Positions 1 through 57,835 of a stretch of DNA of 57,835 nucleotides are shown in pieces (position 1 is the first letter of the stretch; each line of letters starts with the position of its first letter). Location of the stretch: positions 73,121 to 130,955 of the forward strand of contig NZ_STFG01000009.1 of the NCBI RefSeq assembly GCF_004833285.1. The letters run 5' to 3'. The DNA is from Lampropedia puyangensis (GTDB taxonomy: Bacteria; Pseudomonadota; Gammaproteobacteria; Burkholderiales; Burkholderiaceae_C). The notes under the pieces are model-generated. The model ran no database searches and was not told the origin of the DNA. It was given only the letters and a program-made list of their open reading frames with translations. Made by a program: the position numbers and the translations under genes.

Positions 1-79
1 AGCACCAGCACCAGTACCAGTACCAGTACCAGTACCAGTACCAGTACTTGAGCCAGAGCCAGAGCCAGAGCCAGAGCCA
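1..79 (+). repeat. Tandem hexamer repeats inside ftsY
   Basis: Two hexamer arrays lie in frame in the ftsY linker: AGCACC/AGTACC from 1 to 48, with five exact AGTACC units at 13-42, and five exact GAGCCA units at 50-79. They encode Ala-Pro/Val-Pro and Glu-Pro dipeptides. Because units are 6 bp, gain or loss changes linker length without shifting frame. The array may extend to the left of the window. Confidence 0.9.
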
Positions 80-1021
80 GCTGCGGTTATTAGGGCTGAA
101 GAGGTTCCCGTTGTTGTTCCTGAGCGCAAAAGCTGGATGGAGCGGCTCAAAGCTGGTTTGCGCAAAACGGGTAGCAGCATCTCAACAGTATTTACCGGCA
201 CCAAGATTGACGAAGATCTTTACGAGGAGTTGGAAGCAGCGTTGCTCATGGCAGATACCGGTGTCAAAGCCACGATGTTCTTGCTGGATGATTTGCGCCA
301 ACGCGTCAAAGCGGCCAAAGCGACCGATCCCCAGCAAGTCAAAGCCTTGTTGATTGATGCGATTGCAGAGTTATTGCAGCCTCTCGAAAAAGGCTTGGTC
401 ATTGGCGAACACGAACCCACGGTCATCATGGTTGCTGGCGTCAATGGCGCAGGCAAAACCACCTCCATTGGCAAGCTGACCCGCCATTTGGCTGAGGCTG
501 ATGCTTCCGTATTACTGGCGGCAGCCGATACTTTCCGCGCGGCTGCGCGTGAGCAATTAGGCGTTTGGGCTACGCGCAACACGGTCGAAATCGTGGGGCA
601 GGAAGGGGGTGACCCGGCTGCCGTAAGTTTTGATGCAGTCACTGCAGGCAAAGCCCGTGGTAAAGACGTCGTGTTGGTGGACACCGCTGGCCGCTTGCCT
701 ACGCAACTGCACCTGATGGAAGAGTTGAAAAAAATCAAGCGTGTGATCACCAAGGCCGAAGGTTCAGCCCCGCATGAAGTGCTCTTGGTGATTGATGGCA
801 ATACAGGGCAGAACGCTTTGAACCAAGTCAAAGCGTTTGACGATGCATTGCAACTGACCGGTTTGGTTGTGACTAAGCTTGACGGTACAGCAAAGGGTGG
901 CGTGTTGGCTGCAATTGCCCAAGAAAGGCCGATTCCTGTCTATTTTATTGGCGTGGGTGAAAAGCTGGAAGACCTGCAAACCTTTAATGCGCGTGAGTTT
1001 GCGCAGGCGCTACTCGGATGA
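2..1021 (+). CDS. ftsY: Signal recognition particle receptor FtsY (5' end outside window)
   Basis: FtsY is the SRP receptor GTPase that docks ribosome-SRP complexes at the inner membrane. The reading frame is open from base 2, so the gene starts before the window. The first visible residues are an Ala/Val-Pro and Glu-Pro repeat, then the NG domain begins near Met at base 137. Counting from that Met, the P-loop GVNGAGKTT is at residues 101-109, followed by DTAGR and TKLDG, the SRP-type G motifs, and the usual C-terminal FNAREFAQALLG. Family FtsY proteins carry a variable acidic A domain before NG, and the Pro-rich repeat is its end here. The stop overlaps the next start as ATGA, so translation is probably coupled. 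An internal start at 137 would remove the membrane-targeting region and is unlikely. Confidence 0.95.
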   Translation, partial: APAPVPVPVPVPVPVLEPEPEPEPEPAAVIRAEEVPVVVPERKSWMERLKAGLRKTGSSISTVFTGTKIDEDLYEELEAALLMADTGVKATMFLLDDLRQRVKAAKATDPQQVKALLIDAIAELLQPLEKGLVIGEHEPTVIMVAGVNGAGKTTSIGKLTRHLAEADASVLLAAADTFRAAAREQLGVWATRNTVEIVGQEGGDPAAVSFDAVTAGKARGKDVVLVDTAGRLPTQLHLMEELKKIKRVITKAEGSAPHEVLLVIDGNTGQNALNQVKAFDDALQLTGLVVTKLDGTAKGGVLAAIAQERPIPVYFIGVGEKLEDLQTFNAREFAQALLG

Positions 1022-1335
1022 TGCATGCCCATGTGTTTTTTGATTTGAATGCGCGGGAGCAAGCCCTCGCGCTGCAGCAGCAGTTACAACTGCAGTGGCC
1101 TGCTGGTATTGAAGTTGGCCCGCTATTGCTTCGCGCTGCAGGCCCTTTGCCTCAGCCCATGTTTCAAATCGCGTATGACGAGGAACACGCGGAACGTGTG
1201 CGTGAAGTGCTGCAAACGACACGAGGCGACTTTTCTGTGCTGATTCATCCTGTTTTAGAGGATGAAATTTTGGCGCATACGGAAAAAGCGACATGGTTAG
1301 GAATGCCTTTATTGTTGCGGTTGGAGTATCTCTGA
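1018..1335 (+). CDS. DOPA 4,5-dioxygenase family protein
   Basis: This 105-residue protein resembles the small DOPA 4,5-dioxygenase family, which is common in bacteria with unknown substrate. Supporting features are the N-terminal HAHVFFD stretch and the C-terminal block VLIHPVLEDEILAHTEKATW, which matches the family pattern of VLIHP, a short acidic link, HT and WLG. The conserved His residues are likely metal ligands. It starts within the ftsY stop (ATGA overlap), so it is probably co-translated with ftsY, although no functional link is known to me. Two ATG codons stand in tandem at 1018 and 1021 and either could be used. Confidence 0.75.
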   Translation: MMHAHVFFDLNAREQALALQQQLQLQWPAGIEVGPLLLRAAGPLPQPMFQIAYDEEHAERVREVLQTTRGDFSVLIHPVLEDEILAHTEKATWLGMPLLLRLEYL

Positions 1336-1392
1336 CGCGTTTTGGGCCCCTCTCTAGCCATTTTTTATTCAATATTTCAACCCCATTTTGTG

Positions 1393-2439
1393 ATGACCGT
1401 ACGTTCTCTCACCATTACCCGTCCTGACGACTGGCACCTGCACCTGCGCGATGGCGATGCACTTAAAACCACTGTGGCCCATGCCGCAGCCCAGTTTGCG
1501 CGTGCCATCATCATGCCCAATTTACGCCCCCCAGTCGCGGATGCAACGATGGCACTGGCATATCGCCAGCGTATTCTTGATACGCTGCAAGCCGTAGCGC
1601 CACAAGCTGCATTTGAGCCGTTGATGACCTTGTATTTGACCGATCGCATGACGCCAGAGACTATTCGAGCGGCCAAGGCGCAAGGCGTGGTGGCATGCAA
1701 ACTCTACCCAGCTGGGGCCACTACAAATAGCGATGCGGGTGTGACCGCAATGAAAAACATTTACCCCGTGCTCGAAGCCATGCAAGAAGCGGGGATGGTG
1801 TTGCTGATGCATGGGGAAGTCACCGACCAAAACATCGATTTGTTTGACCGCGAAGCGGTGTTCATCGATCAGCAATTGATTCCATTGCGCCGTGATTTTC
1901 CGCAGCTGAAAATCGTGATGGAACACATCACCACGAAAGAGGCTGCGCACTATGTAGGCGAAGCGGATGCGTACTTGGGCGCGACCATTACCGCGCACCA
2001 TTTGCTATACAACCGCAACGCGCTGTTTCTGGGCGGTGTACGTCCGCACTATTACTGTTTGCCGGTGCTCAAGCGCGAGGTGCATCGCCAAGCCCTAGTG
2101 CAAGCGGCGACATCGGGCAGCGCACACTTCTTTTTGGGCACCGACAGTGCCCCACATGCAGCCCCGTTGAAAGAAGCCGCTGTTGGGTGTGCAGGCTGTT
2201 ATACCGCTGCGGCTGCCATTGAGTTGTACGCAGAAGCGTTCGATAACGCTAATGCCTTAGACAAACTGGAAGCCTTCGCTGCATTCAATGGTGCTGATTT
2301 TTATGGCCTACCACGCAACACCAGCACCGTCACGCTGACCAAAGAGACTTGGAACATGCCAGCCTCTTACCCCTATGTGGAAACTGAACTCAAGCCTCTG
2401 CGTGCGGGCGAGCCGATGGCTTGGAGATTCGTGGTTTAG
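1393..2439 (+). CDS. pyrC: Dihydroorotase, class II
   Basis: PyrC closes carbamoyl-aspartate to dihydroorotate in pyrimidine biosynthesis. Visible motifs are [10 protein letters not shown] near the N terminus (the metal-binding HxH), [19 protein letters not shown] with the carboxylated lysine, [15 protein letters not shown] and GTDSAPH. I start at ATG 1393 ([15 protein letters not shown]), giving 348 residues, the length of E. coli PyrC. The frame could open upstream at a TTG at 1342, but those residues do not look like family sequence. It lies 57 bp after the dioxygenase-like gene and may share its transcript. Confidence 0.96.
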
Positions 2440-2510
2440 CCAACACCTGTGATTTCGTCGGCCTTTACCAGTGCATCAGGGTTTTCGCTTGGTTTGCAAT
2501 GATTGACTTG

Positions 2511-2529
2511 ATGTTTCTTTTTGAAACAT
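2511..2529. promoter_or_regulatory. Inverted repeat after pyrC
   Basis: ATGTTTC and GAAACAT form a perfect 7-bp inverted repeat around TTTTT. It sits between pyrC and the surface-protein gene. It could be an operator or a weak hairpin. No U-tract follows, so I do not call it a terminator. Confidence 0.3.
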
Positions 2530-2586
2530 TTAAAAACACTCTCTTTCATAAGGGATGTTTTGATTCAATCGCTAGGAGTCGCTTGT

Positions 2587-3390
2587 ATGCTGAAGAAAAT
2601 TGCCATCGTTGCTGTTTTGGCTGGGGGCAGTGCCGTGCTTGCTGCGCCACAGTTTACTAACGGATCGTTTGATACAACGCGGTCTGGTGAGCTGAATGTA
2701 TCGTCAAAGTGGGTTGCTGAAGCACCAGATCACTGGATTGCTGGTGGTGAATTCACTGTTCCTCAAGTTTTGGCTGGGACACCAGATATTAATTCTGTAG
2801 ATGCTACTCAAGGTTATCCCAGCGTACTTTTACCTTCAAACATGAGTATGGTGACGCTGGCGCAAGCAACTAACTCCCCAGATGGAGGGACATGGGTTGG
2901 ATTGGGGAATATTGTTGGCAACGGTGATTTTGGTGAGCAAGTCAGTCAACTTGTGGCGGATTTTGATATTGGTAAGACCTACCGCATATCTTGGTACCAC
3001 GCTAATTTTGGCTTGCATACAATAATAGATGGCGCTGTTGTGCAATTAGTAGATAGCCCTGCGGCTATTGCTGTTTCACTCGATGGTGTGAAGATTGGAA
3101 ATGGGACTTATCGGCCGGTTCAAGAAGGGTGGGTTGAAGAAAGTGTAGAGTTCACAGCGACTGCAACTACCCATACTATTGGATTTGGCTCAGCCGCAAT
3201 CGATCCAGCTACAGCGGCCACTGCAGACTCTCGGAGCTACTCCAGTATTGACGGAGTGAGAATTACAGAGGTGCGTCCTGTTGTCGCTGCTAACCCTCAG
3301 CCCGTGCCAACGCTGTCAACGTTGGGAATATTAGGTGTTTCTGCGATGTTGGGTGGGTTTGCCATTCGCCGCCGACGCATTCATCGTTGA
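2587..3390 (+). CDS. Secreted IPTL-CTERM surface protein, beta-sandwich type
   Basis: This 267-residue protein has a signal peptide (MLKKIAIVAVLAGGSAVLAA) and a C-terminal sorting tail: VPTLSTLGILGVSAMLG, a hydrophobic span, then IRRRR. That tail matches the IPTL-CTERM pattern, a proteobacterial protein-sorting signal analogous to PEP-CTERM. The middle opens with NGSFD and contains W-rich and DGVRI segments, like DUF642-type or carbohydrate-binding jelly-roll domains of extracellular proteins; this is inference from pattern. ATG 2587 is chosen because AGGAG lies at 2573-2577, although the frame opens upstream. A strong terminator follows. No function can be assigned beyond surface or matrix attachment. 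Confidence 0.8.
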   Translation: MLKKIAIVAVLAGGSAVLAAPQFTNGSFDTTRSGELNVSSKWVAEAPDHWIAGGEFTVPQVLAGTPDINSVDATQGYPSVLLPSNMSMVTLAQATNSPDGGTWVGLGNIVGNGDFGEQVSQLVADFDIGKTYRISWYHANFGLHTIIDGAVVQLVDSPAAIAVSLDGVKIGNGTYRPVQEGWVEESVEFTATATTHTIGFGSAAIDPATAATADSRSYSSIDGVRITEVRPVVAANPQPVPTLSTLGILGVSAMLGGFAIRRRRIHR

Positions 3391-3407
3391 ACTTTTTCGT
3401 TGATTGT

Positions 3408-3437
3408 AAAAATCCCTGCTGTACAGGGATTTTTTTT
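3408..3437 (+). terminator. Rho-independent terminator of the IPTL-CTERM gene
   Basis: AAAAATCCCTG and CAGGGATTTTT pair around the loop CTGTA and run into T residues to 3437. The hairpin lies 18 bp after the stop codon. The A-tract on the left arm could also let it act on the minus strand. Confidence 0.9.
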
Positions 3438-3501
3438 GTGTGGTGAAGCGATAAAGGGTTGTCAGACTTGGGCGTTGGCAACGCCATGCCAATCAAGCCA
3501 T

Positions 3502-4254
3502 TCAATGCGCGCGCCGTGCTTGTGCCTTTTTCATGATCTCTGCCAGTAGTTGGGCCTTGCTTGGTGCCACAGTCTCAGCGGTGACTTGAGCCGACTGCTC
3601 TGATGCGTTTTGAGCTGCCATTGTTTCTGGTGTAGATGGATTTGCGTTTGGCAAGCTGTCGTTTGCTGTGAATGTGGCTGCCGCTGTGCTGAAAGCTGAC
3701 GAATGCAGGGTGCTGCGTTGGTGCAAGGGGGCTTGCTGCGCACCCACGGTCAGGCCTAAACGATCTGCCCGTTGCACATAGCGGTGCAGTGCTTGCTGGG
3801 CTTGTGCCGGGCTCCATGCTTGCCAGCCAGTGTGCGCGCCAGTCATGGGTTCGAGCACGATGCAATCGACTGGACAGACGGGAATGCATAGTTCGCAACC
3901 GGTGCATTCGGCCTCTAATACGGTGTGCATGGTTTTGTTGGCGCCCACAATGGCGTCTACTGGGCAGGCTTTGAGGCATAAGGTGCAGCCAATGCACCAC
4001 TGCTCGTCGATGATGGCCATGGCGCGGGGGCCTTCAGCGCCGTTGTTTGGATTCAGCGGTGTTGCTGCTTGCCCGGTAAGGGCTGCTAGGCGGCGGACGC
4101 CTTCGGCCCCGCCCGGAGGACATTGGTTGATTGGCGCTTGCTCGAGAGCCATGGCATTGGCGTAGGCATGGCAGTCGGGGTAGCCGCAGCGAGTGCATTG
4201 GGTTTGAGGCAGTGCTGCATCGAGCAATTGGGCCAACTCTTGTGGAGTGTGCAT
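3502..4254 (-). CDS. rnfB: RnfB-like iron-sulfur protein (orphan)
   Basis: A 250-residue soluble protein related to RnfB. Cys20, Cys23, Cys28 and Cys45 form the Fe-S (DUF-like) domain pattern of RnfB. Cys87/90/93/97 and Cys117/120/123/127 form two 4Fe-4S ferredoxin motifs, [12 protein letters not shown] and [12 protein letters not shown]. The remaining C-terminal part is Ala/Gln-rich and low in complexity. True RnfB has an N-terminal membrane anchor and sits in an rnfABCDGE operon, and both are missing here. Stand-alone copies like this are common in Burkholderiales. It probably passes low-potential electrons, but its partner is unknown. It is divergent from moaA, so the 300-bp gap must hold both promoters. 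Confidence 0.85.
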
Positions 4255-4554
4255 CGGGCAAAGACTTGGGGCGTGGAGTTGGTATCGTGGTTCAGAGTGC
4301 GGGCTATATAGGGGAGAAATACCAACAGCTTCTTGAGTTGACTTTGCTGCGGGAGTTTCTGCGCACGCGCTAGCCTATATGGCTTGAGGGGCGTAGTGTG
4401 CCTGAAGTTGCAGCCAGACGGTATGCCATGCAATGGAAACCTCGGGCAAAGGTAAACATATTTCAACTATGGGATTGTGACGCTGGTCTGCATAAGCGGG
4501 CCGTCGCAGGTACACTCGCGTCCACATTTGAAGCTACGGCCAGCCCGTTTACGC
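4255..4554. other. Divergent spacer rnfB-moaA
   Basis: This 300-bp spacer separates divergently transcribed rnfB and moaA. I looked for the conserved Moco riboswitch core found upstream of moaA in some bacteria and did not recognise it. TTGACT at 4338 and TATAT near 4375 are too far apart for one promoter. No coding sequence is convincing. Confidence 0.5.
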
Positions 4555-5553
4555 ATGAATTCCAGCCCCACCACGCCAATGATTGATAGCTATGGTCGCA
4601 AGATCAGCTATTTACGCGTGTCGGTGACGGACCGTTGCGATTTGCGCTGCAACTACTGCATGCCCAAAGGGTTCAAGGGGTTTGAAGAGCCAGCGCACTG
4701 GCTGACACATGCTGAAATGGCCCGTGTGGTTGGCTTGTTTGTGAGGCTTGGGGTCAGCAAGGTTCGTTTGACTGGCGGTGAGCCGTTGATGCGCCGTGGT
4801 GTGGCGGAGTTGGCTGCCCGCATTACTGCCATGCCACAGGTGCGTGATTTGTCGCTGTCGACCAATGCGACGACCTTGGCAAAGCATGCGCAAGATCTTA
4901 AAGAGGCGGGGGTCAAGCGACTGAATGTCAGCCTTGATTCGCTTGATGCGGCACGGTTTGCCGAAATCACAGGGCGTGATTGTTTGGCTGATGTGCTTGC
5001 GGGTTTACAAGCTGCACGGCAGGTGGGTTTCACCCCTATTAAGCTCAATTGCGTGGTGAATGCACAGACGCCTGCTCAAGACATTGAGCAGTTGTTGCAA
5101 TATGCGCTGGACAATGGTTTTATTTTGCGGTTGATCGAGAACATGCCCATTGGCAGTACCGGTCAGCAATTTCAACATGCCAATTTAACGCAGATGGGCT
5201 CGGCCATCGCGGCGCGCAAATTTTTGGTGCCCGCGTTGGATACGAGCGATACCGGGCCTGCGCGCTACTGGACGTCAGGTCAAGGCGGTGCGCCGGTGTT
5301 GGGCGTGATTACGCCGATGTCGCAGCATTTTTGTGAAACCTGCAATCGCGTTCGTTTGACGGTAGATGGCACTTTGCATTTGTGTCTGGGGCAGGAAAAC
5401 AGTGTGCCGTTGGGGCGTATGTTGCGTGATGGTGCTGATGACGAGCAGTTGATCGCAGCAATCAACGGCGGTATTGCTGCCAAGCCTGAGCGGCATGAAT
5501 TCAATACCAAGCGTGCTCAGGTGGTGCGCTTCATGTCGCAAACTGGAGGCTGA
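4555..5553 (+). CDS. moaA: GTP 3',8-cyclase (molybdenum cofactor biosynthesis)
   Basis: MoaA is a radical-SAM enzyme that, with MoaC, converts GTP to cyclic pyranopterin monophosphate. The radical-SAM triad is Cys28, Cys32 and Cys35 (CDLRCNYC), counted from ATG 4555. The C-terminal second cluster is visible as CETCNRVRL and CLG, and the protein ends in the diagnostic Gly-Gly (SQTGG). The length of 332 residues fits. ATG 4579 ([10 protein letters not shown]) is an equally plausible start because neither has a clear ribosome binding site; a GTG-initiated extension from 4477 looks non-homologous. The next gene, mobB, begins 7 bp later, giving a moaA-mobB operon for molybdopterin synthesis. Confidence 0.95.
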
Positions 5554-5560
5554 TACTCCT

Positions 5561-6073
5561 ATGACCAAGCGGGTATTTGGCATTGCGGGGCGCTCAGGCA
5601 GCGGGAAAACTACGTTGCTTGAGGCGTTGCTTGCGCTGCTGTTGGCGCGCGGCTTGACGGTGAACGTCATCAAGCACAGCCACCATGACATCACGCTAGA
5701 GCCGGCGGGCAAAGACAGTGCGCGTTTTCGTGCTGCTGGTGCGCAAGAGGTCATGGTCAGCTCCCCCTATCGTTTTGCCATCATGCACGAATTACGAGAG
5801 CAAGAGCAGCCTAGTCTGGCAGAGCAGTTAAGCCGGTTAGCTCCTGCTGATTTGACTTTGGTCGAAGGTTTCAAACACGATGCTATTGACCGCATCGAAG
5901 TGTATCGCCCTGCAACGGGCCAAGCCCCTTTGTATACGCAAGAAGGCTTTCAATGCGTGGCGGTGGCCAGCGATGTACCTAAGCCCAGCGATGCACCCGC
6001 ATCGTTACACTGGCTGCCGTTGAACGAACCTGAAGTGATTGCGGCATTTATTGTGCAGTACCCCAGTGCTTGA
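5561..6073 (+). CDS. mobB: Molybdopterin-guanine dinucleotide adaptor MobB
   Basis: MobB is a small P-loop GTP-binding protein that assists MobA in attaching GMP to molybdopterin. The P-loop GRSGSGKTT spans residues 10-18, followed by VIKHSHHD (the KH(S/T)HH motif), [10 protein letters not shown] and LVEGFKH, all typical of the family. The length is 170 residues. The start at 5561 is supported by GGAGG near 5546 inside the end of moaA and by homology beginning at residue 4. It forms an operon with moaA, and fdhD follows 218 bp later, which suggests a Mo-bis-MGD formate dehydrogenase elsewhere in the genome. Confidence 0.93.
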
Positions 6074-6121
6074 CGTTGGCACAACGCTTGCGGTTCGTAT
6101 CCGTGTTGTCTTTTACTGCGG

Positions 6122-6165
6122 GCGCTTTTTGAATCTTGCCCTTCGGGGTGGAGTCAAAAAGGCGC
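6122..6165. repeat. Imperfect hairpin in mobB-fdhD spacer
   Basis: GCGCTTTTTGA at 6122-6132 pairs with TCAAAAAGGCGC at 6154-6165 except for one bulged G. No T-tract follows, so termination is uncertain. The 218-bp spacer otherwise shows no gene. Confidence 0.4.
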
Positions 6166-6291
6166 GTTGCTGTGTTTAAAATCTTTGCCGCGTTGATAGT
6201 CCGAAAGCGGTTTTTGCCGCGTATCGCATCCTTTTGGACTACAGCGTGGCCTGCGTGGTGATCCTAAACACGTTCTAACTGGTGGTAAACC

Positions 6292-7221
6292 ATGTCTGCT
6301 TGGTTTGATGAGTCAGATCTTTTGTTGCCCTCAGCGCTGGCTACGGTACCTGTGCAGCGCCATATCGAGGGTGAGGTTTCCCCCTGGGTTGATGACCAAG
6401 TGGTTGCCGAGGTGCCTGTAGCCTTGGTTTTCAATGGCATCTCGCATGCAGTCATGATGTGTACTCCACAGGATTTGGATGCTTTGGCGCTGGGGTTTGC
6501 ATTGAGTGAAGGGGTCATCGACAGTCCTTCGCAGTGCTACGACATCGACGTGGTTGCCGTGGATGCATGCACGCCCGGTAGTGATGCGCAGCATGTGGAT
6601 CTGCCAACCCTGCTGCAGGAACCAGAGATGCCTGCAGTCGAGGTTCGGCTGGAGATTGCAAGCAGTGCCTTTGTACGGCTCAAGGAACAACGCCGCAGTT
6701 TGGCTGGTCGCACAGGCTGTGGCGTTTGTGGCATTGACAACTTGCAGGCATTGGATTTGGTGCCGCCAGTGCAGCAACGGCCGCAGTGGCTCGAAGCTAT
6801 CACGTCGCAAACCCTGTTCAAGGCTTTGGCCGCAATGCCCGCGCAGCAGCTACTCAATAAGGCCACAGGGGCCGTGCATGCAGCAGGTTACGCCACACCT
6901 GATGGCGATTTGGTGGCCGTCTATGAAGATGTAGGGCGCCACAATGCCCTAGATAAGCTGCTGGGAGCAAGGGCGCAGGCCTTGGCTGAGGCCGCGCAAA
7001 AACCTTTGGGTTTGCATGGCTTGCCATGGCAGCCAGAGGGCTTTGTAGTGATGTCCAGTCGTGCCAGTTATGAACTGGTGCGCAAATGCTCGCGCCTTGG
7101 CATTCCTTTGTTAGCTACTATTTCAGCGCCTACATCGCTGGCGATACAAGTGGCCCACACAGCTGGCTTGCAGCTGTGGGGGTTGGCACGTGCACCACGC
7201 GCCGTGCGGTATACCCGCTAA
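6292..7221 (+). CDS. fdhD: Formate dehydrogenase accessory sulfurtransferase FdhD
   Basis: FdhD carries persulfide sulfur from IscS to the Mo-bis-MGD cofactor and activates formate dehydrogenase. The conserved loop RTGCGVCG places the two sulfur-transfer cysteines at Cys143 and Cys146. VYEDVGRHNALDK and SRASYEL are further family blocks. The protein is 309 residues, somewhat longer than E. coli FdhD (277). GGTGG lies close upstream of the ATG at 6292. It follows moaA-mobB in the same direction, consistent with a small molybdoenzyme-assembly island. No formate dehydrogenase subunit is present in the window. Confidence 0.95.
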   Translation: MSAWFDESDLLLPSALATVPVQRHIEGEVSPWVDDQVVAEVPVALVFNGISHAVMMCTPQDLDALALGFALSEGVIDSPSQCYDIDVVAVDACTPGSDAQHVDLPTLLQEPEMPAVEVRLEIASSAFVRLKEQRRSLAGRTGCGVCGIDNLQALDLVPPVQQRPQWLEAITSQTLFKALAAMPAQQLLNKATGAVHAAGYATPDGDLVAVYEDVGRHNALDKLLGARAQALAEAAQKPLGLHGLPWQPEGFVVMSSRASYELVRKCSRLGIPLLATISAPTSLAIQVAHTAGLQLWGLARAPRAVRYTR

Positions 7222-7288
7222 CTTGCTCGGTTGTTGGCCTGGTCGCCGCTGGTTTGGTTTTTTTAGCTGCGCTGCAAGCGCAGGGGAC

Positions 7289-7921
7289 TCAAGCTGCCAC
7301 TGCCGGGTTGAGCGAGTAGGTGCCGGTCAAGCTGGCTTGGCCTAGCACTTGCGCTTTGGCCAGCGCTGCGATCACATTGGCCCCGTTGAGTTCACCGGTC
7401 ACCTCCAGCGTAGGGGTAGCCAGTGCATACACGGTGAAGATGTAGTGGTGCACGATGGAGTCGTTCCATGGTGGGCATGGGCCGTCGTAACCAAAGTACT
7501 GGCCTTTCATTTGCGCATCACCGGCAAACCAACCGGTGTAATCGTTGATGCCATGGCGCCAACCGTTAGGGGCTTGTGGGCCTGACTTTCCGCCTGCCGT
7601 AATGCCGTCGGAATGTGCGCCTGCCGCAATTTCTGTGGAGCTAGCGGGAATATCGAGCAGCAACCAATGGTAGAAGTCCACGCGTGGCAGATCGGCGGCA
7701 ACCGTACGACCTTCCTGGTTGACATCATCGCCTTTGTTGGGTACATCGGGGTCATGGCACACCACCACAAACGATTGGGTGCCTGCGGGGATATCCGTCC
7801 ATGCCAAATGGGGGTTGTGGTTGCTTGAGAGCGCCACATGGTTGGCGGCATCGGGCACAGCAAATGCATATGTACCGGCAATGGGTTGTCCGTCGTGAAT
7901 GCTTTGGCTAGTGAGTTTCAT
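7289..7921 (-). CDS. YbhB/YbcL-type PEBP-family protein
   Basis: This 210-residue protein belongs to the phosphatidylethanolamine-binding protein (Raf-kinase-inhibitor-like) family. Evidence includes the early NPHLAWTDIPAGTQSF segment, CHDPDVP, FYHWLLLDIP, then YFGYDGPCPPWNDSIVHHY and FTVYAL, which line the anion-binding pocket in YbhB. There is no signal peptide, so it should be cytoplasmic. Bacterial members have no settled role. It lies 52 bp downstream of selD on the same strand and may be the last gene of that transcript. Confidence 0.88.
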   Translation of the reverse strand: MKLTSQSIHDGQPIAGTYAFAVPDAANHVALSSNHNPHLAWTDIPAGTQSFVVVCHDPDVPNKGDDVNQEGRTVAADLPRVDFYHWLLLDIPASSTEIAAGAHSDGITAGGKSGPQAPNGWRHGINDYTGWFAGDAQMKGQYFGYDGPCPPWNDSIVHHYIFTVYALATPTLEVTGELNGANVIAALAKAQVLGQASLTGTYSLNPAVAA

Positions 7922-7973
7922 GGTCTATACCTGACGAAGTAAAAGAGAGGGGCTGGCGTGTGCAGAGAGGTAA

Positions 7974-9062
7974 TTACTTGACCACCACTTTGGCCTCGCC
8001 AGCGGCCATGTGTCCGACGATAGCGGCATCGTGAAAACCTTGCTCATCAAAGAGTTTCAAAACCTGCTGGGCGATCTCGGGGGCGCATGCCACCAGTAAG
8101 CCGCCTGAGGTTTGTGGGTCGGTCAGAATGCCTTGGGTGGCTCCACTGCCTTCTTGCGCAATGCGTGGTGCCAGCTCAATGTGGCTGCCATAAGACTGCC
8201 AGTTGCGCCCAGATGCGCCGGTGATGACGCCTTGCTCGGCAAAGTCACGCACGTCAGGCAACAGTTTCAGGGCTGTGCTGTCGATCTCGGCGGTCAAGCC
8301 TGCCCCACGGGCCAATTCGAGGGTGTGCCCCAACAGGCCAAAGCCTGTTACGTCGGTGAGCGCATGCACCCCATCGAGTTGTGCCAGTGCACTACCGGGT
8401 CGGTTGAGTTGAGTCGTCGCGGCCACCATAGCTGCGTAGCCTGCAGTATCTAGCAAGTTCTTTTTGAGTGCTGCCGACAAAATACCTACGCCTAATGGTT
8501 TGCCCAAAATCAGCACATCGCCAGACTGAGCACTGGCATTGCGCTTGAGCTGGGCGGGGTTGACGATGCCGATGCCAACCAAGCCATAAATTGGTTCTAC
8601 TGAGTCAATGGAGTGGCCTCCCGCTAAGGGAATGCCTGCATCGCGGCAGACTGATTCGCCCCCTTCAAGAATCTTGGCAATGACTTCGTGTGGCAACACG
8701 TTGATGGGCATACCCACAATGGCTAGCGCAAACAAAGGGGTTGCGCCCATGGCATAAATGTCCGAAAGGGCATTGGTCGCTGCGATACGACCAAAGTCAA
8801 ACGGATCGTCCACGATAGGCATGAAAAAGTCGGTGGTGGCGACAATGGCTTGATGCTCGTTGATTTGGTAGACGGCTGCGTCATCTGCGGTTTCAGTGCC
8901 AACAAGCAAGTGTTCATACATTTGCTTGGGCAGGCTGCTGTTGGCCAGCAACGCACTGAGCACACCAGGGGCTATTTTGCAGCCGCAGCCACCACCGTGC
9001 GAGAGCGAGGTCAGGCGTGGTGATGCGGGGGAGGATTTGGAGGGAGTATTCATGGTTGGCAT
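7974..9062 (-). CDS. selD: Selenophosphate synthetase
   Basis: SelD makes monoselenophosphate from selenide and ATP, the selenium donor for selenocysteine, 2-selenouridine and selenium-dependent hydroxylases. The active-site loop SHGGGCGCK gives Cys26 and Lys29, matching E. coli Cys17 and Lys20, so this is a Cys form, not a selenoprotein. TTDFFMPIVDDPFDFGRIAA, GGHSID, DVTGFGLLGH and CDPQTSGGLL-like DPQTSGGLL follow in order. The length is 362 residues. The ATG directly follows the stop of the upstream flavoprotein gene (TGAATG), and an alternative Met lies 9 bp inside. No selA, selB, selC or selU is in the window, and this linkage to transporter and oxidoreductase genes is unusual. Confidence 0.96.
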   Translation of the reverse strand: MPTMNTPSKSSPASPRLTSLSHGGGCGCKIAPGVLSALLANSSLPKQMYEHLLVGTETADDAAVYQINEHQAIVATTDFFMPIVDDPFDFGRIAATNALSDIYAMGATPLFALAIVGMPINVLPHEVIAKILEGGESVCRDAGIPLAGGHSIDSVEPIYGLVGIGIVNPAQLKRNASAQSGDVLILGKPLGVGILSAALKKNLLDTAGYAAMVAATTQLNRPGSALAQLDGVHALTDVTGFGLLGHTLELARGAGLTAEIDSTALKLLPDVRDFAEQGVITGASGRNWQSYGSHIELAPRIAQEGSGATQGILTDPQTSGGLLVACAPEIAQQVLKLFDEQGFHDAAIVGHMAAGEAKVVVK

Positions 9063-10178
9063 TCAGGGGGTTGGCGTTGCACACAAAAGCGTGCCTATTT
9101 TGTCAAACAGCACATCGCTGGTGGGGGCCATCACGCAGGCTGCGCGGGCATCGCGAAACAAGCGCTCAATGCCCAGCTCTTTGCGAAATGCCGCGCCGCC
9201 GCAAATGCGCATGGCCGTGTCGCTCACCTCTAATGCTGCCTCAGCTGCTGCTGCTTTGACCAACAGCAGACGCATGCCTTTGTCCAAGCGGGCAGCTTGC
9301 ACGGCGGCAACGGTGTCGTCACGCAGTAGCCGGGCCTGATCGGCACGCAGATGGGCTTTGGCCAAGTAAGCCCGAATAGTGGGCAAATCTGCCAACGAGG
9401 TCCCGCTTTCTGCAAAACGTGAAGTGCTGATGTGCGTGATGGCGCGGCGCAAAATACCTTGCATTAACCCAATGGAGGTTGTGGCGATCAAGGTGGCAAA
9501 GTAGGGCATCAGATACTGCGCCTTGAGCGGCTCGGCCTGACCATCTGCTCCGAGTCTGCTTGACAGCGCTGTGGGCACGGCTTGGGCACTGATGGGGGCG
9601 GAGTGGTTGCCGCGCAGGCCGAGACCATCAAAAGCGCGTGGCACGCTAAACCCCGGGTCTTTGGCATTGAGCAGCCACAACGTATTACCTTCCCCTTGCA
9701 TGGCGCGTGTAGTCCAGACGTAAGAGTCGGCTTGGCCGGCGGAGGTGATCATGCTTTTTTCGCCAGATATCAACACCGTATCGGCCGCTTGCATTTGGGC
9801 TTGGCTGGTCATGGCCCAAATGTGGCTGCGTGTGGCTGTTTCTGACACGGCCAGTGTGGTGATGTGCCGACCTGCAGCAATGGCTTGGCGCACATCTTTG
9901 CCTCCTAATTGTTCAATGTACACCGTGCCGCAGTAATGCATGGTCAACACCATGGCGGTGCAGGGGCAGTCCTGCGCGATGCGCTCAACGACTTGCACAG
10001 CTTCAGGCAAACCAAGGCCTAAACCGCCTACATCGGTACTGCTGATCAAGCCAAGCAAGCCGGCTTGGCCTAACGCTTGCAGTGCCTGGCGCGGATAGGC
10101 CGCGTGGGCGTCGGTGGTAGTGGCGTTGGGCGCGATTACCTCGCGCATAATGGGTTCGAGTTGTTCTAAAAAATGCAT
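9063..10178 (-). CDS. Acyl-CoA-dehydrogenase-like flavoprotein (copy 2)
   Basis: A 371-residue member of the acyl-CoA dehydrogenase fold: helical N domain with LGQAGLLGLIS, middle beta domain (TLAVSETATRSH, GEKSMITSAGQADSY), and C domain with FAESGTSLADLPTIRAYLAKA and AMRICGGAAF. In classical enzymes the tenth residue of the RDA... block is the catalytic Glu. Here it is Ala351 (RDARAACVMAPTSD), so ordinary CoA-ester dehydrogenation is doubtful. Members such as SfnB and DszC act as flavin-dependent monooxygenases on organosulfur compounds; that role is inferred, not shown. It is clearly a paralogue of the protein at 12321-13448. It starts 17 bp after the TusA-like/di-iron gene and abuts selD. 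Confidence 0.85.
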   Translation of the reverse strand: MHFLEQLEPIMREVIAPNATTTDAHAAYPRQALQALGQAGLLGLISSTDVGGLGLGLPEAVQVVERIAQDCPCTAMVLTMHYCGTVYIEQLGGKDVRQAIAAGRHITTLAVSETATRSHIWAMTSQAQMQAADTVLISGEKSMITSAGQADSYVWTTRAMQGEGNTLWLLNAKDPGFSVPRAFDGLGLRGNHSAPISAQAVPTALSSRLGADGQAEPLKAQYLMPYFATLIATTSIGLMQGILRRAITHISTSRFAESGTSLADLPTIRAYLAKAHLRADQARLLRDDTVAAVQAARLDKGMRLLLVKAAAAEAALEVSDTAMRICGGAAFRKELGIERLFRDARAACVMAPTSDVLFDKIGTLLCATPTP

Positions 10179-10195
10179 GGTGGTACCGCCAAGGC

Positions 10196-11410
10196 TTACA
10201 TGAAATTGCGGGTGTGCAGGGAAGACAGGCGCTCGGCTTCTTCACGTTCAAACCCTAGGCGCAATAAACGTGTGAAACGGCCATCCCCCATGTCGCGCAT
10301 GAGTTGCTGTACCCGCTCAAATCCGGTTTGAACTGCGGCGGGTTCGAGCGATCCGGCGCCAATCAGAATCAAGGCGTCAAAGACCTCTTCATTCAGCCCA
10401 GAGCTGCCTGCCAGCTGGTCATGGCGTGCTTGAACGGCGTTGGCCAGACGACTGCGCAACGAGGGCTCGCTTTGCAGACGGTAGAGTAGGTGCGACATGC
10501 CGAGCGCCACGTGGCGGGCTTCATCGCGCGCAGCAAGTCGGCACATTTGGCGTGTCAACGCATCGGGCGCGTAGGCTTGCAGGTATTGCAGCAGGTTCAC
10601 AAAGGTGCCTTCGCCCAAGACCGATAGCAGAAAACCCGCGATCGAAAAATCTGGTTCATCCAGAAGGCTTTTGAGTGAGGCTTGCCCACCTGCGGTGGAC
10701 AAGGCCGGCTCGGCGCCACCTAGCCGTACGCGGCGCGTGAAGACTTCAATGTGGCGCGCCTCGTCTGCCACCTGAATGGCCAATGCCGCTTGCAGTTCGC
10801 GGTAATGTGGGTGCAACTGGCCTAGAAAGCGAGCGGGCACCAGCAAAGCGGCATTCTCGTTTTCAATCATGTAGGTCATGACCTGAACGATCGCCGCCTC
10901 AATTTCTGGCGGGTGATTGAGCACTTCATTCCAATCCAATGCAGTGTCTGGATTCCACTGCGCATGCACGGCCTGTGTATACAGGTCTGCGGCATTTTCT
11001 GCCCAGAAGTCTTGTTTGTGGTCAAGTTTGAAATGGAACTGCGGGCCACCGGCTTCCACCCGTGCACCGCGCGCTGCCAAGCCCCAGCCAGGCAAGGCGT
11101 GTTCCAGCACCGCATCAACGGCTTGGGCATCGGCATGGCCTGTATAGGCTGCGTTGTGCCAACGCCCAGCTTCAGCATTGCCGCGTTGCATGAGTGCCGC
11201 TTGCTGGCCTGATTCCCACTGCAAGGGGTGGCCTTGCGCACGTGCCCACGCTGCAAGTTGGGATTGCCAGCCGGGAGCGCGGCTGGTCACCCGCAGGCTT
11301 TGACCTTGGGGTAGGGCTGCCAGCGCATGTTTGACCAGAAGGTGTGCGCCAGCATCAAACCCTAGCGCCTCAATATCGATAGTCTTTGGCGACAATGCGG
11401 CCTTGTTCAT
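10196..11410 (-). CDS. TusA-like domain fused to ferritin-like di-iron domain
   Basis: From ATG 11410 the protein has 404 residues. Residues 11-66 resemble the TusA/SirA fold: an ALG start, then ALAALPQGQSLRV, PGW, and AWARAQGHPLQW, parallel to the GxxLxVxxxDP...GHxL pattern. The sulfur-carrying Cys-Pro is absent (FDAGAHLLV instead). Residues 160-310 form a ferritin-like helical region with two DEARH motifs; likely iron ligands are Glu183/Glu185, Glu217, His220, Glu267, Glu297 and His300, as in di-iron oxygenases and ribonucleotide reductase R2. The start overlaps the end of the PhnD-like gene by 41 bp. A longer reading open to 11593 would overlap that gene entirely in an unlikely composition. 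Function unknown; an oxygenase working with the flanking flavoproteins is my inference. Confidence 0.75.
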   Translation of the reverse strand: MNKAALSPKTIDIEALGFDAGAHLLVKHALAALPQGQSLRVTSRAPGWQSQLAAWARAQGHPLQWESGQQAALMQRGNAEAGRWHNAAYTGHADAQAVDAVLEHALPGWGLAARGARVEAGGPQFHFKLDHKQDFWAENAADLYTQAVHAQWNPDTALDWNEVLNHPPEIEAAIVQVMTYMIENENAALLVPARFLGQLHPHYRELQAALAIQVADEARHIEVFTRRVRLGGAEPALSTAGGQASLKSLLDEPDFSIAGFLLSVLGEGTFVNLLQYLQAYAPDALTRQMCRLAARDEARHVALGMSHLLYRLQSEPSLRSRLANAVQARHDQLAGSSGLNEEVFDALILIGAGSLEPAAVQTGFERVQQLMRDMGDGRFTRLLRLGFEREEAERLSSLHTRNFM

Positions 11411-12239
11411 CGTAAAAACCTTGTTCAGTTGCAGCGCGTTGCAATAGGGCAAAGCCTTCGGTGCGGGCAGGTTGCCATTGCTTGAGCCCTTCAAGCTCGA
11501 GTAATGCGCGCACGGGCGCATCGTTCCAGTCCATCGCCAGCAGCAAGTCGCCAAAGCGTTGGCTGACCGCCGCATCCAGACCGGGGGCGGCACTCATGAT
11601 GCAGTGGTCGTACAGGCCAGTCGAATCGAGAATGCGGGTCGCCCCAGCGGGCAAAGTTCCTTCTGCGGCAAAGGCCTTGTAGTTTTTGGCAATCATCCAG
11701 CTGGCGGCAATATTGCCTTCAAGCATGGCTTGGGCAGCTAATCGTTCACCACCAATGTGGTCACCATGTTTGCCTCCTAGAATATCAAAACGGTGCACCA
11801 CAAAGTCTTTTTCCGGCTGCAGGCCGCCTACATGCTGCATGTGGTCCAGCGGAATCAATGTTGCTTGTGGCGAATCAATCGTACCAAAACCTACGGTTTG
11901 TCCACGCAAGTCTGCCGTGTTTTGGTAGGGGCTGTCCGCCTTGACGACCAGCACTGACTGCAGGTCGATATCGGTGTCGCGCATGACCACTTGCCCCGCT
12001 TGCAGGCCACGGGCGCTGGCGAGTCGCTCTGTACGCACCCACGCCAATGGCGAGTTCCATGCAAAGTGGATGTCCCCATTGATCATGGCTTCGACCTGGG
12101 TTTCGTAGTTGGAATACAAGATGAAGTCCATTGCGAAGTCACGCTCTGCAAGATAGGCTTTGAAGCCTTCCCAGATGGTGATGACTTTTGGGGCGTAAGC
12201 GACGGCGCCAAGAATAAAAGGGGAGGTCGGTGTACTCAT
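11370..12239 (-). CDS. PhnD/SsuA-like substrate-binding protein without signal peptide
   Basis: This 289-residue protein looks like the phosphate/phosphonate periplasmic-binding family (PhnD, PBP type 2). It has GAVAYAPKVITIWEGFK near the start, EAMINGDIHFAWNSPLAW, a central LRGQTVGFGTIDSPQA, and HGDHIGGERLAAQAMLEGN. From ATG 12239 (MSTPTSPFIL) there is no hydrophobic signal sequence, and extending upstream does not create one. It may be a cytoplasmic ligand-binding protein or need another export route. It lies between the two flavoprotein genes and overlaps the TusA-like/di-iron gene. No separate PhnC or PhnE partner is nearby; the linked ABC transporter is TauABC. Confidence 0.75.
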   Translation of the reverse strand: MSTPTSPFILGAVAYAPKVITIWEGFKAYLAERDFAMDFILYSNYETQVEAMINGDIHFAWNSPLAWVRTERLASARGLQAGQVVMRDTDIDLQSVLVVKADSPYQNTADLRGQTVGFGTIDSPQATLIPLDHMQHVGGLQPEKDFVVHRFDILGGKHGDHIGGERLAAQAMLEGNIAASWMIAKNYKAFAAEGTLPAGATRILDSTGLYDHCIMSAAPGLDAAVSQRFGDLLLAMDWNDAPVRALLELEGLKQWQPARTEGFALLQRAATEQGFYDEQGRIVAKDYRY

Positions 12240-12320
12240 GGGTTGTTTGCGAATGTTGGAGGTCAAACACGTACGGCTGCCTGCCACGGCTGGCGCAGCA
12301 GCAGAGCAGAAGTCATTTTC

Positions 12321-13448
12321 TCAGTTGGCTTGTTCTGCCGCTGCAGCATCGCACAGGGCGGTGCCAATGTGGTCAAACAGCACGTCTGATGTTGGTGCCA
12401 TGATGGAGGCTGCACGCGCATCGCGGAACAAGCGCTCAATGCCAGCTTCCTTACGGAATGCAGCGCCACCACAAATGCGCATGGCCGTGTCGGTCACTTC
12501 CAGCGCTGCTTCTGCGGCGCTGGCTTTGTTTTCCAGCACGCGAAGCATAGTGTCGGGGCGGCCTGCCGCCAGCGCGGCCAATGTATCGTCACGCAAAGTG
12601 CGGGCTTGGTCTGCACGAATTTTGGCGCGGGCCAAGTAGGCGCGAATGGTTGGCAGGTCAGACAGGCTGCTGCCACTTTCTGCAAAACGGTTTCTGGTGA
12701 TGTGTGCTGTAGCCCGTGCCAGTGCGCCATCCATCATGCCGATGGAGCATGAGGCAATGAGCATGGTGAAGATGGGCAAAACCACTTGGTTGGACAGTTC
12801 AGCGCCCTTGCCGTCTTCGCCCAACAAATCGGCCAGAGTAACGCGTACATCGTTGGCTTTGACTGGGGAGGAGGCATTGCCACGCAACCCCAGGCCATCA
12901 AATGGCCCTGCAACCTGAAGGCCAGGCAACTGGCTGTCGACCAGCCAGATTGAGAGGCCCTCTTCGCCTTGCATGGGGCGCGATGTCCAGACGTAGGAGT
13001 TGGCTTGCCCTGCTGATGTCACCATGCTTTTGGCAGCGTTGAGCAATACGGCATCGCCTTCAACCGTGGCGGTACCTACCGGTGCCCAGAAGTGGCTGCG
13101 TGAGCCGATTTCTGACCATGCAAGTGTGCTGGTATGTTGACCTGCTGCAATCGCTTTGCGAGTCGCTTCGGGGCCACAACGTTCAATCACTGCGGTGCCG
13201 CAGTAATGCATGGTCAATACCATGGCAGTGGATGGGCAGTCTTGTGCAATACGCTGCACGATTTGGGCCGCTTGCGCCATGCCAGCGCCCATACCGCCGA
13301 CCTCTTTGGCGCTGATGAGTCCCAGTAAACCGGCTTGGCCTAATGCATCAAGTGCTGCGCGGGGATATTGGGCTTGGCGATCTGTCGTTAAAGCAGCAGG
13401 TGCAATCAGATCACGGACGATTGGTTCAAGGGTGTCGAGATAGGACAT
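12321..13448 (-). CDS. Acyl-CoA-dehydrogenase-like flavoprotein (copy 1)
   Basis: A 375-residue flavoprotein of the acyl-CoA dehydrogenase fold, paralogous along its whole length to the protein at 9063-10178. Shared blocks include LGQAGLLGLIS, VLTMHYCGT, SMVTSAGQANSYVW, FDGLGLRGN, LSDLPTIRAYLARAK and AMRICGGAAFRKE. At the position of the family catalytic Glu it also has Ala351 (RDARAASIMAPTSD). This pair therefore probably does flavin-dependent oxidation of something other than an acyl-CoA, perhaps SfnB/DszC-like; that is inference. ATG 13448 is chosen from homology to the paralogue; the frame is open upstream to 13607. A 221-bp gap separates it from tauC, so it could have its own promoter. 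Confidence 0.85.
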   Translation of the reverse strand: MSYLDTLEPIVRDLIAPAALTTDRQAQYPRAALDALGQAGLLGLISAKEVGGMGAGMAQAAQIVQRIAQDCPSTAMVLTMHYCGTAVIERCGPEATRKAIAAGQHTSTLAWSEIGSRSHFWAPVGTATVEGDAVLLNAAKSMVTSAGQANSYVWTSRPMQGEEGLSIWLVDSQLPGLQVAGPFDGLGLRGNASSPVKANDVRVTLADLLGEDGKGAELSNQVVLPIFTMLIASCSIGMMDGALARATAHITRNRFAESGSSLSDLPTIRAYLARAKIRADQARTLRDDTLAALAAGRPDTMLRVLENKASAAEAALEVTDTAMRICGGAAFRKEAGIERLFRDARAASIMAPTSDVLFDHIGTALCDAAAAEQAN

Positions 13449-13669
13449 GGTGGCAGCGATAAGGTGCGTTGTTGTGACCCTATTGCGTACGTACCTGCAA
13501 CCCATCAGGGGGCGGAGCAGGTTGCCTAGTCGTGCCCACCGCCGCCGCCGTGCAGACCTGCAACAGGGATCATTTGCGAATATGCACTCGCCAGTATGCA
13601 ACTGCACGGCGAGACAGGTGCCATTATGCGCGTTATGGGGCCGGCATGCGCTGCAACGCTATTGGCGAC

Positions 13670-14521
13670 TCAGGCTTTGCCTTGCCAAGGCACCAAGCGG
13701 TGTTCTAACCATCGCATCAGCAGGTCAAAGCTCCACGCCACCAAACCAATGACCAAGATTCCCATGACCACCATATCGGTGCGCAGAAAATTTGAAGCAT
13801 TGAGCACCAATTGCCCAATTCCGACAGTGGCAGCGACCATTTCTGCTGCAACCAGCGTCGTCCAGCCAAAGCCAATGGCAATGCGCAAACCAACCAGAAT
13901 GTCAGGCAGTGCTGCGGGAATGATGACATGCCATATCAACTGCCAGCGTGAGGCCCCGAGCGACAGGGCTGCATTGATTTGCTCCACACTGGCGCTGCGC
14001 ACGCCGGCTTTGGCTGCCAAAGCAATGGGGGCAAAGCAAGCCAGGTAAATCAAGAGGATTTTGGACGTTTCATCAATACCAAACCAGATCACGATCAACG
14101 GGAGGTAGGCCAATGGAGGCAATGGGCGGTAGAACTCCAGTGGTGGATCGAAAACGCCACGAGCCACACGGCTGACGCCCATGGCAATGCCAATAGGCAC
14201 GGCGGTCACCAAGGCCGCAAAAAAGGCGCCAAACACGCGAATAGCGCTCCATTGCAGGTGTTCCAGCAAGGGCTGCCCACCTTGAATCTGGCCTGACCAC
14301 GCGGCAATAAAAGCGTCCTTCACAGCTGCAGGTGCCGGCAAGAACAGCGTGGGAACCCAAGCGCGTTGTGTGGCCAGCCACCACAGCGCAACCAAAGCCA
14401 CAATTGTGAGGAGGCTGATGGATCGGCTGGATTTCTCGCTCAGTGTGCGAAACGGAGCTACCGCTACCAGTGGGGCGGCATCATCTTGTGGTGCATGTGT
14501 TGCGTGGAGCATTTTTTGCAT
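13670..14521 (-). CDS. tauC: Taurine/sulfonate ABC transporter permease
   Basis: A 283-residue inner-membrane permease of the TauC/SsuC family. After a Pro/Ala-rich N terminus there is a first membrane span (SLLTIVALVALWWLA), and the conserved block PLPPLAYLPLIVIWFGIDE with TSKILLIYLACFAP, then the coupling loop AALSLGASRWQLIWHVIIPA and LPDILVGLRIAIGFGW, very close to TauC. It ends with RLVPWQGKA, like TauC. The start at 14521 (MQKMLHATHAP) is 10 bp after the tauB stop; an upstream frame extension overlaps tauB and is rejected. It pairs with TauB and TauA to import taurine or another small sulfonate. Confidence 0.9.
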   Translation of the reverse strand: MQKMLHATHAPQDDAAPLVAVAPFRTLSEKSSRSISLLTIVALVALWWLATQRAWVPTLFLPAPAAVKDAFIAAWSGQIQGGQPLLEHLQWSAIRVFGAFFAALVTAVPIGIAMGVSRVARGVFDPPLEFYRPLPPLAYLPLIVIWFGIDETSKILLIYLACFAPIALAAKAGVRSASVEQINAALSLGASRWQLIWHVIIPAALPDILVGLRIAIGFGWTTLVAAEMVAATVGIGQLVLNASNFLRTDMVVMGILVIGLVAWSFDLLMRWLEHRLVPWQGKA

Positions 14522-14531
14522 GAACAGCCTT

Positions 14532-15455
14532 TTATGGCGCGTGAACGGATGGCGCAACCCAGCCCAGTACGCGCTCACGCCATTCAATGAATGGTGCGCT
14601 GGATTTGATGGCGCGGGCATTGTCGCTTTGCAAGTAGGCTTGGCTAAATGGCAAGGTTTGGTCTTGCACAATGCGCCCCGGGCGTGGCGACATGACAATC
14701 AAGCGTGATGCGAGAAACAATGCTTCTTCCACATCGTGTGTGATGAAAAAAATGGTTTTGCGTGTCTCTTGCCAAATACGCAGCAGCAATTCTTGAATTG
14801 ATTCCCGTGTAAATGCATCGAGCGCGCCCAAGGGCTCGTCCAGCAACAGAACGTCCGGATCGCTGGCCAGCGCCCTTGCAATACCAACGCGTTGCTGCAT
14901 GCCGCCAGACAGCTGCCAAATGGATGCGTGTGCAAAATCTTTTAGACCCACTTGCTCTAGTTTTTCGTGCCCAATAGCATGGCGCTGTTTTTTGCCCAAG
15001 CCGCGCAATCGCAAGCCTAATGCCACGTTGTCCAGCACCGAGAGCCAAGGCATCAGTGCATGCTTTTGGAACACGACGCCACGGTTGGCACTGGCACTGT
15101 CAATGGCCGCGCCATTCAGGCTGAGCGTGCCTGCCGAGGCTTGGGTAAAGCCTGCAATCACATTGAGCAATGTGGTTTTCCCGCAGCCTGAGGCCCCGAC
15201 AGCGACTACAAACTCCCCTTTCGCAATGTGCAGGTTGATTTGGCTTAGCGCCAACGTGTCGCTGTGCTGGCCTGCACCTTGGTAGCGCACAGACAGATTG
15301 CGGATGTGCAGGCCACTTTCGCAGGCTGGCTGCAGTAGGTCAGCGGAGATCCGCGTGTCCGCTTCTGCAGATTGGGGCTCAACATTTGACGCGATGCTGT
15401 CAGGCCACTCGGGCTGTTGGCACAATTGCAAATTACTTTTGGCCATTGGCTGCAC
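14532..15455 (-). CDS. tauB: Taurine/sulfonate ABC transporter ATPase
   Basis: A 307-residue ATPase. After about 45 variable residues come Walker A (GASGCGKTT), the Q-loop region RGVVFQKHALMPWLSVLDNV, signature LSGGMQQRVGIARAL, Walker B VLLLDEPLGALDAFTR and the switch ITHDVEEALFLA. The sequence around ALMPW and DAFTR is closer to TauB than to SsuB as I remember them. The N-terminal extension is longer than in E. coli TauB (255 residues). The start overlaps the end of tauA by 23 bp; an alternative Met is 9 bp inside. It drives import through TauC. Confidence 0.9.
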   Translation of the reverse strand: MQPMAKSNLQLCQQPEWPDSIASNVEPQSAEADTRISADLLQPACESGLHIRNLSVRYQGAGQHSDTLALSQINLHIAKGEFVVAVGASGCGKTTLLNVIAGFTQASAGTLSLNGAAIDSASANRGVVFQKHALMPWLSVLDNVALGLRLRGLGKKQRHAIGHEKLEQVGLKDFAHASIWQLSGGMQQRVGIARALASDPDVLLLDEPLGALDAFTRESIQELLLRIWQETRKTIFFITHDVEEALFLASRLIVMSPRPGRIVQDQTLPFSQAYLQSDNARAIKSSAPFIEWRERVLGWVAPSVHAP

Positions 15456-16476
15456 GCGTAACCCAGGTCGCGTTCACACCAACGCTGTAGTCAGGCAATA
15501 CAGATTGGATCGTGCCTTGCTCTTTCAGGAATGCGGCGGTGGCCGCCAGTGATTGGGACACTACGGACTCTTGGCCGCCACCCAGCCATTGCTTGCTGGC
15601 CTGTTGCACAGGGGGAACGAACTCGTACAGCGCAAGGCTGGCTGGTACGTTGGTTGGTTCAGCGCCACTCCATTTGGCTACAGCCTGTACCTGTGGCGAA
15701 TCGCTGGTCCATTGGCTTGTGTGGTTTACGTACTCTTGATCAACTTGTGCAAGCGTTTTGACGAATTCAGTGAGAAAGGCATCGTGGTCTTTGCTGAATT
15801 TTTTGCTTACTGCCAATGCATCGAAAGTGGCTTTGCCTGTTTGACGGGCAATCTCGCCTGACGTAATGAGCACTTTTCCTGATTGCTTGGCTTGTGCAAG
15901 GGCGGGATCCCATACAAACGTGGCATCAATGTCGCCGCGACCCCATGCAGCCAGAATTTCCGGTGGGCGCAGATTCAGCAATTGAACTTCGTTGGGAGAA
16001 ATGCCTGCGCCTTCTAGAGCAACCAGAGTATGAAAGTGCGTGGTCGAAGCAAAAGGCAGCGCAATTTTTTTGCCCTTCAGGTCAGCCACTGTGTTGACGT
16101 TAGAGCCATTGCGGGCTACCAAAGCCTCGGCGTTGTTGATGTTGTCCAGAATCCAGAATACTTCAATCGGAACGCCTTGAGAGAGTGCCGCAGCAAAAGG
16201 TGAAGAGCCCGCCTCACCAATGTCGATCGCGCCGGAAGCCAGTGCACGCACCACTTCTGCTCCGCTGCCAATTTTGCGGTAGGTGACTTTGTAGCCAGTG
16301 CGCTCTTCCACCAATTTGGTTTCTTGCGCATAACGCCAAGGCACCACCATGTCTTGGTACCCAATCACAACTTCTTTGGATTGGGCTATGGCATGGCCTG
16401 AGAAGGTGCCCGCGAGCGCGAGAAGGGTAGCCATTTGTGCGGTACGGCTCAACCAGTGGCGGCGTGTATGCGTCAT
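15433..16476 (-). CDS. tauA: Taurine/sulfonate ABC transporter substrate-binding protein
   Basis: A 347-residue periplasmic protein with a signal sequence: MTHTRRHWLSR, a hydrophobic core (MATLLALAGTFSG) and cleavage after HAIA. The mature part has GSGAEVVRALASGAIDIGEA, GSSPFAAALSQGVPIEVFW, LKGKKIALPFASTTHF and LRPPEILAAWGRGDIDATFVW, all blocks of TauA. ATG 16476 is supported by AAAGGAA just upstream. It is the first gene of the minus-strand cluster that runs to selD. No tauD (taurine dioxygenase) is in the window, so the imported compound may be handled by the flavoprotein and di-iron genes that follow. Confidence 0.9.
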   Translation of the reverse strand: MTHTRRHWLSRTAQMATLLALAGTFSGHAIAQSKEVVIGYQDMVVPWRYAQETKLVEERTGYKVTYRKIGSGAEVVRALASGAIDIGEAGSSPFAAALSQGVPIEVFWILDNINNAEALVARNGSNVNTVADLKGKKIALPFASTTHFHTLVALEGAGISPNEVQLLNLRPPEILAAWGRGDIDATFVWDPALAQAKQSGKVLITSGEIARQTGKATFDALAVSKKFSKDHDAFLTEFVKTLAQVDQEYVNHTSQWTSDSPQVQAVAKWSGAEPTNVPASLALYEFVPPVQQASKQWLGGGQESVVSQSLAATAAFLKEQGTIQSVLPDYSVGVNATWVTRAANGQK

Positions 16477-16902
16477 CGAAATTCCTTTGCTTGTTGCAGT
16501 GGAAAACGATGGTAAAGCCAGTCGGCTTGGCGCAATAGGGCGTTTCAAGACATTGTTTTCATGAGCTAATTCGGCTCATGCATGAAGCACGCTAGGCTTG
16601 GCATGCGAGCAGGCTCTGGCATGAGAGTGGCTTGTTTTGCTAGTAGGCAAGCAACGATTGTTGACGCCATGGTGCGCGCAGCTGTTCGTGTTAAACGCAT
16701 CCGCAGAGGCCCGCTATCACGCCATTGACCCACGCCAGCTGGTGGTCGTAAATTGGTAGAGGCTACGGCTTGATCTGCCCTTGCATATAGAGGGCGAGGG
16801 CACTTGCAGTGCCATGCCTTGGAGAGAGAAAAGTTGTTATCAACGATTTGTAATTTTTGATCTCAAAAGCATGAATGATTGGTGCGAGACCTAGTGGACT
16901 CA
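16477..16902. other. Spacer upstream of tauA with one inverted repeat
   Basis: This 426-bp stretch should contain the tauA promoter. CATGAGC (16560-16566) and GCTCATG (16574-16580) form an inverted repeat with a 7-bp spacer, about 85 bp before the tauA start. It could be an operator for a LysR-type sulfur regulator. It does not match the MetR box. No coding sequence is convincing. Confidence 0.4.
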
Positions 16903-17220
16903 TCACGGCGCATTTGACTGCATTGCTTCAAATGCACGGTTGCATTGCTTGGCAGTGGGATAGATGAACATTTCTACCCCATCGCTGGCAGGGCATGCCA
17001 GCGCATCGAGGTCAATCCCAAACGCGCTTTTTTGGAGCTCACATCGAGCGAAGCTGGCAATTTCTTTCGCGGTCAATGCATGACAAGGTTTGTCTGGCTC
17101 AAGCCAGTTGAAGCCGTAATGGCCTACTTGTGGTTTCTGCTCGGGCGCTTGCGTTGGACTTGCGGCACCCGCTGCCAACGGGGCAAACAGAGCAAGCAGA
17201 AAACAGAGTTTTTTTTGCAT
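16903..17220 (-). CDS. Small secreted protein of unknown function
   Basis: From ATG 17220 this encodes 105 residues with a clear signal peptide (MQKKLCFLLALFAPLAAGAA). The mature protein is about 85 residues, with Cys residues in DKPCH, ARCEL, DALACP and KQCNRAF, which may form two disulfides in the periplasm. I do not recognise a family. GAGAAG lies near the start. It precedes a TspO gene transcribed the same way; the 96-bp gap lacks a clear terminator. Confidence 0.6.
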   Translation of the reverse strand: MQKKLCFLLALFAPLAAGAASPTQAPEQKPQVGHYGFNWLEPDKPCHALTAKEIASFARCELQKSAFGIDLDALACPASDGVEMFIYPTAKQCNRAFEAMQSNAP

Positions 17221-17316
17221 AAAAATTCTTCTCAAAGGCGCGTGAAGGGTAGTCTTCCAATTCGTCCTGAAACGCTGGTGCATATGGCTTGTTAATAAAG
17301 CTTCATGCGCGTTGAC

Positions 17317-17811
17317 TCAACCCAGCAGGTGCGGATTCAGTTGCCAAACCGAGTAATTCAGCGCGATAGCAAAGCTGACCCAGAGCAGGTACGGAATCAA
17401 CAGGGCCGCTGCAAGCGGTCTGATGCGCCAGAACGCAGCCACAGTGGCTGCGATCAACAACCACAGTAGAGCGATATCGGCCATTGCCCAGGCCCCCAAG
17501 TGCCAACGAAAGAAGAGCCAGCTCCAAACCGTATTGAGAACAAGCTGAGCGATGAACAAAGAGAGTGCTGTTTGCGCATGGCGCAAGCCACCAACACGCC
17601 AAACTAACCATGCAGCAAGACCCATTAATGCATACAGTATGCTCCACACGGGACCAAATGCGCGAGCTGGCGGCGCCCACGATGGCTGCGTGAGTTGGGC
17701 ATAAAAATGGGCTGCATCAACCGATGCAATGGCACCCAATGTGGCCGCAAGCAGACTCAACCCCAGCCATGCGAACAAACCGAGTCTCTGGTGTTTGGTT
17801 GAGGGCGTCAT
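17317..17811 (-). CDS. tspO: TspO/MBR family tryptophan-rich sensory protein
   Basis: A 164-residue, five-helix membrane protein of the TspO family, which binds porphyrins and can influence their export or breakdown. The diagnostic segment is PSWAPPARAFGPVWSILYAL followed by GLAAWLVWR, with further helices LNTVWSWLFFRWHLGAW and LLWLLIAATVAAFW. It ends PYLLWVSFAIALNYSVWQLN, the conserved fifth helix. AGGAAA precedes ATG 17811; the longer frame upstream has no support. Its neighbours give no hint about its ligand. Confidence 0.93.
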   Translation of the reverse strand: MTPSTKHQRLGLFAWLGLSLLAATLGAIASVDAAHFYAQLTQPSWAPPARAFGPVWSILYALMGLAAWLVWRVGGLRHAQTALSLFIAQLVLNTVWSWLFFRWHLGAWAMADIALLWLLIAATVAAFWRIRPLAAALLIPYLLWVSFAIALNYSVWQLNPHLLG

Positions 17812-17955
17812 GGAAAATTTCCTATATTTGCAATGCGGCTGGGCGTATGCGTTTGAAACAAACTGGCGGTGGTCAATAGCGCAAATGGTCATGGCTGCTT
17901 GGCCAGCGGAATTCAAGTCGCACTATTGATCACTATTGATTAATCCAATAGCCAA

Positions 17956-18276
17956 TCAGCCCAGTGTAGGCACTTGGACCTTTTTGATGCGAATTTGCAG
18001 CGGGCGGAACTTCGAATACAGCCACAAGCCCAGTGCCATGCATAGGCCAAGTAAGACGGAAAAAATAACGGCAAGAAACAAACCGATGAGCGGCGCAGCC
18101 AATAACCCAGAAAGCCCGGTCATGGGTTGCTGGTTCCAACTGACCGTGGAGGCGCCAAAGAATGCACAAACACCCAGTAGTAACGTCATTGGCACTAGCG
18201 ACAAAAGCAGCCCAATGCTGGTGAGTTTGAGGATTGTTCTTGTCGATATGCGTTGAATCGTTATTTCTTCGAACAT
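17956..18276 (-). CDS. Small two-helix membrane protein
   Basis: This 106-residue protein has two strong hydrophobic segments (about residues 18-42 and 58-90) separated by a short polar loop, and a basic C-terminal tail (FRPLQIRIKKVQ). I do not recognise a family. It is transcribed towards tspO with 144 bp between them. The orientation and the membrane-like composition make it a plausible gene, but nothing else supports it. Confidence 0.5.
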   Translation of the reverse strand: MFEEITIQRISTRTILKLTSIGLLLSLVPMTLLLGVCAFFGASTVSWNQQPMTGLSGLLAAPLIGLFLAVIFSVLLGLCMALGLWLYSKFRPLQIRIKKVQVPTLG

Positions 18277-18707
18277 GGTGCTGGTGGAGTGGGTTAGAGG
18301 TGAATGGAGATCGCGTTGAATGCGGTGTTACTCGGGCGTAACGTTGGGTGCTGGTTTATGGCGTCGTCTACGCTGAGGTGCTGTGGCTGGTAGCTTGCTG
18401 ACTGTATTTTGCCTTAGCTTCTACCAAAATGAGGCTCGCTAATCGGAATAGGTAATTTGGGTTAACTTGCACCGCTTGCTGTTTGAGCGCTGGTCTTTGA
18501 TGTCTTCAAGTCAATCAGGCTTGCAAGATATCTTGCACGCAGCCCTGGTCTTCTAGAAATTGCTTCTTGGTTCACCATGCGCAAGGGATTCGTTGCATTC
18601 AATTTTTCAAGTGTATTCAACCAAGCGTTTTCACACCGTCTTGGCCGATTTGAGTCAACCGCCTCTGGTTTGTTACTGTTCTCCGAAATTGGGCAGTTTG
18701 CCGCATC
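18277..18707. other. Non-coding spacer
   Basis: This 431-bp stretch lies between the small membrane-protein gene and the 3' end of metR. I see no gene, repeat or terminator that I would support. Confidence 0.5.
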
Positions 18708-19598
18708 TCAGGTCGGCATGGGTTGGCGAGCCAGTTCGATGAAGGCGCGCACGTAGTCGATGGCCGTATCGCTTTGCCGCGCTCCAAGAAAAATCTGCTT
18801 GGCAATGCCCCGTTGGCCAAGCCGAACTGGCACTACGTCGATCTTGGTGGCATATTCTTCAACCAGCCAACGTGGCAGGGCGGCTACGCCGCGGCCACTG
18901 GCGACCATTTGCAACATGATGTCGGTGGTTTCAATGGTTTTGTGGCGTTTGGGCGTGACGCCGGCTGGCAAAAGGAACTGGTTATAAATGTCCAGCCGCT
19001 CGATATCTACAGGGTAGCTGATGAGCACTTCTTTGGTCAGTTGTTGAGGTTTTGCGTAGACGGCTGAGGCCAATGCATGCCCTTTGGCAACCACCAGCAC
19101 CTGTTCGTAATCGAACACAGGCTCGAAAACCAAACCGGGTTTGTACAGCGGGTCAGGCGTGACCAGCAGGTCAATCTCAAAACCAAAGAGCGCGCCAATT
19201 CCCCCGAATTGGAATTTCTGCTTGACGTCAACGTCCACATCAGGCCAAGCTGCCAAATAGGGGGCCACTACTTTGAGCAGCCACTGGTAGCAAGGGTGGC
19301 ATTCCATCCCAATGCGCAATGCTCCACGCTCGCCTTGTGCGAATTGGCCTAAGCGCTCTTCTGCCAGGTTCAGTTGTGGCAACACACGGTTGGCGACTGC
19401 CAGTAGGTATTGGCCTGCTTGTGTCAGACGCAGGTTGCGCCCTTCGCGCAGCCAAATATCGGTCCCTAATTGCTGTTCTAGCTTTCGCATGCTGTGGCTT
19501 AACGCCGACTGGGTGAGGTTCAGCGCACCAGCTGCAGCCGTTAATGAGCCTTGCTTTTCAACCTCTAAAACGATGCGTAAATGAATGCGCTCAATCAT
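18708..19598 (-). CDS. metR: LysR-type methionine regulator MetR
   Basis: A 296-residue LysR protein very similar in layout to MetR, the homocysteine-responsive activator of methionine genes. The helix-turn-helix is at about residues 15-45 (GSLTAAAGALNLTQSALSHS, close to the E. coli sequence). The effector domain has LRIGMECHPCYQWLL, matching the MetR IECHSCIQWL block, then FDYEQVLVV, SYPVDIERLDIYNQFLLPAG and VASGRGVAALPRWLVEE. It is divergent from a flavin reductase, mesX and mesD. A MetR-consensus palindrome lies 6 bp from its start codon, which suggests autoregulation. No ribosome binding site is visible. Confidence 0.92.
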   Translation of the reverse strand: MIERIHLRIVLEVEKQGSLTAAAGALNLTQSALSHSMRKLEQQLGTDIWLREGRNLRLTQAGQYLLAVANRVLPQLNLAEERLGQFAQGERGALRIGMECHPCYQWLLKVVAPYLAAWPDVDVDVKQKFQFGGIGALFGFEIDLLVTPDPLYKPGLVFEPVFDYEQVLVVAKGHALASAVYAKPQQLTKEVLISYPVDIERLDIYNQFLLPAGVTPKRHKTIETTDIMLQMVASGRGVAALPRWLVEEYATKIDVVPVRLGQRGIAKQIFLGARQSDTAIDYVRAFIELARQPMPT

Positions 19599-19601
19599 TT
19601 G

Positions 19602-19618
19602 AATGAATATTTTTCATT
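19602..19618. promoter_or_regulatory. MetR binding site
   Basis: AATGAA-TATTT-TTCATT is a perfect 6-bp inverted repeat. Its core TGAATATTTTTCA (19604-19616) fits the MetR consensus TGAA, five bases with a central A or T, TTCA. It lies just upstream of metR and about 210 bp before the divergent flavin reductase. Confidence 0.75.
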
Positions 19619-19825
19619 GATTTATGAGAAATGACCATTTTACTTCATGTGATGCGGCCACTAGTATGCGTGCCTATTGTGGATTGACACGGGTTGGTAG
19701 ACACCCGCTTCCCAGCTTCATTGTTGACAGATGCGGATGCGGTTGCTGTTTTAGTTTTTTTGCCGATCCCATGGGTAATGGCTTTTTGCGGCTGAACGCC
19801 CATGCATTCATTTGATGAGGAAAAA

Positions 19826-20431
19826 ATGGTACGAGCATTACGCATCGTTGCTGTCTCTGGTGGTTTGCAACGTCCATCCAAGGCTGCAGCATTGGCTAGA
19901 CATTTAATGGACTTGATCACCAGCGAAATGGCGTGTGAACCGCATCTGATTGAACTGGGCGCACTGACTCCTGCCATGGCGGGCTGCGTGTGGCGTTCGC
20001 AATTGCCCGTTGCTGTGGAGCGGGCGCTGGCACTGGTGGAACAAGCTGATGTTCTGATCGTCACCACGCCGGTGTACCGGGGGGCTTACACAGGGTTGTT
20101 TAAACACTTTTTCGATTTGGTTCATCAGGATGCCTTGATTGACAAGCCGGTGCTGCTGGCTGCAACCGGCGGCAGCGAACGCCATGCTTTGGTGATCGAC
20201 CACCAGTTACGGCCTTTGTTCAGCTTTTTTCAGGCTCGTACGTTGCCACTGGGCATATATGCGACCGATCAGGACTTTGTCGACTATCGCCTGCAAAGCC
20301 AGGCATTGCTTGAGCGCGCCAGGCTGGCCGTTGCACGGGCATGGCCTTTGATCCGTTTGTCAGCTCCAGTGGCAGAAAGCGTTGTTGCCCCAATTCAAGC
20401 GTTTCGCGCGCCAGAGTCGATCACTGCCTGA
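19826..20431 (+). CDS. NAD(P)H-dependent FMN reductase, MsuE/SsuE type
   Basis: A 201-residue flavodoxin-fold flavin reductase. It has the N-terminal SGGLQRPSKAAALA loop that binds FMN phosphate, VLIVTTPVYRGAYTGLFKHF, and PVLLAATGGSERHALVIDHQLRP, the blocks seen in MsuE and SsuE. Such enzymes supply reduced flavin to two-component monooxygenases in sulfonate use. ATG 19826 is preceded by GAGG; an upstream in-frame ATG at 19802 is less likely. It heads the mesX-mesD unit and is divergent from metR. It may supply flavin to MesX or to the flavoproteins at 9-13 kb; this is inference. Confidence 0.9.
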   Translation: MVRALRIVAVSGGLQRPSKAAALARHLMDLITSEMACEPHLIELGALTPAMAGCVWRSQLPVAVERALALVEQADVLIVTTPVYRGAYTGLFKHFFDLVHQDALIDKPVLLAATGGSERHALVIDHQLRPLFSFFQARTLPLGIYATDQDFVDYRLQSQALLERARLAVARAWPLIRLSAPVAESVVAPIQAFRAPESITA

Positions 20432-20479
20432 AAGGCAGTATCCATTTTTGTTTTCAGAACTCCATCACATCGAATCACC

Positions 20480-21457
20480 ATGAGCCAAGCATTCACATTC
20501 AGTATCTCTACCACGCCGTTTGATGAGCACTACCAACCATCGGCGAGCACACGCATCACTACGAATTTTGCCAATCTGGCGCGAGGCGAAAGCCGACAGG
20601 ATAATTTGCGCAACACCTTGAGGATGGTGAATAACCGCTTCAACAGTCTGGCCCACTGGGACAACCCCAAGGCTGATCGCTATAAGGTGGAGCTGGATAT
20701 CATTTCGGTAGACATGCATATGGGCGGTGCTAGCGATGCATTTCCTTTGATTGAGATGCTTAAAACCACGGTTGTAGACCTGCAAACTGGCGAGCGCATG
20801 GATGGCATTGCGGGCAATAGCTTCTCTTCTTACGTGCGCGATTACGACTTCAGTGTGCTGCTGCTGGAACACAATGAGCAGCGCGCCACGTTCAGCACGC
20901 CTGAGGGGTTTGGTGTTTTGCACGGCAAGCTGTTCAAGCACCTGATTCAATCCCCAACATACCAAGCGCTTTTTAGTAAACCACCAGTGATTTGCATCAG
21001 CGCCTCCAGCAGCAAGACGTACCAGCGCACGGAAAATGTCCACCCCATTTTGGGCGTGGAGTACCAGCAAAATGCACTGTCCTCTACGGATTTGTATTTT
21101 GAAAAGATGGGGCTGAAAGTGCGCTTTTTCATGCCGCCGCACAGCGTGGCACCTTTGGCTTTTTATTTTCCAGGTGATTTGCTGGCCGATTATTCCAATC
21201 TGGAGTTGATTAGCACCATCAGTACGATGGAAACCTTCCAGAAAATCTACCGTCCTGAGATTTACAACGCCAATTCGGCAGCGGGGCAATGCTACCAGCC
21301 CAGTTTGCAACACCAAGACTATTCGGTAACGCAGATTGTGTATGACCGAGTTGAGCGCAGCCAACTGGCCGTAAAGCAGGGCAAGTTCACCGAGGAGCAC
21401 TTCATCAAGCCCTATCAGAGCCAGCTCAATACCTGGGCGGCCAACAACGCGCTCTGA
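20480..21457 (+). CDS. mesX: MesX, DUF1852 partner of folate-independent methionine synthase
   Basis: This 325-residue protein matches the DUF1852 family, which was named MesX because it is required with MesD for methionine synthesis. Recognisable segments are FSISTTPFDEHYQPS, RITTNFANLARGE, RQDNLRNTLRMVNNRFN, and SSSKTYQRTENVHPILGVEY. It is probably a soluble oxygen-dependent enzyme, but its reaction is unresolved as far as I know. It lies 48 bp after the flavin reductase and 36 bp before mesD, which fits one operon under MetR. Its opposite strand is also open for about 1 kb, which I treat as a shadow. Confidence 0.9.
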   Translation: MSQAFTFSISTTPFDEHYQPSASTRITTNFANLARGESRQDNLRNTLRMVNNRFNSLAHWDNPKADRYKVELDIISVDMHMGGASDAFPLIEMLKTTVVDLQTGERMDGIAGNSFSSYVRDYDFSVLLLEHNEQRATFSTPEGFGVLHGKLFKHLIQSPTYQALFSKPPVICISASSSKTYQRTENVHPILGVEYQQNALSSTDLYFEKMGLKVRFFMPPHSVAPLAFYFPGDLLADYSNLELISTISTMETFQKIYRPEIYNANSAAGQCYQPSLQHQDYSVTQIVYDRVERSQLAVKQGKFTEEHFIKPYQSQLNTWAANNAL

Positions 21458-21493
21458 ACACACCAGATTTTTCAATAAACGGAATCACGAACC

Positions 21494-22522
21494 ATGCACA
21501 CACTATTGCCAACCTCTACTGCGGGCAGCTTGCCCAAGCCCTCTTGGCTGGCGCAGCCAGAAAAACTGTGGTCGCCTTGGAAGCTTGATGGAGAAGAGTT
21601 GCGCGAAGCCAAACAAGACGCTTTGCGTCTGTCGTTGCAAGAGCAGCAACACGCAGGCATTGACATCGTCAGTGATGGTGAACAGACTCGTCAGCACTTT
21701 GTGACCACCTTCATCGAGCACCTTGACGGCGTGGATTTTGAGAAACGCGAAACGGTGCGGATTCGCAACCGCTATGACGCCAGCGTGCCTACCGTTACCG
21801 GTGCGGTCAGTCGTATCAAGCCTGTGTTTGTGGAAGATGCCAAATTCCTGCGCGAGCAAACACGCCAGCCCATCAAATGGGCGCTGCCTGGCCCCATGAC
21901 AATGATTGATACCCTCTATGACGCGCACTACAAAAGCCGCGAAAAGCTGGCGTGGGAATTCGCAAAAATCCTCAACCAAGAAGCCAAAGAGTTAGAGGCC
22001 GCAGGTGTAGACATCATTCAGTTTGACGAGCCCGCTTTCAATGTGTTTTTTGATGAAGTCAATGACTGGGGGATTGCTACTTTAGAGCGCGCTATTGAAG
22101 GGTTGCGATGCGAAACCGCAGTGCATATTTGCTATGGCTACGGCATCAAAGCCAATACCGACTGGAAAAAGACATTGGGCTCTGAGTGGCGTCAATATGA
22201 AGAGTCTTTCCCCAAGCTGCAGCAATCGAATATCGATATCGTCTCTTTAGAATGCCAAAACTCACATGTGCCGATGGATTTGATTGAGCTGATTCGTGGA
22301 AAAAAGGTGATGGTGGGGGCCATTGACGTGGCGAGCAACACCATTGAAACCCCAGAAGATGTGGCCAAGACACTGCGCAACGCGCTGCGTTTTGTGGATG
22401 CCGACAAGCTCTACCCCAGCACGAACTGCGGCATGGCGCCACTGGCACGCAGTGTGGCACGTGGCAAGCTGCATGCGCTTAGCGCAGGCGCAGCCATTGT
22501 GAGGGGAGAGCTGTCTGCTTGA
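21494..22522 (+). CDS. mesD: Core methionine synthase MesD (MetE catalytic-domain type)
   Basis: A 342-residue protein equivalent to the C-terminal catalytic half of MetE, without the N-terminal folate-binding half. It begins with LPTSTAGSLPKPSWL, and has SDGEQTRQHF, ALPGPMTMIDTLYD, GVDIIQFDEPAFNVF, a zinc-site HICYGYG, SLECQNSH and STNCGMAPLAR, the last Cys completing the zinc site. The family methylates homocysteine without methyl-folate and depends on MesX; this is known from published work on folate-independent methionine synthases. It is the last gene of the flavin reductase-mesX-mesD unit. Confidence 0.92.
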   Translation: MHTLLPTSTAGSLPKPSWLAQPEKLWSPWKLDGEELREAKQDALRLSLQEQQHAGIDIVSDGEQTRQHFVTTFIEHLDGVDFEKRETVRIRNRYDASVPTVTGAVSRIKPVFVEDAKFLREQTRQPIKWALPGPMTMIDTLYDAHYKSREKLAWEFAKILNQEAKELEAAGVDIIQFDEPAFNVFFDEVNDWGIATLERAIEGLRCETAVHICYGYGIKANTDWKKTLGSEWRQYEESFPKLQQSNIDIVSLECQNSHVPMDLIELIRGKKVMVGAIDVASNTIETPEDVAKTLRNALRFVDADKLYPSTNCGMAPLARSVARGKLHALSAGAAIVRGELSA

Positions 22523-22843
22523 TGGGGGGCACTTCAGAGGCAAATTGCATAGACGCTGAAGTTCAATGGAGTTCAGCGAAAAAAATGGAACTCTCCCAAA
22601 TACGTTCTCAACGAGGCAATCAAAGCGATGGCTGTTGGTGCCAAAGGCGAGAGGGGATTATCGGGCCATTGAAAAGCGCAACTGCAGGCAACCGCACATA
22701 GGCTTGGCGCAATCAATATGCCGATGTGTGCCAACGCATTCAGGGCTACATTGAGGGGGCATTGGGAATGCACGTTTCCATATGCCTGATTCATGGCCGG
22801 CATAGCCTGTACAGTCCACCTTCAGTTTTATTTTGAATTGTCT
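22523..22843. other. Spacer after mesD with inverted repeat
   Basis: This 321-bp stretch has CGCTGAA (22554-22560) and TTCAGCG (22572-22578), a perfect 7-bp inverted repeat with an 11-bp spacer, followed by A residues. It could be a hairpin after mesD or an operator. Short frames on both strands here have no recognisable content. Confidence 0.4.
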
Positions 22844-23587
22844 ATGCACCCATCTCAACGTGTTGCTCTAGTCACAGGATCCACTTCAGGGATAGGGGCC
22901 GCGGTAGCGCGCCGATTGTCTCGGGATGGCTATGCGGTCATTTTGCATTCGCGCAGTTCTGTGGAAGCTGGCCGCGCGATGGCCAGTGAGTTGGGCGTTG
23001 CCGCATATATTCAAGCCGACCTTGCAGACGATGCCGACCGCATCCGGTTGGTACAGGAGGCGGTTGCGCAATGGGGTCGTTTGGATGTGATCGTGAACAA
23101 TGCCGGTATTAGCCGTGTAGTTCCTCATACTGATTTAGCAGCAGCGACGCCTGACATTTGGCGTTTGCTGCACGAGGTGAATGTGGTTGCGCCGTTTCGT
23201 ATTGTTGCTGAGGCAGAGGCGGCATTGCGTGCCTCTGCTGCGAGTGGGACGCCTGCTTGTGTTGTCAATGTGAGTTCGCATGCCGGCGTGCGGCCAAAAG
23301 GGGCTTCCATTCCTTATGCTGCAACAAAAGCTGCGCTGAACCATGTCACGCGTTTACTCGCGGTTTCTCTGGCTCCGGCTATTCGCGTGAATGCAGTTGC
23401 GCCAGGTCTTGTTGATACACCGATGACGGCTGACTGGGCGCAGGCACAGCAACTATGGCGTGCGCGTGCGCCTATGCAGCGGGCCGCTCACCCGGAGGAG
23501 ATTGCACAAGCGGTTGCGATGCTGGTCGAGTCCACCTATTTGACGGGTGAGATCCTGCTCTCCGATGGCGGATTGAATCTGACATGA
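22844..23587 (+). CDS. Short-chain dehydrogenase/reductase (SDR)
   Basis: A 247-residue classical SDR. From ATG 22844 (MHPSQRVALVTG) the cofactor loop TGSTSGIG is at residues 11-18, followed by NNAG, the catalytic Ser in VNVSSHAG, the YAATK catalytic Tyr-Lys pair, and VAPGLVDTPMT. HSRSS after the second strand suggests NADP(H) preference, as seen in members with an Arg there. The overall layout is like FabG-type 3-oxoacyl reductases, but substrate cannot be told. It ends 6 bp from the convergent acetyltransferase gene. Confidence 0.88.
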   Translation: MHPSQRVALVTGSTSGIGAAVARRLSRDGYAVILHSRSSVEAGRAMASELGVAAYIQADLADDADRIRLVQEAVAQWGRLDVIVNNAGISRVVPHTDLAAATPDIWRLLHEVNVVAPFRIVAEAEAALRASAASGTPACVVNVSSHAGVRPKGASIPYAATKAALNHVTRLLAVSLAPAIRVNAVAPGLVDTPMTADWAQAQQLWRARAPMQRAAHPEEIAQAVAMLVESTYLTGEILLSDGGLNLT

Positions 23588-23593
23588 ACATGT

Positions 23594-24052
23594 TCACTGC
23601 GCATGAGACCGTTCGATTCCGGTGAATTGCAGGTGGATGATGGGGTAGGGGCGCCCATCGCTGTCTAGGGCTGAGCGCCCAGTCTGTTTGAAGCCCATCT
23701 TTTCATAAAAGCCTAGTGCTTGCAGATTTTGCTCGTTGACATCTGTTGTTAACGCGGGGTGCTGGGCAATGCCGTGACGCACCAGCATTGCTCCAATTCC
23801 CACCCCTCGATATGCAGGGTCAACAAACAAGGCCTCCATATGGCCTTTTTCTACAAGCATGAACGCGAGCGGATAGTCGTTGCCGTTAACAGCCAACCAT
23901 AGCGGCGCTTGTGGAAGAAAGGTCGCAACCATTTTCTCAATGGCTAGGCGATCTTCCTGAGCCAGAAAATGGTGAGTGGCATCGACAGCAAGACGCCATA
24001 TTTCAATGGCACGGTTGCCCTCATCAGGGCGAGACATTCGAATGGAGATCAT
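23594..24052 (-). CDS. GNAT acetyltransferase, YjaB-like
   Basis: A 152-residue N-acetyltransferase closely resembling E. coli YjaB. From ATG 24052 it reads MISIRMSRPDEGN, then IWRLAVDATHHFL, FLPQAPLWLAVNGND, MEALFVDPAYRGVGIGAMLV (motif A, acetyl-CoA binding), TTDVNEQNLQALGFYEKMGF (motif B), and DSDGRPYPIIHL. Upstream frame to 24247 has no homology and is left out. Target unknown. Followed downstream by the convergent SDR. Confidence 0.88.
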   Translation of the reverse strand: MISIRMSRPDEGNRAIEIWRLAVDATHHFLAQEDRLAIEKMVATFLPQAPLWLAVNGNDYPLAFMLVEKGHMEALFVDPAYRGVGIGAMLVRHGIAQHPALTTDVNEQNLQALGFYEKMGFKQTGRSALDSDGRPYPIIHLQFTGIERSHAQ

Positions 24053-24294
24053 CAGCAGAAATAGAGTCGATTGGGCTTTTGAGTCAGCAGGGCGCGCTGA
24101 ATGTACACCACTGGATAGCGACTTGCACTGCCTCTTTGTTGAATCTTGCGCGACTGTGTGGAGATCCTGATCACGTTCTGAGAGTGGGCTTGCCTTGCGC
24201 TTGCAGCACTCGTATTCATGTGCAGCAAGAGACGCGGGCCAATGCAAGATGTGAGTAGCCCGTGTCCCTTGCTGATGTTTTTGCCTAACGATAA

Positions 24295-25962
24295 TTACAT
24301 GGCCGACGCTTCAAACCTGGCGGCTGCATTGAAGAGGGCCATGATGGAGGCGGTGAGGATATTGGTGTCTTTGCCTGCGCCAAATTTGGTGCCTGCAGTA
24401 CCGGGCCAAGCCACTTCCACGATGGCGATCGCCGTGGTCTCTGCGCCTACTCCGATGCTGCGCTCTTCAAAGCTGTCAATGCGCAGGGGCAGGCCCAGAG
24501 CATTGACAGTGGCGGCAATAGGGCCGTTGCCAGTACCGGTGCGGGTGATGTGCTGGCCTGCCGCGTCACACCACTGCAACTCAATGCCTTGGCCTTGCGG
24601 GACTTCTAACAAGCGATGACCGATGTAGCGCAGGCGCGAAGATTGCTGGCTCGCTTGCAGATAAGTGGATTCAAAAAGCCCCCATATCTGTTGACTGCTC
24701 AATTCAGTTTCGCTGGTGTCGGCTTGTGCCTGGACGATCGCGCTGAATTCAATTTGCATGCGCCTTGGCATGACGATGCTATGGTCGCGCTGCAACAGAA
24801 AGGCAATGCCGCCTTTGCCCGATTGGCTGTTCACTCGCACGATGCTGTCATAGGTGCGGCCGAGGTCTTGTGGATCGATCGGCAGGTACGGTACACGCCA
24901 GAGCTTACCTTCTTGCTGAGCCGCAAAACCTTTGGCGATGGCATCTTGGTGCGAGCCAGAAAATGCAGTAAAGACCAAGTCGCCCACGTACGGGTGGCGC
25001 GGGTGGATGGGCAGTGCGGTGCACTCTTCGGCAATGCGGGCAACACCTGTAATGTCAGAGAAGTCCAGCCCTGGGGCGATGCCTTGGGTGTAGAGGTTCA
25101 ACGCGAGGGTGACGACATCGAGGTTGCCGCTGCGCTCACCGTTGCCAAACAAACAGCCTTCGACGCGTTGGGCACCAGCCAGCAAGGCCTGCTCAGCACA
25201 GGCCACGCCAGTGCCGCGGTCGTTGTGTGGGTGCACTGAGAGCACGACATGCTCACGCCGAGCCAGATGTGTATGCATCCATTCGATTTGGTCGGCAAAG
25301 ACGTTGGGCGTGGTGACTTCTACGGTCGTGGGCAGATTGACAATCATCGGGCGGTTGGGGCCAGCATCCCAAGCGGCAATCGCGGCATTGCAGACGGCCA
25401 GTGATACGTCTAACTCGGCCATACAGAATGTCTCGGGCGAATACTGTAAAACCCACTGGGTTTGGGGGTGCTGATCGCACAGACGCTTGAGCAGTTGCAC
25501 ATGGTGCTCGACCATGGCGATGATTTCGGGCAACTGCATGCCAAAAACGATCTCGCGAAATGCCGGTGCGATGGCGTTGTACAGGTGCACGATCGCGCGT
25601 TTGGCACCAACAGCGCTGCGCACGGTGGTTTCAATCAAGTCCTCGCGCAATTGGGTAATGACCATGGGGGTGACATCATCAGGAATCAGATGCGCATCAA
25701 TCAAGTGGCGCACGATGTCGTAATCGGTTTGCGAAGCAGAGGGAAAGCCCACTTCAATTTCTTTGAAGCCGATGCGCACCAATTCTTGGAACAAGCGCAG
25801 TTTGCGCTCGCGATTCATGGGTTCAAACAGGGCCTGGTTGCCATCACGCAGGTCAGTGGAAAGCCATACCGGAGCTTGAGTCAAGGTGCGTGAAGGCCAT
25901 TGGCGGTGGGGCAAATCCACCACAGGATGGGCACGGTATTTTTGAGAAGGTTGAGCCAACAT
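24295..25962 (-). CDS. leuA: 2-Isopropylmalate synthase, type 2
   Basis: LeuA condenses acetyl-CoA with 2-oxoisovalerate, the first committed step of leucine synthesis. At 555 residues it belongs to the longer type 2 group (as in actinobacteria and many proteobacteria). Motifs include WLSTDLRDGNQAL near residue 33, GFKEIEVGFPSASQTDYD, the metal-site HPHNDRGTGVA, and GCLFGNGERSGNLD. The C-terminal third carries the leucine-binding regulatory domain (IEFSAIVQ ... TSIMALFNAA-like end). GAGG lies 6 nt before the ATG. A leader peptide rich in leucine codons and alternative hairpins precede it, so expression is probably attenuated by leucine supply. It stands alone, with no leuBCD nearby. Confidence 0.95.
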   Translation of the reverse strand: MLAQPSQKYRAHPVVDLPHRQWPSRTLTQAPVWLSTDLRDGNQALFEPMNRERKLRLFQELVRIGFKEIEVGFPSASQTDYDIVRHLIDAHLIPDDVTPMVITQLREDLIETTVRSAVGAKRAIVHLYNAIAPAFREIVFGMQLPEIIAMVEHHVQLLKRLCDQHPQTQWVLQYSPETFCMAELDVSLAVCNAAIAAWDAGPNRPMIVNLPTTVEVTTPNVFADQIEWMHTHLARREHVVLSVHPHNDRGTGVACAEQALLAGAQRVEGCLFGNGERSGNLDVVTLALNLYTQGIAPGLDFSDITGVARIAEECTALPIHPRHPYVGDLVFTAFSGSHQDAIAKGFAAQQEGKLWRVPYLPIDPQDLGRTYDSIVRVNSQSGKGGIAFLLQRDHSIVMPRRMQIEFSAIVQAQADTSETELSSQQIWGLFESTYLQASQQSSRLRYIGHRLLEVPQGQGIELQWCDAAGQHITRTGTGNGPIAATVNALGLPLRIDSFEERSIGVGAETTAIAIVEVAWPGTAGTKFGAGKDTNILTASIMALFNAAARFEASAM

Positions 25963-25967
25963 AAAAA

Positions 25968-26086
25968 CCTCAAATAGGAGAAATCATCAAGTGCCTGATT
26001 TCCCTGCTCCAAGGAGCTGGCTACGGTCGGGGTCTGGGGAAACCAGGATGGGAACAATCGCATGCGCATGCGAACGGACCCCGACC
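25968..26086 (-). promoter_or_regulatory. leuA attenuator: competing hairpins
   Basis: In the leuA leader RNA, GGTCGGGGTC (26077-26086) can pair with GACCCCGACC (26025-26034), both inside the leader peptide frame. Further on, GCTCC (26013-26017) pairs with GGAGC (26006-26010), while GGAG of that arm can instead pair with CTCC (25977-25980) around the GAAATCA/TGATTTC stem (25980-25986 and 25996-26002). The last stem ends 5 nt before the GAGG of leuA at 25968-25971. The two lower structures exclude each other. The final hairpin may act on termination or on ribosome access. A 14-bp palindrome CGCATGCGCATGCG sits at 26059-26072 in the first loop. Confidence 0.6.
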
Positions 26087-26128
26087 AGTGGTCAGAGCAT
26101 GTAGGCATAGCAGTAGGGTTCTCAACAT
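26021..26128 (-). CDS. leuL: Leucine-rich leader peptide of leuA
   Basis: Starting at ATG 26128 on the minus strand, a 35-residue frame reads MLRTLLLCLHALTTG and on to a TAG at 26021-26023. Six of the first twelve residues are Leu, three of them coded by the usually rare CTA. It ends 58 bp before leuA. This is the layout of an amino-acid attenuator leader peptide. No strong ribosome binding site is visible before the ATG. The name leuL follows usage in enterobacteria and is by analogy. Confidence 0.7.
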   Translation of the reverse strand: MLRTLLLCLHALTTGRGPFACACDCSHPGFPRPRP

Positions 26129-26250
26129 GGGGGTGCGGTGATGGAGTCAATGAGTGGCTTGAAACAACCAGTCTTTGCACTTTAAACTGCGATAAAAATG
26201 GCTTCTATAGAAAAAAATCCATTTTCTTTATCATTTTGGACATTTGCTTC

Positions 26251-27078
26251 ATGGGCTTTTCTTCTTCAACACGGGGTGGGCATGCACTGGATTTGCACAG
26301 TGCAGAAACGTCTCCATTGCCAGTGACAGGGGTGGTTGAGCACTATCTTGCTGGCCATGTAGTGCCAGCGCACCAGCACCGACGTGGGCATTTGATTTAC
26401 GCATCGTCTGGTGTGCTGTTGGTGCAAGCAGCTTCGGGCAGGTGGCTGGTGCCTCCTACTACAGCGGTTTGGTTACGCCCTGGGGTTGTTCACCAGCTCA
26501 CAGCAGCTACGGCTATGACGGCCTATGGCATGTTGATTGATGAGGCATGGGCGCAGCAATTGCCTGAGACCGATTGTGTGGTGCATGTCACGCCATTGCT
26601 GCGCGAGTTGATTGATGCGTTGGCGCGGGTGTCCCACGATGCGCCATTGGCTTTGAGGAGTCAGCTGTTGGGGCAACTCTTTATGGAGGAACTCAAAACC
26701 GTAGCGTCGCTGCCTTTTTATCTGCCATGGCCTGAGGAAGGGCCGATGCGCCAACTGTGTGAAGGTTTGATGCAAGAGCGTGAGTATGCACAGACGGCAT
26801 CACAGTGGGCCAGCCGATTGGCCATGACCCCGAAAACCCTGCATCGGCATTTTTTGAAAAGTACAGGCATGACATTTGGCCAGTGGCGCCAGACCATGCG
26901 ATTGATGAAGTCGATGCCATGGCTGTTGCAAGGGCTGCCCATCACCCAAGTGGCATTGGAGAGTGGATATGAAAGCCACAGTGCCTATTGCGTGGCATTC
27001 AAGAAACATTTTGATTGCTCGCCTTCGCAATTTCTCACCAAGCTGGAGCCTGTGAAGGCACCCATGAAGGCAAACTGA
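26251..27078 (+). CDS. AraC-family transcriptional regulator, cupin type
   Basis: A 275-residue regulator with an N-terminal cupin sensor (VVPAHQHRRGHLIYASSGVL, then WLVPPTTAVWLRPGVVHQL) and a C-terminal AraC DNA-binding domain from about residue 175. The two helix-turn-helix elements are ASRLAMTPKTLHRHFLKSTG and ITQVALESGYESHSAYCVAF. The VPP...VW and HQL features are like the NimR/YeaM group that controls small exporters. ATG 26251 is preferred because upstream codons lack family similarity. It is divergent from leuA, but I have no evidence that it controls leuA, and no exporter is next to it. Confidence 0.85.
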   Translation: MGFSSSTRGGHALDLHSAETSPLPVTGVVEHYLAGHVVPAHQHRRGHLIYASSGVLLVQAASGRWLVPPTTAVWLRPGVVHQLTAATAMTAYGMLIDEAWAQQLPETDCVVHVTPLLRELIDALARVSHDAPLALRSQLLGQLFMEELKTVASLPFYLPWPEEGPMRQLCEGLMQEREYAQTASQWASRLAMTPKTLHRHFLKSTGMTFGQWRQTMRLMKSMPWLLQGLPITQVALESGYESHSAYCVAFKKHFDCSPSQFLTKLEPVKAPMKAN

Positions 27079-27154
27079 TTGCAGTTGCCTCACTTCTTGT
27101 GAAATTGATTCGACGTCTTTTCATTGGCTCTTCGTTCATCACTGCACAGCCAAT

Positions 27155-28066
27155 CTACAGGTGGAAGTGGCCTGCCGCTTCTGGCTGGTAGAGCACTTGT
27201 TCAATGCGAATATGTTGGGTGCGATTGGCCGTGCGCCAGTCGATGGCATCTCCCGCCTTGTAGCCGAGAATGGCCGTGCCAATATCAGAGCAGACAGAGA
27301 GTTTGCCGGCATTGTCGTCTGCATCTTCTGGGTAGACCAAATCCACCTCCAGCTTTTCGTCGTTGAGTCGCAGCAAGGCGCGCGAATTCATCGTCACCAC
27401 ATGGCTGGCAACGTGTTGGGCATCGACCACGATGGCGCGTTCAATTTCATGCTCAAGCTCAAAAATGCTGGTTTCAGGCTCTAGTGCGACAAGTTGTCGC
27501 AGTCTGGCCTGGTCGATTTCGGTGACGTAAATGGCGTTGCCGTCGCTTGCTGCACGATCACGCAAGCGCTGCATGTAACGCGTTGAAGTCAGCGTAAATG
27601 ATCGGAGGGTTGGCGTTTGACTTTCAAGCACGAAGCCATTGCGCAAGAAGGCGTTGACCGAGCGGGTATTGTCCGCATGGATTTTGGCAATCAACCGGTC
27701 TGCCCGCATTTCGAAGAAGGCCAATTTCATCCCCTCTTGAATAGCGCAGGAACCCAGTTTTCGCCCCCAATTGTCTCGGTCACCAATGACCAGCACCATT
27801 TCACAATCACTGCCAGACGGGACTAAGCGCACAAATCCTACAGGAACGTCGTGCCGGTTGTAGGCCATGAAGAAGCGGCCGCCTTGATTGAATAAATGGG
27901 TCAGGATTGGCAGTTGCACACGGTCAATGGCCTGCTCAATGAAGCGGGATACTTGCCGGGAATCACTCAGGTAGCGGATGACGCATTCGTCCTCCAGCCA
28001 GTCGATCAAATGCAGCGCATGGGACCGTGTGATCTCCGGACACAGCGCAATGAAAGGCTTACTCAT
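27155..28066 (-). CDS. GNAT acetyltransferase fused to Rnk
   Basis: A 303-residue two-domain protein. Residues 5-165 are a GNAT domain of the RimJ/RimL type, with GFVRL, CEMVLVIGDRDNWGRKLGS and ADNTRSVNAFLRNGF. Residues 178-303 match Rnk, the regulator of nucleoside diphosphate kinase with a GreA/GreB-like C-terminal fold: VVTMNSRALLRL, VDLVYPEDADDNAGKLSV, TAILGYKAGDAIDW and VLYQPEAAGHFHL. Rnk binds RNA polymerase and influences alginate and nucleotide metabolism in gamma-proteobacteria. ATG 28066 is preferred over a TTG 21 bp earlier. The combination suggests acetylation tied to transcription, but that is inference. Confidence 0.88.
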   Translation of the reverse strand: MSKPFIALCPEITRSHALHLIDWLEDECVIRYLSDSRQVSRFIEQAIDRVQLPILTHLFNQGGRFFMAYNRHDVPVGFVRLVPSGSDCEMVLVIGDRDNWGRKLGSCAIQEGMKLAFFEMRADRLIAKIHADNTRSVNAFLRNGFVLESQTPTLRSFTLTSTRYMQRLRDRAASDGNAIYVTEIDQARLRQLVALEPETSIFELEHEIERAIVVDAQHVASHVVTMNSRALLRLNDEKLEVDLVYPEDADDNAGKLSVCSDIGTAILGYKAGDAIDWRTANRTQHIRIEQVLYQPEAAGHFHL

Positions 28067-28101
28067 CTTCACCACTTTTGGTTGCAAGAATGAAAGCCCT
28101 C

Positions 28102-28117
28102 CATGGCCGCGGCCATG
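28102..28117. promoter_or_regulatory. 16-bp perfect palindrome upstream of the GNAT-Rnk gene
   Basis: CATGGCCGCGGCCATG is fully palindromic and lies 36 bp before the GNAT-Rnk start. It could be an operator or a hairpin in the leader RNA. No regulator is identified. Confidence 0.4.
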
Positions 28118-28459
28118 ACGGTTCTTTCAACAAAGCGCCGATTATAGGCCGCACCTCCATGCGCGGTTAAGGCGCTGACGGCGTGCTACTTTTTTTGGGG
28201 TGCTGCATTGATGTGGCAGCATCGTTGATGCATGTCTATAAATTTGTTGCAAAAATCATCCTAAGCTTGAAAACAAGCAGGCGGAGACAGTGGGTAAAGA
28301 AGGCTGTTGTTCAAGGCTCTGGTTTTTTAAAGATGACATCAAGTGCAAAGTGCAGAAAAAATTACAGAGTCCATGTCAGCACAAGCGCAACTAATGCATC
28401 GTCAGGATGAGAAGAGATAAAGAACCTGTTTTGCTCTGCAAGTACTCATTGAGATGGAT
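28118..28459. other. Spacer between GNAT-Rnk and rsmI
   Basis: This 342-bp stretch has a small hairpin, TGCTGC (28201-28206) with GCAGCA (28216-28221), and a short plus-strand frame at 28183-28410 with no recognisable content. I see no clear terminator for rsmI, which ends at 28460. Confidence 0.45.
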
Positions 28460-29383
28460 TTAATGGGATATTTCTTTTTGTAGCAGCAGGCCTGCATCGT
28501 ACAAGGCGTTGCGTGACAAGTTGGTATGTGCGGCGGCTACCCGAACGGCACTTTTGAGTGACACCCCTTCCTCTAGCAATAGCTGCAAGAGGCGTAAGGC
28601 CTCCGGTGGCAGTTCGGTGGTGTCCTTGGTCGATGGCTGGGGGTGAATGACCACAACAAATTCGCCTTTTTGGCGAATGGGATCTTCTGTCAACCACGCT
28701 TCAGCGGCATGAGCCGCGAGGGTATGGATTTGCTCGAACTGTTTGGTGATTTCACGCGCAAAGGTGATTGGGCGCTCCTGCAATATCTGGAGCGTGTGGG
28801 CTAAGTCGAGAATGCGGTGTGGGGACTCTAAGAGCACGACAGCGCGAGGCTCGGCCGCGAGTTGCTGCGCGGCCTCTTGACGCACCTTGCCTTTGGCTGG
28901 CAGAAAGCCTGCAAACACATAGCCGCCTTCTTGGGTGATGCCGGCTGCACTCATGGCCGCGGTGACGCTGCTGGCACCGGGCAGCGGGCTGGCGCGGAAC
29001 CCTGCACGCGTGGCTTCTTCCACAACGATGGCGCCGGGGTCGCTAATGCCGGGGGTGCCTGCATCGCTGACGTACACCACCCGCTGGCCTTGGCTTAAAC
29101 GCTCAATAATCTGCGCACTGGCGCTGCGCTCGTTGTGCTGGTGCACGGCCAGCAGTGCATTACCGGGCTTGTCGATGCCGTAGGCTTGCAGCATTTGGCG
29201 TGTGTGGCGTGTATCCTCACAGGCAATGGCATCTGCCAGTTGCAGTACATACAACGCGCGCAGGCTGATGTCGGCCAAGTTGCCAATGGGGGTAGCAACC
29301 ACGTACAAAGTCGCTTGCGGATAATGTTGCGCGGCGGCGGCGGCATCAGCCGCTTGCAAAGCCAAGGCGAAGGAGGGAGTCAC
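28460..29383 (-). CDS. rsmI: 16S rRNA 2'-O-ribose C1402 methyltransferase RsmI
   Basis: RsmI methylates the ribose of C1402 in the decoding centre. The N-terminal LYVVATPIGNLADISLRAL, CEDTRHTRQML, DAGTPGISDPGA and PLPGASSVTAAMSAAG are diagnostic tetrapyrrole-methylase-fold blocks. The C terminus carries the family's small helical domain (LSRNALYDAGLLLQ). I choose GTG 29383 (307 residues) because homology begins a few residues later; the frame is open to 30007 but upstream content is Thr/His-rich and looks non-coding. The start codon directly abuts the yraN start on the other strand, as is common for this pair. Confidence 0.93.
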   Translation of the reverse strand: MTPSFALALQAADAAAAAQHYPQATLYVVATPIGNLADISLRALYVLQLADAIACEDTRHTRQMLQAYGIDKPGNALLAVHQHNERSASAQIIERLSQGQRVVYVSDAGTPGISDPGAIVVEEATRAGFRASPLPGASSVTAAMSAAGITQEGGYVFAGFLPAKGKVRQEAAQQLAAEPRAVVLLESPHRILDLAHTLQILQERPITFAREITKQFEQIHTLAAHAAEAWLTEDPIRQKGEFVVVIHPQPSTKDTTELPPEALRLLQLLLEEGVSLKSAVRVAAAHTNLSRNALYDAGLLLQKEISH

Positions 29384-29887
29384 GTGCGGTTTCTCAAAGC
29401 AATGTGGAGTCAGGTCGGCAAGGGGCAAGCCCCGCAGGCGAAGGAGAGCATTGTCGCACCGCAAGCGGTGGGCGTGAACCATGGTGCGCGTGCTACAGGC
29501 GCCACGGCGCCAACGCGCAAAGCGCTGGGGGACCAAGGTGAAGACTGGGCATGTGCCTACTTGCAAGCGCAAGGCTTGCAGTTGGTTGCGCGCAATTACC
29601 GCACGCCGGGGCGCGGCGGTGGCGAGATTGATCTGATCATGCGTGAGCGCGATGGCACCTTGGTGTTTGTGGAGGTGCGCAGGCGCCAGCGTGCTGATTT
29701 TGGCGGTGCGGCTGCCAGTGTGACGGCCAGCAAACAGCGGCGCATTGTGTTGGCGGCGCAGCATTATTTGCAGCAGCTTGGTGGCCGCGAACCACCGTGC
29801 CGCTTTGATGTGGTGGTGTTGCAAGGTTCGGCACTGCACAGTGCGCCGCAGTGTGAATGGATGCGTGGTGCGTTTGATGCGGCTTAA
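29384..29887 (+). CDS. yraN: YraN family (UPF0102) nuclease-like protein
   Basis: A 167-residue protein with the YraN/UPF0102 fold, related to restriction-type and Holliday-junction nucleases. Core motifs: GDQGEDWACAYLQAQGLQLV, ARNYR, GGGEIDLIMRERDGTLVFVEV with the E-ID-ExK-like acidic set, and a RIVLAAQHYL helix. GTG 29384 is chosen for the strong AAGGAGG eight nt upstream, which lies inside rsmI codons on the other strand. ATG 29402 is the alternative. The role is not settled in the family; neighbouring rsmI is a conserved partner. Ends before a bidirectional terminator. Confidence 0.92.
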   Translation: MRFLKAMWSQVGKGQAPQAKESIVAPQAVGVNHGARATGATAPTRKALGDQGEDWACAYLQAQGLQLVARNYRTPGRGGGEIDLIMRERDGTLVFVEVRRRQRADFGGAAASVTASKQRRIVLAAQHYLQQLGGREPPCRFDVVVLQGSALHSAPQCEWMRGAFDAA

Positions 29888-29964
29888 TGGCGCATGGATG
29901 AACGCGGTGGTTGTGTGCGGTGGTTGTATGTGTTGGCTGTGTGCGTTGTGAATGCGGGAGACAT

Positions 29965-29993
29965 AAAAACAGCGGCACAAGGCCGCTGTTTTT
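29965..29993. terminator. Bidirectional terminator between yraN and the MHS gene
   Basis: AAAAACAGCGGC (29965-29976) and GCCGCTGTTTTT (29982-29993) pair around ACAAG. The A-tract and T-tract serve both strands, between convergent yraN and the transporter gene ending at 30014. Confidence 0.92.
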
Positions 29994-30013
29994 GCTGCTG
30001 GGGTCAAGGTTGT

Positions 30014-31315
30014 TTATTGGTCGCCCTCTGAAGCATTTTTCGCAAATGAAATAGCGATCAATGAGATCACAGCTGTGCCGACAAGGTACAGCGCCACGGG
30101 CACCCAAGAACCGTTGTAGGACTTGAGCAACCATGTGGCCACCAATGGTGCAGTACCGCCTGCCAGCGCTGCACCAATTTGGTAGCCCAAGGTGATGCCG
30201 GTGTAGCGCACGCGGGTGGAGAAAATCTCTGAGAACAAGGTGCCCAATACAGCGGTAATCGGTGCCCAAACAAAGCCCAAGCCCACGACAGTGGCAATCA
30301 CCAGTGTGGTGGTGGTGCCTTGTTCTAACAGCATGAAGTACGGGAAGGTGAACAGCGCCATGATGATGGTGCCGATAACGAACAGACGGCGGCGGCCAAT
30401 GCTGTCAGACAGGCGCCCCATGATGGGGATCATCAAGGTGGTGACCAAGGTCGCAATCGTCACTGCGTTGAGCACGGTAATACGCTCAAACTTCAGGCTG
30501 GTGGTGGCGTAGCTGACGATGAAGGTGGAGAAAATGTAGAACGGTGCCGTTTCCACAAACTTCATGCCCACAGCGACCAAGACGGCACGCCAGTGGTGGC
30601 GCAGTGTTTCCACCAGTGGAATTTTGGCCACGTTGCCGCTGGCTTTGGCTTGCTTGAATTCGGGTGTTTCATCAATACCTTTGCGAATCCACAGACCTAA
30701 AAACACCAAGATGGCACTCAGCAAAAATGGCACGCGCCAGCCCCATGAGAGGAATTGGTCATCAGGCAACGTGCTCATAACGGTCATGGCCAAGGTGGCC
30801 ATCACCATGCCAATCGTCACGCCCATTTGTGGCACGCTGCCAAACAAACCTTTGCGATTTTTGGGGGCGTATTCGTAAGCCAGCAGTAATGCGCCGCCCC
30901 ATTCGCCACCAATGCCCAAACCTTGAATTAAGCGCAGCACAATCAGCAAAATGGGAGCCCAAATACCAATGGTGTCGTAGCCCGGCAGCAAGCCAATAGC
31001 TACGGTGGCACCGCCCATTAAGGAGAGCGTGATGACCAAGGTTTTTTTGCGGCCAATGCGGTCACCAATGTGCGCAAAGATAAAGCCGCCCAATGGCCGG
31101 ATGAAGAAGGTTAACGAGAACGTGAGGTAAGACAGCATCAAACCTACGACTGGGTCAGTCGTGGGGAAGAACACTTTATTGAATACCAGCGCTGCAGTGG
31201 TGGCGTACAAAAAGTAGTCAAACCATTCGATGGAGCTGCCCATCAGGCTGGCGGCCAATACCCGTTTGTTGGTGGCGGCCGATGGTGGCGAGGCTGTGCT
31301 TGTGCTTGCAGTCAT
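30014..31315 (-). CDS. MFS transporter, metabolite:H+ symporter (MHS) family
   Basis: A 433-residue, twelve-helix transporter of the MHS family (ProP, ShiA, KgtP and relatives). Evidence: LMGSSIEWFDYFLYATTAAL near the N terminus, RPLGGFIFAHIGDRIGRKKT (the MFS motif), RLIQGLGIGGEWGGALLL, and the second-half repeat GRLSDSIGRRR. It likely imports an organic acid or betaine with protons; the substrate cannot be told. It lies 40 bp after a gene for an ornithine-cyclodeaminase-family reductase, and that pair is divergent from a FadR-type regulator, suggesting uptake and conversion of one amino or imino acid. Confidence 0.92.
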   Translation of the reverse strand: MTASTSTASPPSAATNKRVLAASLMGSSIEWFDYFLYATTAALVFNKVFFPTTDPVVGLMLSYLTFSLTFFIRPLGGFIFAHIGDRIGRKKTLVITLSLMGGATVAIGLLPGYDTIGIWAPILLIVLRLIQGLGIGGEWGGALLLAYEYAPKNRKGLFGSVPQMGVTIGMVMATLAMTVMSTLPDDQFLSWGWRVPFLLSAILVFLGLWIRKGIDETPEFKQAKASGNVAKIPLVETLRHHWRAVLVAVGMKFVETAPFYIFSTFIVSYATTSLKFERITVLNAVTIATLVTTLMIPIMGRLSDSIGRRRLFVIGTIIMALFTFPYFMLLEQGTTTTLVIATVVGLGFVWAPITAVLGTLFSEIFSTRVRYTGITLGYQIGAALAGGTAPLVATWLLKSYNGSWVPVALYLVGTAVISLIAISFAKNASEGDQ

Positions 31316-31355
31316 GCTTTAGTGTGTTGAAAGGGTTGAGAGATGCGAGGTTTGT

Positions 31356-32291
31356 TTAAGTGGCAGTTTGGCTGTGTAATTGCTGGCGCACCAGTCGGCA
31401 TGCGGCCAAGTCCCAAGCGGCAGTGCCAACGCTTTTGAACACAATCGGCTTGGTGCGATCTGGCTGCTGATCCAGCGCACTAGCGAGGCTGCGCACTTGC
31501 GCCCAATCGACCCCGGCTTGCATCAAATCGCCCGCTTCGTGCGGAGCGCCTACGGGGTCGTCCACATAGAGCGTGCTGCCAGCCAGTGTGTTGGCACCAA
31601 TTTCGGCCATTTCAGGGCGGAAGGCACCGACACCAATGACCAAACGCGCCGGTGATGCGGGCAGATCGTAGATGGCTTGCAAACTGGTGGTGACGGTGAT
31701 GACCACGTCGATCTTGTCAGGCATGACGTCATCAATAGGGTGCAGTTGCAAGGGCAAAGTCTCGTGTTGTGCACAAAATGTTTGCGCGTTTTCCAACGTG
31801 CGCCCTTTGATATATACCGTGCTGTTGGGGTAGCAATCGGCTAATGCCTGCAGGTGGTAGTGCGCTTGTGTGCCAGTGCCGTAAAGCAGAATGTTGCGAA
31901 CGGCAGCGGGCCCCAATGTGCGCAACCCCAACATGGAAATAGCTGCTGTGCGCCGCCCAGTGACTTCGGGGCCATCAAGTACAAATAAAGGGGTTCCGGT
32001 GATGGCATCGAAAGCTGTAACTAAACCATGAATGGCGGGAAGCGCTCTGGCTGAATTGGCAGGTTGCACCGTGATTAATTTATGCGCCACGATGTCTTTT
32101 GCCACTGCTGGCATGCTGAGCAGAACGGCGCTGTCAAAGGGCACCACCATGCGTTCAGGGCTGTGGATGGCGCCAGCCTCATAGTGACGCAAGGTATCGG
32201 CCAGTGCGTCAATCAAGGCAGGGAAGGGCAGCAGTGCTGCAGTGTGCTCTGCCGAATAAACCTGTAGGGAGGAAGGGGCTGCTACTGTCAT
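31356..32291 (-). CDS. Ornithine cyclodeaminase/mu-crystallin family reductase
   Basis: A 311-residue protein of the OCD/mu-crystallin family. It shows VAHKLITVQPANS, LVTAFDAITGTPLFVLDGPEVTGRRTAA split over the usual substrate-binding region, Rossmann loop LLYGTGTQAHYHLQAL, and VIGVGAFRPEMAEI. Members act as ornithine cyclodeaminase, alanine dehydrogenase, or delta1-pyrroline/piperideine-2-carboxylate reductase. Several delta1-pyrroline-2-carboxylate reductases in proteobacteria are of this type, so an imino-acid substrate is my preferred guess. It forms a likely operon with the MHS transporter. The promoter region holds a repeated palindrome that the divergent FadR-type regulator may bind. 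Confidence 0.85.
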   Translation of the reverse strand: MTVAAPSSLQVYSAEHTAALLPFPALIDALADTLRHYEAGAIHSPERMVVPFDSAVLLSMPAVAKDIVAHKLITVQPANSARALPAIHGLVTAFDAITGTPLFVLDGPEVTGRRTAAISMLGLRTLGPAAVRNILLYGTGTQAHYHLQALADCYPNSTVYIKGRTLENAQTFCAQHETLPLQLHPIDDVMPDKIDVVITVTTSLQAIYDLPASPARLVIGVGAFRPEMAEIGANTLAGSTLYVDDPVGAPHEAGDLMQAGVDWAQVRSLASALDQQPDRTKPIVFKSVGTAAWDLAACRLVRQQLHSQTAT

Positions 32292-32365
32292 GGTGATACT
32301 CGGTTAAGTGGATTTTTTTAAAACCAAAATAGCGAATCAATTGCAAGGAGTTTGCAAATTTCGTG

Positions 32366-32429
32366 CCAATTTTGGGTGAATAATTTGCATTTATAACCAA
32401 TTTTGGTTCTTTAAAATTACCAAATTGGT
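32366..32429. promoter_or_regulatory. Array of CCAA-TTGG palindromes (operator candidate)
   Basis: Three related palindromes lie in the divergent spacer: CCAATTTTGG at 32366-32375, AACCAATTTTGGTT at 32395-32408 and ACCAAATTGGT at 32419-32429. A half-site CCAAAAT is at 32324. The centres are 31 and 23 bp apart. FadR-group GntR proteins bind short palindromes with TTGGT/ACCAA arms, so this is probably the operator of the adjacent regulator. The whole spacer 32292-32599 is 308 bp with no gene. Confidence 0.6.
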
Positions 32430-32599
32430 GCAATGCGAAAGAATTAAGGGTAAGTACTGAGTGATGGGCGTGCATAGAGGTGCGGTGCGAATCAGCCTGC
32501 TTCGCTGCGGTTTGTGTGGTCGTTTCCTTATCCCTGTTGCTCTGCGTAAGCCACAATGGTTGCGACAATGCGTTTTCTTTTGCAGCAATTGACCACACG

Positions 32600-33340
32600 A
32601 TGACCATGGAGTTACCTACAGGCGCATACGGCGCATTTCGCCCTAAGCAGGTTTATGAGCAGGTGGCAGATGCCATTCGACGGGCGATTGATGACGGTAC
32701 CTTTTCCGTTGGTAGTCGCTTGCCTGCCGAGCGTGAATTGGCCAAACGCTTTAATGTCAGTCGGCCGGCGGTGCGCGAGGCCATTGGCGCATTACAGAAC
32801 GAAGGTTTGATTGCCACGCGGCAAGGTTCTGGCTCGTACGTGACTGCAGCGCAATTGCAGATTGCACCTGAAGATGTTGCGCACTTTGGGCAAGGCCATG
32901 CCGATATGAGTCCTGTGGCCATACTGGAAGTACGCATGATGATTGAGCCTGCGATCATCAAGCTCGCATGCAGGCACCCTGGGCGAGATATGCAAGCAGA
33001 ACGCTATCTGGAACAAATGGCAGGGATTCGTGACATCAATGACCCACGGCAACAATTACTGTGGAGCGATACCGACCGGCTGTTTCACCGGCAACTGGCC
33101 TACATGAGCCAAGATTTACTGGTGATGAAAATGGCCGATGAGATTGCCCGTAGCATGGACCAACCTTTATGGAAACGCTTGCGCGATGATGGTATTTATG
33201 AGCCCCAGCGTATTCAACTGTATGTGGCCGAACATACATTGATTTATGACGCAGTGGTGCAAGGCGACGCGGAGGCTGCGAGTTTCTACGTTCGTAAACA
33301 CCTTGAGCGCGTGCGTGCAGACATTGCACCGGTGGATTGA
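32600..33340 (+). CDS. GntR-type regulator, FadR subfamily
   Basis: A 246-residue regulator. The N-terminal winged helix has YEQVADAIRRAIDDG, LPAERELAKRFNVSRPAVRE and TRQGSGSYVT, followed by the FCD effector domain with ILEVRMMIEPAI and a late histidine set (FHRQLAY ... EHTLIYDAV ... VRKHLERV) typical for metal-assisted ligand binding. ATG 32600 gives the family N terminus; an upstream frame to 32480 is not supported. It is divergent from the reductase-MHS unit and probably represses it, releasing on binding the imported compound or a product. Confidence 0.9.
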   Translation: MTMELPTGAYGAFRPKQVYEQVADAIRRAIDDGTFSVGSRLPAERELAKRFNVSRPAVREAIGALQNEGLIATRQGSGSYVTAAQLQIAPEDVAHFGQGHADMSPVAILEVRMMIEPAIIKLACRHPGRDMQAERYLEQMAGIRDINDPRQQLLWSDTDRLFHRQLAYMSQDLLVMKMADEIARSMDQPLWKRLRDDGIYEPQRIQLYVAEHTLIYDAVVQGDAEAASFYVRKHLERVRADIAPVD

Positions 33341-33397
33341 TAAGGTGACGGTGAAGTGCAGACGGCGAGGTATTGCATGATTTTGGGATGAGGCGAG

Positions 33398-34327
33398 ATG
33401 AGTCCTTTTGAGTCGGTTGATTTAAACCAATTGCGCGTGTTGGCTGCCTTGTTGTCGAGCCGCAGTGTGACGCGAACGGCTAGGCAGTTGGGAATGAGTC
33501 AACCTGCCGTCAGCAGGAGCTTGGCGGTGTTGCGCCACTTGTTTTCTGATCCATTGTTGGTCAAGACTGGCAGTGGCATGACCTTGACGCAACGGGCTGA
33601 AGCTTTGCGCGAGCCGGTAGACGCGTGGTTGTTTGCCACGCGCCAGGTGGTACGGCAAACCGGGGCAGCCGATGGAGGGTGCCCGTCGGGGCCTATTCGC
33701 ATCGCCTCAACTGATTTCGGTGTGTTGTCGGTGATTGAACCTGCAATGCCATTCATCATGCAGCATGCGCCAGATTTGGTTCTGGATATTTGTTCCTTGG
33801 TGCCCGAAAGCCTGAATCTTCTCAGCGGCGGTGCTGTAGATGTGGTGGTCAGTGGATTTGACCCTGAGCCTGGAAGAACGCATGAGCGGCATCTGTTTAC
33901 GGAGACATATTGCTGCGTTTTTCAGCGTGATCATCCGTTGGCCAGCGTTGGCAGCGACGTTCCACTGAGTACCGAGGAGTTGCTGAATTGGCCTCATGTG
34001 TTGGTGACGGTCAATGGCATGGATGTGGATCCGTTCGGAATGGCACTTGGATCGGCAGTAGACCAGCGACGTGTGGCCGCACGCTTGCCATTTTTTGCCT
34101 CTGCCCCATTGCTTCTACAAAAAACAAACGCGCTTTTTGTAACGCCGTTAAAAACGTACCAGTATTTCCTGCAAGCTGGGTTTGCCTTGACCTCTCGTCC
34201 TGCGCAGGTGGATTTTGGGACGTTTGACTATTGGTTGTATTGGCACGAGCGCAGCCGTAGAGACCCAGCTATTCAGTGGCTCTTGGATGCTTTTAGCAAG
34301 CCTTTTAATTCAAGTAGTGCCCGTTGA
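33398..34327 (+). CDS. LysR-type transcriptional regulator, NodD-like branch
   Basis: A 309-residue LysR protein. DNA-binding residues DLNQLRVLAALLSSRSVTR and QLGMSQPAVSRSLAVLRHLF are typical for the branch that has LF.DPLLVKTGSGM, as in NodD and LeuO-like proteins. The effector domain follows with IRIASTDFGVLSVIEPAM and ends in a W-rich segment (FDYWLYWHERSRRDPAIQWL). It follows the FadR-type gene by 57 bp and precedes the TonB receptor. A T-N11-A palindrome upstream of the receptor makes that gene a possible target, by inference. Confidence 0.88.
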   Translation: MSPFESVDLNQLRVLAALLSSRSVTRTARQLGMSQPAVSRSLAVLRHLFSDPLLVKTGSGMTLTQRAEALREPVDAWLFATRQVVRQTGAADGGCPSGPIRIASTDFGVLSVIEPAMPFIMQHAPDLVLDICSLVPESLNLLSGGAVDVVVSGFDPEPGRTHERHLFTETYCCVFQRDHPLASVGSDVPLSTEELLNWPHVLVTVNGMDVDPFGMALGSAVDQRRVAARLPFFASAPLLLQKTNALFVTPLKTYQYFLQAGFALTSRPAQVDFGTFDYWLYWHERSRRDPAIQWLLDAFSKPFNSSSAR

Positions 34328-34354
34328 TTCGGTTTCAAAACAGACATTATTCAT

Positions 34355-34369
34355 TTGGCGAATAGCCAA
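34355..34369. promoter_or_regulatory. LysR-type palindrome upstream of the TonB receptor
   Basis: TTGGC-GAATA-GCCAA is a perfect inverted repeat with T and A spaced as T-N11-A (T34356, A34368), the signature of LysR-regulator sites. It is between the LysR gene and the receptor gene. Confidence 0.5.
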
Positions 34370-34384
34370 TATACATAAGAAAAG

Positions 34385-34403
34385 CAGAAACCATTCTCAT
34401 TAC
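34385..34403. promoter_or_regulatory. Possible Fur box
   Basis: AACCATTCTC matches eight of ten bases of the right half of the Fur consensus (AATCATTATC) and is followed by ATT; the left half is poor. Its position before a siderophore receptor supports the call. Weak on sequence alone. Confidence 0.35.
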
Positions 34404-34586
34404 AAAACAGTACATTTGCCTCCGTTTTCATGCGTGCTGGTTTGGGGATCTGTGGGCATGAAAAGCACGTAGTGTCGGTAGCCAACTTCAGGACTGTCTG
34501 TTGAATAGCCAAGACCACCGTCTTTAGACATCGTTGGATGTGGTGTCTCAAGTCGATTGTTTAAGGCTTTTCGATTGGGGTAATGA

Positions 34587-36782
34587 GTGAAGAAAACCAT
34601 CATTTTTTCTGCAGCGTTGTGTGCTTGTGCAAGCTACGCACAAAACGTTGCAATTGGCTCTGGGGGCGTTCAGACAGACCAAGATCAACAACTGGACTCT
34701 GTCATTGTGACTGGCGATGCGGCTGCTGATGCGAGTACTGAGCATGTTGACTCATACAAGGCTGAGGCGACTTCAGCAGGAACCAAGCTGGCAACCTCCT
34801 TGCGCGAAATTCCACAGTCGGTCACTGTGATTACGCAAGAGCGTATTCATGATCAGAATTTGCGCACGGCGCAAGAGTATTTTCAGTGGATCCCAGGCAT
34901 GGGCAATGTGCTGAACCAAGAAGGTTTTGTGAATTTACGCGGCTTCTCTGCACAAACCACCGTCAATGGCGTGCCGACTGGTGGCTTGGTGGGCCGCACC
35001 CATGCAGACATTTCGGCCTTTGACCGCATTGAGGTGATCAAGGGGCCTTCCGGGTTGATGACAGGCAATGGTTCTCCTGGCGGCAGTATCAACTACCAAT
35101 TCAAAAAGCCAACATCGCAATTCAGAGGCGAAGCCACATTGGCGCTTGGGGCGGATCAAGCGCGTAATGCGGGCATTGATATTGGCGGCCCGGTGATTGA
35201 GTCTGGTGCATTGCGAGCACGCGCTGTGTTGTTCAATGATAAGCGTGATGAGTATGTGGACGTGGAGCGGCGCGACCGTACCTCTGTTTACGGCGTGCTG
35301 GAATATGACATCACGCCAAGTACGGTGGCGTCATTGGGCTATTGGCAGCAGAAGAACAATGCCCGTCAGAGCTTTCGCCAAGGCTTGGCTGCCTATACCG
35401 ATGGGGGCTTGCTGTGGGAGGCCGATCCTCGCACATCGATGACGCAAGATTGGGCCGATTTCAACTTCAAGGCAACTTGGTTATTGGCTGATGTAGAGCA
35501 CTACTTCAATGATGACTGGAGCATGAAGCTGTCCTACCGTGATGGTGAATCAGGGCATCCTGCGTATTACTCTGCTCCCGGCGCGTCACGCTCAAACAGC
35601 GCTTGTGGATCCAATACGTCTTTCTCAGGCATTGATCGTAATAATCCAGCTTCTTCGGTGCGTTGCTTCACCACGGAATTCTGGACAGACGACAACAAGC
35701 ATCGCGACGTGGATGTGTTCGTTGGCGGTAAGCTTGATTTGTGGGGGCAGCGCCATGATGTCGTTGTCGGCGCGAACTGGGAGCGCAATCAGATGAGTCG
35801 CACGCTGGGGGGATCCTTCCCTCAGTACGATTTTCTGAATGACTACTTGAATCCCAATCCGCATGTGATTGACACACCGCCTATGGCAGGGGTGCCCTCA
35901 ACCAGTTTCAATAATGTTTCACGCAAACGCGGTATTTATACGCGTGCCACTGTGCGTATCAATGATTGGCTCAAGATGCCAGTAGGTGGCCGTTGGAGCT
36001 GGGTAACCAATTCGAATGGATCGCAACCTGCCAAAGGGGAGTTCACTCCTTATTTTGGTCTGGTTGCTGACATTAACCAAAACTGGACGGTGTATGGCAG
36101 CTATACAGAAACGTTCAATCCCAGCACGGCTCGTTCGTGGGTAGCAGAAGGTCACCCGGGAGATTTGTTGCCACATCAATTTGGTAAGCAACTGGAGGTA
36201 GGGGTTAAAAGCTTTTGGCTGGATAACCGTTTGACGGCCACGGCAGCGGTATACGACTTGCGCTTGAAAAATACCGCACGCGCTGACTTGGATCACACAG
36301 GTTTTTCCATCCCCACGGGCGAGCAGCGCACCCGCGGTGCAGAATTTGATATTCAAGGGCGCGTACAACCGAATTGGGCGTTGGGCGCCGCGTATGCCTA
36401 TGTGGATGCGAAGTACACCAAGGCAGACAACGGACAAGGCCAACGTGTGGCTAATGCTCCTACACATTCAGCCAACCTCTACACCAACTACCGTTTTGGA
36501 GAACAAAGCCAGTTGCGTGGCTTGAGTGTGGGCGGTGGCTTGCGCTATTCAGGCAAGGTTTTGGGCAGTTTGCCACGTGGCAATACACCGCGCTTAGAAG
36601 CGCCAGGCTATACCACTGCGCATTTGCGCGCGGGATACAAAGTCAATCGCTACACGGAACTGAGCGTCAACATCGATAACCTGTTCAACAAGACCTATTG
36701 GCAAGAGTTGGGTACTCCTGCGGGCGGCAACTTTTACGGTATTGGCCGTACCTATATGGCAACCCTGCGCATGACGTTTTGA
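34587..36782 (+). CDS. TonB-dependent siderophore receptor
   Basis: A 731-residue outer-membrane receptor. It starts with a signal peptide (ending SYAQ), then a region with LDSVIVTGD (TonB-box-like), a plug domain (REIPQSVTVITQERIHDQ, VNLRGFSAQTTVNGVP, FDRIEVIKGPSGLMTGNGSPGG, NYQFKKP) and a 22-strand-type beta barrel ending in the aromatic TYMATLRMTF. The REIPQSVTV and IKGPSG blocks are standard for FpvA/FhuE-type ferric siderophore receptors. GTG 34587 is the start, with GGGG upstream; the nearby ATG 34583 is in another frame. No cytoplasmic-membrane transporter is adjacent. Confidence 0.93.
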   Translation: MKKTIIFSAALCACASYAQNVAIGSGGVQTDQDQQLDSVIVTGDAAADASTEHVDSYKAEATSAGTKLATSLREIPQSVTVITQERIHDQNLRTAQEYFQWIPGMGNVLNQEGFVNLRGFSAQTTVNGVPTGGLVGRTHADISAFDRIEVIKGPSGLMTGNGSPGGSINYQFKKPTSQFRGEATLALGADQARNAGIDIGGPVIESGALRARAVLFNDKRDEYVDVERRDRTSVYGVLEYDITPSTVASLGYWQQKNNARQSFRQGLAAYTDGGLLWEADPRTSMTQDWADFNFKATWLLADVEHYFNDDWSMKLSYRDGESGHPAYYSAPGASRSNSACGSNTSFSGIDRNNPASSVRCFTTEFWTDDNKHRDVDVFVGGKLDLWGQRHDVVVGANWERNQMSRTLGGSFPQYDFLNDYLNPNPHVIDTPPMAGVPSTSFNNVSRKRGIYTRATVRINDWLKMPVGGRWSWVTNSNGSQPAKGEFTPYFGLVADINQNWTVYGSYTETFNPSTARSWVAEGHPGDLLPHQFGKQLEVGVKSFWLDNRLTATAAVYDLRLKNTARADLDHTGFSIPTGEQRTRGAEFDIQGRVQPNWALGAAYAYVDAKYTKADNGQGQRVANAPTHSANLYTNYRFGEQSQLRGLSVGGGLRYSGKVLGSLPRGNTPRLEAPGYTTAHLRAGYKVNRYTELSVNIDNLFNKTYWQELGTPAGGNFYGIGRTYMATLRMTF

Positions 36783-36819
36783 CGTCACGAAACCTCTGTA
36801 GTGCTCTGTAGTAGGGGAT

Positions 36820-36847
36820 GGGGGATTGCATCATGATGCAATCCCCC
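36820..36847. repeat. 28-bp perfect palindrome after the receptor gene
   Basis: GGGGGATTGCATCA joins directly to TGATGCAATCCCCC, a perfect inverted repeat with no spacer, 38 bp after the receptor stop. No T-tract follows on either strand. It may form an RNA hairpin that stabilises or ends the receptor mRNA, or be a repetitive extragenic element. Confidence 0.6.
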
Positions 36848-36981
36848 CACACTGCTTAGGTGAGGTCCTCACTCTTTTATCAAGAAAAGTTTTAAACCAT
36901 CTTTTGACGCGCATGGTTTGTGTCTTCAATGGACCCAAAAACTGGCGCTTTACTGTGTGTGTTTAGAACATGTTTACGCAC

Positions 36982-37755
36982 TTAGGCCAGTTTGATGTCG
37001 ATGGGTGTTTGGGCCAATTGCTCAAGTGCTTCTGTATTTTTTGCGTGCGCATTGGTCACCAGCGTGTGGATGTTTTGGCTGCTGGCAGAAACGTAGCGGC
37101 TTTGCACACCAACTTTGCTGTGGTCGGCCAGCACCACGAGTTTGTCGGCATGGCGGGCCATGGCCTGCGCAATATGGAACTCATGCGCATCGAATGAAGA
37201 GCAGCCTACCGCAGCTGTGATGCCTACCGGGGAGATGAGCGCAACATCGGCATGGTATTGATGCAGTGCATTGAGTGTGGCTTCACCATAGGTGCATTGC
37301 ACTTCTGTGTTGACTTGCCCTCCGAGCAAAACCACATGGTTGGCGACCCTGTTGTGGTGCTGTGTGGCACTGAGCGTGGTTGCGATGGGGATGGAGTTGG
37401 TGATGATGGTCAATCCTGACAAGAGCGAGAGTTCTTGCGCCAAGATGGCAGTAGTGGTGCCTGCATCGATGAAAAGAAGTTGCCCAGGTGAGAGTAGCTT
37501 CACTGCCGTTTTGGCTATCGCTGTTTTCTCTCGCACGCGGGTATTTTGCCGGTGCACAAAGGGCGGCTCGTCTTGCGCCACTTTGGCAGCGCCGCCATGA
37601 ACCCTACGCAGCAGGCCCAAGGCTTCAAGTGCAAGCAGATCTTGCCTGACGGTTTCACGCGAGACCTGCATGTCTTGAATGAAGTGTTCTGTGGTGACTC
37701 GGGAGAAAGAGTCCAGAAGCGATTGAATGCGAACAAAGCGGTCTTCTTGCAGCAT
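36982..37755 (-). CDS. DeoR/GlpR-type transcriptional regulator
   Basis: A 257-residue repressor. From ATG 37755 it has the DeoR helix-turn-helix, RFVRIQSLLDSF, VSRETVRQDLLALEALGLLRRVHGGAA, and the sugar-phosphate-binding core LLFIDAGTTTAILAQEL, LLGGQVN, DVALISPVGI and VVLADHSKVGV. Members respond to sugar phosphates or similar phosphorylated compounds. A longer open frame to 37911 has no matching content. It follows the AEP-type transporter permease by 82 bp in the same direction and probably regulates that operon. Confidence 0.9.
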   Translation of the reverse strand: MLQEDRFVRIQSLLDSFSRVTTEHFIQDMQVSRETVRQDLLALEALGLLRRVHGGAAKVAQDEPPFVHRQNTRVREKTAIAKTAVKLLSPGQLLFIDAGTTTAILAQELSLLSGLTIITNSIPIATTLSATQHHNRVANHVVLLGGQVNTEVQCTYGEATLNALHQYHADVALISPVGITAAVGCSSFDAHEFHIAQAMARHADKLVVLADHSKVGVQSRYVSASSQNIHTLVTNAHAKNTEALEQLAQTPIDIKLA

Positions 37756-37837
37756 GGAGGAGGGGCAGAAAGTGAGAGGACAACGTAGGGGGTGGCGTTC
37801 GGAGGTCAGTTTGGCTTTTTGCAAATAGCGACAGTGT

Positions 37838-39520
37838 CTATGGCGCTGTATGCGGTGCGGTTGTACGCTGGTTTTGCAACCAACGCATGAGCACGGTGCA
37901 AAGACCAACAATGCCCATGATGCAACTTGAGTAGGCAGCCGCTTGGGTCGTAAAGCCTGCTTCGTCCAGGCGCATCACGGTGACCGCTGCCAACATGTTT
38001 GCAGGGGTGACGAGGAAAATAATGGCAGACAAGGTCACCATCGACATCATGAACAAGAATACCGCGACAGAGGCGAGCGTGACACGAAGCCACGGTATAT
38101 AGACATCGCGCAGTGCATGCACGACACCGCCGCCAAGCGAGGCCACGGAGTCTTCGAGCGCATACGGAATTTGGCGTGCAGCAGCATTCATCATTAAAAA
38201 GGCTTGTGCATGGTAGTGGTAGAAGTTGCAGGCAATCAAGATAACCAAACTGCCATACAGTGCAACCAACGGGGTGTTGGGGGCGTTGAAGACAAACACA
38301 TAACCTAGCCCCAACACCAAGCCCGGTACGGCAACTGGCATGGTACTGACCACGGATGCCACTTTTGCTAAACGTCCATGTGCGTGGCGCAAAGCAATCA
38401 CTAGCACCAATACCAGCATGCTGCCGCATAGTGCGGTGAGTAAGGACACGTTCAGCGATGTCCAAAGCGGTGCCCATGCGTTGGACATATTGACGTTGTA
38501 ATTGGCCAGCGTGGGCTCCATCCGATAAGGCCAGAGTTTCATGAAACTGGCAACGACCACGACGACAATGACTGCGAGCATGAAAAGGGCGCAGGCCCAT
38601 GTGATGGCGCCTAAGATAGTGTCACGTGGCAAGTTAGGAACAAGGGGTGGCAGTTGGGCTGACTCTGCACCGCAGCCTTGGCGGTTGCGTGCAAAGCGCT
38701 CAATCAGTACAGAGAGCACAGCGGGAAACAGTAATGCAATGCCGACTACGGCTCCCATGCCAAAGCGCATTTGCCCGCTGACTTGGTTGTAAATCTCTGA
38801 GGCCAGTACGTTGTAGTTGCCGCCAATCACGGCTGCATTGCCAAAGTCGGTGATGGTCATTGTGAATACAACGAAAATGGCGCTGAGCACGCCATAGCGC
38901 ACTTGAGGCCATGTCACGTCGCGAAACTGCTGCCAGCCATTGGCGCCTAGCGTTTGCGCTGCTTCGTATAGGCGAGCATCGCCATGGCGCAGGGCGGAGC
39001 GCATGATCAAAATGGCAAACGGCAAACCATACAAGGTATTGGCAATGAGCAAGCCCCAAAAGCCATAGAGGTCAGGACGGATGCCTAGCCATGAGCCCAC
39101 CAAACCGTTGCGGCCAAGCAGAAACAGCAAACCCAACGATAGCACCAAGGACGGGGCCATGAGAGGGAGGTTCAAAGCTGCTGCTGCCCATCGCTTGCCG
39201 GGCATTGCACTGCGCTCGAGCGCATATGCGGCGATGAAACCCAAGAGGGCACAACTGGCAGTGACGCACAGGCCAAGCAGCAAACTGTTGGCGGTGGCCT
39301 GCCATAAACTGCCAGTGCGTATCAGTGCTGCATAGTTGCCCCAGCCAAAGGTTTGGGTGGTGTCTTGCAGCAGGCTGCGCCAGCCAATGGCCAACATGGG
39401 GGCAATGAAAAACAGGGCTAAGCCGACAAGAGGAATCCACAAGCACAGTTGCAAAAAAGAGGCGTCCATGCCTTGCGAGAATGCACCGTCGCGGCGGGTG
39501 CGCTTGTTTATGCTGTTCAT
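37838..39520 (-). CDS. ABC transporter double permease (2-aminoethylphosphonate type)
   Basis: A 560-residue inner-membrane protein with two permease halves fused, like FbpB and the putative 2-aminoethylphosphonate permease family. Each half has an EAA-type loop: YEAAQTLGANGWQQFRDVTWPQ in the first and EDSVASLGGGVVHALRDVYIPW in the second, about 280 residues apart. Around twelve membrane segments can be seen. ATG 39520 (MNSINKRTRR) overlaps the ATPase stop as ATGA, so translation is coupled; an alternative start lies 12 bp upstream. It works with the ATPase at 39517-40539 and the binding protein at 40714-41733. Confidence 0.85.
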   Translation of the reverse strand: MNSINKRTRRDGAFSQGMDASFLQLCLWIPLVGLALFFIAPMLAIGWRSLLQDTTQTFGWGNYAALIRTGSLWQATANSLLLGLCVTASCALLGFIAAYALERSAMPGKRWAAAALNLPLMAPSLVLSLGLLFLLGRNGLVGSWLGIRPDLYGFWGLLIANTLYGLPFAILIMRSALRHGDARLYEAAQTLGANGWQQFRDVTWPQVRYGVLSAIFVVFTMTITDFGNAAVIGGNYNVLASEIYNQVSGQMRFGMGAVVGIALLFPAVLSVLIERFARNRQGCGAESAQLPPLVPNLPRDTILGAITWACALFMLAVIVVVVVASFMKLWPYRMEPTLANYNVNMSNAWAPLWTSLNVSLLTALCGSMLVLVLVIALRHAHGRLAKVASVVSTMPVAVPGLVLGLGYVFVFNAPNTPLVALYGSLVILIACNFYHYHAQAFLMMNAAARQIPYALEDSVASLGGGVVHALRDVYIPWLRVTLASVAVFLFMMSMVTLSAIIFLVTPANMLAAVTVMRLDEAGFTTQAAAYSSCIMGIVGLCTVLMRWLQNQRTTAPHTAP

Positions 39521-40539
39521 GCGGCTACCCATGTGGCGTGCTCTGACGCTAGTTCAACATGCACGTTTTGACCTGTATGCAAGGCCATTTGTGCAGAAGC
39601 CTGTGCCCATAGCAATTGGTGGTGGCATTGCAGTTGTACTTTTTGCCATGGCCCGCTGAAAAGCACCTGCTGCACTTGCGCAGCGGCAGCGTTTTTGATG
39701 GGGCGTTGGTGTGGGTGGATGTGCAGATGTTCCGGACGCACGCACAGAACTTTTTGCCGTTCTTGTCCCGTGTCGGATGGCTGCGCCAAGTGCGGCCATA
39801 ACTGTATGACTGTGTGGGATTGCAGCATATTGCTGCTGCCCATGAATTCGGCGACAAAACGGTTTTGGGGATGCTGGTAGAGTTGCTGAGCTGTTCCTAC
39901 CTGTGCAATGCGGCCTTGCTGCATGCAGACGATGCGGTCGGCCATTTCCATGGCCTCATCCTGGTCATGTGTGACCATCAAGGTGGGGATATTTAAACGT
40001 TGTTGAATGTCGCGTATTTCCATGCGCAGCTGCGCACGCACTTGTGCATCCAGGGCGGACAAAGGTTCATCCAGCAGCAGCACCCGTGGCTCAATGGCCA
40101 GCGCGCGCGCCAGTGCCACACGTTGCTGTTGTCCACCTGAGAGTTGCTGCGGATAACGGTCCTGCAAATCGGTTAGGCGAACCATGTTGAGCAGTTGTGT
40201 GACGCGTGCATGGATGTCGTGCTTATTGGCTTTGAGCAGGCGCAGTCCATAAGCCACATTGTCTGCCACCGTCATGTGTGGGAACAGCGAGTAAGATTGA
40301 AAAACGATGCCAAAGCGTCGCTCGCGAGCAGATTGCGTTTGCAGTGATTGGCCGTTCAAGCGCAAGGCTCCTGCATCTGGTGATAACAAGCCTGCGACGA
40401 TACGCAGCAAGGTGGTTTTTCCGCAGCCACTGGGTCCGAGCAGACAAACAAACTCACCGGGAGCAATCTGAAGATTGATGTCTGACAGGGTGGGTTGACC
40501 TGAAAAGCTTTTGTGAATGCTTTGGATCTCGAGCGTCAT
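39517..40539 (-). CDS. ABC transporter ATPase (2-aminoethylphosphonate/iron type)
   Basis: A 340-residue ATPase with a C-terminal TOBE region. Walker A is GPSGCGKTT at about residues 35-43, the Q-loop IVFQSYSLFPHMTVADNV, signature LSGGQQQRVALARAL, Walker B VLLLDEPLSALDAQVR and switch VTHDQDEAMEMADRIV. After residue 240 the sequence has LCVRPEHLHIHP, the TOBE domain of the PotA/FbpC group. It belongs with the double permease and solute-binding protein, for which aminoethylphosphonate or a related phosphorylated compound is the likely cargo, by family resemblance only. Confidence 0.87.
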   Translation of the reverse strand: MTLEIQSIHKSFSGQPTLSDINLQIAPGEFVCLLGPSGCGKTTLLRIVAGLLSPDAGALRLNGQSLQTQSARERRFGIVFQSYSLFPHMTVADNVAYGLRLLKANKHDIHARVTQLLNMVRLTDLQDRYPQQLSGGQQQRVALARALAIEPRVLLLDEPLSALDAQVRAQLRMEIRDIQQRLNIPTLMVTHDQDEAMEMADRIVCMQQGRIAQVGTAQQLYQHPQNRFVAEFMGSSNMLQSHTVIQLWPHLAQPSDTGQERQKVLCVRPEHLHIHPHQRPIKNAAAAQVQQVLFSGPWQKVQLQCHHQLLWAQASAQMALHTGQNVHVELASEHATWVAA

Positions 40540-40655
40540 GGAGGTTTTGCAAGAAGCGTGCTTGCTGCATGTTGGTAAAGAGTGTCGCGCTTACCCGCAG
40601 GGCCTTGTGGGTGGGGTGTGCCAAGTGCAGGGGCAAGCACGTGTGTTGCTGCTTT

Positions 40656-40690
40656 GAGCCGCCGCCCGGTAGAGGCGCTAGCGGCGGTTC
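40656..40690 (-). promoter_or_regulatory. Intra-operon hairpin after the binding-protein gene
   Basis: GAGCCGCCGC (40656-40665) pairs with GCGGCGGTTC (40681-40690), one G-T pair excepted. In minus-strand RNA it follows the binding-protein stop and precedes the ATPase gene. Such hairpins often protect the more abundant binding-protein mRNA. The T-tract at 40690-40695 is on the plus strand, so the hairpin is not an obvious terminator for this operon. Confidence 0.55.
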
Positions 40691-40713
40691 TTTTTAAGTG
40701 CAGGCTCAAGCCA

Positions 40714-41733
40714 TTAACGGCCAATGTCCTTGTTCCAGCGCTCGAGGATGGCCGTGCGTTCTTGCGCAGACTTCACGAAGTCCACAGGAAATACGACAGA
40801 GGAAATATCGGCAGGAAGACCCGCTGCTTTCGCTGCTTGCGATTGCGGCGCGCCAGCAATGGTGACGATTTCTTTGTATTTCACGTATTGGTTTGCGGCA
40901 TGGGCAGACAAGGTCCAATCCAGAAATTTCTGTGCATCGGTTTTGTTTTTGGAGCTGGCCATCAAGCCAGAAGCTTCTAGCTCATACCCTGCGCCATCTG
41001 TTGGAATGACCATTTTCATGGGTGCGCCGGACTCTACCGCTTTGATGGCGGCAAACGCCAGTGATGTGCCGATGGCGTACTCGCCCGCCTGGGCAGCCTT
41101 GCAGGGGCGCGAGCCAGATTTGATGTACTGTGCGACGTTCTGGTCCAAGTCTTTCAGTAGTTTCCAGCCTTGGTCGTCGCCTAGCTTTTGCAGCAAGGCA
41201 GCAATTTGCAAATAGCCCGTGCCGGAGGATACGGGGTTGGGCATGACCACTTCACCTTTGTATTCTGGTTTGAGCAAGTCCGCCCAGCTTTGCGGAACAG
41301 GCAGTTTCTTAGCCTCCAGTACGGCGGTGTTTACACAAAATGCGGCCATGTAGCCGGTGGCCGCAGTCCATTTGTGATCGGTGGCGCGGTAATTGGCTTG
41401 AAGCTTGTCACTACCGGCTGGTTCGTAGGGCTGCAGCAAGGCCAGAATGCGCGGGTCCATCATGTTCGTGACAGCCCAACCCCAGATCACGTCGTGGCGC
41501 GGATTGGCAGCTTCGGCCAGAATGCGTGCGCCCAAGTCACCAGTGGACAAGCGCAGGACATCGACTTTGACATCAGGCATGTCTTTTTGTGCTTGTGCCA
41601 GATAGTCTTTGATTTCATCTTCTTCCAGCGAGGTGTAAACCGTGATGGTGCCTGCGTACGCCATGGCGCAGGCCAACGTCAGAGGGGCCAGTGTGGCGCT
41701 TTTAAGCAAGGTGCGTGCGGTGTTTGAGAGCAT
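40714..41733 (-). CDS. ABC transporter substrate-binding protein (2-aminoethylphosphonate type)
   Basis: A 339-residue periplasmic protein of the FbpA-like group. Its signal peptide runs through LAPLTLACAMAYA. The mature part starts TITVYTSLEEDEIKDYL and has STGDLGARILAEAANPRHDV, SWADLLKPEYKGEVVMPNP, SSGTGYLQIAALLQ and a late WNKDIGR. These match the putative 2-aminoethylphosphonate-binding family as I remember it. It is the first gene of the transporter operon and is divergent from an inositol-monophosphatase-family gene 130 bp away. No phnWX or phnA is in the window, so the cargo is not proven. Confidence 0.85.
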   Translation of the reverse strand: MLSNTARTLLKSATLAPLTLACAMAYAGTITVYTSLEEDEIKDYLAQAQKDMPDVKVDVLRLSTGDLGARILAEAANPRHDVIWGWAVTNMMDPRILALLQPYEPAGSDKLQANYRATDHKWTAATGYMAAFCVNTAVLEAKKLPVPQSWADLLKPEYKGEVVMPNPVSSGTGYLQIAALLQKLGDDQGWKLLKDLDQNVAQYIKSGSRPCKAAQAGEYAIGTSLAFAAIKAVESGAPMKMVIPTDGAGYELEASGLMASSKNKTDAQKFLDWTLSAHAANQYVKYKEIVTIAGAPQSQAAKAAGLPADISSVVFPVDFVKSAQERTAILERWNKDIGR

Positions 41734-41863
41734 GGTTTTTCCAGTCAGAAAAGGGGATGGGATGTTTTGTCAAGATGACAAGCGGGTCACAAAACAGTCG
41801 CAATAAAAAGCAATAATGCATTTTTTTGCAATCTGTATCCTCTAATAAAAAGATGACCGTTTT

Positions 41864-42649
41864 ATGAAAATCGAACCCCAGTTTCTGGCTGAGAAGAAAA
41901 AAACCGCACTATTGGTCGCAGAGGCAGCACGCGCGGTCACGCTGTCGTATTACGGCAGCCATTTGCCTGTGTGCACCAAGCAAGACAACAGCCCGGTTAC
42001 TGAGGCGGATCGCCAGACCGAGCAGCGCATGCGCGCCGTGATTGCCCAGCATTGGCCTTCGCATGGTATTTATGGTGAGGAGTATGGCGCGGCCAACTCC
42101 GAGGCCGAATCGGTATGGGTGATTGATCCCATTGATGGCACGAAAAGCTTCATCACGGGCAATCCGTTGTGGGGCACGCTGGTGGCTTACTGTCTGGCGC
42201 AAGAACCTGTTGTTGGTGTCATTGATTTGCCTGCACTTGGGCAATGCTGGGTGGCCAGTCAGAATGGAGGTACTTACTGCAATGGAGAGCGTCGTTCTGT
42301 GATGCCTTGCTTGCAACTCGAGTCTGCGCGGTTTCAAACCACTTCACCAGATGCGTTTACGGCGCAGGAATGGGATGTTGTTGATCGCATCAGTCAGCAG
42401 TGTGCAATGCGACGCTTTGGTGGCGATTGTTTTATTTTTACGCAACTGGCCGCAGGCCATGTGGATGTCGTGATGGAAAGCGGCCTGCAGCCCTATGACT
42501 ACATGGCCTTGGTGAATATTGTGCAAGAGGCTGGCGGCGTGATCTCTGATTGGCAAGGGCAGCCCTTGCACTTGCATTCTTCGGGGCAGGTGCTCGCCTC
42601 TGCGTCGGCGGCATTGCACGCGCAGGTGTTGGCCATGCTGGCGCAGTGA
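41864..42649 (+). CDS. Inositol-monophosphatase-family phosphatase
   Basis: A 261-residue Mg-dependent phosphatase of the IMPase superfamily. Metal-site motifs are IYGEEYG, WVIDPIDGTKSFITG (the DPIDGT core) and late QPYDYMALVNIVQEAGG. Candidates within the family are histidinol-phosphatase (HisN), 3'(2'),5'-bisphosphate nucleotidase and inositol or sugar phosphatase; the DPIDGTKSFITGNPLWGTLV region resembles HisN most. Divergent arrangement with a phosphonate-type ABC transporter under a DeoR-type regulator suggests handling of an imported phosphorylated compound, as an alternative to histidine synthesis. Confidence 0.8.
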   Translation: MKIEPQFLAEKKKTALLVAEAARAVTLSYYGSHLPVCTKQDNSPVTEADRQTEQRMRAVIAQHWPSHGIYGEEYGAANSEAESVWVIDPIDGTKSFITGNPLWGTLVAYCLAQEPVVGVIDLPALGQCWVASQNGGTYCNGERRSVMPCLQLESARFQTTSPDAFTAQEWDVVDRISQQCAMRRFGGDCFIFTQLAAGHVDVVMESGLQPYDYMALVNIVQEAGGVISDWQGQPLHLHSSGQVLASASAALHAQVLAMLAQ

Positions 42650-42761
42650 CCAGCGATGCGTGTGCAGGCCTGTGCATAGGCACACATTGTGCTGGCGCGA
42701 ATTAAGCCACTGGTATGCAGTTTGAATGCATGCTTGCCATTCAATGTTGAATACGCTGAAC

Positions 42762-43952
42762 CTACGACGGCTGTGTATGTTGTGTAAAGCCATGTTGTTT
42801 AGCGGCCCACACCACCAGCAGTGCGACGGCCAATAGTGCCGTGACTGCAGGGGGAAATCCTGCCGCGCCCACGCGTTCCAATAAGACGCCACCCACAAGA
42901 CCTCCTCCGGCTATCGCCAGATTCCATGCCGTCACCAGCATGGATTGGGCTACATCTGCTGCAGTAGGGGCCGTTTTGGCGAGAGCCGTTTGGAACAGCG
43001 TCGCAGCACCACCAAACGACAAGCCCCAGACTGATACCGCAATCAACGCGATGGTCGGGTGGTTTCCCCAAAGGCCCAGTGCCAACACCGATGTGCCAAA
43101 CAGTGCGGTGCTGGCTAGTACGAGCGCCCTCAGATGCTGGTCGATCAGCACGCCGATCACCACAATGCCGAGTAACGCTGAAATGCCGAAGGCCAATAGC
43201 ACCAGGTCAATCTGTGGTGCCATGCCAAGGGCGGCAAGCAGCGGTGCAATATAGGTGTAGAGGATGTTGTGCGCCAAGACATAGGCGAACAGCGCGAACA
43301 ACACCGGCTGCACCCCGGGTATGGCGAATACCTGCCTGAGCGGCAGGCGCTGGCTCGAGGCTTGCCCCGGGAAGTCGGGCACTTGAAGGCGGACCCAGAG
43401 CAGCAAGACCACAGCCAATGCACTCATGCTGCCAAAGCACACGCGCCACCCCAGCCAATGCCCCAAGAATGTTCCCGCAGGGATACCCAGCGAGAGCGCT
43501 AATGGCGTGCCCACCATGGCGATTGCAATGGCACGGCCTCTCTGGTGGTCTGCCACCATTCTGGCAGCGTACCCCGCCAGCAATGCCCACAGTAGTCCAG
43601 CTGATACACCAGCCAGAAAGCGTGCCACCATGGTCAGGGCGTAGTTGCCTGAAAGCGTTGTGATGGTGTTGGCGAGCACGAAGCCTGCAATGGTGGTCAG
43701 CAGCAGCGGGCGACGGCGCATGCCTTGTGTGGAGGTTGCGAGTGGAATCGCAGCGACCAGAGAGCCGATGGCATACATCGTGATCGTTTGTCCAATCCAG
43801 GATTCAGGTACTGCTAAATCGAAAGCCATCTGCGGCAGCAGCCCTGCCGGCAGGGCCTCGGTGAGGATTGTGATGAAGGCTGCGGCGGCCAACGCAAGCA
43901 AAGAGGCGAGGGGTAGCTTCTCTTGCTTCTCATGTATGGATGTATGCATCAT
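42762..43952 (-). CDS. MFS drug-efflux-like transporter (DHA1, AraJ/YdhP type)
   Basis: A 396-residue, twelve-helix MFS exporter. Visible blocks: LTEALPAGLLPQMAFDL, WIGQTITMYAIGSLVAAIPL, RRRPLLLTTIAGFVLANTI, and ARFLAGVSAGLLWALLAGYA (motif of the DHA1 family). It overlaps the end of the serine-hydrolase gene as ATGA, so the two are translationally coupled. A LysR gene is divergent from that hydrolase. The pair might detoxify or export a small ester or beta-lactam-like compound; substrate unknown. Confidence 0.88.
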   Translation of the reverse strand: MMHTSIHEKQEKLPLASLLALAAAAFITILTEALPAGLLPQMAFDLAVPESWIGQTITMYAIGSLVAAIPLATSTQGMRRRPLLLTTIAGFVLANTITTLSGNYALTMVARFLAGVSAGLLWALLAGYAARMVADHQRGRAIAIAMVGTPLALSLGIPAGTFLGHWLGWRVCFGSMSALAVVLLLWVRLQVPDFPGQASSQRLPLRQVFAIPGVQPVLFALFAYVLAHNILYTYIAPLLAALGMAPQIDLVLLAFGISALLGIVVIGVLIDQHLRALVLASTALFGTSVLALGLWGNHPTIALIAVSVWGLSFGGAATLFQTALAKTAPTAADVAQSMLVTAWNLAIAGGGLVGGVLLERVGAAGFPPAVTALLAVALLVVWAAKQHGFTQHTQPS

Positions 43953-45139
43953 GAGAGCTCCTGGACACCATAAATGGCATCGCGCAGTTCAGTCACGAAG
44001 GGGCCGGACATGCCTTCGTACAACGTATTGGTGAACGCGACCACGCTCAATGCTTGTGTGCGATCTACGAACCATGAGTGGCCATAAGCGCCTCCCCATC
44101 GCCAAGTTCCTGGTGATTCGGGTGATGCGGCCAGTATGGGGTCACGAAGCACAGAGAAACCCAAGCCGAACCCAAAGCCTGGTGCGCAGGGCAACTGCGC
44201 TCCTTGGGTTTGGTCGCGTGCCATTTCTTCCAGTAATGCGCTTGGCAGCCATGGCGTTGCGCCGCGTCGCAGCGTTTCAAGAAAGTGCATGAAATCCAAG
44301 GCAGTACCGGCCATGCTTGCGCCTGCAGAATGAAAGGCATGGCGATTCAAGATGCGCGCAGGGCTGTAGGTGATGCCAACCGCACCTTCAAACGGGGACA
44401 CCATTTCTCCTTCAGATAAACGGTGCGGCTGCGGCTTATCACTGACGTAGGGAACAGCCATACGCTGAGGATCGACGGCAATAAAGTCGGTATCGGCCAT
44501 CTCCAATGGGCCTGTTACCAACGTGCGTACCGCTTCACCCAAGGAGGTGCCGCAAACATGGGCAACCAATGCACCCACGACATCGGTTGCCAAAGAGTAG
44601 GCCCATGCGCTACCGGGGGTGTACAACAAGGGAACGCGAGCGATGCGTTGCAGGTTTTCTTCCAGAGAATGCTCGGAAGCATCCATGCCATCAGAGACCC
44701 CTGCCTGTGCGTAGGCGCCATGGGCATCGGCTTCAAAAAAGCGATACCCCAAACCTGCGGTATGGCTGAGTAAATGCCGAAGTGTGATGCATGCAGGTGT
44801 TCCATCTGGCAGTTTGGTTTCGAATTCGGGCAGATGGTAGCGAACATCATCGTCTAGCCCTACTCGACCTTGGGCGACCAGAATCAGCGCGGCAAGCGAG
44901 GTGATGGGTTTGCTCACTGATGCAAGCCGGAAAATGGTATCAAGGGCCATGGGGCGGGCATTTTCGCGATCTGCCCATCCTGCTGCTTGTTGGTGAATCC
45001 ATTCTCCGTTGCGCATGACCAGCACGACGGCACCAACCAGTCTTTGCGCATTCAGCGCGCGTTGGATCACTGCGTGAATGCGGTGATTGACATGTGGGGA
45101 GAAAGCGTTTGGGGGCAAGTGGGGAAAACTGGTCGACAC
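43949..45139 (-). CDS. EstB-like serine hydrolase (class C beta-lactamase fold)
   Basis: A 396-residue hydrolase of the beta-lactamase class C / EstB group. From GTG 45139 (AAGGAC just upstream) the SxxK motif is Ser74-Val-Ser-Lys77 in RLASVSKPITSLA, followed by a Tyr motif (AWAYSLATD) and the late WGGAYGHSWFVD block. It has no signal peptide, which fits cytoplasmic EstB-type esterases more than periplasmic AmpC. The frame is open to 45301 but the upstream Phe/Leu/Ser-rich part lacks similarity. It is first in an operon with an MFS exporter, divergent from a LysR gene. Confidence 0.88.
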   Translation of the reverse strand: MSTSFPHLPPNAFSPHVNHRIHAVIQRALNAQRLVGAVVLVMRNGEWIHQQAAGWADRENARPMALDTIFRLASVSKPITSLAALILVAQGRVGLDDDVRYHLPEFETKLPDGTPACITLRHLLSHTAGLGYRFFEADAHGAYAQAGVSDGMDASEHSLEENLQRIARVPLLYTPGSAWAYSLATDVVGALVAHVCGTSLGEAVRTLVTGPLEMADTDFIAVDPQRMAVPYVSDKPQPHRLSEGEMVSPFEGAVGITYSPARILNRHAFHSAGASMAGTALDFMHFLETLRRGATPWLPSALLEEMARDQTQGAQLPCAPGFGFGLGFSVLRDPILAASPESPGTWRWGGAYGHSWFVDRTQALSVVAFTNTLYEGMSGPFVTELRDAIYGVQELS

Positions 45140-45234
45140 GACAAAGTCCTTGGTTGAAAAGGTGAAGGAAAAGCGAAGCCGTGACGATAGGAAAATCTGG
45201 ATTAAAGAAAAAGTAGTCTGCAATTCCTTGTTGT

Positions 45235-45252
45235 GCGGAATAATGTTTCCGC
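45235..45252. promoter_or_regulatory. LysR-type operator candidate
   Basis: GCGGAA (45235-45240) and TTCCGC (45247-45252) form a perfect inverted repeat with a 6-bp spacer, 13 bp before the LysR start and between divergent genes. Probably bound by that LysR protein. Confidence 0.5.
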
Positions 45253-45265
45253 AATAGGAGAGGGT

Positions 45266-46162
45266 ATGGAAAGCTTGAATGGCTTCGCTGTGTTTGTGCA
45301 AGTGGCCGAAACCCGCAGCTTTGTGGCGGCGGGGCGGTTGCTGGGGGTGTCGGCTTCTGCTGTCGGGAAAAGTGTGGCGCGATTAGAGGAGCGGTTGGGG
45401 GTGCGTTTGTTTCACCGCAGCACGCGTAGCATGACGCTCACGGCTGAAGGCGCCATGCTTTTAGAACGCAGTCGACGCATCTTGGCTGAGATTGAGGCTG
45501 CAGAGCAGGAGCTGTCACAAGCCAGTGGCGCACCGCGAGGACGTTTGCGCATCAGCTTGCCGCAGGTCAGTGCTTTGGTGTTGCCTGTGCTGGGTGAATT
45601 CATGCAGGCTTATCCTGACATTGAACTTGATTTGGATTTCACCGACCAAATGGTGGATGTGATTGAAGAGGGGTTTGATGCTGTGGTGCGGACGGGAGAG
45701 CCTTCAGACTCGAGACTGACGGCGCGCCGGTTGGGGCGTTTTCGCTCGCTGTTGGTAGCCTCTCCAGACTACCTTGCACGGTATGGCACCCCGCAGGTGC
45801 CCGCTGATTTATTGCAACACCGCTGCCTGCACTACCGCTTTGGACATAGCGGAAAGCTTGAGGTATGGGCACTGCGGCAGGAGCCTGGAGCACCTGCGCT
45901 GCATTTGCCAACGGCTATGGTGTGCAACAACATTGAAACGCGCGTGTGCTTTGCTCTGCAAGGACTGGGCATTGCTTACTTGCCGGATTTTTCTATCCGC
46001 GAGTTTTTGGCTGATGGGCGCTTGCACTCCGTTTTGGAAAACGATGTGCAGCGCACGGGTGTGTTCCATGTGCTCTGGCCTGCAAGCAGGCATCCGTCGC
46101 CCAAAGTGCGGGTGTTGGTGGACTTTTTGTGTGAACGGGTATTTCCTGAGCCATCCAATTAG
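45266..46162 (+). CDS. LysR-type transcriptional regulator
   Basis: A 298-residue LysR protein of the DhcR/AaeR-like branch, with MESLNGFAVFVQVAETRSF, LLGVSASAVGKSVARLEERL and RLFHRSTRSMTLTAEG. The effector region has RLRISLPQVSALVLPVLGEF, DIELDLDFTDQMVDVIEEGFD and LGIAYLPDFSIREFL. ATG 45266 has AGGAG about 6 nt upstream. It is divergent from the EstB-like hydrolase and MFS exporter and probably controls them. Confidence 0.9.
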   Translation: MESLNGFAVFVQVAETRSFVAAGRLLGVSASAVGKSVARLEERLGVRLFHRSTRSMTLTAEGAMLLERSRRILAEIEAAEQELSQASGAPRGRLRISLPQVSALVLPVLGEFMQAYPDIELDLDFTDQMVDVIEEGFDAVVRTGEPSDSRLTARRLGRFRSLLVASPDYLARYGTPQVPADLLQHRCLHYRFGHSGKLEVWALRQEPGAPALHLPTAMVCNNIETRVCFALQGLGIAYLPDFSIREFLADGRLHSVLENDVQRTGVFHVLWPASRHPSPKVRVLVDFLCERVFPEPSN

Positions 46163-46270
46163 GCTGCTCACCACACACAAAGCGCGTTCGTTGCAATCGA
46201 ATTAAAAAAGGCGGTGCAGTGCGATAGCGCGGGTGACTCAGTGCTGCACATGCAACTACAGAGCCGCAAC

Positions 46271-46287
46271 AGCGCCAAGATGGCGCT
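46271..46287. repeat. Hairpin downstream of LysR gene
   Basis: AGCGCCA and TGGCGCT pair around AGA. Only three T residues follow, so termination is doubtful. The 235-bp spacer at 46163-46397 between the two convergent genes has nothing else I can support. Confidence 0.35.
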
Positions 46288-46397
46288 TTGAGGTTCCTGT
46301 CGTTAGGCTTGCCTGCAGACCCTAAACACGTGCCAACTTGCTATCGTTGGGCATGTGTGCGGGCCTGCTGTCGTTTTTTTGTGCAGTGGCGCAGGCG

Positions 46398-49300
46398 TCA
46401 AGCGTTTGCGCTTTGACGGCGATGGTGCCGCGCACCCAGTAACAAGAGCAGCGCGGCTAGGCCCGCCATACTCCACACCGGGTTGGCAGGTACTGGTGTG
46501 GCTTGTGCTGGCGCAATGGCTGCTACAGGTGTCAAGACCACAAGGGGGTCGTGGATTGAGCCGTTGATCTGGCCGTCCTCATCCAATTCACCACCATCGG
46601 TCACGGTATAGTCAATGCGGTTGCCCGTTATGTTCAAGCCCGCTATGTCGTGCATTTCGCCTGTAGTGGTATTGAATTTTTTTACCATTGCGCCTTCTGG
46701 CAATGCTGCGTCAAAGGTCAATGCCACATTGGCGTTGAATCCGAGTTGGTTGCAGTCCTCCAGTTCGAAAGAGATAGCGCCATAAGGCGCTTGCCAACCT
46801 GCAGGAATATCCAGGTGGATTGCCGCTGCGGTTGTTGTACGTGCCTGTGCAGCTTGGCAACTTGCTGTGCTGCTAATCTCCAGCGAAGAGTTGGCAAGGC
46901 CACTTCCACTCAAGAGTTGTGACAGGACAGGAGCTGCGGGCGTTGGCAATGTCTCGCCCAATTGGAAGCTACCTGTATCGCTCCAGTCTGACCAGTTCAA
47001 ATGCGCATCGCGCACCCGCACGCGCCAGAACCATTGTTGCTGGTTGGCGAATGCCAGCACAGGAATGGGCTGATTCCCGAATGGATTGAATGCGGATACC
47101 TTTTCGCCATTGGCGTTGGTCAATTGCGCAAAGCATTGACGGCCGCCCTGGCGGCCTTGGCCTGCTGTGTCTCCATTGCTATCCCAGCGGCGTGCGCAAT
47201 CCCAGCGTTCGGCCAAGTCATTGGCGCCCGGCACGATCTGTTTGTACAACTGGCCGATTGGTGTGCTGGCACTTTGGTTGGGGTAAAGGCGCGCAGGCTT
47301 GTTCAGCATCTCACCTAACGCCAATTGGCTGATATCGGAACCTGCCTGGGTATTGGTTCTCGTCTTGCCAATGTAGGTCCAGCTTTCGCGGCGTGTCTTG
47401 TCTCCCCACACATCAAACACAGTGGCGCTTGCATTGCTGAAAGAGGGGTGCTGGGATACTTGCCACTGCGCTTCATAAACGTCAGCTTGGTTGGGCAGGC
47501 TGTATGCCAGTGTCACGGTGTCGGGCTCAACTTGGCCTAAGAAGCGCTGGGGCAATACAGGCTTGGCATTGAATGTATTGTTTGTGATTTCAATGGCATC
47601 GTCTGGCACCGATGAGATGGTGTTGTTCCTCAGGTTGTGGCGTTCCCATTGCAGCGCTTTGGTTTTGCCAAAATCTACCCGCAGGCGGCCATAGCCAAAC
47701 GCATTGTCTGTATTGACAAAGACATCCAGATCGGTGTCCTCCGGCATTTGGGCGGGCTCCAAATCACCGCTTGCAGAAGCAACAGTGAGCCACAGGTGGC
47801 GCGCGTTCATAGAGTTGCCGCGTTCGTAGGTGTGAACATGGCCATTCAGGTTGGCAGTAATGGCACCAGTTTGCTCACCATAGCTTTCCAACTGGGCAAT
47901 GAAATCACAAGCTGCTACCACTTCACCACCGCGCCATTTGGTGGATAGGCAAGGGTGGTGGTTGAGCAAAAAGACGTGTGATTTTTGCTTTGCTTTGGTG
48001 TCGGCCATCAGGTTGGTGAACCAATTGAGGTGTTCACGCATGTAGTCTTCACGAAACAGGGTGCGACCAAAGTCATAGGTTGCAGTGTTCCAGCCACTCG
48101 TGTTGTGCATGGCTGAAGCAGGGTTGAAGTCACTGCTGATGATGCGCAATCCCAAATAATCGGTATGGAACCAGTGCTGTGGGTATTTTTCTGATTCGCT
48201 TGGCGCCGCTTGATAAAAATACTTGCGGTAAGTTTTCATCCAAGCGTTCGTATCGCTTTGCACTCGGTCCTCTCCGTAGTACTCATGGTTGCCGGGCGCT
48301 GGAATAATTGGCACATAGGCTGATATGGCTTGCATCGGGGCGAAAAAATGGTTAGCCCATTGTGCGCGCGCGCTGCCTGTAGATACCAGATCGCCAGGCA
48401 CCAGCATTGCTGCGATGTTTTGTGCACAACCGAGGCTGCTACCCCCACAGTCAAGGGCTAATACACCTTGCTCAATGATGTTTTTAAAGCGCTCTTGCAG
48501 GCCATCTTGTGTATCCGATACGGTGATGAAATGTGCTTTGTCTACACCGTCTCCTTCTTTGGGCCATGTTTTGAATGCATAAGGCCCTGCAAGCTTGGGT
48601 GCAAGGCTGTTGCCTGTGATCACCGCATATTCGTACAGGGTGTTGGAATCAAGTCCCTCAATGGCAGCAAAGAATATTTTTTCATCAGCCAAATTGCCTT
48701 CTGCATTTTTTGCGGCAACGATGGTGTATGCCTCGGAACTGCCGTGTTTACGTACCCATACCGTAGGCTCGGCTTCTGTGGTTTCAAACATCACCACCAT
48801 GCGATCAGGCCCAGGGCCTTGCAGCGTGGGACTAACCGTCATGGTCGGCTTTTTGTTGCTTTGCGGCAGTGCGCTGCTGTCAAATGGAGGGGCTACTTCC
48901 ACCTCCTTTTTTTCGATACGCAGGTTGTCTATGGCCCAGTACCAGTTGTTGGCGGTGTTATCAAAAAGCCATTGCACGTTCACAGTCGTTGCGCCATTTG
49001 GCACGGTCACAGTTTGACTGAGCGTGCGGTTGGGCTGGTGGTTTTGCCCGTCTAGTGTGTCAATATCGTATTGCACCAGCGTGTGTGTACTACCGTTGCT
49101 GAAAACAGCCACTGCTGAGGCATTCTGCGGTTTTTGGCCCTGAAGATAGTGCGAGTCAAACGCAATGGAATAGCTTTGGCCTGCTTCCACTGGAAACGCT
49201 GCTGAACTGAGTTTGGTTGTGAACCTTCTGCCATTGAGGGGGCGAAGCCCGTCTGATTCGGCCACCGCAATGCCGTTTGAGGCTAGGTTGAATCCTGCGC

Positions 49301-49583
49301 GTTGATTTGAGCTGTTGGGGGTCAGTAAGCGATTCCAGGTCGCTTTTTGAACAAACTTCCATCCAAGCCACTCTGGTTTGCCTTGGCTTAGCGCTACAGG
49401 ACTGCTGAGATCGTCGGTGTAGTACGTGCTGATGGTCCAGCCCTCAGGTGGCGTGTCAGTGACTTGATCGGTGGGCGAGGCGGTATCAAAAGATTCGCTG
49501 ACCACCGCGTTTTGAGCGAATAGCGCTGCTGAAAAAGGCAGCGTGACAACCAGACACGCCGCCTTGATTGCATACCGGGACAT
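46398..49583 (-). CDS. Large secreted metallophosphoesterase with IPTL-CTERM tail
   Basis: A 1061-residue exported protein. A signal peptide (AACLVVTLPFSAALFAQ) precedes an N-terminal beta-sandwich (SESFDTASP, WYWAIDNLRIE), a fibronectin-like region, then a calcineurin-type phosphoesterase core with SDTQDG, VPGDLVSTG, PGNHEYYG, LLNHHPCLS and LNGHVHTYERG, like purple acid phosphatases. The C-terminal part has WFWRVRVRDAHLNWSDWSD, a choice-of-anchor-U-type segment ending YTVTDGGELDEDGQING, and the sorting tail VPANPVWSMAGLAALLLLLG-ARHHRR. ATG 49583 is chosen for GGAG 9 nt upstream. Likely an outer-surface phosphatase; substrate unknown. No other transcriptional partner is visible. Confidence 0.85.
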   Translation of the reverse strand: MSRYAIKAACLVVTLPFSAALFAQNAVVSESFDTASPTDQVTDTPPEGWTISTYYTDDLSSPVALSQGKPEWLGWKFVQKATWNRLLTPNSSNQRAGFNLASNGIAVAESDGLRPLNGRRFTTKLSSAAFPVEAGQSYSIAFDSHYLQGQKPQNASAVAVFSNGSTHTLVQYDIDTLDGQNHQPNRTLSQTVTVPNGATTVNVQWLFDNTANNWYWAIDNLRIEKKEVEVAPPFDSSALPQSNKKPTMTVSPTLQGPGPDRMVVMFETTEAEPTVWVRKHGSSEAYTIVAAKNAEGNLADEKIFFAAIEGLDSNTLYEYAVITGNSLAPKLAGPYAFKTWPKEGDGVDKAHFITVSDTQDGLQERFKNIIEQGVLALDCGGSSLGCAQNIAAMLVPGDLVSTGSARAQWANHFFAPMQAISAYVPIIPAPGNHEYYGEDRVQSDTNAWMKTYRKYFYQAAPSESEKYPQHWFHTDYLGLRIISSDFNPASAMHNTSGWNTATYDFGRTLFREDYMREHLNWFTNLMADTKAKQKSHVFLLNHHPCLSTKWRGGEVVAACDFIAQLESYGEQTGAITANLNGHVHTYERGNSMNARHLWLTVASASGDLEPAQMPEDTDLDVFVNTDNAFGYGRLRVDFGKTKALQWERHNLRNNTISSVPDDAIEITNNTFNAKPVLPQRFLGQVEPDTVTLAYSLPNQADVYEAQWQVSQHPSFSNASATVFDVWGDKTRRESWTYIGKTRTNTQAGSDISQLALGEMLNKPARLYPNQSASTPIGQLYKQIVPGANDLAERWDCARRWDSNGDTAGQGRQGGRQCFAQLTNANGEKVSAFNPFGNQPIPVLAFANQQQWFWRVRVRDAHLNWSDWSDTGSFQLGETLPTPAAPVLSQLLSGSGLANSSLEISSTASCQAAQARTTTAAAIHLDIPAGWQAPYGAISFELEDCNQLGFNANVALTFDAALPEGAMVKKFNTTTGEMHDIAGLNITGNRIDYTVTDGGELDEDGQINGSIHDPLVVLTPVAAIAPAQATPVPANPVWSMAGLAALLLLLGARHHRRQSANA

Positions 49584-49745
49584 AGAACACTCCATGGTTG
49601 ATGAATGAAGTGCATAAATTAGCCAGTGTGCATGAAACTACGATGACATAAAAGTGCAAATATACAAAATAAAGCAAATTCGGGGGTGTCATGGCTGTTG
49701 CCTCTGCCGCACTTCGACAGCAAGGGTGTCCGCGACTGTCAGCAA

Positions 49746-50231
49746 TTACATGTTTACAAAAAGCTTGCCGGAGCTTTTGATTTCGTCCATCACCGCGTAG
49801 GTGCGTGTTTCACGAACACCCGGCAGACTCCATAGCACACGGCTGGCGAAGTCGCGGTAAGCGTCCATGTCTGCCACGCGGGTTTTGATGAGGTAATCAA
49901 AACCGCCAGCGACCATGTGGCATTCCAGAACCTGTGGGTGGGCTTGAATGGCCGCATTGAATTCGTCGAAAACATGAGGGGTGGTGCGATCAAGCAAGAC
50001 CTCAACAAACACCAACATGCCAATACCAAGCAGGCGTGGATTCAAGCGGGCTTCGTAACCTAGTATGTATTGCTCACGCGTGAGCCGTTGTACGCGTGCC
50101 AAGGCAGCTGTGGGCGATAGCGCGACCTGTTCGGCCAGTTTGAGGTTGGAGATGCGACCATCGTCTTGCAAGGCGCGAAGAATGCGACGGTCTGTACGGT
50201 CAAGAGGGTGAGGCTGTGTCTCTGTGCTCAT
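49746..50231 (-). CDS. putR: Lrp/AsnC-type regulator, PutR-like
   Basis: A 161-residue Lrp/AsnC protein. The N-terminal helix-turn-helix is at DRTDRRILRALQDDGRISNL followed by KLAEQVALSPTAALARVQRL, and the C-terminal RAM domain has GIGMLVFVEVLL, VLECHMVAGGFDYLIKTRVAD and LPGVRETRTYAVM. It is divergent from putA, which lacks a DNA-binding domain, so it most likely senses proline and activates putA, as PutR does in other proteobacteria; the name is by context. The 152-bp spacer is very A+T-rich, as Lrp sites usually are. Confidence 0.85.
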   Translation of the reverse strand: MSTETQPHPLDRTDRRILRALQDDGRISNLKLAEQVALSPTAALARVQRLTREQYILGYEARLNPRLLGIGMLVFVEVLLDRTTPHVFDEFNAAIQAHPQVLECHMVAGGFDYLIKTRVADMDAYRDFASRVLWSLPGVRETRTYAVMDEIKSSGKLFVNM

Positions 50232-50383
50232 GGTGTGGCATGGGGTTGTGGTTGCTTTGAATTTAAATGAATATTTTTGAGTTTATTAGTGATAAATTTT
50301 TATAAAAGAGAATTAAACGAAATAAAAAACTACACAAAACCCGGATTATTGCGCACATTCACCAACTTCTGTTTTGACTTTTT

Positions 50384-53300
50384 ATGTGCTCAACCTCTGT
50401 TGTTACGGCTGCTGCGCCATTCGCGTGTTTTATTCAGCCTGCTGGTTTAGGCGTTCCTGCGCTTCGTGCTGCAATAACGGCTGCCTGGCGCCAAGCGGAG
50501 CCAGAAGCTGTGGCGCATGTGGTGCAAGGCGCTCGTTTACCCGCTGGTGTTGCTACTGCTAGCAGTCAACTGGCAGAGCGCTTGGCTTATGGCTTGCGCA
50601 ACCGCAAAGCCAGCGGTGGTCGGGCCGGTTTGGTGCAAAGTTTGCTGCAAGAGTATGCGCTGTCCTCCCAAGAGGGCGTTGCGTTGATGTGCTTGGCTGA
50701 GGCGCTGTTGCGTATTCCGGATGCTGCCACACGCGATGCCTTGATCCGCGACAAAGTTGCACATGGCCAATGGGCCGAGCACTTGGGCCATAGCCGCTCG
50801 ATGTTTGTGAATGCAGCAACTTGGGGCTTGCTCTTGACAGGTAAGTTGGTGGGAACCCACAGCGAGGCGGGGTTGTCCTCGGCATTGGCCCGGCTAATCA
50901 ATGCTGGCGGTGAGCCGTTGATTCGCAAAAGTATGGACATGGCGATGCGCATGATGGGCGAGCAATTTGTCACGGGCGAGACGATTGAGGAGGCGCTTAG
51001 CAATGGACAGCGGCTGGAGGCCAAAGGCTTTCGCTATTCATACGATATGTTGGGTGAGGCGGCTTTGACAGCTCGCGACGCGGAGCGGTATTTGCGTGAC
51101 TATGAGCAAGCCATCCATGCGATTGGCAAAGCATCGAATGGGCGCGGTGTGTATGAAGGCCCGGGGATTTCCATCAAGCTCTCGGCGCTGCACCCACGCT
51201 ACAGTCGTGCTCAGTACGACCGGGTGATGGGGGAGTTGTATCCAACGCTCGTGCGCTTGTGTGCGTTGGCTAAGCGTTACGACATTGGCATCAATATCGA
51301 TGCCGAAGAGGCAGATCGGCTAGAAATTTCGCTAGATTTGCTGGAGCTGTTGGCGCATGAGCCGCAGTTGCAAGGTTGGCAGGGCCTTGGTTTTGTGATT
51401 CAGGCTTACCAAAAACGCTGCCCATATGTGATCGACTATTTGGTTGATTTGGCCAAGCGCAGCCAACGGCGTTTGATGGTGCGTTTGGTCAAAGGCGCGT
51501 ATTGGGATTCCGAAATCAAGCGTGCGCAGGTTGATGGCCAAAGCGGCTATCCAGTCTATACACGCAAGCCCTATACCGATGCATCGTATCTGCACTGCGC
51601 ACGCAAATTGCTGGCCGAGCCTGATGCGATTTATCCGCAGTTTGCCACGCACAACGCCCATTCATTGGCCGCGATCTATACGTTGGCTAATCCTGCTAAC
51701 TATTACCCCGGACAATACGAGTTCCAATGTTTGCACGGCATGGGCGAATCATTGTATGAACAGGTTGTTGGTGCGGAGGTAGAGGGGCAATTGGGACGAC
51801 CTTGCCGTATTTATGCACCAGTAGGTACGCACGAAACCTTACTGGCTTATCTGGTGCGACGCTTACTGGAAAACGGAGCCAATACCTCTTTTGTGAACCG
51901 CATCGCAGATCAGCACATTCCGATTGCTGATTTGGTTCAGGACCCCGTTGTGACGATCGATGGGTTTGCGCAGACTGAGGGAGCGCTGGGTTTGCCGCAT
52001 CCAGCCATTCCTTTACCGCGTCACTTGTATGGTGCATTGCGGGTGAATTCGCGCGGCCTTGACTTGGCCGACGAGCATAGCCTGCAGCAATTGCAGCAGG
52101 ATTTGGTGGCTGGAGCGCAAATGCCTGTGATAGCTGAGCCACTTTTGGCGGAAGCGACTGCTATAGGCCGTTCGTCGGTGCCCGCTGGCAGCGTAGACAT
52201 GCAGCCTGTGTTAAATCCAGCGAATCACCGTGATGTGGTGGGATTTGTGCGTGATGCAACCGTTGAGGATGTTCGGTATGCGCTTGATGGCGCGCAGGCT
52301 GCGGCGCAGAGCTGGGCAGCAACACCTGCACAGGCACGGGCGCAGATGCTGTTGCGAGCGGCAGATCAATTGGAAGAAGATATGCCGCGTTTGATGGGCA
52401 TTTTGATGCGTGAGGCAGGCAAGACAGCGTCCAATGCGATTGCTGAAGTCCGCGAGGCGGTGGATTTTTTGCGTTATTACGGCCATCAAGTCGGGCAGAC
52501 CTTTGAGAACGCAATACACAAACCTCTGGGGCCGGTGGTGTGCATTAGTCCTTGGAACTTTCCGTTGGCGATTTTTTTGGGGCAAGTGTCCGCTTCTTTG
52601 GCTGCAGGCAATGTGGTCTTGGCTAAACCGGCGGAGCAAACTCCATTGATTGCTGCAGAGGCGGTGCGTGCGCTGTGGCGAGCTGGGGTGCCCAAGGCCG
52701 TGGTGCAATTACTGCCTGGCGCTGGTGGCACAGTGGGGGCCCAATTGGTTGCCGATGCCCGTGTGCAAGGGGTGTTGTTTACTGGTTCGACGGAAGTGGC
52801 GCATTTGCTTCAGCGCAATGTGGCCGATCGTGTGGGCCTCAATGGCCGCTCTATTGCCTTGATTGCCGAAACGGGGGGGCAAAACGCGATGATTGTTGAC
52901 TCCTCGGCTCTGGTGGAGCAGGTGGTGGGCGATGTGCTCAGTTCGGCATTTGATAGCGCAGGCCAGCGTTGCTCTGCTTTGCGCGTGCTTTGCGTGCAAG
53001 AAGATGTGGCCGATCGTGTGCTGGAAATGTTGTTGGGCGCAATGGCTGAGTTGCGTGTAGGCAACCCGGCGGTGCTGGCAAATGATGTGGGGCCAGTGAT
53101 TGATGTGCAGGCCAAGCAGGTGATTGAGCAGCACATTGAGTCCATGCGCGCCATTGGTAAACGCGTGCACCGTGCAAACCGCGTGCTTCAGGACGAAGAA
53201 GGCTGTTTGCGTGATGGTACGTTTGTGTTGCCTACTGTCATAGAGATCAACCATATTAGTGAGTTGAAACGAGAGGTGTTTGGTCCTGTTGTCCACTTCT

Positions 53301-54199
53301 TGCGCTACCGACGAGAAGATCTGGGGGAATTGATTACACAAATCAATGAGACCGGTTATGGCTTGACCTTGGGGGTACATACCCGCATCGATGAAACGGT
53401 TGCGCAAGTTGTCCAGACCGCAGAAGCAGGAAACGTATATGTGAATCGCAACATGGTCGGGGCGGTGGTTGGTGTGCAACCTTTTGGTGGGGAAGGCCTT
53501 TCCGGCACGGGGCCAAAAGCTGGCGGCCCTTTGTACCTGCACCGCCTTTTAGCTCAAGCGCCGTATCGGGTACTAGGGATGATCATGGCAAGTCGGGAGG
53601 GGGCCAATGACAGCACAATAAATGGTGCGGCAAATACTGCTTTGCAGGCGATGCACAAAGAAGTGTGGGAGGCCTACCGGGCTTGGGGCACTGCATTGGA
53701 CGTGCAGCAAGTCCATGCGTGGGAAGCTCTATCAGAACGTCTTCCTACGCGTTGGCAGGAGGAGTTGACGGGGCCAACTGGAGAGGGCAATTGCTATAGA
53801 TTGGTGCCGCGAGAGCGCGTTTTGTGTTTGGCTGAGCACGAGTCAGATTTGCTGATTCAATTGGCGGCTATTGTCCTGGTTGGAAGTCAAGCAGCGTGGC
53901 CAGCGCAATGGCGTGCATTATGGGAGCGGTTGCCTGCTCTGGTGCGAGGCCGCGTCAAGCTGGTTCAGTCGTGGCATGCTAATGAAGTGTCTTTTGACTT
54001 GGCATTACTGCATGGAACAAGAGAAGCACTGCTTTCAGTACAGCAGCAATTGGCGCAACGTGAAGGCGCTATTGTGGCTGTGGAGTGCCTGGAGCCCGGA
54101 TGCACTACGATTGCACTTGAACGTTTGGTTATTGAGCGGGCTGTGAGTACTAATACAGCAGCGGCTGGGGGAAATGCATCCTTAATGGCGATGGCATGA
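50384..54199 (+). CDS. putA: Bifunctional proline dehydrogenase / P5C dehydrogenase
   Basis: PutA oxidises proline to glutamate in two steps, passing electrons to the quinone pool. It is 1271 residues. The proline dehydrogenase barrel shows GISIKLSALHPRY, RLVKGAYWDSEIK (from residue 367), FATHNAHSLAAI and CLHGMGESLYEQV. The aldehyde dehydrogenase half has SPWNFPLAIFLGQ, FTGSTEVAHLL, Glu829 in ETGGQNAM and the nucleophile Cys863 in SAGQRCSALR. A long C-terminal domain (about residues 1045-1271) follows, as in type B PutA. The N-terminal ribbon-helix-helix repressor domain of E. coli PutA is absent; the divergent Lrp-type gene probably regulates instead. Confidence 0.96.
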   Translation: MCSTSVVTAAAPFACFIQPAGLGVPALRAAITAAWRQAEPEAVAHVVQGARLPAGVATASSQLAERLAYGLRNRKASGGRAGLVQSLLQEYALSSQEGVALMCLAEALLRIPDAATRDALIRDKVAHGQWAEHLGHSRSMFVNAATWGLLLTGKLVGTHSEAGLSSALARLINAGGEPLIRKSMDMAMRMMGEQFVTGETIEEALSNGQRLEAKGFRYSYDMLGEAALTARDAERYLRDYEQAIHAIGKASNGRGVYEGPGISIKLSALHPRYSRAQYDRVMGELYPTLVRLCALAKRYDIGINIDAEEADRLEISLDLLELLAHEPQLQGWQGLGFVIQAYQKRCPYVIDYLVDLAKRSQRRLMVRLVKGAYWDSEIKRAQVDGQSGYPVYTRKPYTDASYLHCARKLLAEPDAIYPQFATHNAHSLAAIYTLANPANYYPGQYEFQCLHGMGESLYEQVVGAEVEGQLGRPCRIYAPVGTHETLLAYLVRRLLENGANTSFVNRIADQHIPIADLVQDPVVTIDGFAQTEGALGLPHPAIPLPRHLYGALRVNSRGLDLADEHSLQQLQQDLVAGAQMPVIAEPLLAEATAIGRSSVPAGSVDMQPVLNPANHRDVVGFVRDATVEDVRYALDGAQAAAQSWAATPAQARAQMLLRAADQLEEDMPRLMGILMREAGKTASNAIAEVREAVDFLRYYGHQVGQTFENAIHKPLGPVVCISPWNFPLAIFLGQVSASLAAGNVVLAKPAEQTPLIAAEAVRALWRAGVPKAVVQLLPGAGGTVGAQLVADARVQGVLFTGSTEVAHLLQRNVADRVGLNGRSIALIAETGGQNAMIVDSSALVEQVVGDVLSSAFDSAGQRCSALRVLCVQEDVADRVLEMLLGAMAELRVGNPAVLANDVGPVIDVQAKQVIEQHIESMRAIGKRVHRANRVLQDEEGCLRDGTFVLPTVIEINHISELKREVFGPVVHFLRYRREDLGELITQINETGYGLTLGVHTRIDETVAQVVQTAEAGNVYVNRNMVGAVVGVQPFGGEGLSGTGPKAGGPLYLHRLLAQAPYRVLGMIMASREGANDSTINGAANTALQAMHKEVWEAYRAWGTALDVQQVHAWEALSERLPTRWQEELTGPTGEGNCYRLVPRERVLCLAEHESDLLIQLAAIVLVGSQAAWPAQWRALWERLPALVRGRVKLVQSWHANEVSFDLALLHGTREALLSVQQQLAQREGAIVAVECLEPGCTTIALERLVIERAVSTNTAAAGGNASLMAMA

Positions 54200-54208
54200 G
54201 CAGGGTGC

Positions 54209-54224
54209 GTCGCACGAGTGCGAC
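54209..54224. repeat. Short inverted repeat after putA
   Basis: GTCGCAC and GTGCGAC are separated by two bases, 9 bp after the putA stop. It may be part of a putA terminator, but no T-tract follows. Confidence 0.4.
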
Positions 54225-54263
54225 AGCCAAGCGTCTTCATGTCCGTAAGGGTGTTGCACTAGC

Positions 54264-54292
54264 TTGCCTGCTTTGCAAAGTCATGGGATAAT
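54264..54292 (+). promoter_or_regulatory. Sigma-70 promoter of the str operon
   Basis: TTGCCT (54264-54269) and GATAAT (54287-54292) are separated by exactly 17 bp and lie 128 bp before rpsL, a good housekeeping promoter. The leader that follows has short hairpins (GGAGA with TCTCC near 54323-54342), whose role I cannot judge. Confidence 0.7.
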
Positions 54293-54420
54293 GGAGAGCT
54301 TTCCCACCTTTTGGATGGGGGAGATGCTTTTATTGTCTCCAAGTATTTGGTGGTAATGAAAGTAGGGCTTGGTGTGAGCTTGGCCCATGTTTTTGAAATC
54401 ACGTTTAGGAACTCGATTCA

Positions 54421-54798
54421 ATGCCAACAATCAATCAGTTAGTCCGTCAAGGGCGCTCTGTTGAGACTGTTAAGTCTAAGAGCCCTGCGATGGAAGAGTG
54501 TCCACAACGCCGTGGCGTTTGCACTCGTGTGTACACAACAACTCCGAAAAAACCAAACTCCGCTTTGCGTAAGGTTGCCAAAGTGCGCCTGACCAACGGT
54601 TTTGAAGTGATTTCGTATATCGGTGGTGAAGGTCACAACCTGCAGGAACACAGCGTGGTGCTGGTTCGCGGTGGTCGTGTGAAGGATTTGCCTGGTGTGC
54701 GTTACCACATCGTGCGCGGTTCGCTGGACTTGCAAGGCGTGAAAGATCGCAAGCAATCCCGTTCCAAGTATGGTGCTAAGCGTCCTAAGAAAGCCTAA
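54421..54798 (+). CDS. rpsL: 30S ribosomal protein S12
   Basis: S12 sits at the decoding site of the 30S subunit. The 125-residue sequence is near-universal: [39 protein letters not shown] and [10 protein letters not shown]. Lys43 and Lys88 are the usual residues, so no classic streptomycin-resistance change is present. It is the first gene of the str operon after a good promoter. Confidence 0.99.
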
Positions 54799-54993
54799 TC
54801 GCTTTCGTTTTTTCCGGAGGTCAGAAAGACTGTCCCGGTTTTGTCACAGTTTTGTTTTACGGTGTCTGTCTGTTTTGACGAGCGGATGGGCGTAGTGACC
54901 CAAAGAGTCATCCTGATTCGGGTCGAGTAAGTGCAGTGCCCGTATGGCCCTGTATGGCGCGAGCCAACTGAAGCAAATTATTTGAGGTGAAAA

Positions 54994-55467
54994 ATGCCAC
55001 GTCGTCGCGAAGTTCCCAAACGTGAGATTCTGCCGGATCCAAAATTCGGTAATGTAGAGCTGTCCAAATTCATGAACGTGATCATGGAAGGCGGCAAAAA
55101 AGCGGTGGCCGAGCGCATCATTTATGGTGCCTTGGACATCATTGGTGAGAAGCAAAAAGACAAAGATGCGCTGGAAGTGTTTACAACTGCCATCAACAAC
55201 GTCAAGCCTATCGTGGAAGTGAAGTCCCGCCGCGTTGGTGGTGCTAACTACCAGGTGCCAGTTGAAGTGCGTCCAGTCCGTCGTTTGGCTTTGTCCATGC
55301 GCTGGATTAAGGAAGCCGCTCGTAAACGCAGCGAAAAATCGATGGCTCAGCGCTTGGCTAATGAGCTGATTGAAGCAACTGAAGGCCGTGGTGGTGCTAT
55401 GCGCAAGCGCGATGAAGTCCACCGTATGGCCGAAGCCAACAAGGCATTCAGCCACTTCCGTTTCTAA
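54994..55467 (+). CDS. rpsG: 30S ribosomal protein S7
   Basis: S7 organises the 3' major domain of 16S rRNA and can repress its own operon. The 157 residues include [39 protein letters not shown] and [13 protein letters not shown] at the C terminus. GAGGTG lies just before the ATG. The 195-bp gap after rpsL is longer than in E. coli and may fold into the S7 control site, but I cannot assign it. Confidence 0.99.
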
Positions 55468-55490
55468 ACCAATTTGTAATTGCGGCCGCG

Positions 55491-55525
55491 AGCCCGACCT
55501 GTATCAAATTCACAGGCGGGCTTTT
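55491..55525 (+). terminator. Terminator-like hairpin between rpsG and fusA
   Basis: AGCCCG-A-CCTGT (55491-55502) pairs with ACAGG-CGGGCT (55512-55522), one base bulged, followed by TTTT. It could partly end or attenuate transcription between the ribosomal protein genes and fusA. Confidence 0.55.
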
Positions 55526-55548
55526 GGTTGTTCATGGAGTATTGAAAA

Positions 55549-57651
55549 ATGGCTCGCAAGACCCCTATTGAGCGTTATCGCAATATCGGTATCTCTGCTC
55601 ACATTGATGCTGGTAAAACGACAACGACTGAGCGTATTTTGTTTTACACCGGTTTGTCGCACAAACTCGGTGAGGTGCATGACGGTGCTGCAACAACCGA
55701 CTGGATGGAGCAAGAGCAAGAGCGTGGTATTACCATTACCTCTGCTGCTGTGAGTACGTTCTGGAAGGGTATGGATGGCTCGTTCCCAGAGCACCGTATT
55801 AACGTGATTGATACCCCCGGCCACGTGGACTTCACGATTGAAGTCGAACGTTCCATGCGTGTGCTGGATGGTGCGGTGATGGTGTATGACTCTGTGGGCG
55901 GTGTGCAGCCTCAGTCTGAAACTGTTTGGCGTCAGGCTAACAAGTACAAAGTGCCACGTATCGCGTTCGTGAACAAGATGGACCGTATCGGTGCCAACTT
56001 CTTCCGCGTGCGCCAAATGATGGTGGACCGTCTGAAGGCCAATCCCGTGCCGATCGTGATCCCGATTGGTGCTGAAGACCAATTCAAAGGCGTGGTCGAT
56101 TTGCTGAAGATGAAGGGCATCCTCTGGGATGACGCTTCTCAGGGTATGAAGTTCGACTACGTTGACATTCCTGCTGACTTGGTGGAAACCGCCAAGGAAT
56201 GGCGTGAAAAAATGGTCGAATCCGCAGCCGAAGCTTCGGAAGACCTGATGAACAAGTACCTGGAAGAAGGTGACTTGTCTGAGAAAGACATTGTTGCAGG
56301 CTTGCGTGCACGTACTTTGGCTGGTGAAATTCACCCCATGCTGTGCGGCTCTGCGTTCAAGAACAAGGGTGTGCAACGCATGCTCGATGCTGTGATTGAA
56401 CTGCTGCCTTCGCCGCTGGATATTCCACCTGTTGCTGGTGTGGATGACGACGAGCAACCGACTTCCCGCAAGGCTTCCGATGACGAGAAATTCTCTGCAT
56501 TGGCGTTCAAGATGATGACCGACCAGTTCGTGGGTCAGTTGACTTTCGTGCGTGTGTATTCCGGTGTTCTGCAAAAGGGCGACACGGTGTACAACTCCGT
56601 GAAAGGCAAGAAAGAGCGTATTGGTCGTATCGTGCAGATGCACGCCAATGACCGTATCGAAATCGAAGAGCTGCGCGCTGGCGATATCGCTGCTTGCGTG
56701 GGCCTGAAAGATGTGACTACCGGTGAAACGCTGTGTGATCCTGCTGCCATCGTGACTTTGGAGCGCATGGAGTTCCCTGAGCCAGTGATTGCGCAGGCTG
56801 TGGAACCAAAAACCAAGGCTGACCAAGAGAAGATGGGTATTGCCCTGAACCGCTTGGCTTCTGAGGATCCATCCTTCCGTGTGCGCACTGATGAAGAGTC
56901 TGGCCAGACAATTATTGCTGGTATGGGCGAATTGCACTTGGACATCATCGTTGACCGCATGAAGCGCGAATTCGGTGTGGAAGCCAACGTAGGTAAGCCT
57001 CAGGTGGCTTACCGTGAGACCATTCGCAAGACAGTTACCGATGTGGACGGCAAGTTCGTGCGCCAGTCTGGTGGTAAAGGTCAGTACGGTCACGTGGTCT
57101 TCACGATTGAGCCACAAGAGCCTGGTAAAGGCTTTGAGTTCGTTGACGAAATCAAGGGCGGTGTGGTTCCACGTGAGTACATCCCTGCGGTTGAAAAGGG
57201 CGTGATCGAAGCCCTGACTTCCGGTGTGTTGGCTGGCTACCCAGTGGTGGACGTGAAAGTGCGTTTGACATTCGGTTCCTACCACGATGTGGACTCGTCC
57301 GAGCAAGCGTTCAAGATGGCCGCTATCTTCGGTTTCAAGGAAGGTGCCCGTAAAGCCCAGCCTGTGATTCTCGAGCCTATGATGGCCGTTGAAGTGGAAA
57401 CACCTGACGATTACGCTGGTAACGTGATGGGTGACTTGTCATCCCGCCGCGGTATGGTGCAGGGTATGGAAGCCATGATTGGTGGCGGTCAAGCCATTAA
57501 GGCTGAAGTTCCGCTGTCTGAGATGTTTGGTTATGCAACACAGTTGCGTTCCATGTCTCAAGGCCGTGCCAGCTACACCATGGAATTCAAGCACTACGCT
57601 GAAGCGCCTAAGAACGTGGCAGATGCTATCGTTGCAGCACGCGCCAAGTAA
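55549..57651 (+). CDS. fusA: Elongation factor G
   Basis: EF-G moves tRNAs and mRNA through the ribosome with GTP hydrolysis. The protein is 700 residues. G1 is HIDAGKTT at residues 18-25, then [18 protein letters not shown] and [12 protein letters not shown]. Domains III-V follow with [28 protein letters not shown] and the loop of domain IV ([10 protein letters not shown]). GGAG precedes the ATG. Its opposite strand is open for nearly 600 codons, which is a codon-bias shadow. Confidence 0.99.
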
Positions 57652-57803
57652 TGCTTTCCTTGCTCGCTTGCGCGCAATAGCGTGAGCGGGCGGTCTGCGA
57701 TGCAGCGCTTTCCACTTCGCCTTGTGGGTGGATTTAGAGGCAGTTGCATGCAGACCTAAAAATCTCAACACGGGCATGTTCTTTAATCTCAAAGGAAATT
57801 GAA

Positions 57804-57835
57804 ATGGCAAAAGGTAAGTTCGAACGTACGAAACC
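57804..57835 (+). CDS. tuf: Elongation factor Tu (start only)
   Basis: The last 32 bases begin ATG 57804 and read MAKGKFERTK, the standard N terminus of betaproteobacterial EF-Tu. AAAGGAAA lies just upstream. Its position after fusA is as in other str operons. The rest lies beyond the window. The 152-bp gap after fusA shows an imperfect hairpin (GCTCGC ... GCGTGAGC near 57662-57687). Confidence 0.95.
   Translation, partial: MAKGKFERTK

Follow-up and report, generated by a model that had tools for sequence, protein, structure and literature searches.

The genes of the locus

The window analysed here, a stretch of 57,835 nucleotides from a Lampropedia puyangensis contig, carries eight genes on the minus strand, and all eight were confirmed where a first, sequence-only reading had placed them and in the families that it had named. 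The upstream end is formed by genes for a tauA-like binding protein (15433..16476), a tauB-like ATPase (14532..15455) and a tauC-like permease (13670..14521, with an inferred start; the longest ORF extends to 14698). Of these, the tauA product scored 333 bits with TIGR01729, above the cut-off of 304, while tauB (335 bits, TauB cut-off 357) and tauC (286 bits, TauC cut-off 342) fell below the levels set for taurine transporters. Downstream lie fadA (12321..13448, start at 13448 set by homology), encoding flavoprotein 1 with an acyl-CoA-dehydrogenase fold; a gene for a PhnD/PtxB-fold protein, here called PhnD-like (11370..12242); a TusA-like/AurF-like di-iron fusion (10196..11410); fadB (9063..10178), a second flavoprotein of the same fold that is 63% identical to fadA; and, abutting fadB, selD (7974..9062), a selenophosphate synthetase of the Cys type (motif HGGGCGCKI). 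The selD product scored 534 bits with NF002098 (cut-off 299) and was the sole SelD over the cut-off in the window's genome. On the opposite strand are the molybdenum-cofactor and formate-dehydrogenase genes moaA, mobB and fdhD (4477..7221, plus strand), and matches to moaA and fdhD also flank the flavoprotein, PhnD-like and fusion genes in a related locus, L004.

With the assigned starts, tauA and tauB overlap by 23 bp and tauB and tauC are 10 bp apart; further downstream, fadA and phnD are separated by 78 bp, phnD and the fusion overlap by 41, the fusion and fadB are 17 bp apart and fadB and selD have no gap. The earlier description needs correcting at the junction of tauC and fadA, where a gap of 221 nt (13449..13669) contains a conserved 5' leader that belongs to the selenium-linked genes. 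Because of this leader, tauABC may be transcribed separately from the genes fadA to selD. No promoter-like site was found when the gap was scanned with a simple sigma-70 model.

The glutamate of the YEGTSE motif is catalytic in acyl-CoA dehydrogenases. Neither flavoprotein carries it: in fadA the sequence MAPTSDV aligns to IYEGTSEV of 5ol2, with Ala in place of the catalytic Glu, and fadB shows the same letters. Both proteins matched the Rv1679/FadE16 family NF049984 (349 and 312 bits, cut-off 600), and SfnB and 3-sulfinopropanoyl-CoA desulfinase were among the weaker family matches. The PhnD-like protein scored 212 bits with the Rv1680 binding-protein-like family NF049985 (cut-off 400) and 54.5 bits with the selenate-binding-protein family TIGR04553 (cut-off 250), a family that matched 37/37 PhnD-like proteins. 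No signal peptide was seen in the window's protein, which begins close to its first strand, and H159, H162, D212, H213 and C214 were invariant among 37 aligned sequences (L050 and L071 were left out by choice and L053 for an in-frame TAG). In the fusion, the putative di-iron ligands E183, E217, H220, E267, E297 and H300 (numbering of the window's protein) were invariant in 39 aligned sequences. The window's fusion itself lay below the Pfam cut-offs for both TusA (PF01206, 17.2 bits, cut-off 28.6) and AurF (PF11583, 16.2 bits, cut-off 29.6), while at E<=1 AurF matched 39/39 aligned members (best 4e-10) and TusA 35/39 (best 1.5e-6). The active-site Cys of TusA is part of a CPxP motif; it was absent from the 39 fusions, whose consensus reads LGLDAGAHLL in place of GLxCPxPV and which have no invariant Cys.

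A conserved three-gene set and its association with selenium use

Relatives of the locus came from a pattern-limited scan, of which we compared the best 80 of 178 (24 loci of 15 kb or less and 56 longer than 15 kb); alignments A1 and A2 drew on 38 and 36 of these 80. The phnD-like gene lay upstream of the fusion in 79 of the 80 loci, and a fadA/fadB match lay upstream of phnD in 66 of the 80. No fourth gene shared beside the three was found in 32 loci read by eye after a codon-position filter, nor in neighbour clusters, although the clustering, by longest ORF, was flawed by antisense artefacts in GC-rich loci. The conserved unit is thus a fadA-type flavoprotein, a cytosolic PhnD-fold protein and the TusA-like/AurF-like fusion, and not the combination of tau genes with selD. 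This set ranges from Betaproteobacteria to Acidobacteria and Myxococcota. The fusion had no match in the plasmid collection, and none of the titles and abstract openings listed by literature searches named the set.

The sequence-only reading had taken tauABC and selD as parts of one cluster and had proposed a search for co-occurrence of the fusion with both. The comparison did not support such a cluster: in the examined flanks of the best 80 of 178 relatives, tauA had a match in none and selD was present in only nine, so that the refuting finding named in that reading, a set rarely next to selD, literally applies. Matches to tauB or tauC (27-53% identity) occurred in nine of the 80, at distances of 0.75 to 9.3 kb. 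These counts bear on a sulfur-based form of the proposal, according to which tauABC imports a sulfonate that the flavoproteins and the di-iron protein degrade, with SelD only catching selenide released as a by-product. The tauA score above the taurine cut-off, the three tau genes that overlap or nearly touch, and the matches to sulfur enzymes among the weaker flavoprotein families would all fit such a pathway; set against them are the missing tauA and the distance of the few tauB/tauC-like genes in relatives, the conserved leader that separates tauC from fadA, and a genome-level co-occurrence that tracks SelA and SelU. We consider this explanation decidedly unlikely. The tau part of the cluster looks incidental, and the window's genes may yet degrade some organosulfur or organoselenium compound.

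Linkage to sel genes took several forms. Among the best 80 of 178 loci, 15 had a sel gene in the examined flanks, including 14 of the 56 longer than 15 kb. At least four arrangements occur: the set lies before selD (L004-L009, L046), after selA-selB (L011, L019-L021, with tRNA-Sec seen in L011, L019 and L020), between selA and selB (L050, L052), or with fdoG at one side and selB/selA at the opposite one (L058, L061). The remaining 65 of the 80, a sample in which 24 loci span 15 kb or less, had no sel gene in the examined flanks.

The association was also examined at the genome level. In 50 genomes taken from the 80 loci (best of 178) and chosen for diversity and length, SelD exceeded its cut-off in 47 and SelA or SelU was present in 49. 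For sequenced bacteria in general, PMC5322559 gives 38.3% with SelD, 24.7% with Sec and 22.3% with SeU. The exceptions were L013, with none of SelA, SelU and SelD, and L079 (SelU) and L060 (SelA), both without a SelD over the cut-off. Within the window's family, SelA was found in 5/5 genomes with a strong fusion match and in 39/150 overall (p 0.001; 0.004 once the genome of the window is removed); a sixth, weak match (G129, 27% identity, E 1e-4) occurred in a genome without SelA and was excluded from the five. In Caulobacteraceae, the family of L059, the corresponding counts were 6/6 and 17/99 (p 1.1e-5, or 4e-4 without two genomes known beforehand). The p values of this analysis are inflated by the relatedness of the genomes. 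Since 135 of the 150 genomes in the window's family have SelD and only five a strong fusion, selenium use does not require the set.

Could the set act on a substrate without selenium, such as an organosulfur compound or a thiol cofactor, and merely be frequent in the same lineages? Most loci lack a nearby sel gene, L013 and L079 are exceptions to the co-occurrence, and related flavoprotein-PhnD pairs in actinobacteria have neighbours of the radical SAM, DoxX-like or deiodinase-like type. We nevertheless regard this as unlikely in view of the co-occurrence with SelA, SelU and SelD, the sel linkage, the leader with GTTGCAGGTCTGCA and its match to the fdoG SECIS (below). On the same lines of evidence, the tie to selenium that had been proposed for the flavoprotein, PhnD-like and fusion genes held up, and a selenium reading of the set is supported.

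Formate dehydrogenase offers a different route to the same association: the set might build or protect a Sec/molybdenum enzyme and be tied to selenium only through its selenocysteine. The set does occur in fdo-fdhE-selA/selB clusters (L011, L019-L021, L050, L052, L058, L061); in L019-L021 fdhD follows it directly, and both the window and L004 have moaA and fdhD nearby. Against this, FdhD was missing from 13 of the 50 genomes with the set, including the tested Gallionellaceae and Nitrosomonadaceae, and all 13 had SelA or SelU; moreover, in those loci of Caulobacteraceae, Myxococcota and Acidobacteria that were read, the examined flanks showed no sel or fdo gene. With FdhD in just 37/50 genomes we dropped formate dehydrogenase as the common factor, and a role in its maturation seems quite unlikely.

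Leader RNAs upstream of the set

Within the tauC-fadA gap, 102 nt upstream of the fadA start codon, lies the sequence GTTGCAGGTCTGCA (13551..13564, minus strand), which forms the SECIS core in E. coli fdhF, and the apical hairpin known from fdhF (GU-U-GCA-GGUC-UGC-AC) is present in the window's leader. Allowing one mismatch, GTTGCAGGTCTGCA was found in the window and in 18 of the best 80 of 178 loci, always upstream of the set; elsewhere there were two matches in 1.47 Mb, with 0.47 expected. Tests for a conserved stem below the apical hairpin gave a negative result in the first, insensitive attempt (p 0.41) and p 0.017 (0/500 shuffles, 12 leaders) in the third, the second being invalid. In 11/11 genomes with a SECIS-like leader and a readable fdoG start, the window's included, GGCAGGTCTTGCC follows the in-frame TGA of fdoG; L017 was left out of this comparison since its fdoG start is cut off. 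The window's genome has an fdoG with in-frame TGA (L112) and a matching SECIS, together with selB (L092); no tRNA-Sec turned up in those pieces of this genome that were searched. SelA was present in 11/12 genomes with the SECIS-like leader versus 2/15 with the second leader type described below (p 7e-5).

Alternatively, the leader hairpin might be a true SECIS that serves to decode a UGA of some small ORF upstream, with no part in control. A TGA does precede the core, at a distance of 5 nt for the window, 6 for L005-L009, 15 for L012 and 27 for L019, compared with 12 nt in E. coli fdhF. However, 10 of the 18 loci (L004, L013-L016, L018, L020, L021, L035, L036) have no TGA within 40 nt before the core, and in L017 the TGA overlaps the hairpin core. 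With UGA absent from these loci and its spacing variable in the others, we concluded that this is a SECIS-like element and not a decoding SECIS; UGA decoding by the leader hairpin was dropped, and we consider it very improbable. We infer that SelB would bind the leader hairpin and control a selenium-supply operon.

In 24 other loci, the set is preceded by a different structured RNA of about 170 nt with strong covariation. This second leader had no Rfam match at the gathering score in L024, L037 and L042, and L037 gave just chance-level matches at E<=5. We also took a sub-threshold DnaX match in L018 (29.6 versus 35 bits) as chance, and a known Rfam family as the source of the set's leaders was set aside after the Rfam searches run gave no match. 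Searching for the second leader with a loose pattern was uninformative (1284 matches). L042 and L047 have this other leader type despite the same fdoG SECIS. The second leader is a riboswitch candidate, and its ligand would point to the substrate of the set.

Proposed function and comparison with known systems

We propose that the set, with the window's fadB and selD, forms an oxygen-using selenium-supply system whose SECIS-like leader is controlled by SelB, a proposal that we hold to be evenly balanced between right and wrong. In this scheme the cytosolic PhnD-fold protein would hold a scarce selenium compound, and the flavoprotein(s) and di-iron protein would oxidise or reduce this organic or oxidised substrate, freeing its selenium in a form usable by SelD. 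Selenophosphate made by SelD would then pass to SelA and into the selenocysteine of formate dehydrogenase. Many of the relatives that use selenocysteine have the SECIS-like hairpin at the start of this mRNA, where SelB carrying Sec-tRNASec would be expected to bind, so that ample Sec-tRNASec would turn the operon down and selenium shortage would turn it up. The client of the window's selD is most likely the SelA encoded on another contig, as no SelU reaches the cut-off in this genome. Overall, the interpretation of the sequence-only reading is partly supported.

More tentatively, and less probably than not, the set may be a dedicated selenium-acquisition operon of oxygen-using bacteria, of a kind that reviews describe as not yet found. 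It would free selenium by flavin/di-iron chemistry and respond to selenium status through an RNA switch: SelB and Sec-tRNASec on the SECIS-like element in selenocysteine users or, in lineages mostly without SelA, the new riboswitch-like RNA of about 170 nt.

Selenophosphate also has fates outside selenocysteine, as SenB and SenA turn it into selenoneine. The set could likewise act downstream of SelD and convert selenophosphate to a new selenium metabolite, in keeping with the presence of SelD in 47/50 genomes and the resemblance of the di-iron protein to VlmB, a natural-product-building enzyme. In the window's family, however, the set tracks SelA (5/5) though SelD is found in 135/150, and a hairpin bound by SelB with Sec-tRNASec is expected for selenium supply and less so for a side product; product synthesis is therefore rather unlikely.

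This little-known three-gene set may be a selenium-supply system with a sense of selenium level. According to two reviews (PMC9312934, PMC13188914), a specific transport system with high affinity for selenium has yet to be identified. Candidate selenium genes (YedE, YedF, LysR_Se, DUF3343) have been proposed from sel linkage in PMC5322559; they belong to other families than those of the set, for which linkage was likewise an argument, and a term search of the main text of that paper found no acyl-CoA, phosphonate, TusA or ferritin. TIGR04553, a putative selenate ABC binding protein, is a selenium-linked PhnD fold like that of the window and on a Sphaerotilus plasmid lies between an mnmH-adjacent permease and selD. 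It is, however, part of a transporter, while the conserved set has no permease and no signal peptide was seen in the window's PhnD-like protein. Among named families, those of Rv1679 (FadE16) and Rv1680 (NF049984/NF049985) match the products of fadA, fadB and the phnD-like gene best, with scores far below the cut-offs, and an adjacent pair of acyl-CoA-dehydrogenase-family and PhnD-like genes also occurs on Miltoncostaea, Mycolicibacterium and Rhodococcus plasmids; the neighbours of these three pairs are radical SAM genes, in two cases, or DoxX-like genes, and none has a sel gene in the stretch examined. The fusion shares the ferritin-like fold and the E..ExxH..E..ExxH pattern of AurF, VlmB and aldehyde-deformylating oxygenase, but differs from these proteins in its N-terminal domain, which is TusA-like and lacks the conserved Cys motif.

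The leader shares its core GCAGGTCT and hairpin with the SECIS of fdhF and of its own genome's fdoG, and differs from them in lying outside a selenoprotein gene and in having no conserved UGA at decoding distance. Thanbichler and Boeck (2002, EMBO J 21:6925) reportedly described an E. coli selAB mRNA leader with a SECIS-like element. Both that leader and the window's would be SECIS-like 5' untranslated elements through which SelB is presumed to control translation. No GCAGGTCTGC occurs in the 110 nt that precede selA in K-12; the window's core matches the fdhF SECIS instead. If the mRNA of a conserved selenium-associated set does carry the SelB hairpin, selenium supply in aerobes would become open to test. 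Unlike the E. coli leader, the window's would control a metabolic set other than sel genes, and a SelB hairpin on the mRNA of this set would widen SelB control beyond the sel genes themselves.

Gene order around the set

The eight minus-strand ORFs at 7974-16476 proposed by the sequence-only reading are present, and ORF and profile searches bore out the families assigned to them: tauABC, the fadA flavoprotein, a PhnD-like gene (phnD), the TusA-like/AurF-like di-iron fusion, a second flavoprotein (fadB, 63% identical to fadA) and selD. Homology places the start of fadA at 13448, leaving 221 nt between tauC and fadA. The window's fusion alone matched no Pfam or NCBIfam family at E 0.001; with members scanned singly at E<=1, AurF matched 39/39 and TusA 35/39. 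A pattern-based scan covering 84,980 species, with one genome each, identified 178 relatives of the fusion, and among the best 80, kept here as loci with L numbers, a phnD match preceded the fusion on one strand in 79 and a fadA or fadB match preceded phnD on one strand in 66. Of the 14 loci where no flavoprotein match precedes phnD, nine are titled Caulobacter, Caulobacterales, Caulobacteraceae or Brevundimonas, and L023, L046 and L069 are truncated. In L053, a Caulobacter MAG, the phnD-like gene (9199-10056) has one in-frame TAG, a sequencing error or a pseudogene, and the gene just upstream of phnD in L053 (8160-9146) and L059 (8144-9124) resembles by eye a TrhO/rhodanese tRNA hydroxylase.

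Two parts of the proposed cluster did not hold up elsewhere. The importer was not conserved, with tauA matches in the examined flanks of 0/80 relatives and tauB- or tauC-like matches (27-53% identity) in nine loci, 0.75 to 9.3 kb off, and we consider it improbable that tauABC shares a function with the set, by which we mean fadA, phnD and the fusion. Similarly, selD lay in the examined flanks of only 9/80 loci. Some sel gene was found in the flanks examined of 15/80 loci, or 14/56 of those longer than 15 kb (L006 and L007 being near-duplicates), and the arrangements varied. In L004-L009 and L046 selD follows the set. In L011 and L019-L021 the set follows selA-selB; tRNA-Sec was found at L011, L019 and L020, and fdhD comes next in L019-L021. 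In L050 and L052 the set separates selA from selB, and in L058 and L061 it is next to fdoG, with selB and selA on its opposite side. No sel genes were present in the examined flanks of the Nitrosomonadaceae, Nitrosomonas, Massilia, Caulobacteraceae, Acidobacteria and Myxococcota loci read.

In the window, moaA, mobB and fdhD form a plus-strand run beside selD (4477-7221); matches to moaA and fdhD likewise lie on the flanks of the set in Lampropedia aestuarii (L004), where fadB lies between the fusion and selD. At 18708-22522 lie a LysR gene, a gene for an FMN reductase, one for a putative oxygenase of the MesX family (592 bits) and one for a methionine synthase core (Meth_synt_2); they resemble the oxygen-linked MesX/MesD methionine synthase pair.

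Two leaders upstream of fadA

Two conserved kinds of leader were found upstream of fadA. The core of the first, GTTGCAGGTCTGCA, also occurs in E. coli fdhF, and a 48-nt query around the fdhF SECIS matched 5368/5426 E. coli genomes, with the fdhF annotation taken from the three matches listed. Allowing one mismatch, the 14-mer core lies at 13551-13564 in the window, 102 nt ahead of the fadA start, and in 18/80 loci. In 17 of these the flavoprotein match begins 51-158 nt further on; in L004 the core lies 563 nt before phnD with only a flavoprotein fragment in between. The only other matches in 1.47 Mb, where 0.47 hits were expected, were in L047 and L048 on the opposite strand. In L. aestuarii the core is retained (L004, 8608-9183), with apparently only a fragment of the flavoprotein before phnD.

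The fdoG SECIS directly after the TGA was TGACACGGCCCGACGGTGGCAGGTCTTGCCCC in 11/11 first-leader genomes with a readable fdoG start, those of the window and L. aestuarii included and L017, whose fdoG start is cut off, excluded; it has GCAGGTCT in common with the leader core. L011 carries the core with two mismatches and the same fdoG SECIS. The first leader was not found in L050, L058 and L061, where the apical sequence of the fdoG SECIS differs (GGCCAGTCTGGCC or GGCAAGTCTTGCC). L042 and L047 have the same fdoG SECIS with small changes yet carry the second leader, and therefore the fdoG SECIS type alone does not predict the first leader. Within 40 nt before the core, 10/18 loci have no TGA and the rest have one at varying distance, so we read the core as a SelB-binding control element rather than a recoding site. 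Such an element has reportedly been described for E. coli selAB, to which the window-type leader may be likened, and control of the window's leader by SelB is probable. Whether the flanks pair beneath the apical hairpin was put to three tests, of which one was negative (a first energy test, p 0.41), one invalid and one positive (a targeted test of 12 sequences, permutation p 0.017; 0/500 shuffles).

The second leader, a different RNA before fadA, occurs in 24 loci (L022, L024-L034, L037-L043, L047-L049, L051, L077) and not in the window; the copy in L037 spans about 170 nt (7794-7964). The titles are those of Nitrosomonadales, Gallionellaceae, Massilia, Duganella, Rugamonas, Pseudoduganella and other beta-type MAGs, lineages that mostly lack SelA. 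The RNAalifold consensus has 43 pairs. Of the cells in the trimmed alignment (A4), 94.8% pair, a value biased in favour of the structure by its derivation from the same sequences, versus 31-47% when slid by 1-3 columns, and 17 pairs changed on both sides, with 57 such cells versus 18 in shuffles (0/500). A covariance model exceeded 21 bits only at those 24 places in 1.70 Mb searched, which took in the regions around selD and selU in three of these genomes. The leaders of L024, L037 and L042 matched no Rfam family, and nothing beyond chance appeared at E<=5 in L037. This is a new structured RNA whose position is riboswitch-like. SelA was present in 11/12 first-leader, 2/15 second-leader and 18/23 neither-leader genomes tested.

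Selenium use in genomes that carry the set

The window's genome is 99.57% complete. It encodes SelA (615 bits) on another contig with selB adjoining, an fdoG in which a SECIS comes after an in-frame TGA, no SelU over cut-off and a single SelD over cut-off, the window's own; the window's selD therefore most likely serves selenocysteine synthesis. A draw of 150 genomes from the window's family had SelD over cut-off in 135, SelA in 39 and a strong fusion match (E below 1e-100) in five. Because the SelD baseline is so high there, SelD alone tells little and SelA is the informative marker: SelA was present in 5/5 genomes with a strong match (hypergeometric p 0.001, or 0.004 once the genome of the window is left out), a count that leaves out a sixth, weak match (27% identity) in a genome without SelA (G129). 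In the family of the L059 genome (Caulobacteraceae by title; 99 genomes), all six fusion genomes fell within the 17 with SelA (p 1.1e-5; 4e-4 minus two genomes known beforehand). An order-wide draw had the fusion in 7/399 genomes, with SelA status covering part of the fusion genomes only.

Among 50 of the 80 set-bearing genomes, SelA was found in 31, SelU in 40, either in 49, SelD in 47 and FdhD in 37; PMC5322559 puts SelD in 38.3% of sequenced bacteria. The sole genome with neither SelA nor SelU, a MAG (L013), also misses SelD; the others without SelD over cut-off have SelU (L079) or SelA (L060). SelA or SelU was present in 13/13 genomes titled outside Betaproteobacteria or without a class (L055, L063, L075), a subset that leaves out L058, which has no class in its title and carries both. 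All these co-occurrence figures ignore relatedness. Formate dehydrogenase as the common factor is opposed by the 13 set genomes without FdhD. In the genomes of L055, L064, L067, L072 and L075 the SelD match has one in-frame TGA, which probably makes SelD a selenoprotein in its own right. An association of the set with selenium is very likely.

Proteins, function and related systems

The fusion model (pLDDT 91) grouped by Foldseek with VlmB-type azoxy synthase, aldehyde-deformylating oxygenases and R2-like oxidases, and E183, E217, H220, E267, E297 and H300 were invariant in 39 sequences. Its TusA-like part has LGLDAGAHLL at the site of the TusA Cys motif. The PhnD-like model (pLDDT 94) has the fold of the phosphite/phosphonate binding proteins PtxB and PhnD, with the arsenate/arsenite binders ArrX and AioX lower in the list, and H159, H162, D212, H213 and C214 are invariant; since its N-terminus is close to the first strand, the protein should be cytosolic. 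Both fadA and fadB have Ala where acyl-CoA dehydrogenases have the catalytic Glu. These modelled folds and residues suggest that the set acts by oxidising or reducing a small compound that the PhnD-like protein holds, and from the associations we infer that this compound carries selenium. Selenium supply as the function has about an even chance, and the narrower proposal, that an organic or oxidised compound gives up its selenium by oxidation, is less likely than not.

Flavoprotein-PhnD pairs as in the set also occur on Actinobacteria plasmids (L115, L116, L117), but their neighbours differ: radical SAM genes in Miltoncostaea and Mycolicibacterium (2/3), a deiodinase-like gene in Mycolicibacterium and a DoxX-family gene in Miltoncostaea and Rhodococcus. 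A CcdA gene is among those near these pairs. No sel gene lay near them in the stretches examined, of which that of Rhodococcus stops at the record's end, and the pair may therefore have an older role other than selenium, a point that counts against the selenium reading, the selenium association having been examined solely for the version with the TusA/AurF fusion. Radical SAM enzymes may replace the di-iron enzyme in these plasmid pairs. By contrast, on a Sphaerotilus sulfidivorans plasmid (L118), the row mnmH, ATPase, permease, TIGR04553 (putative selenate binding protein, another PhnD-fold protein) and selD is, judged by gene content, a second putative selenium-linked PhnD-fold system.

A literature search of titles and abstract openings brought up none that names the set, and the candidate selenium genes proposed in PMC5322559 are others. 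On that basis we take it to be a previously undescribed accessory operon linked to selenium, and one that carries a SECIS-like leader although it is not itself made up of sel genes.
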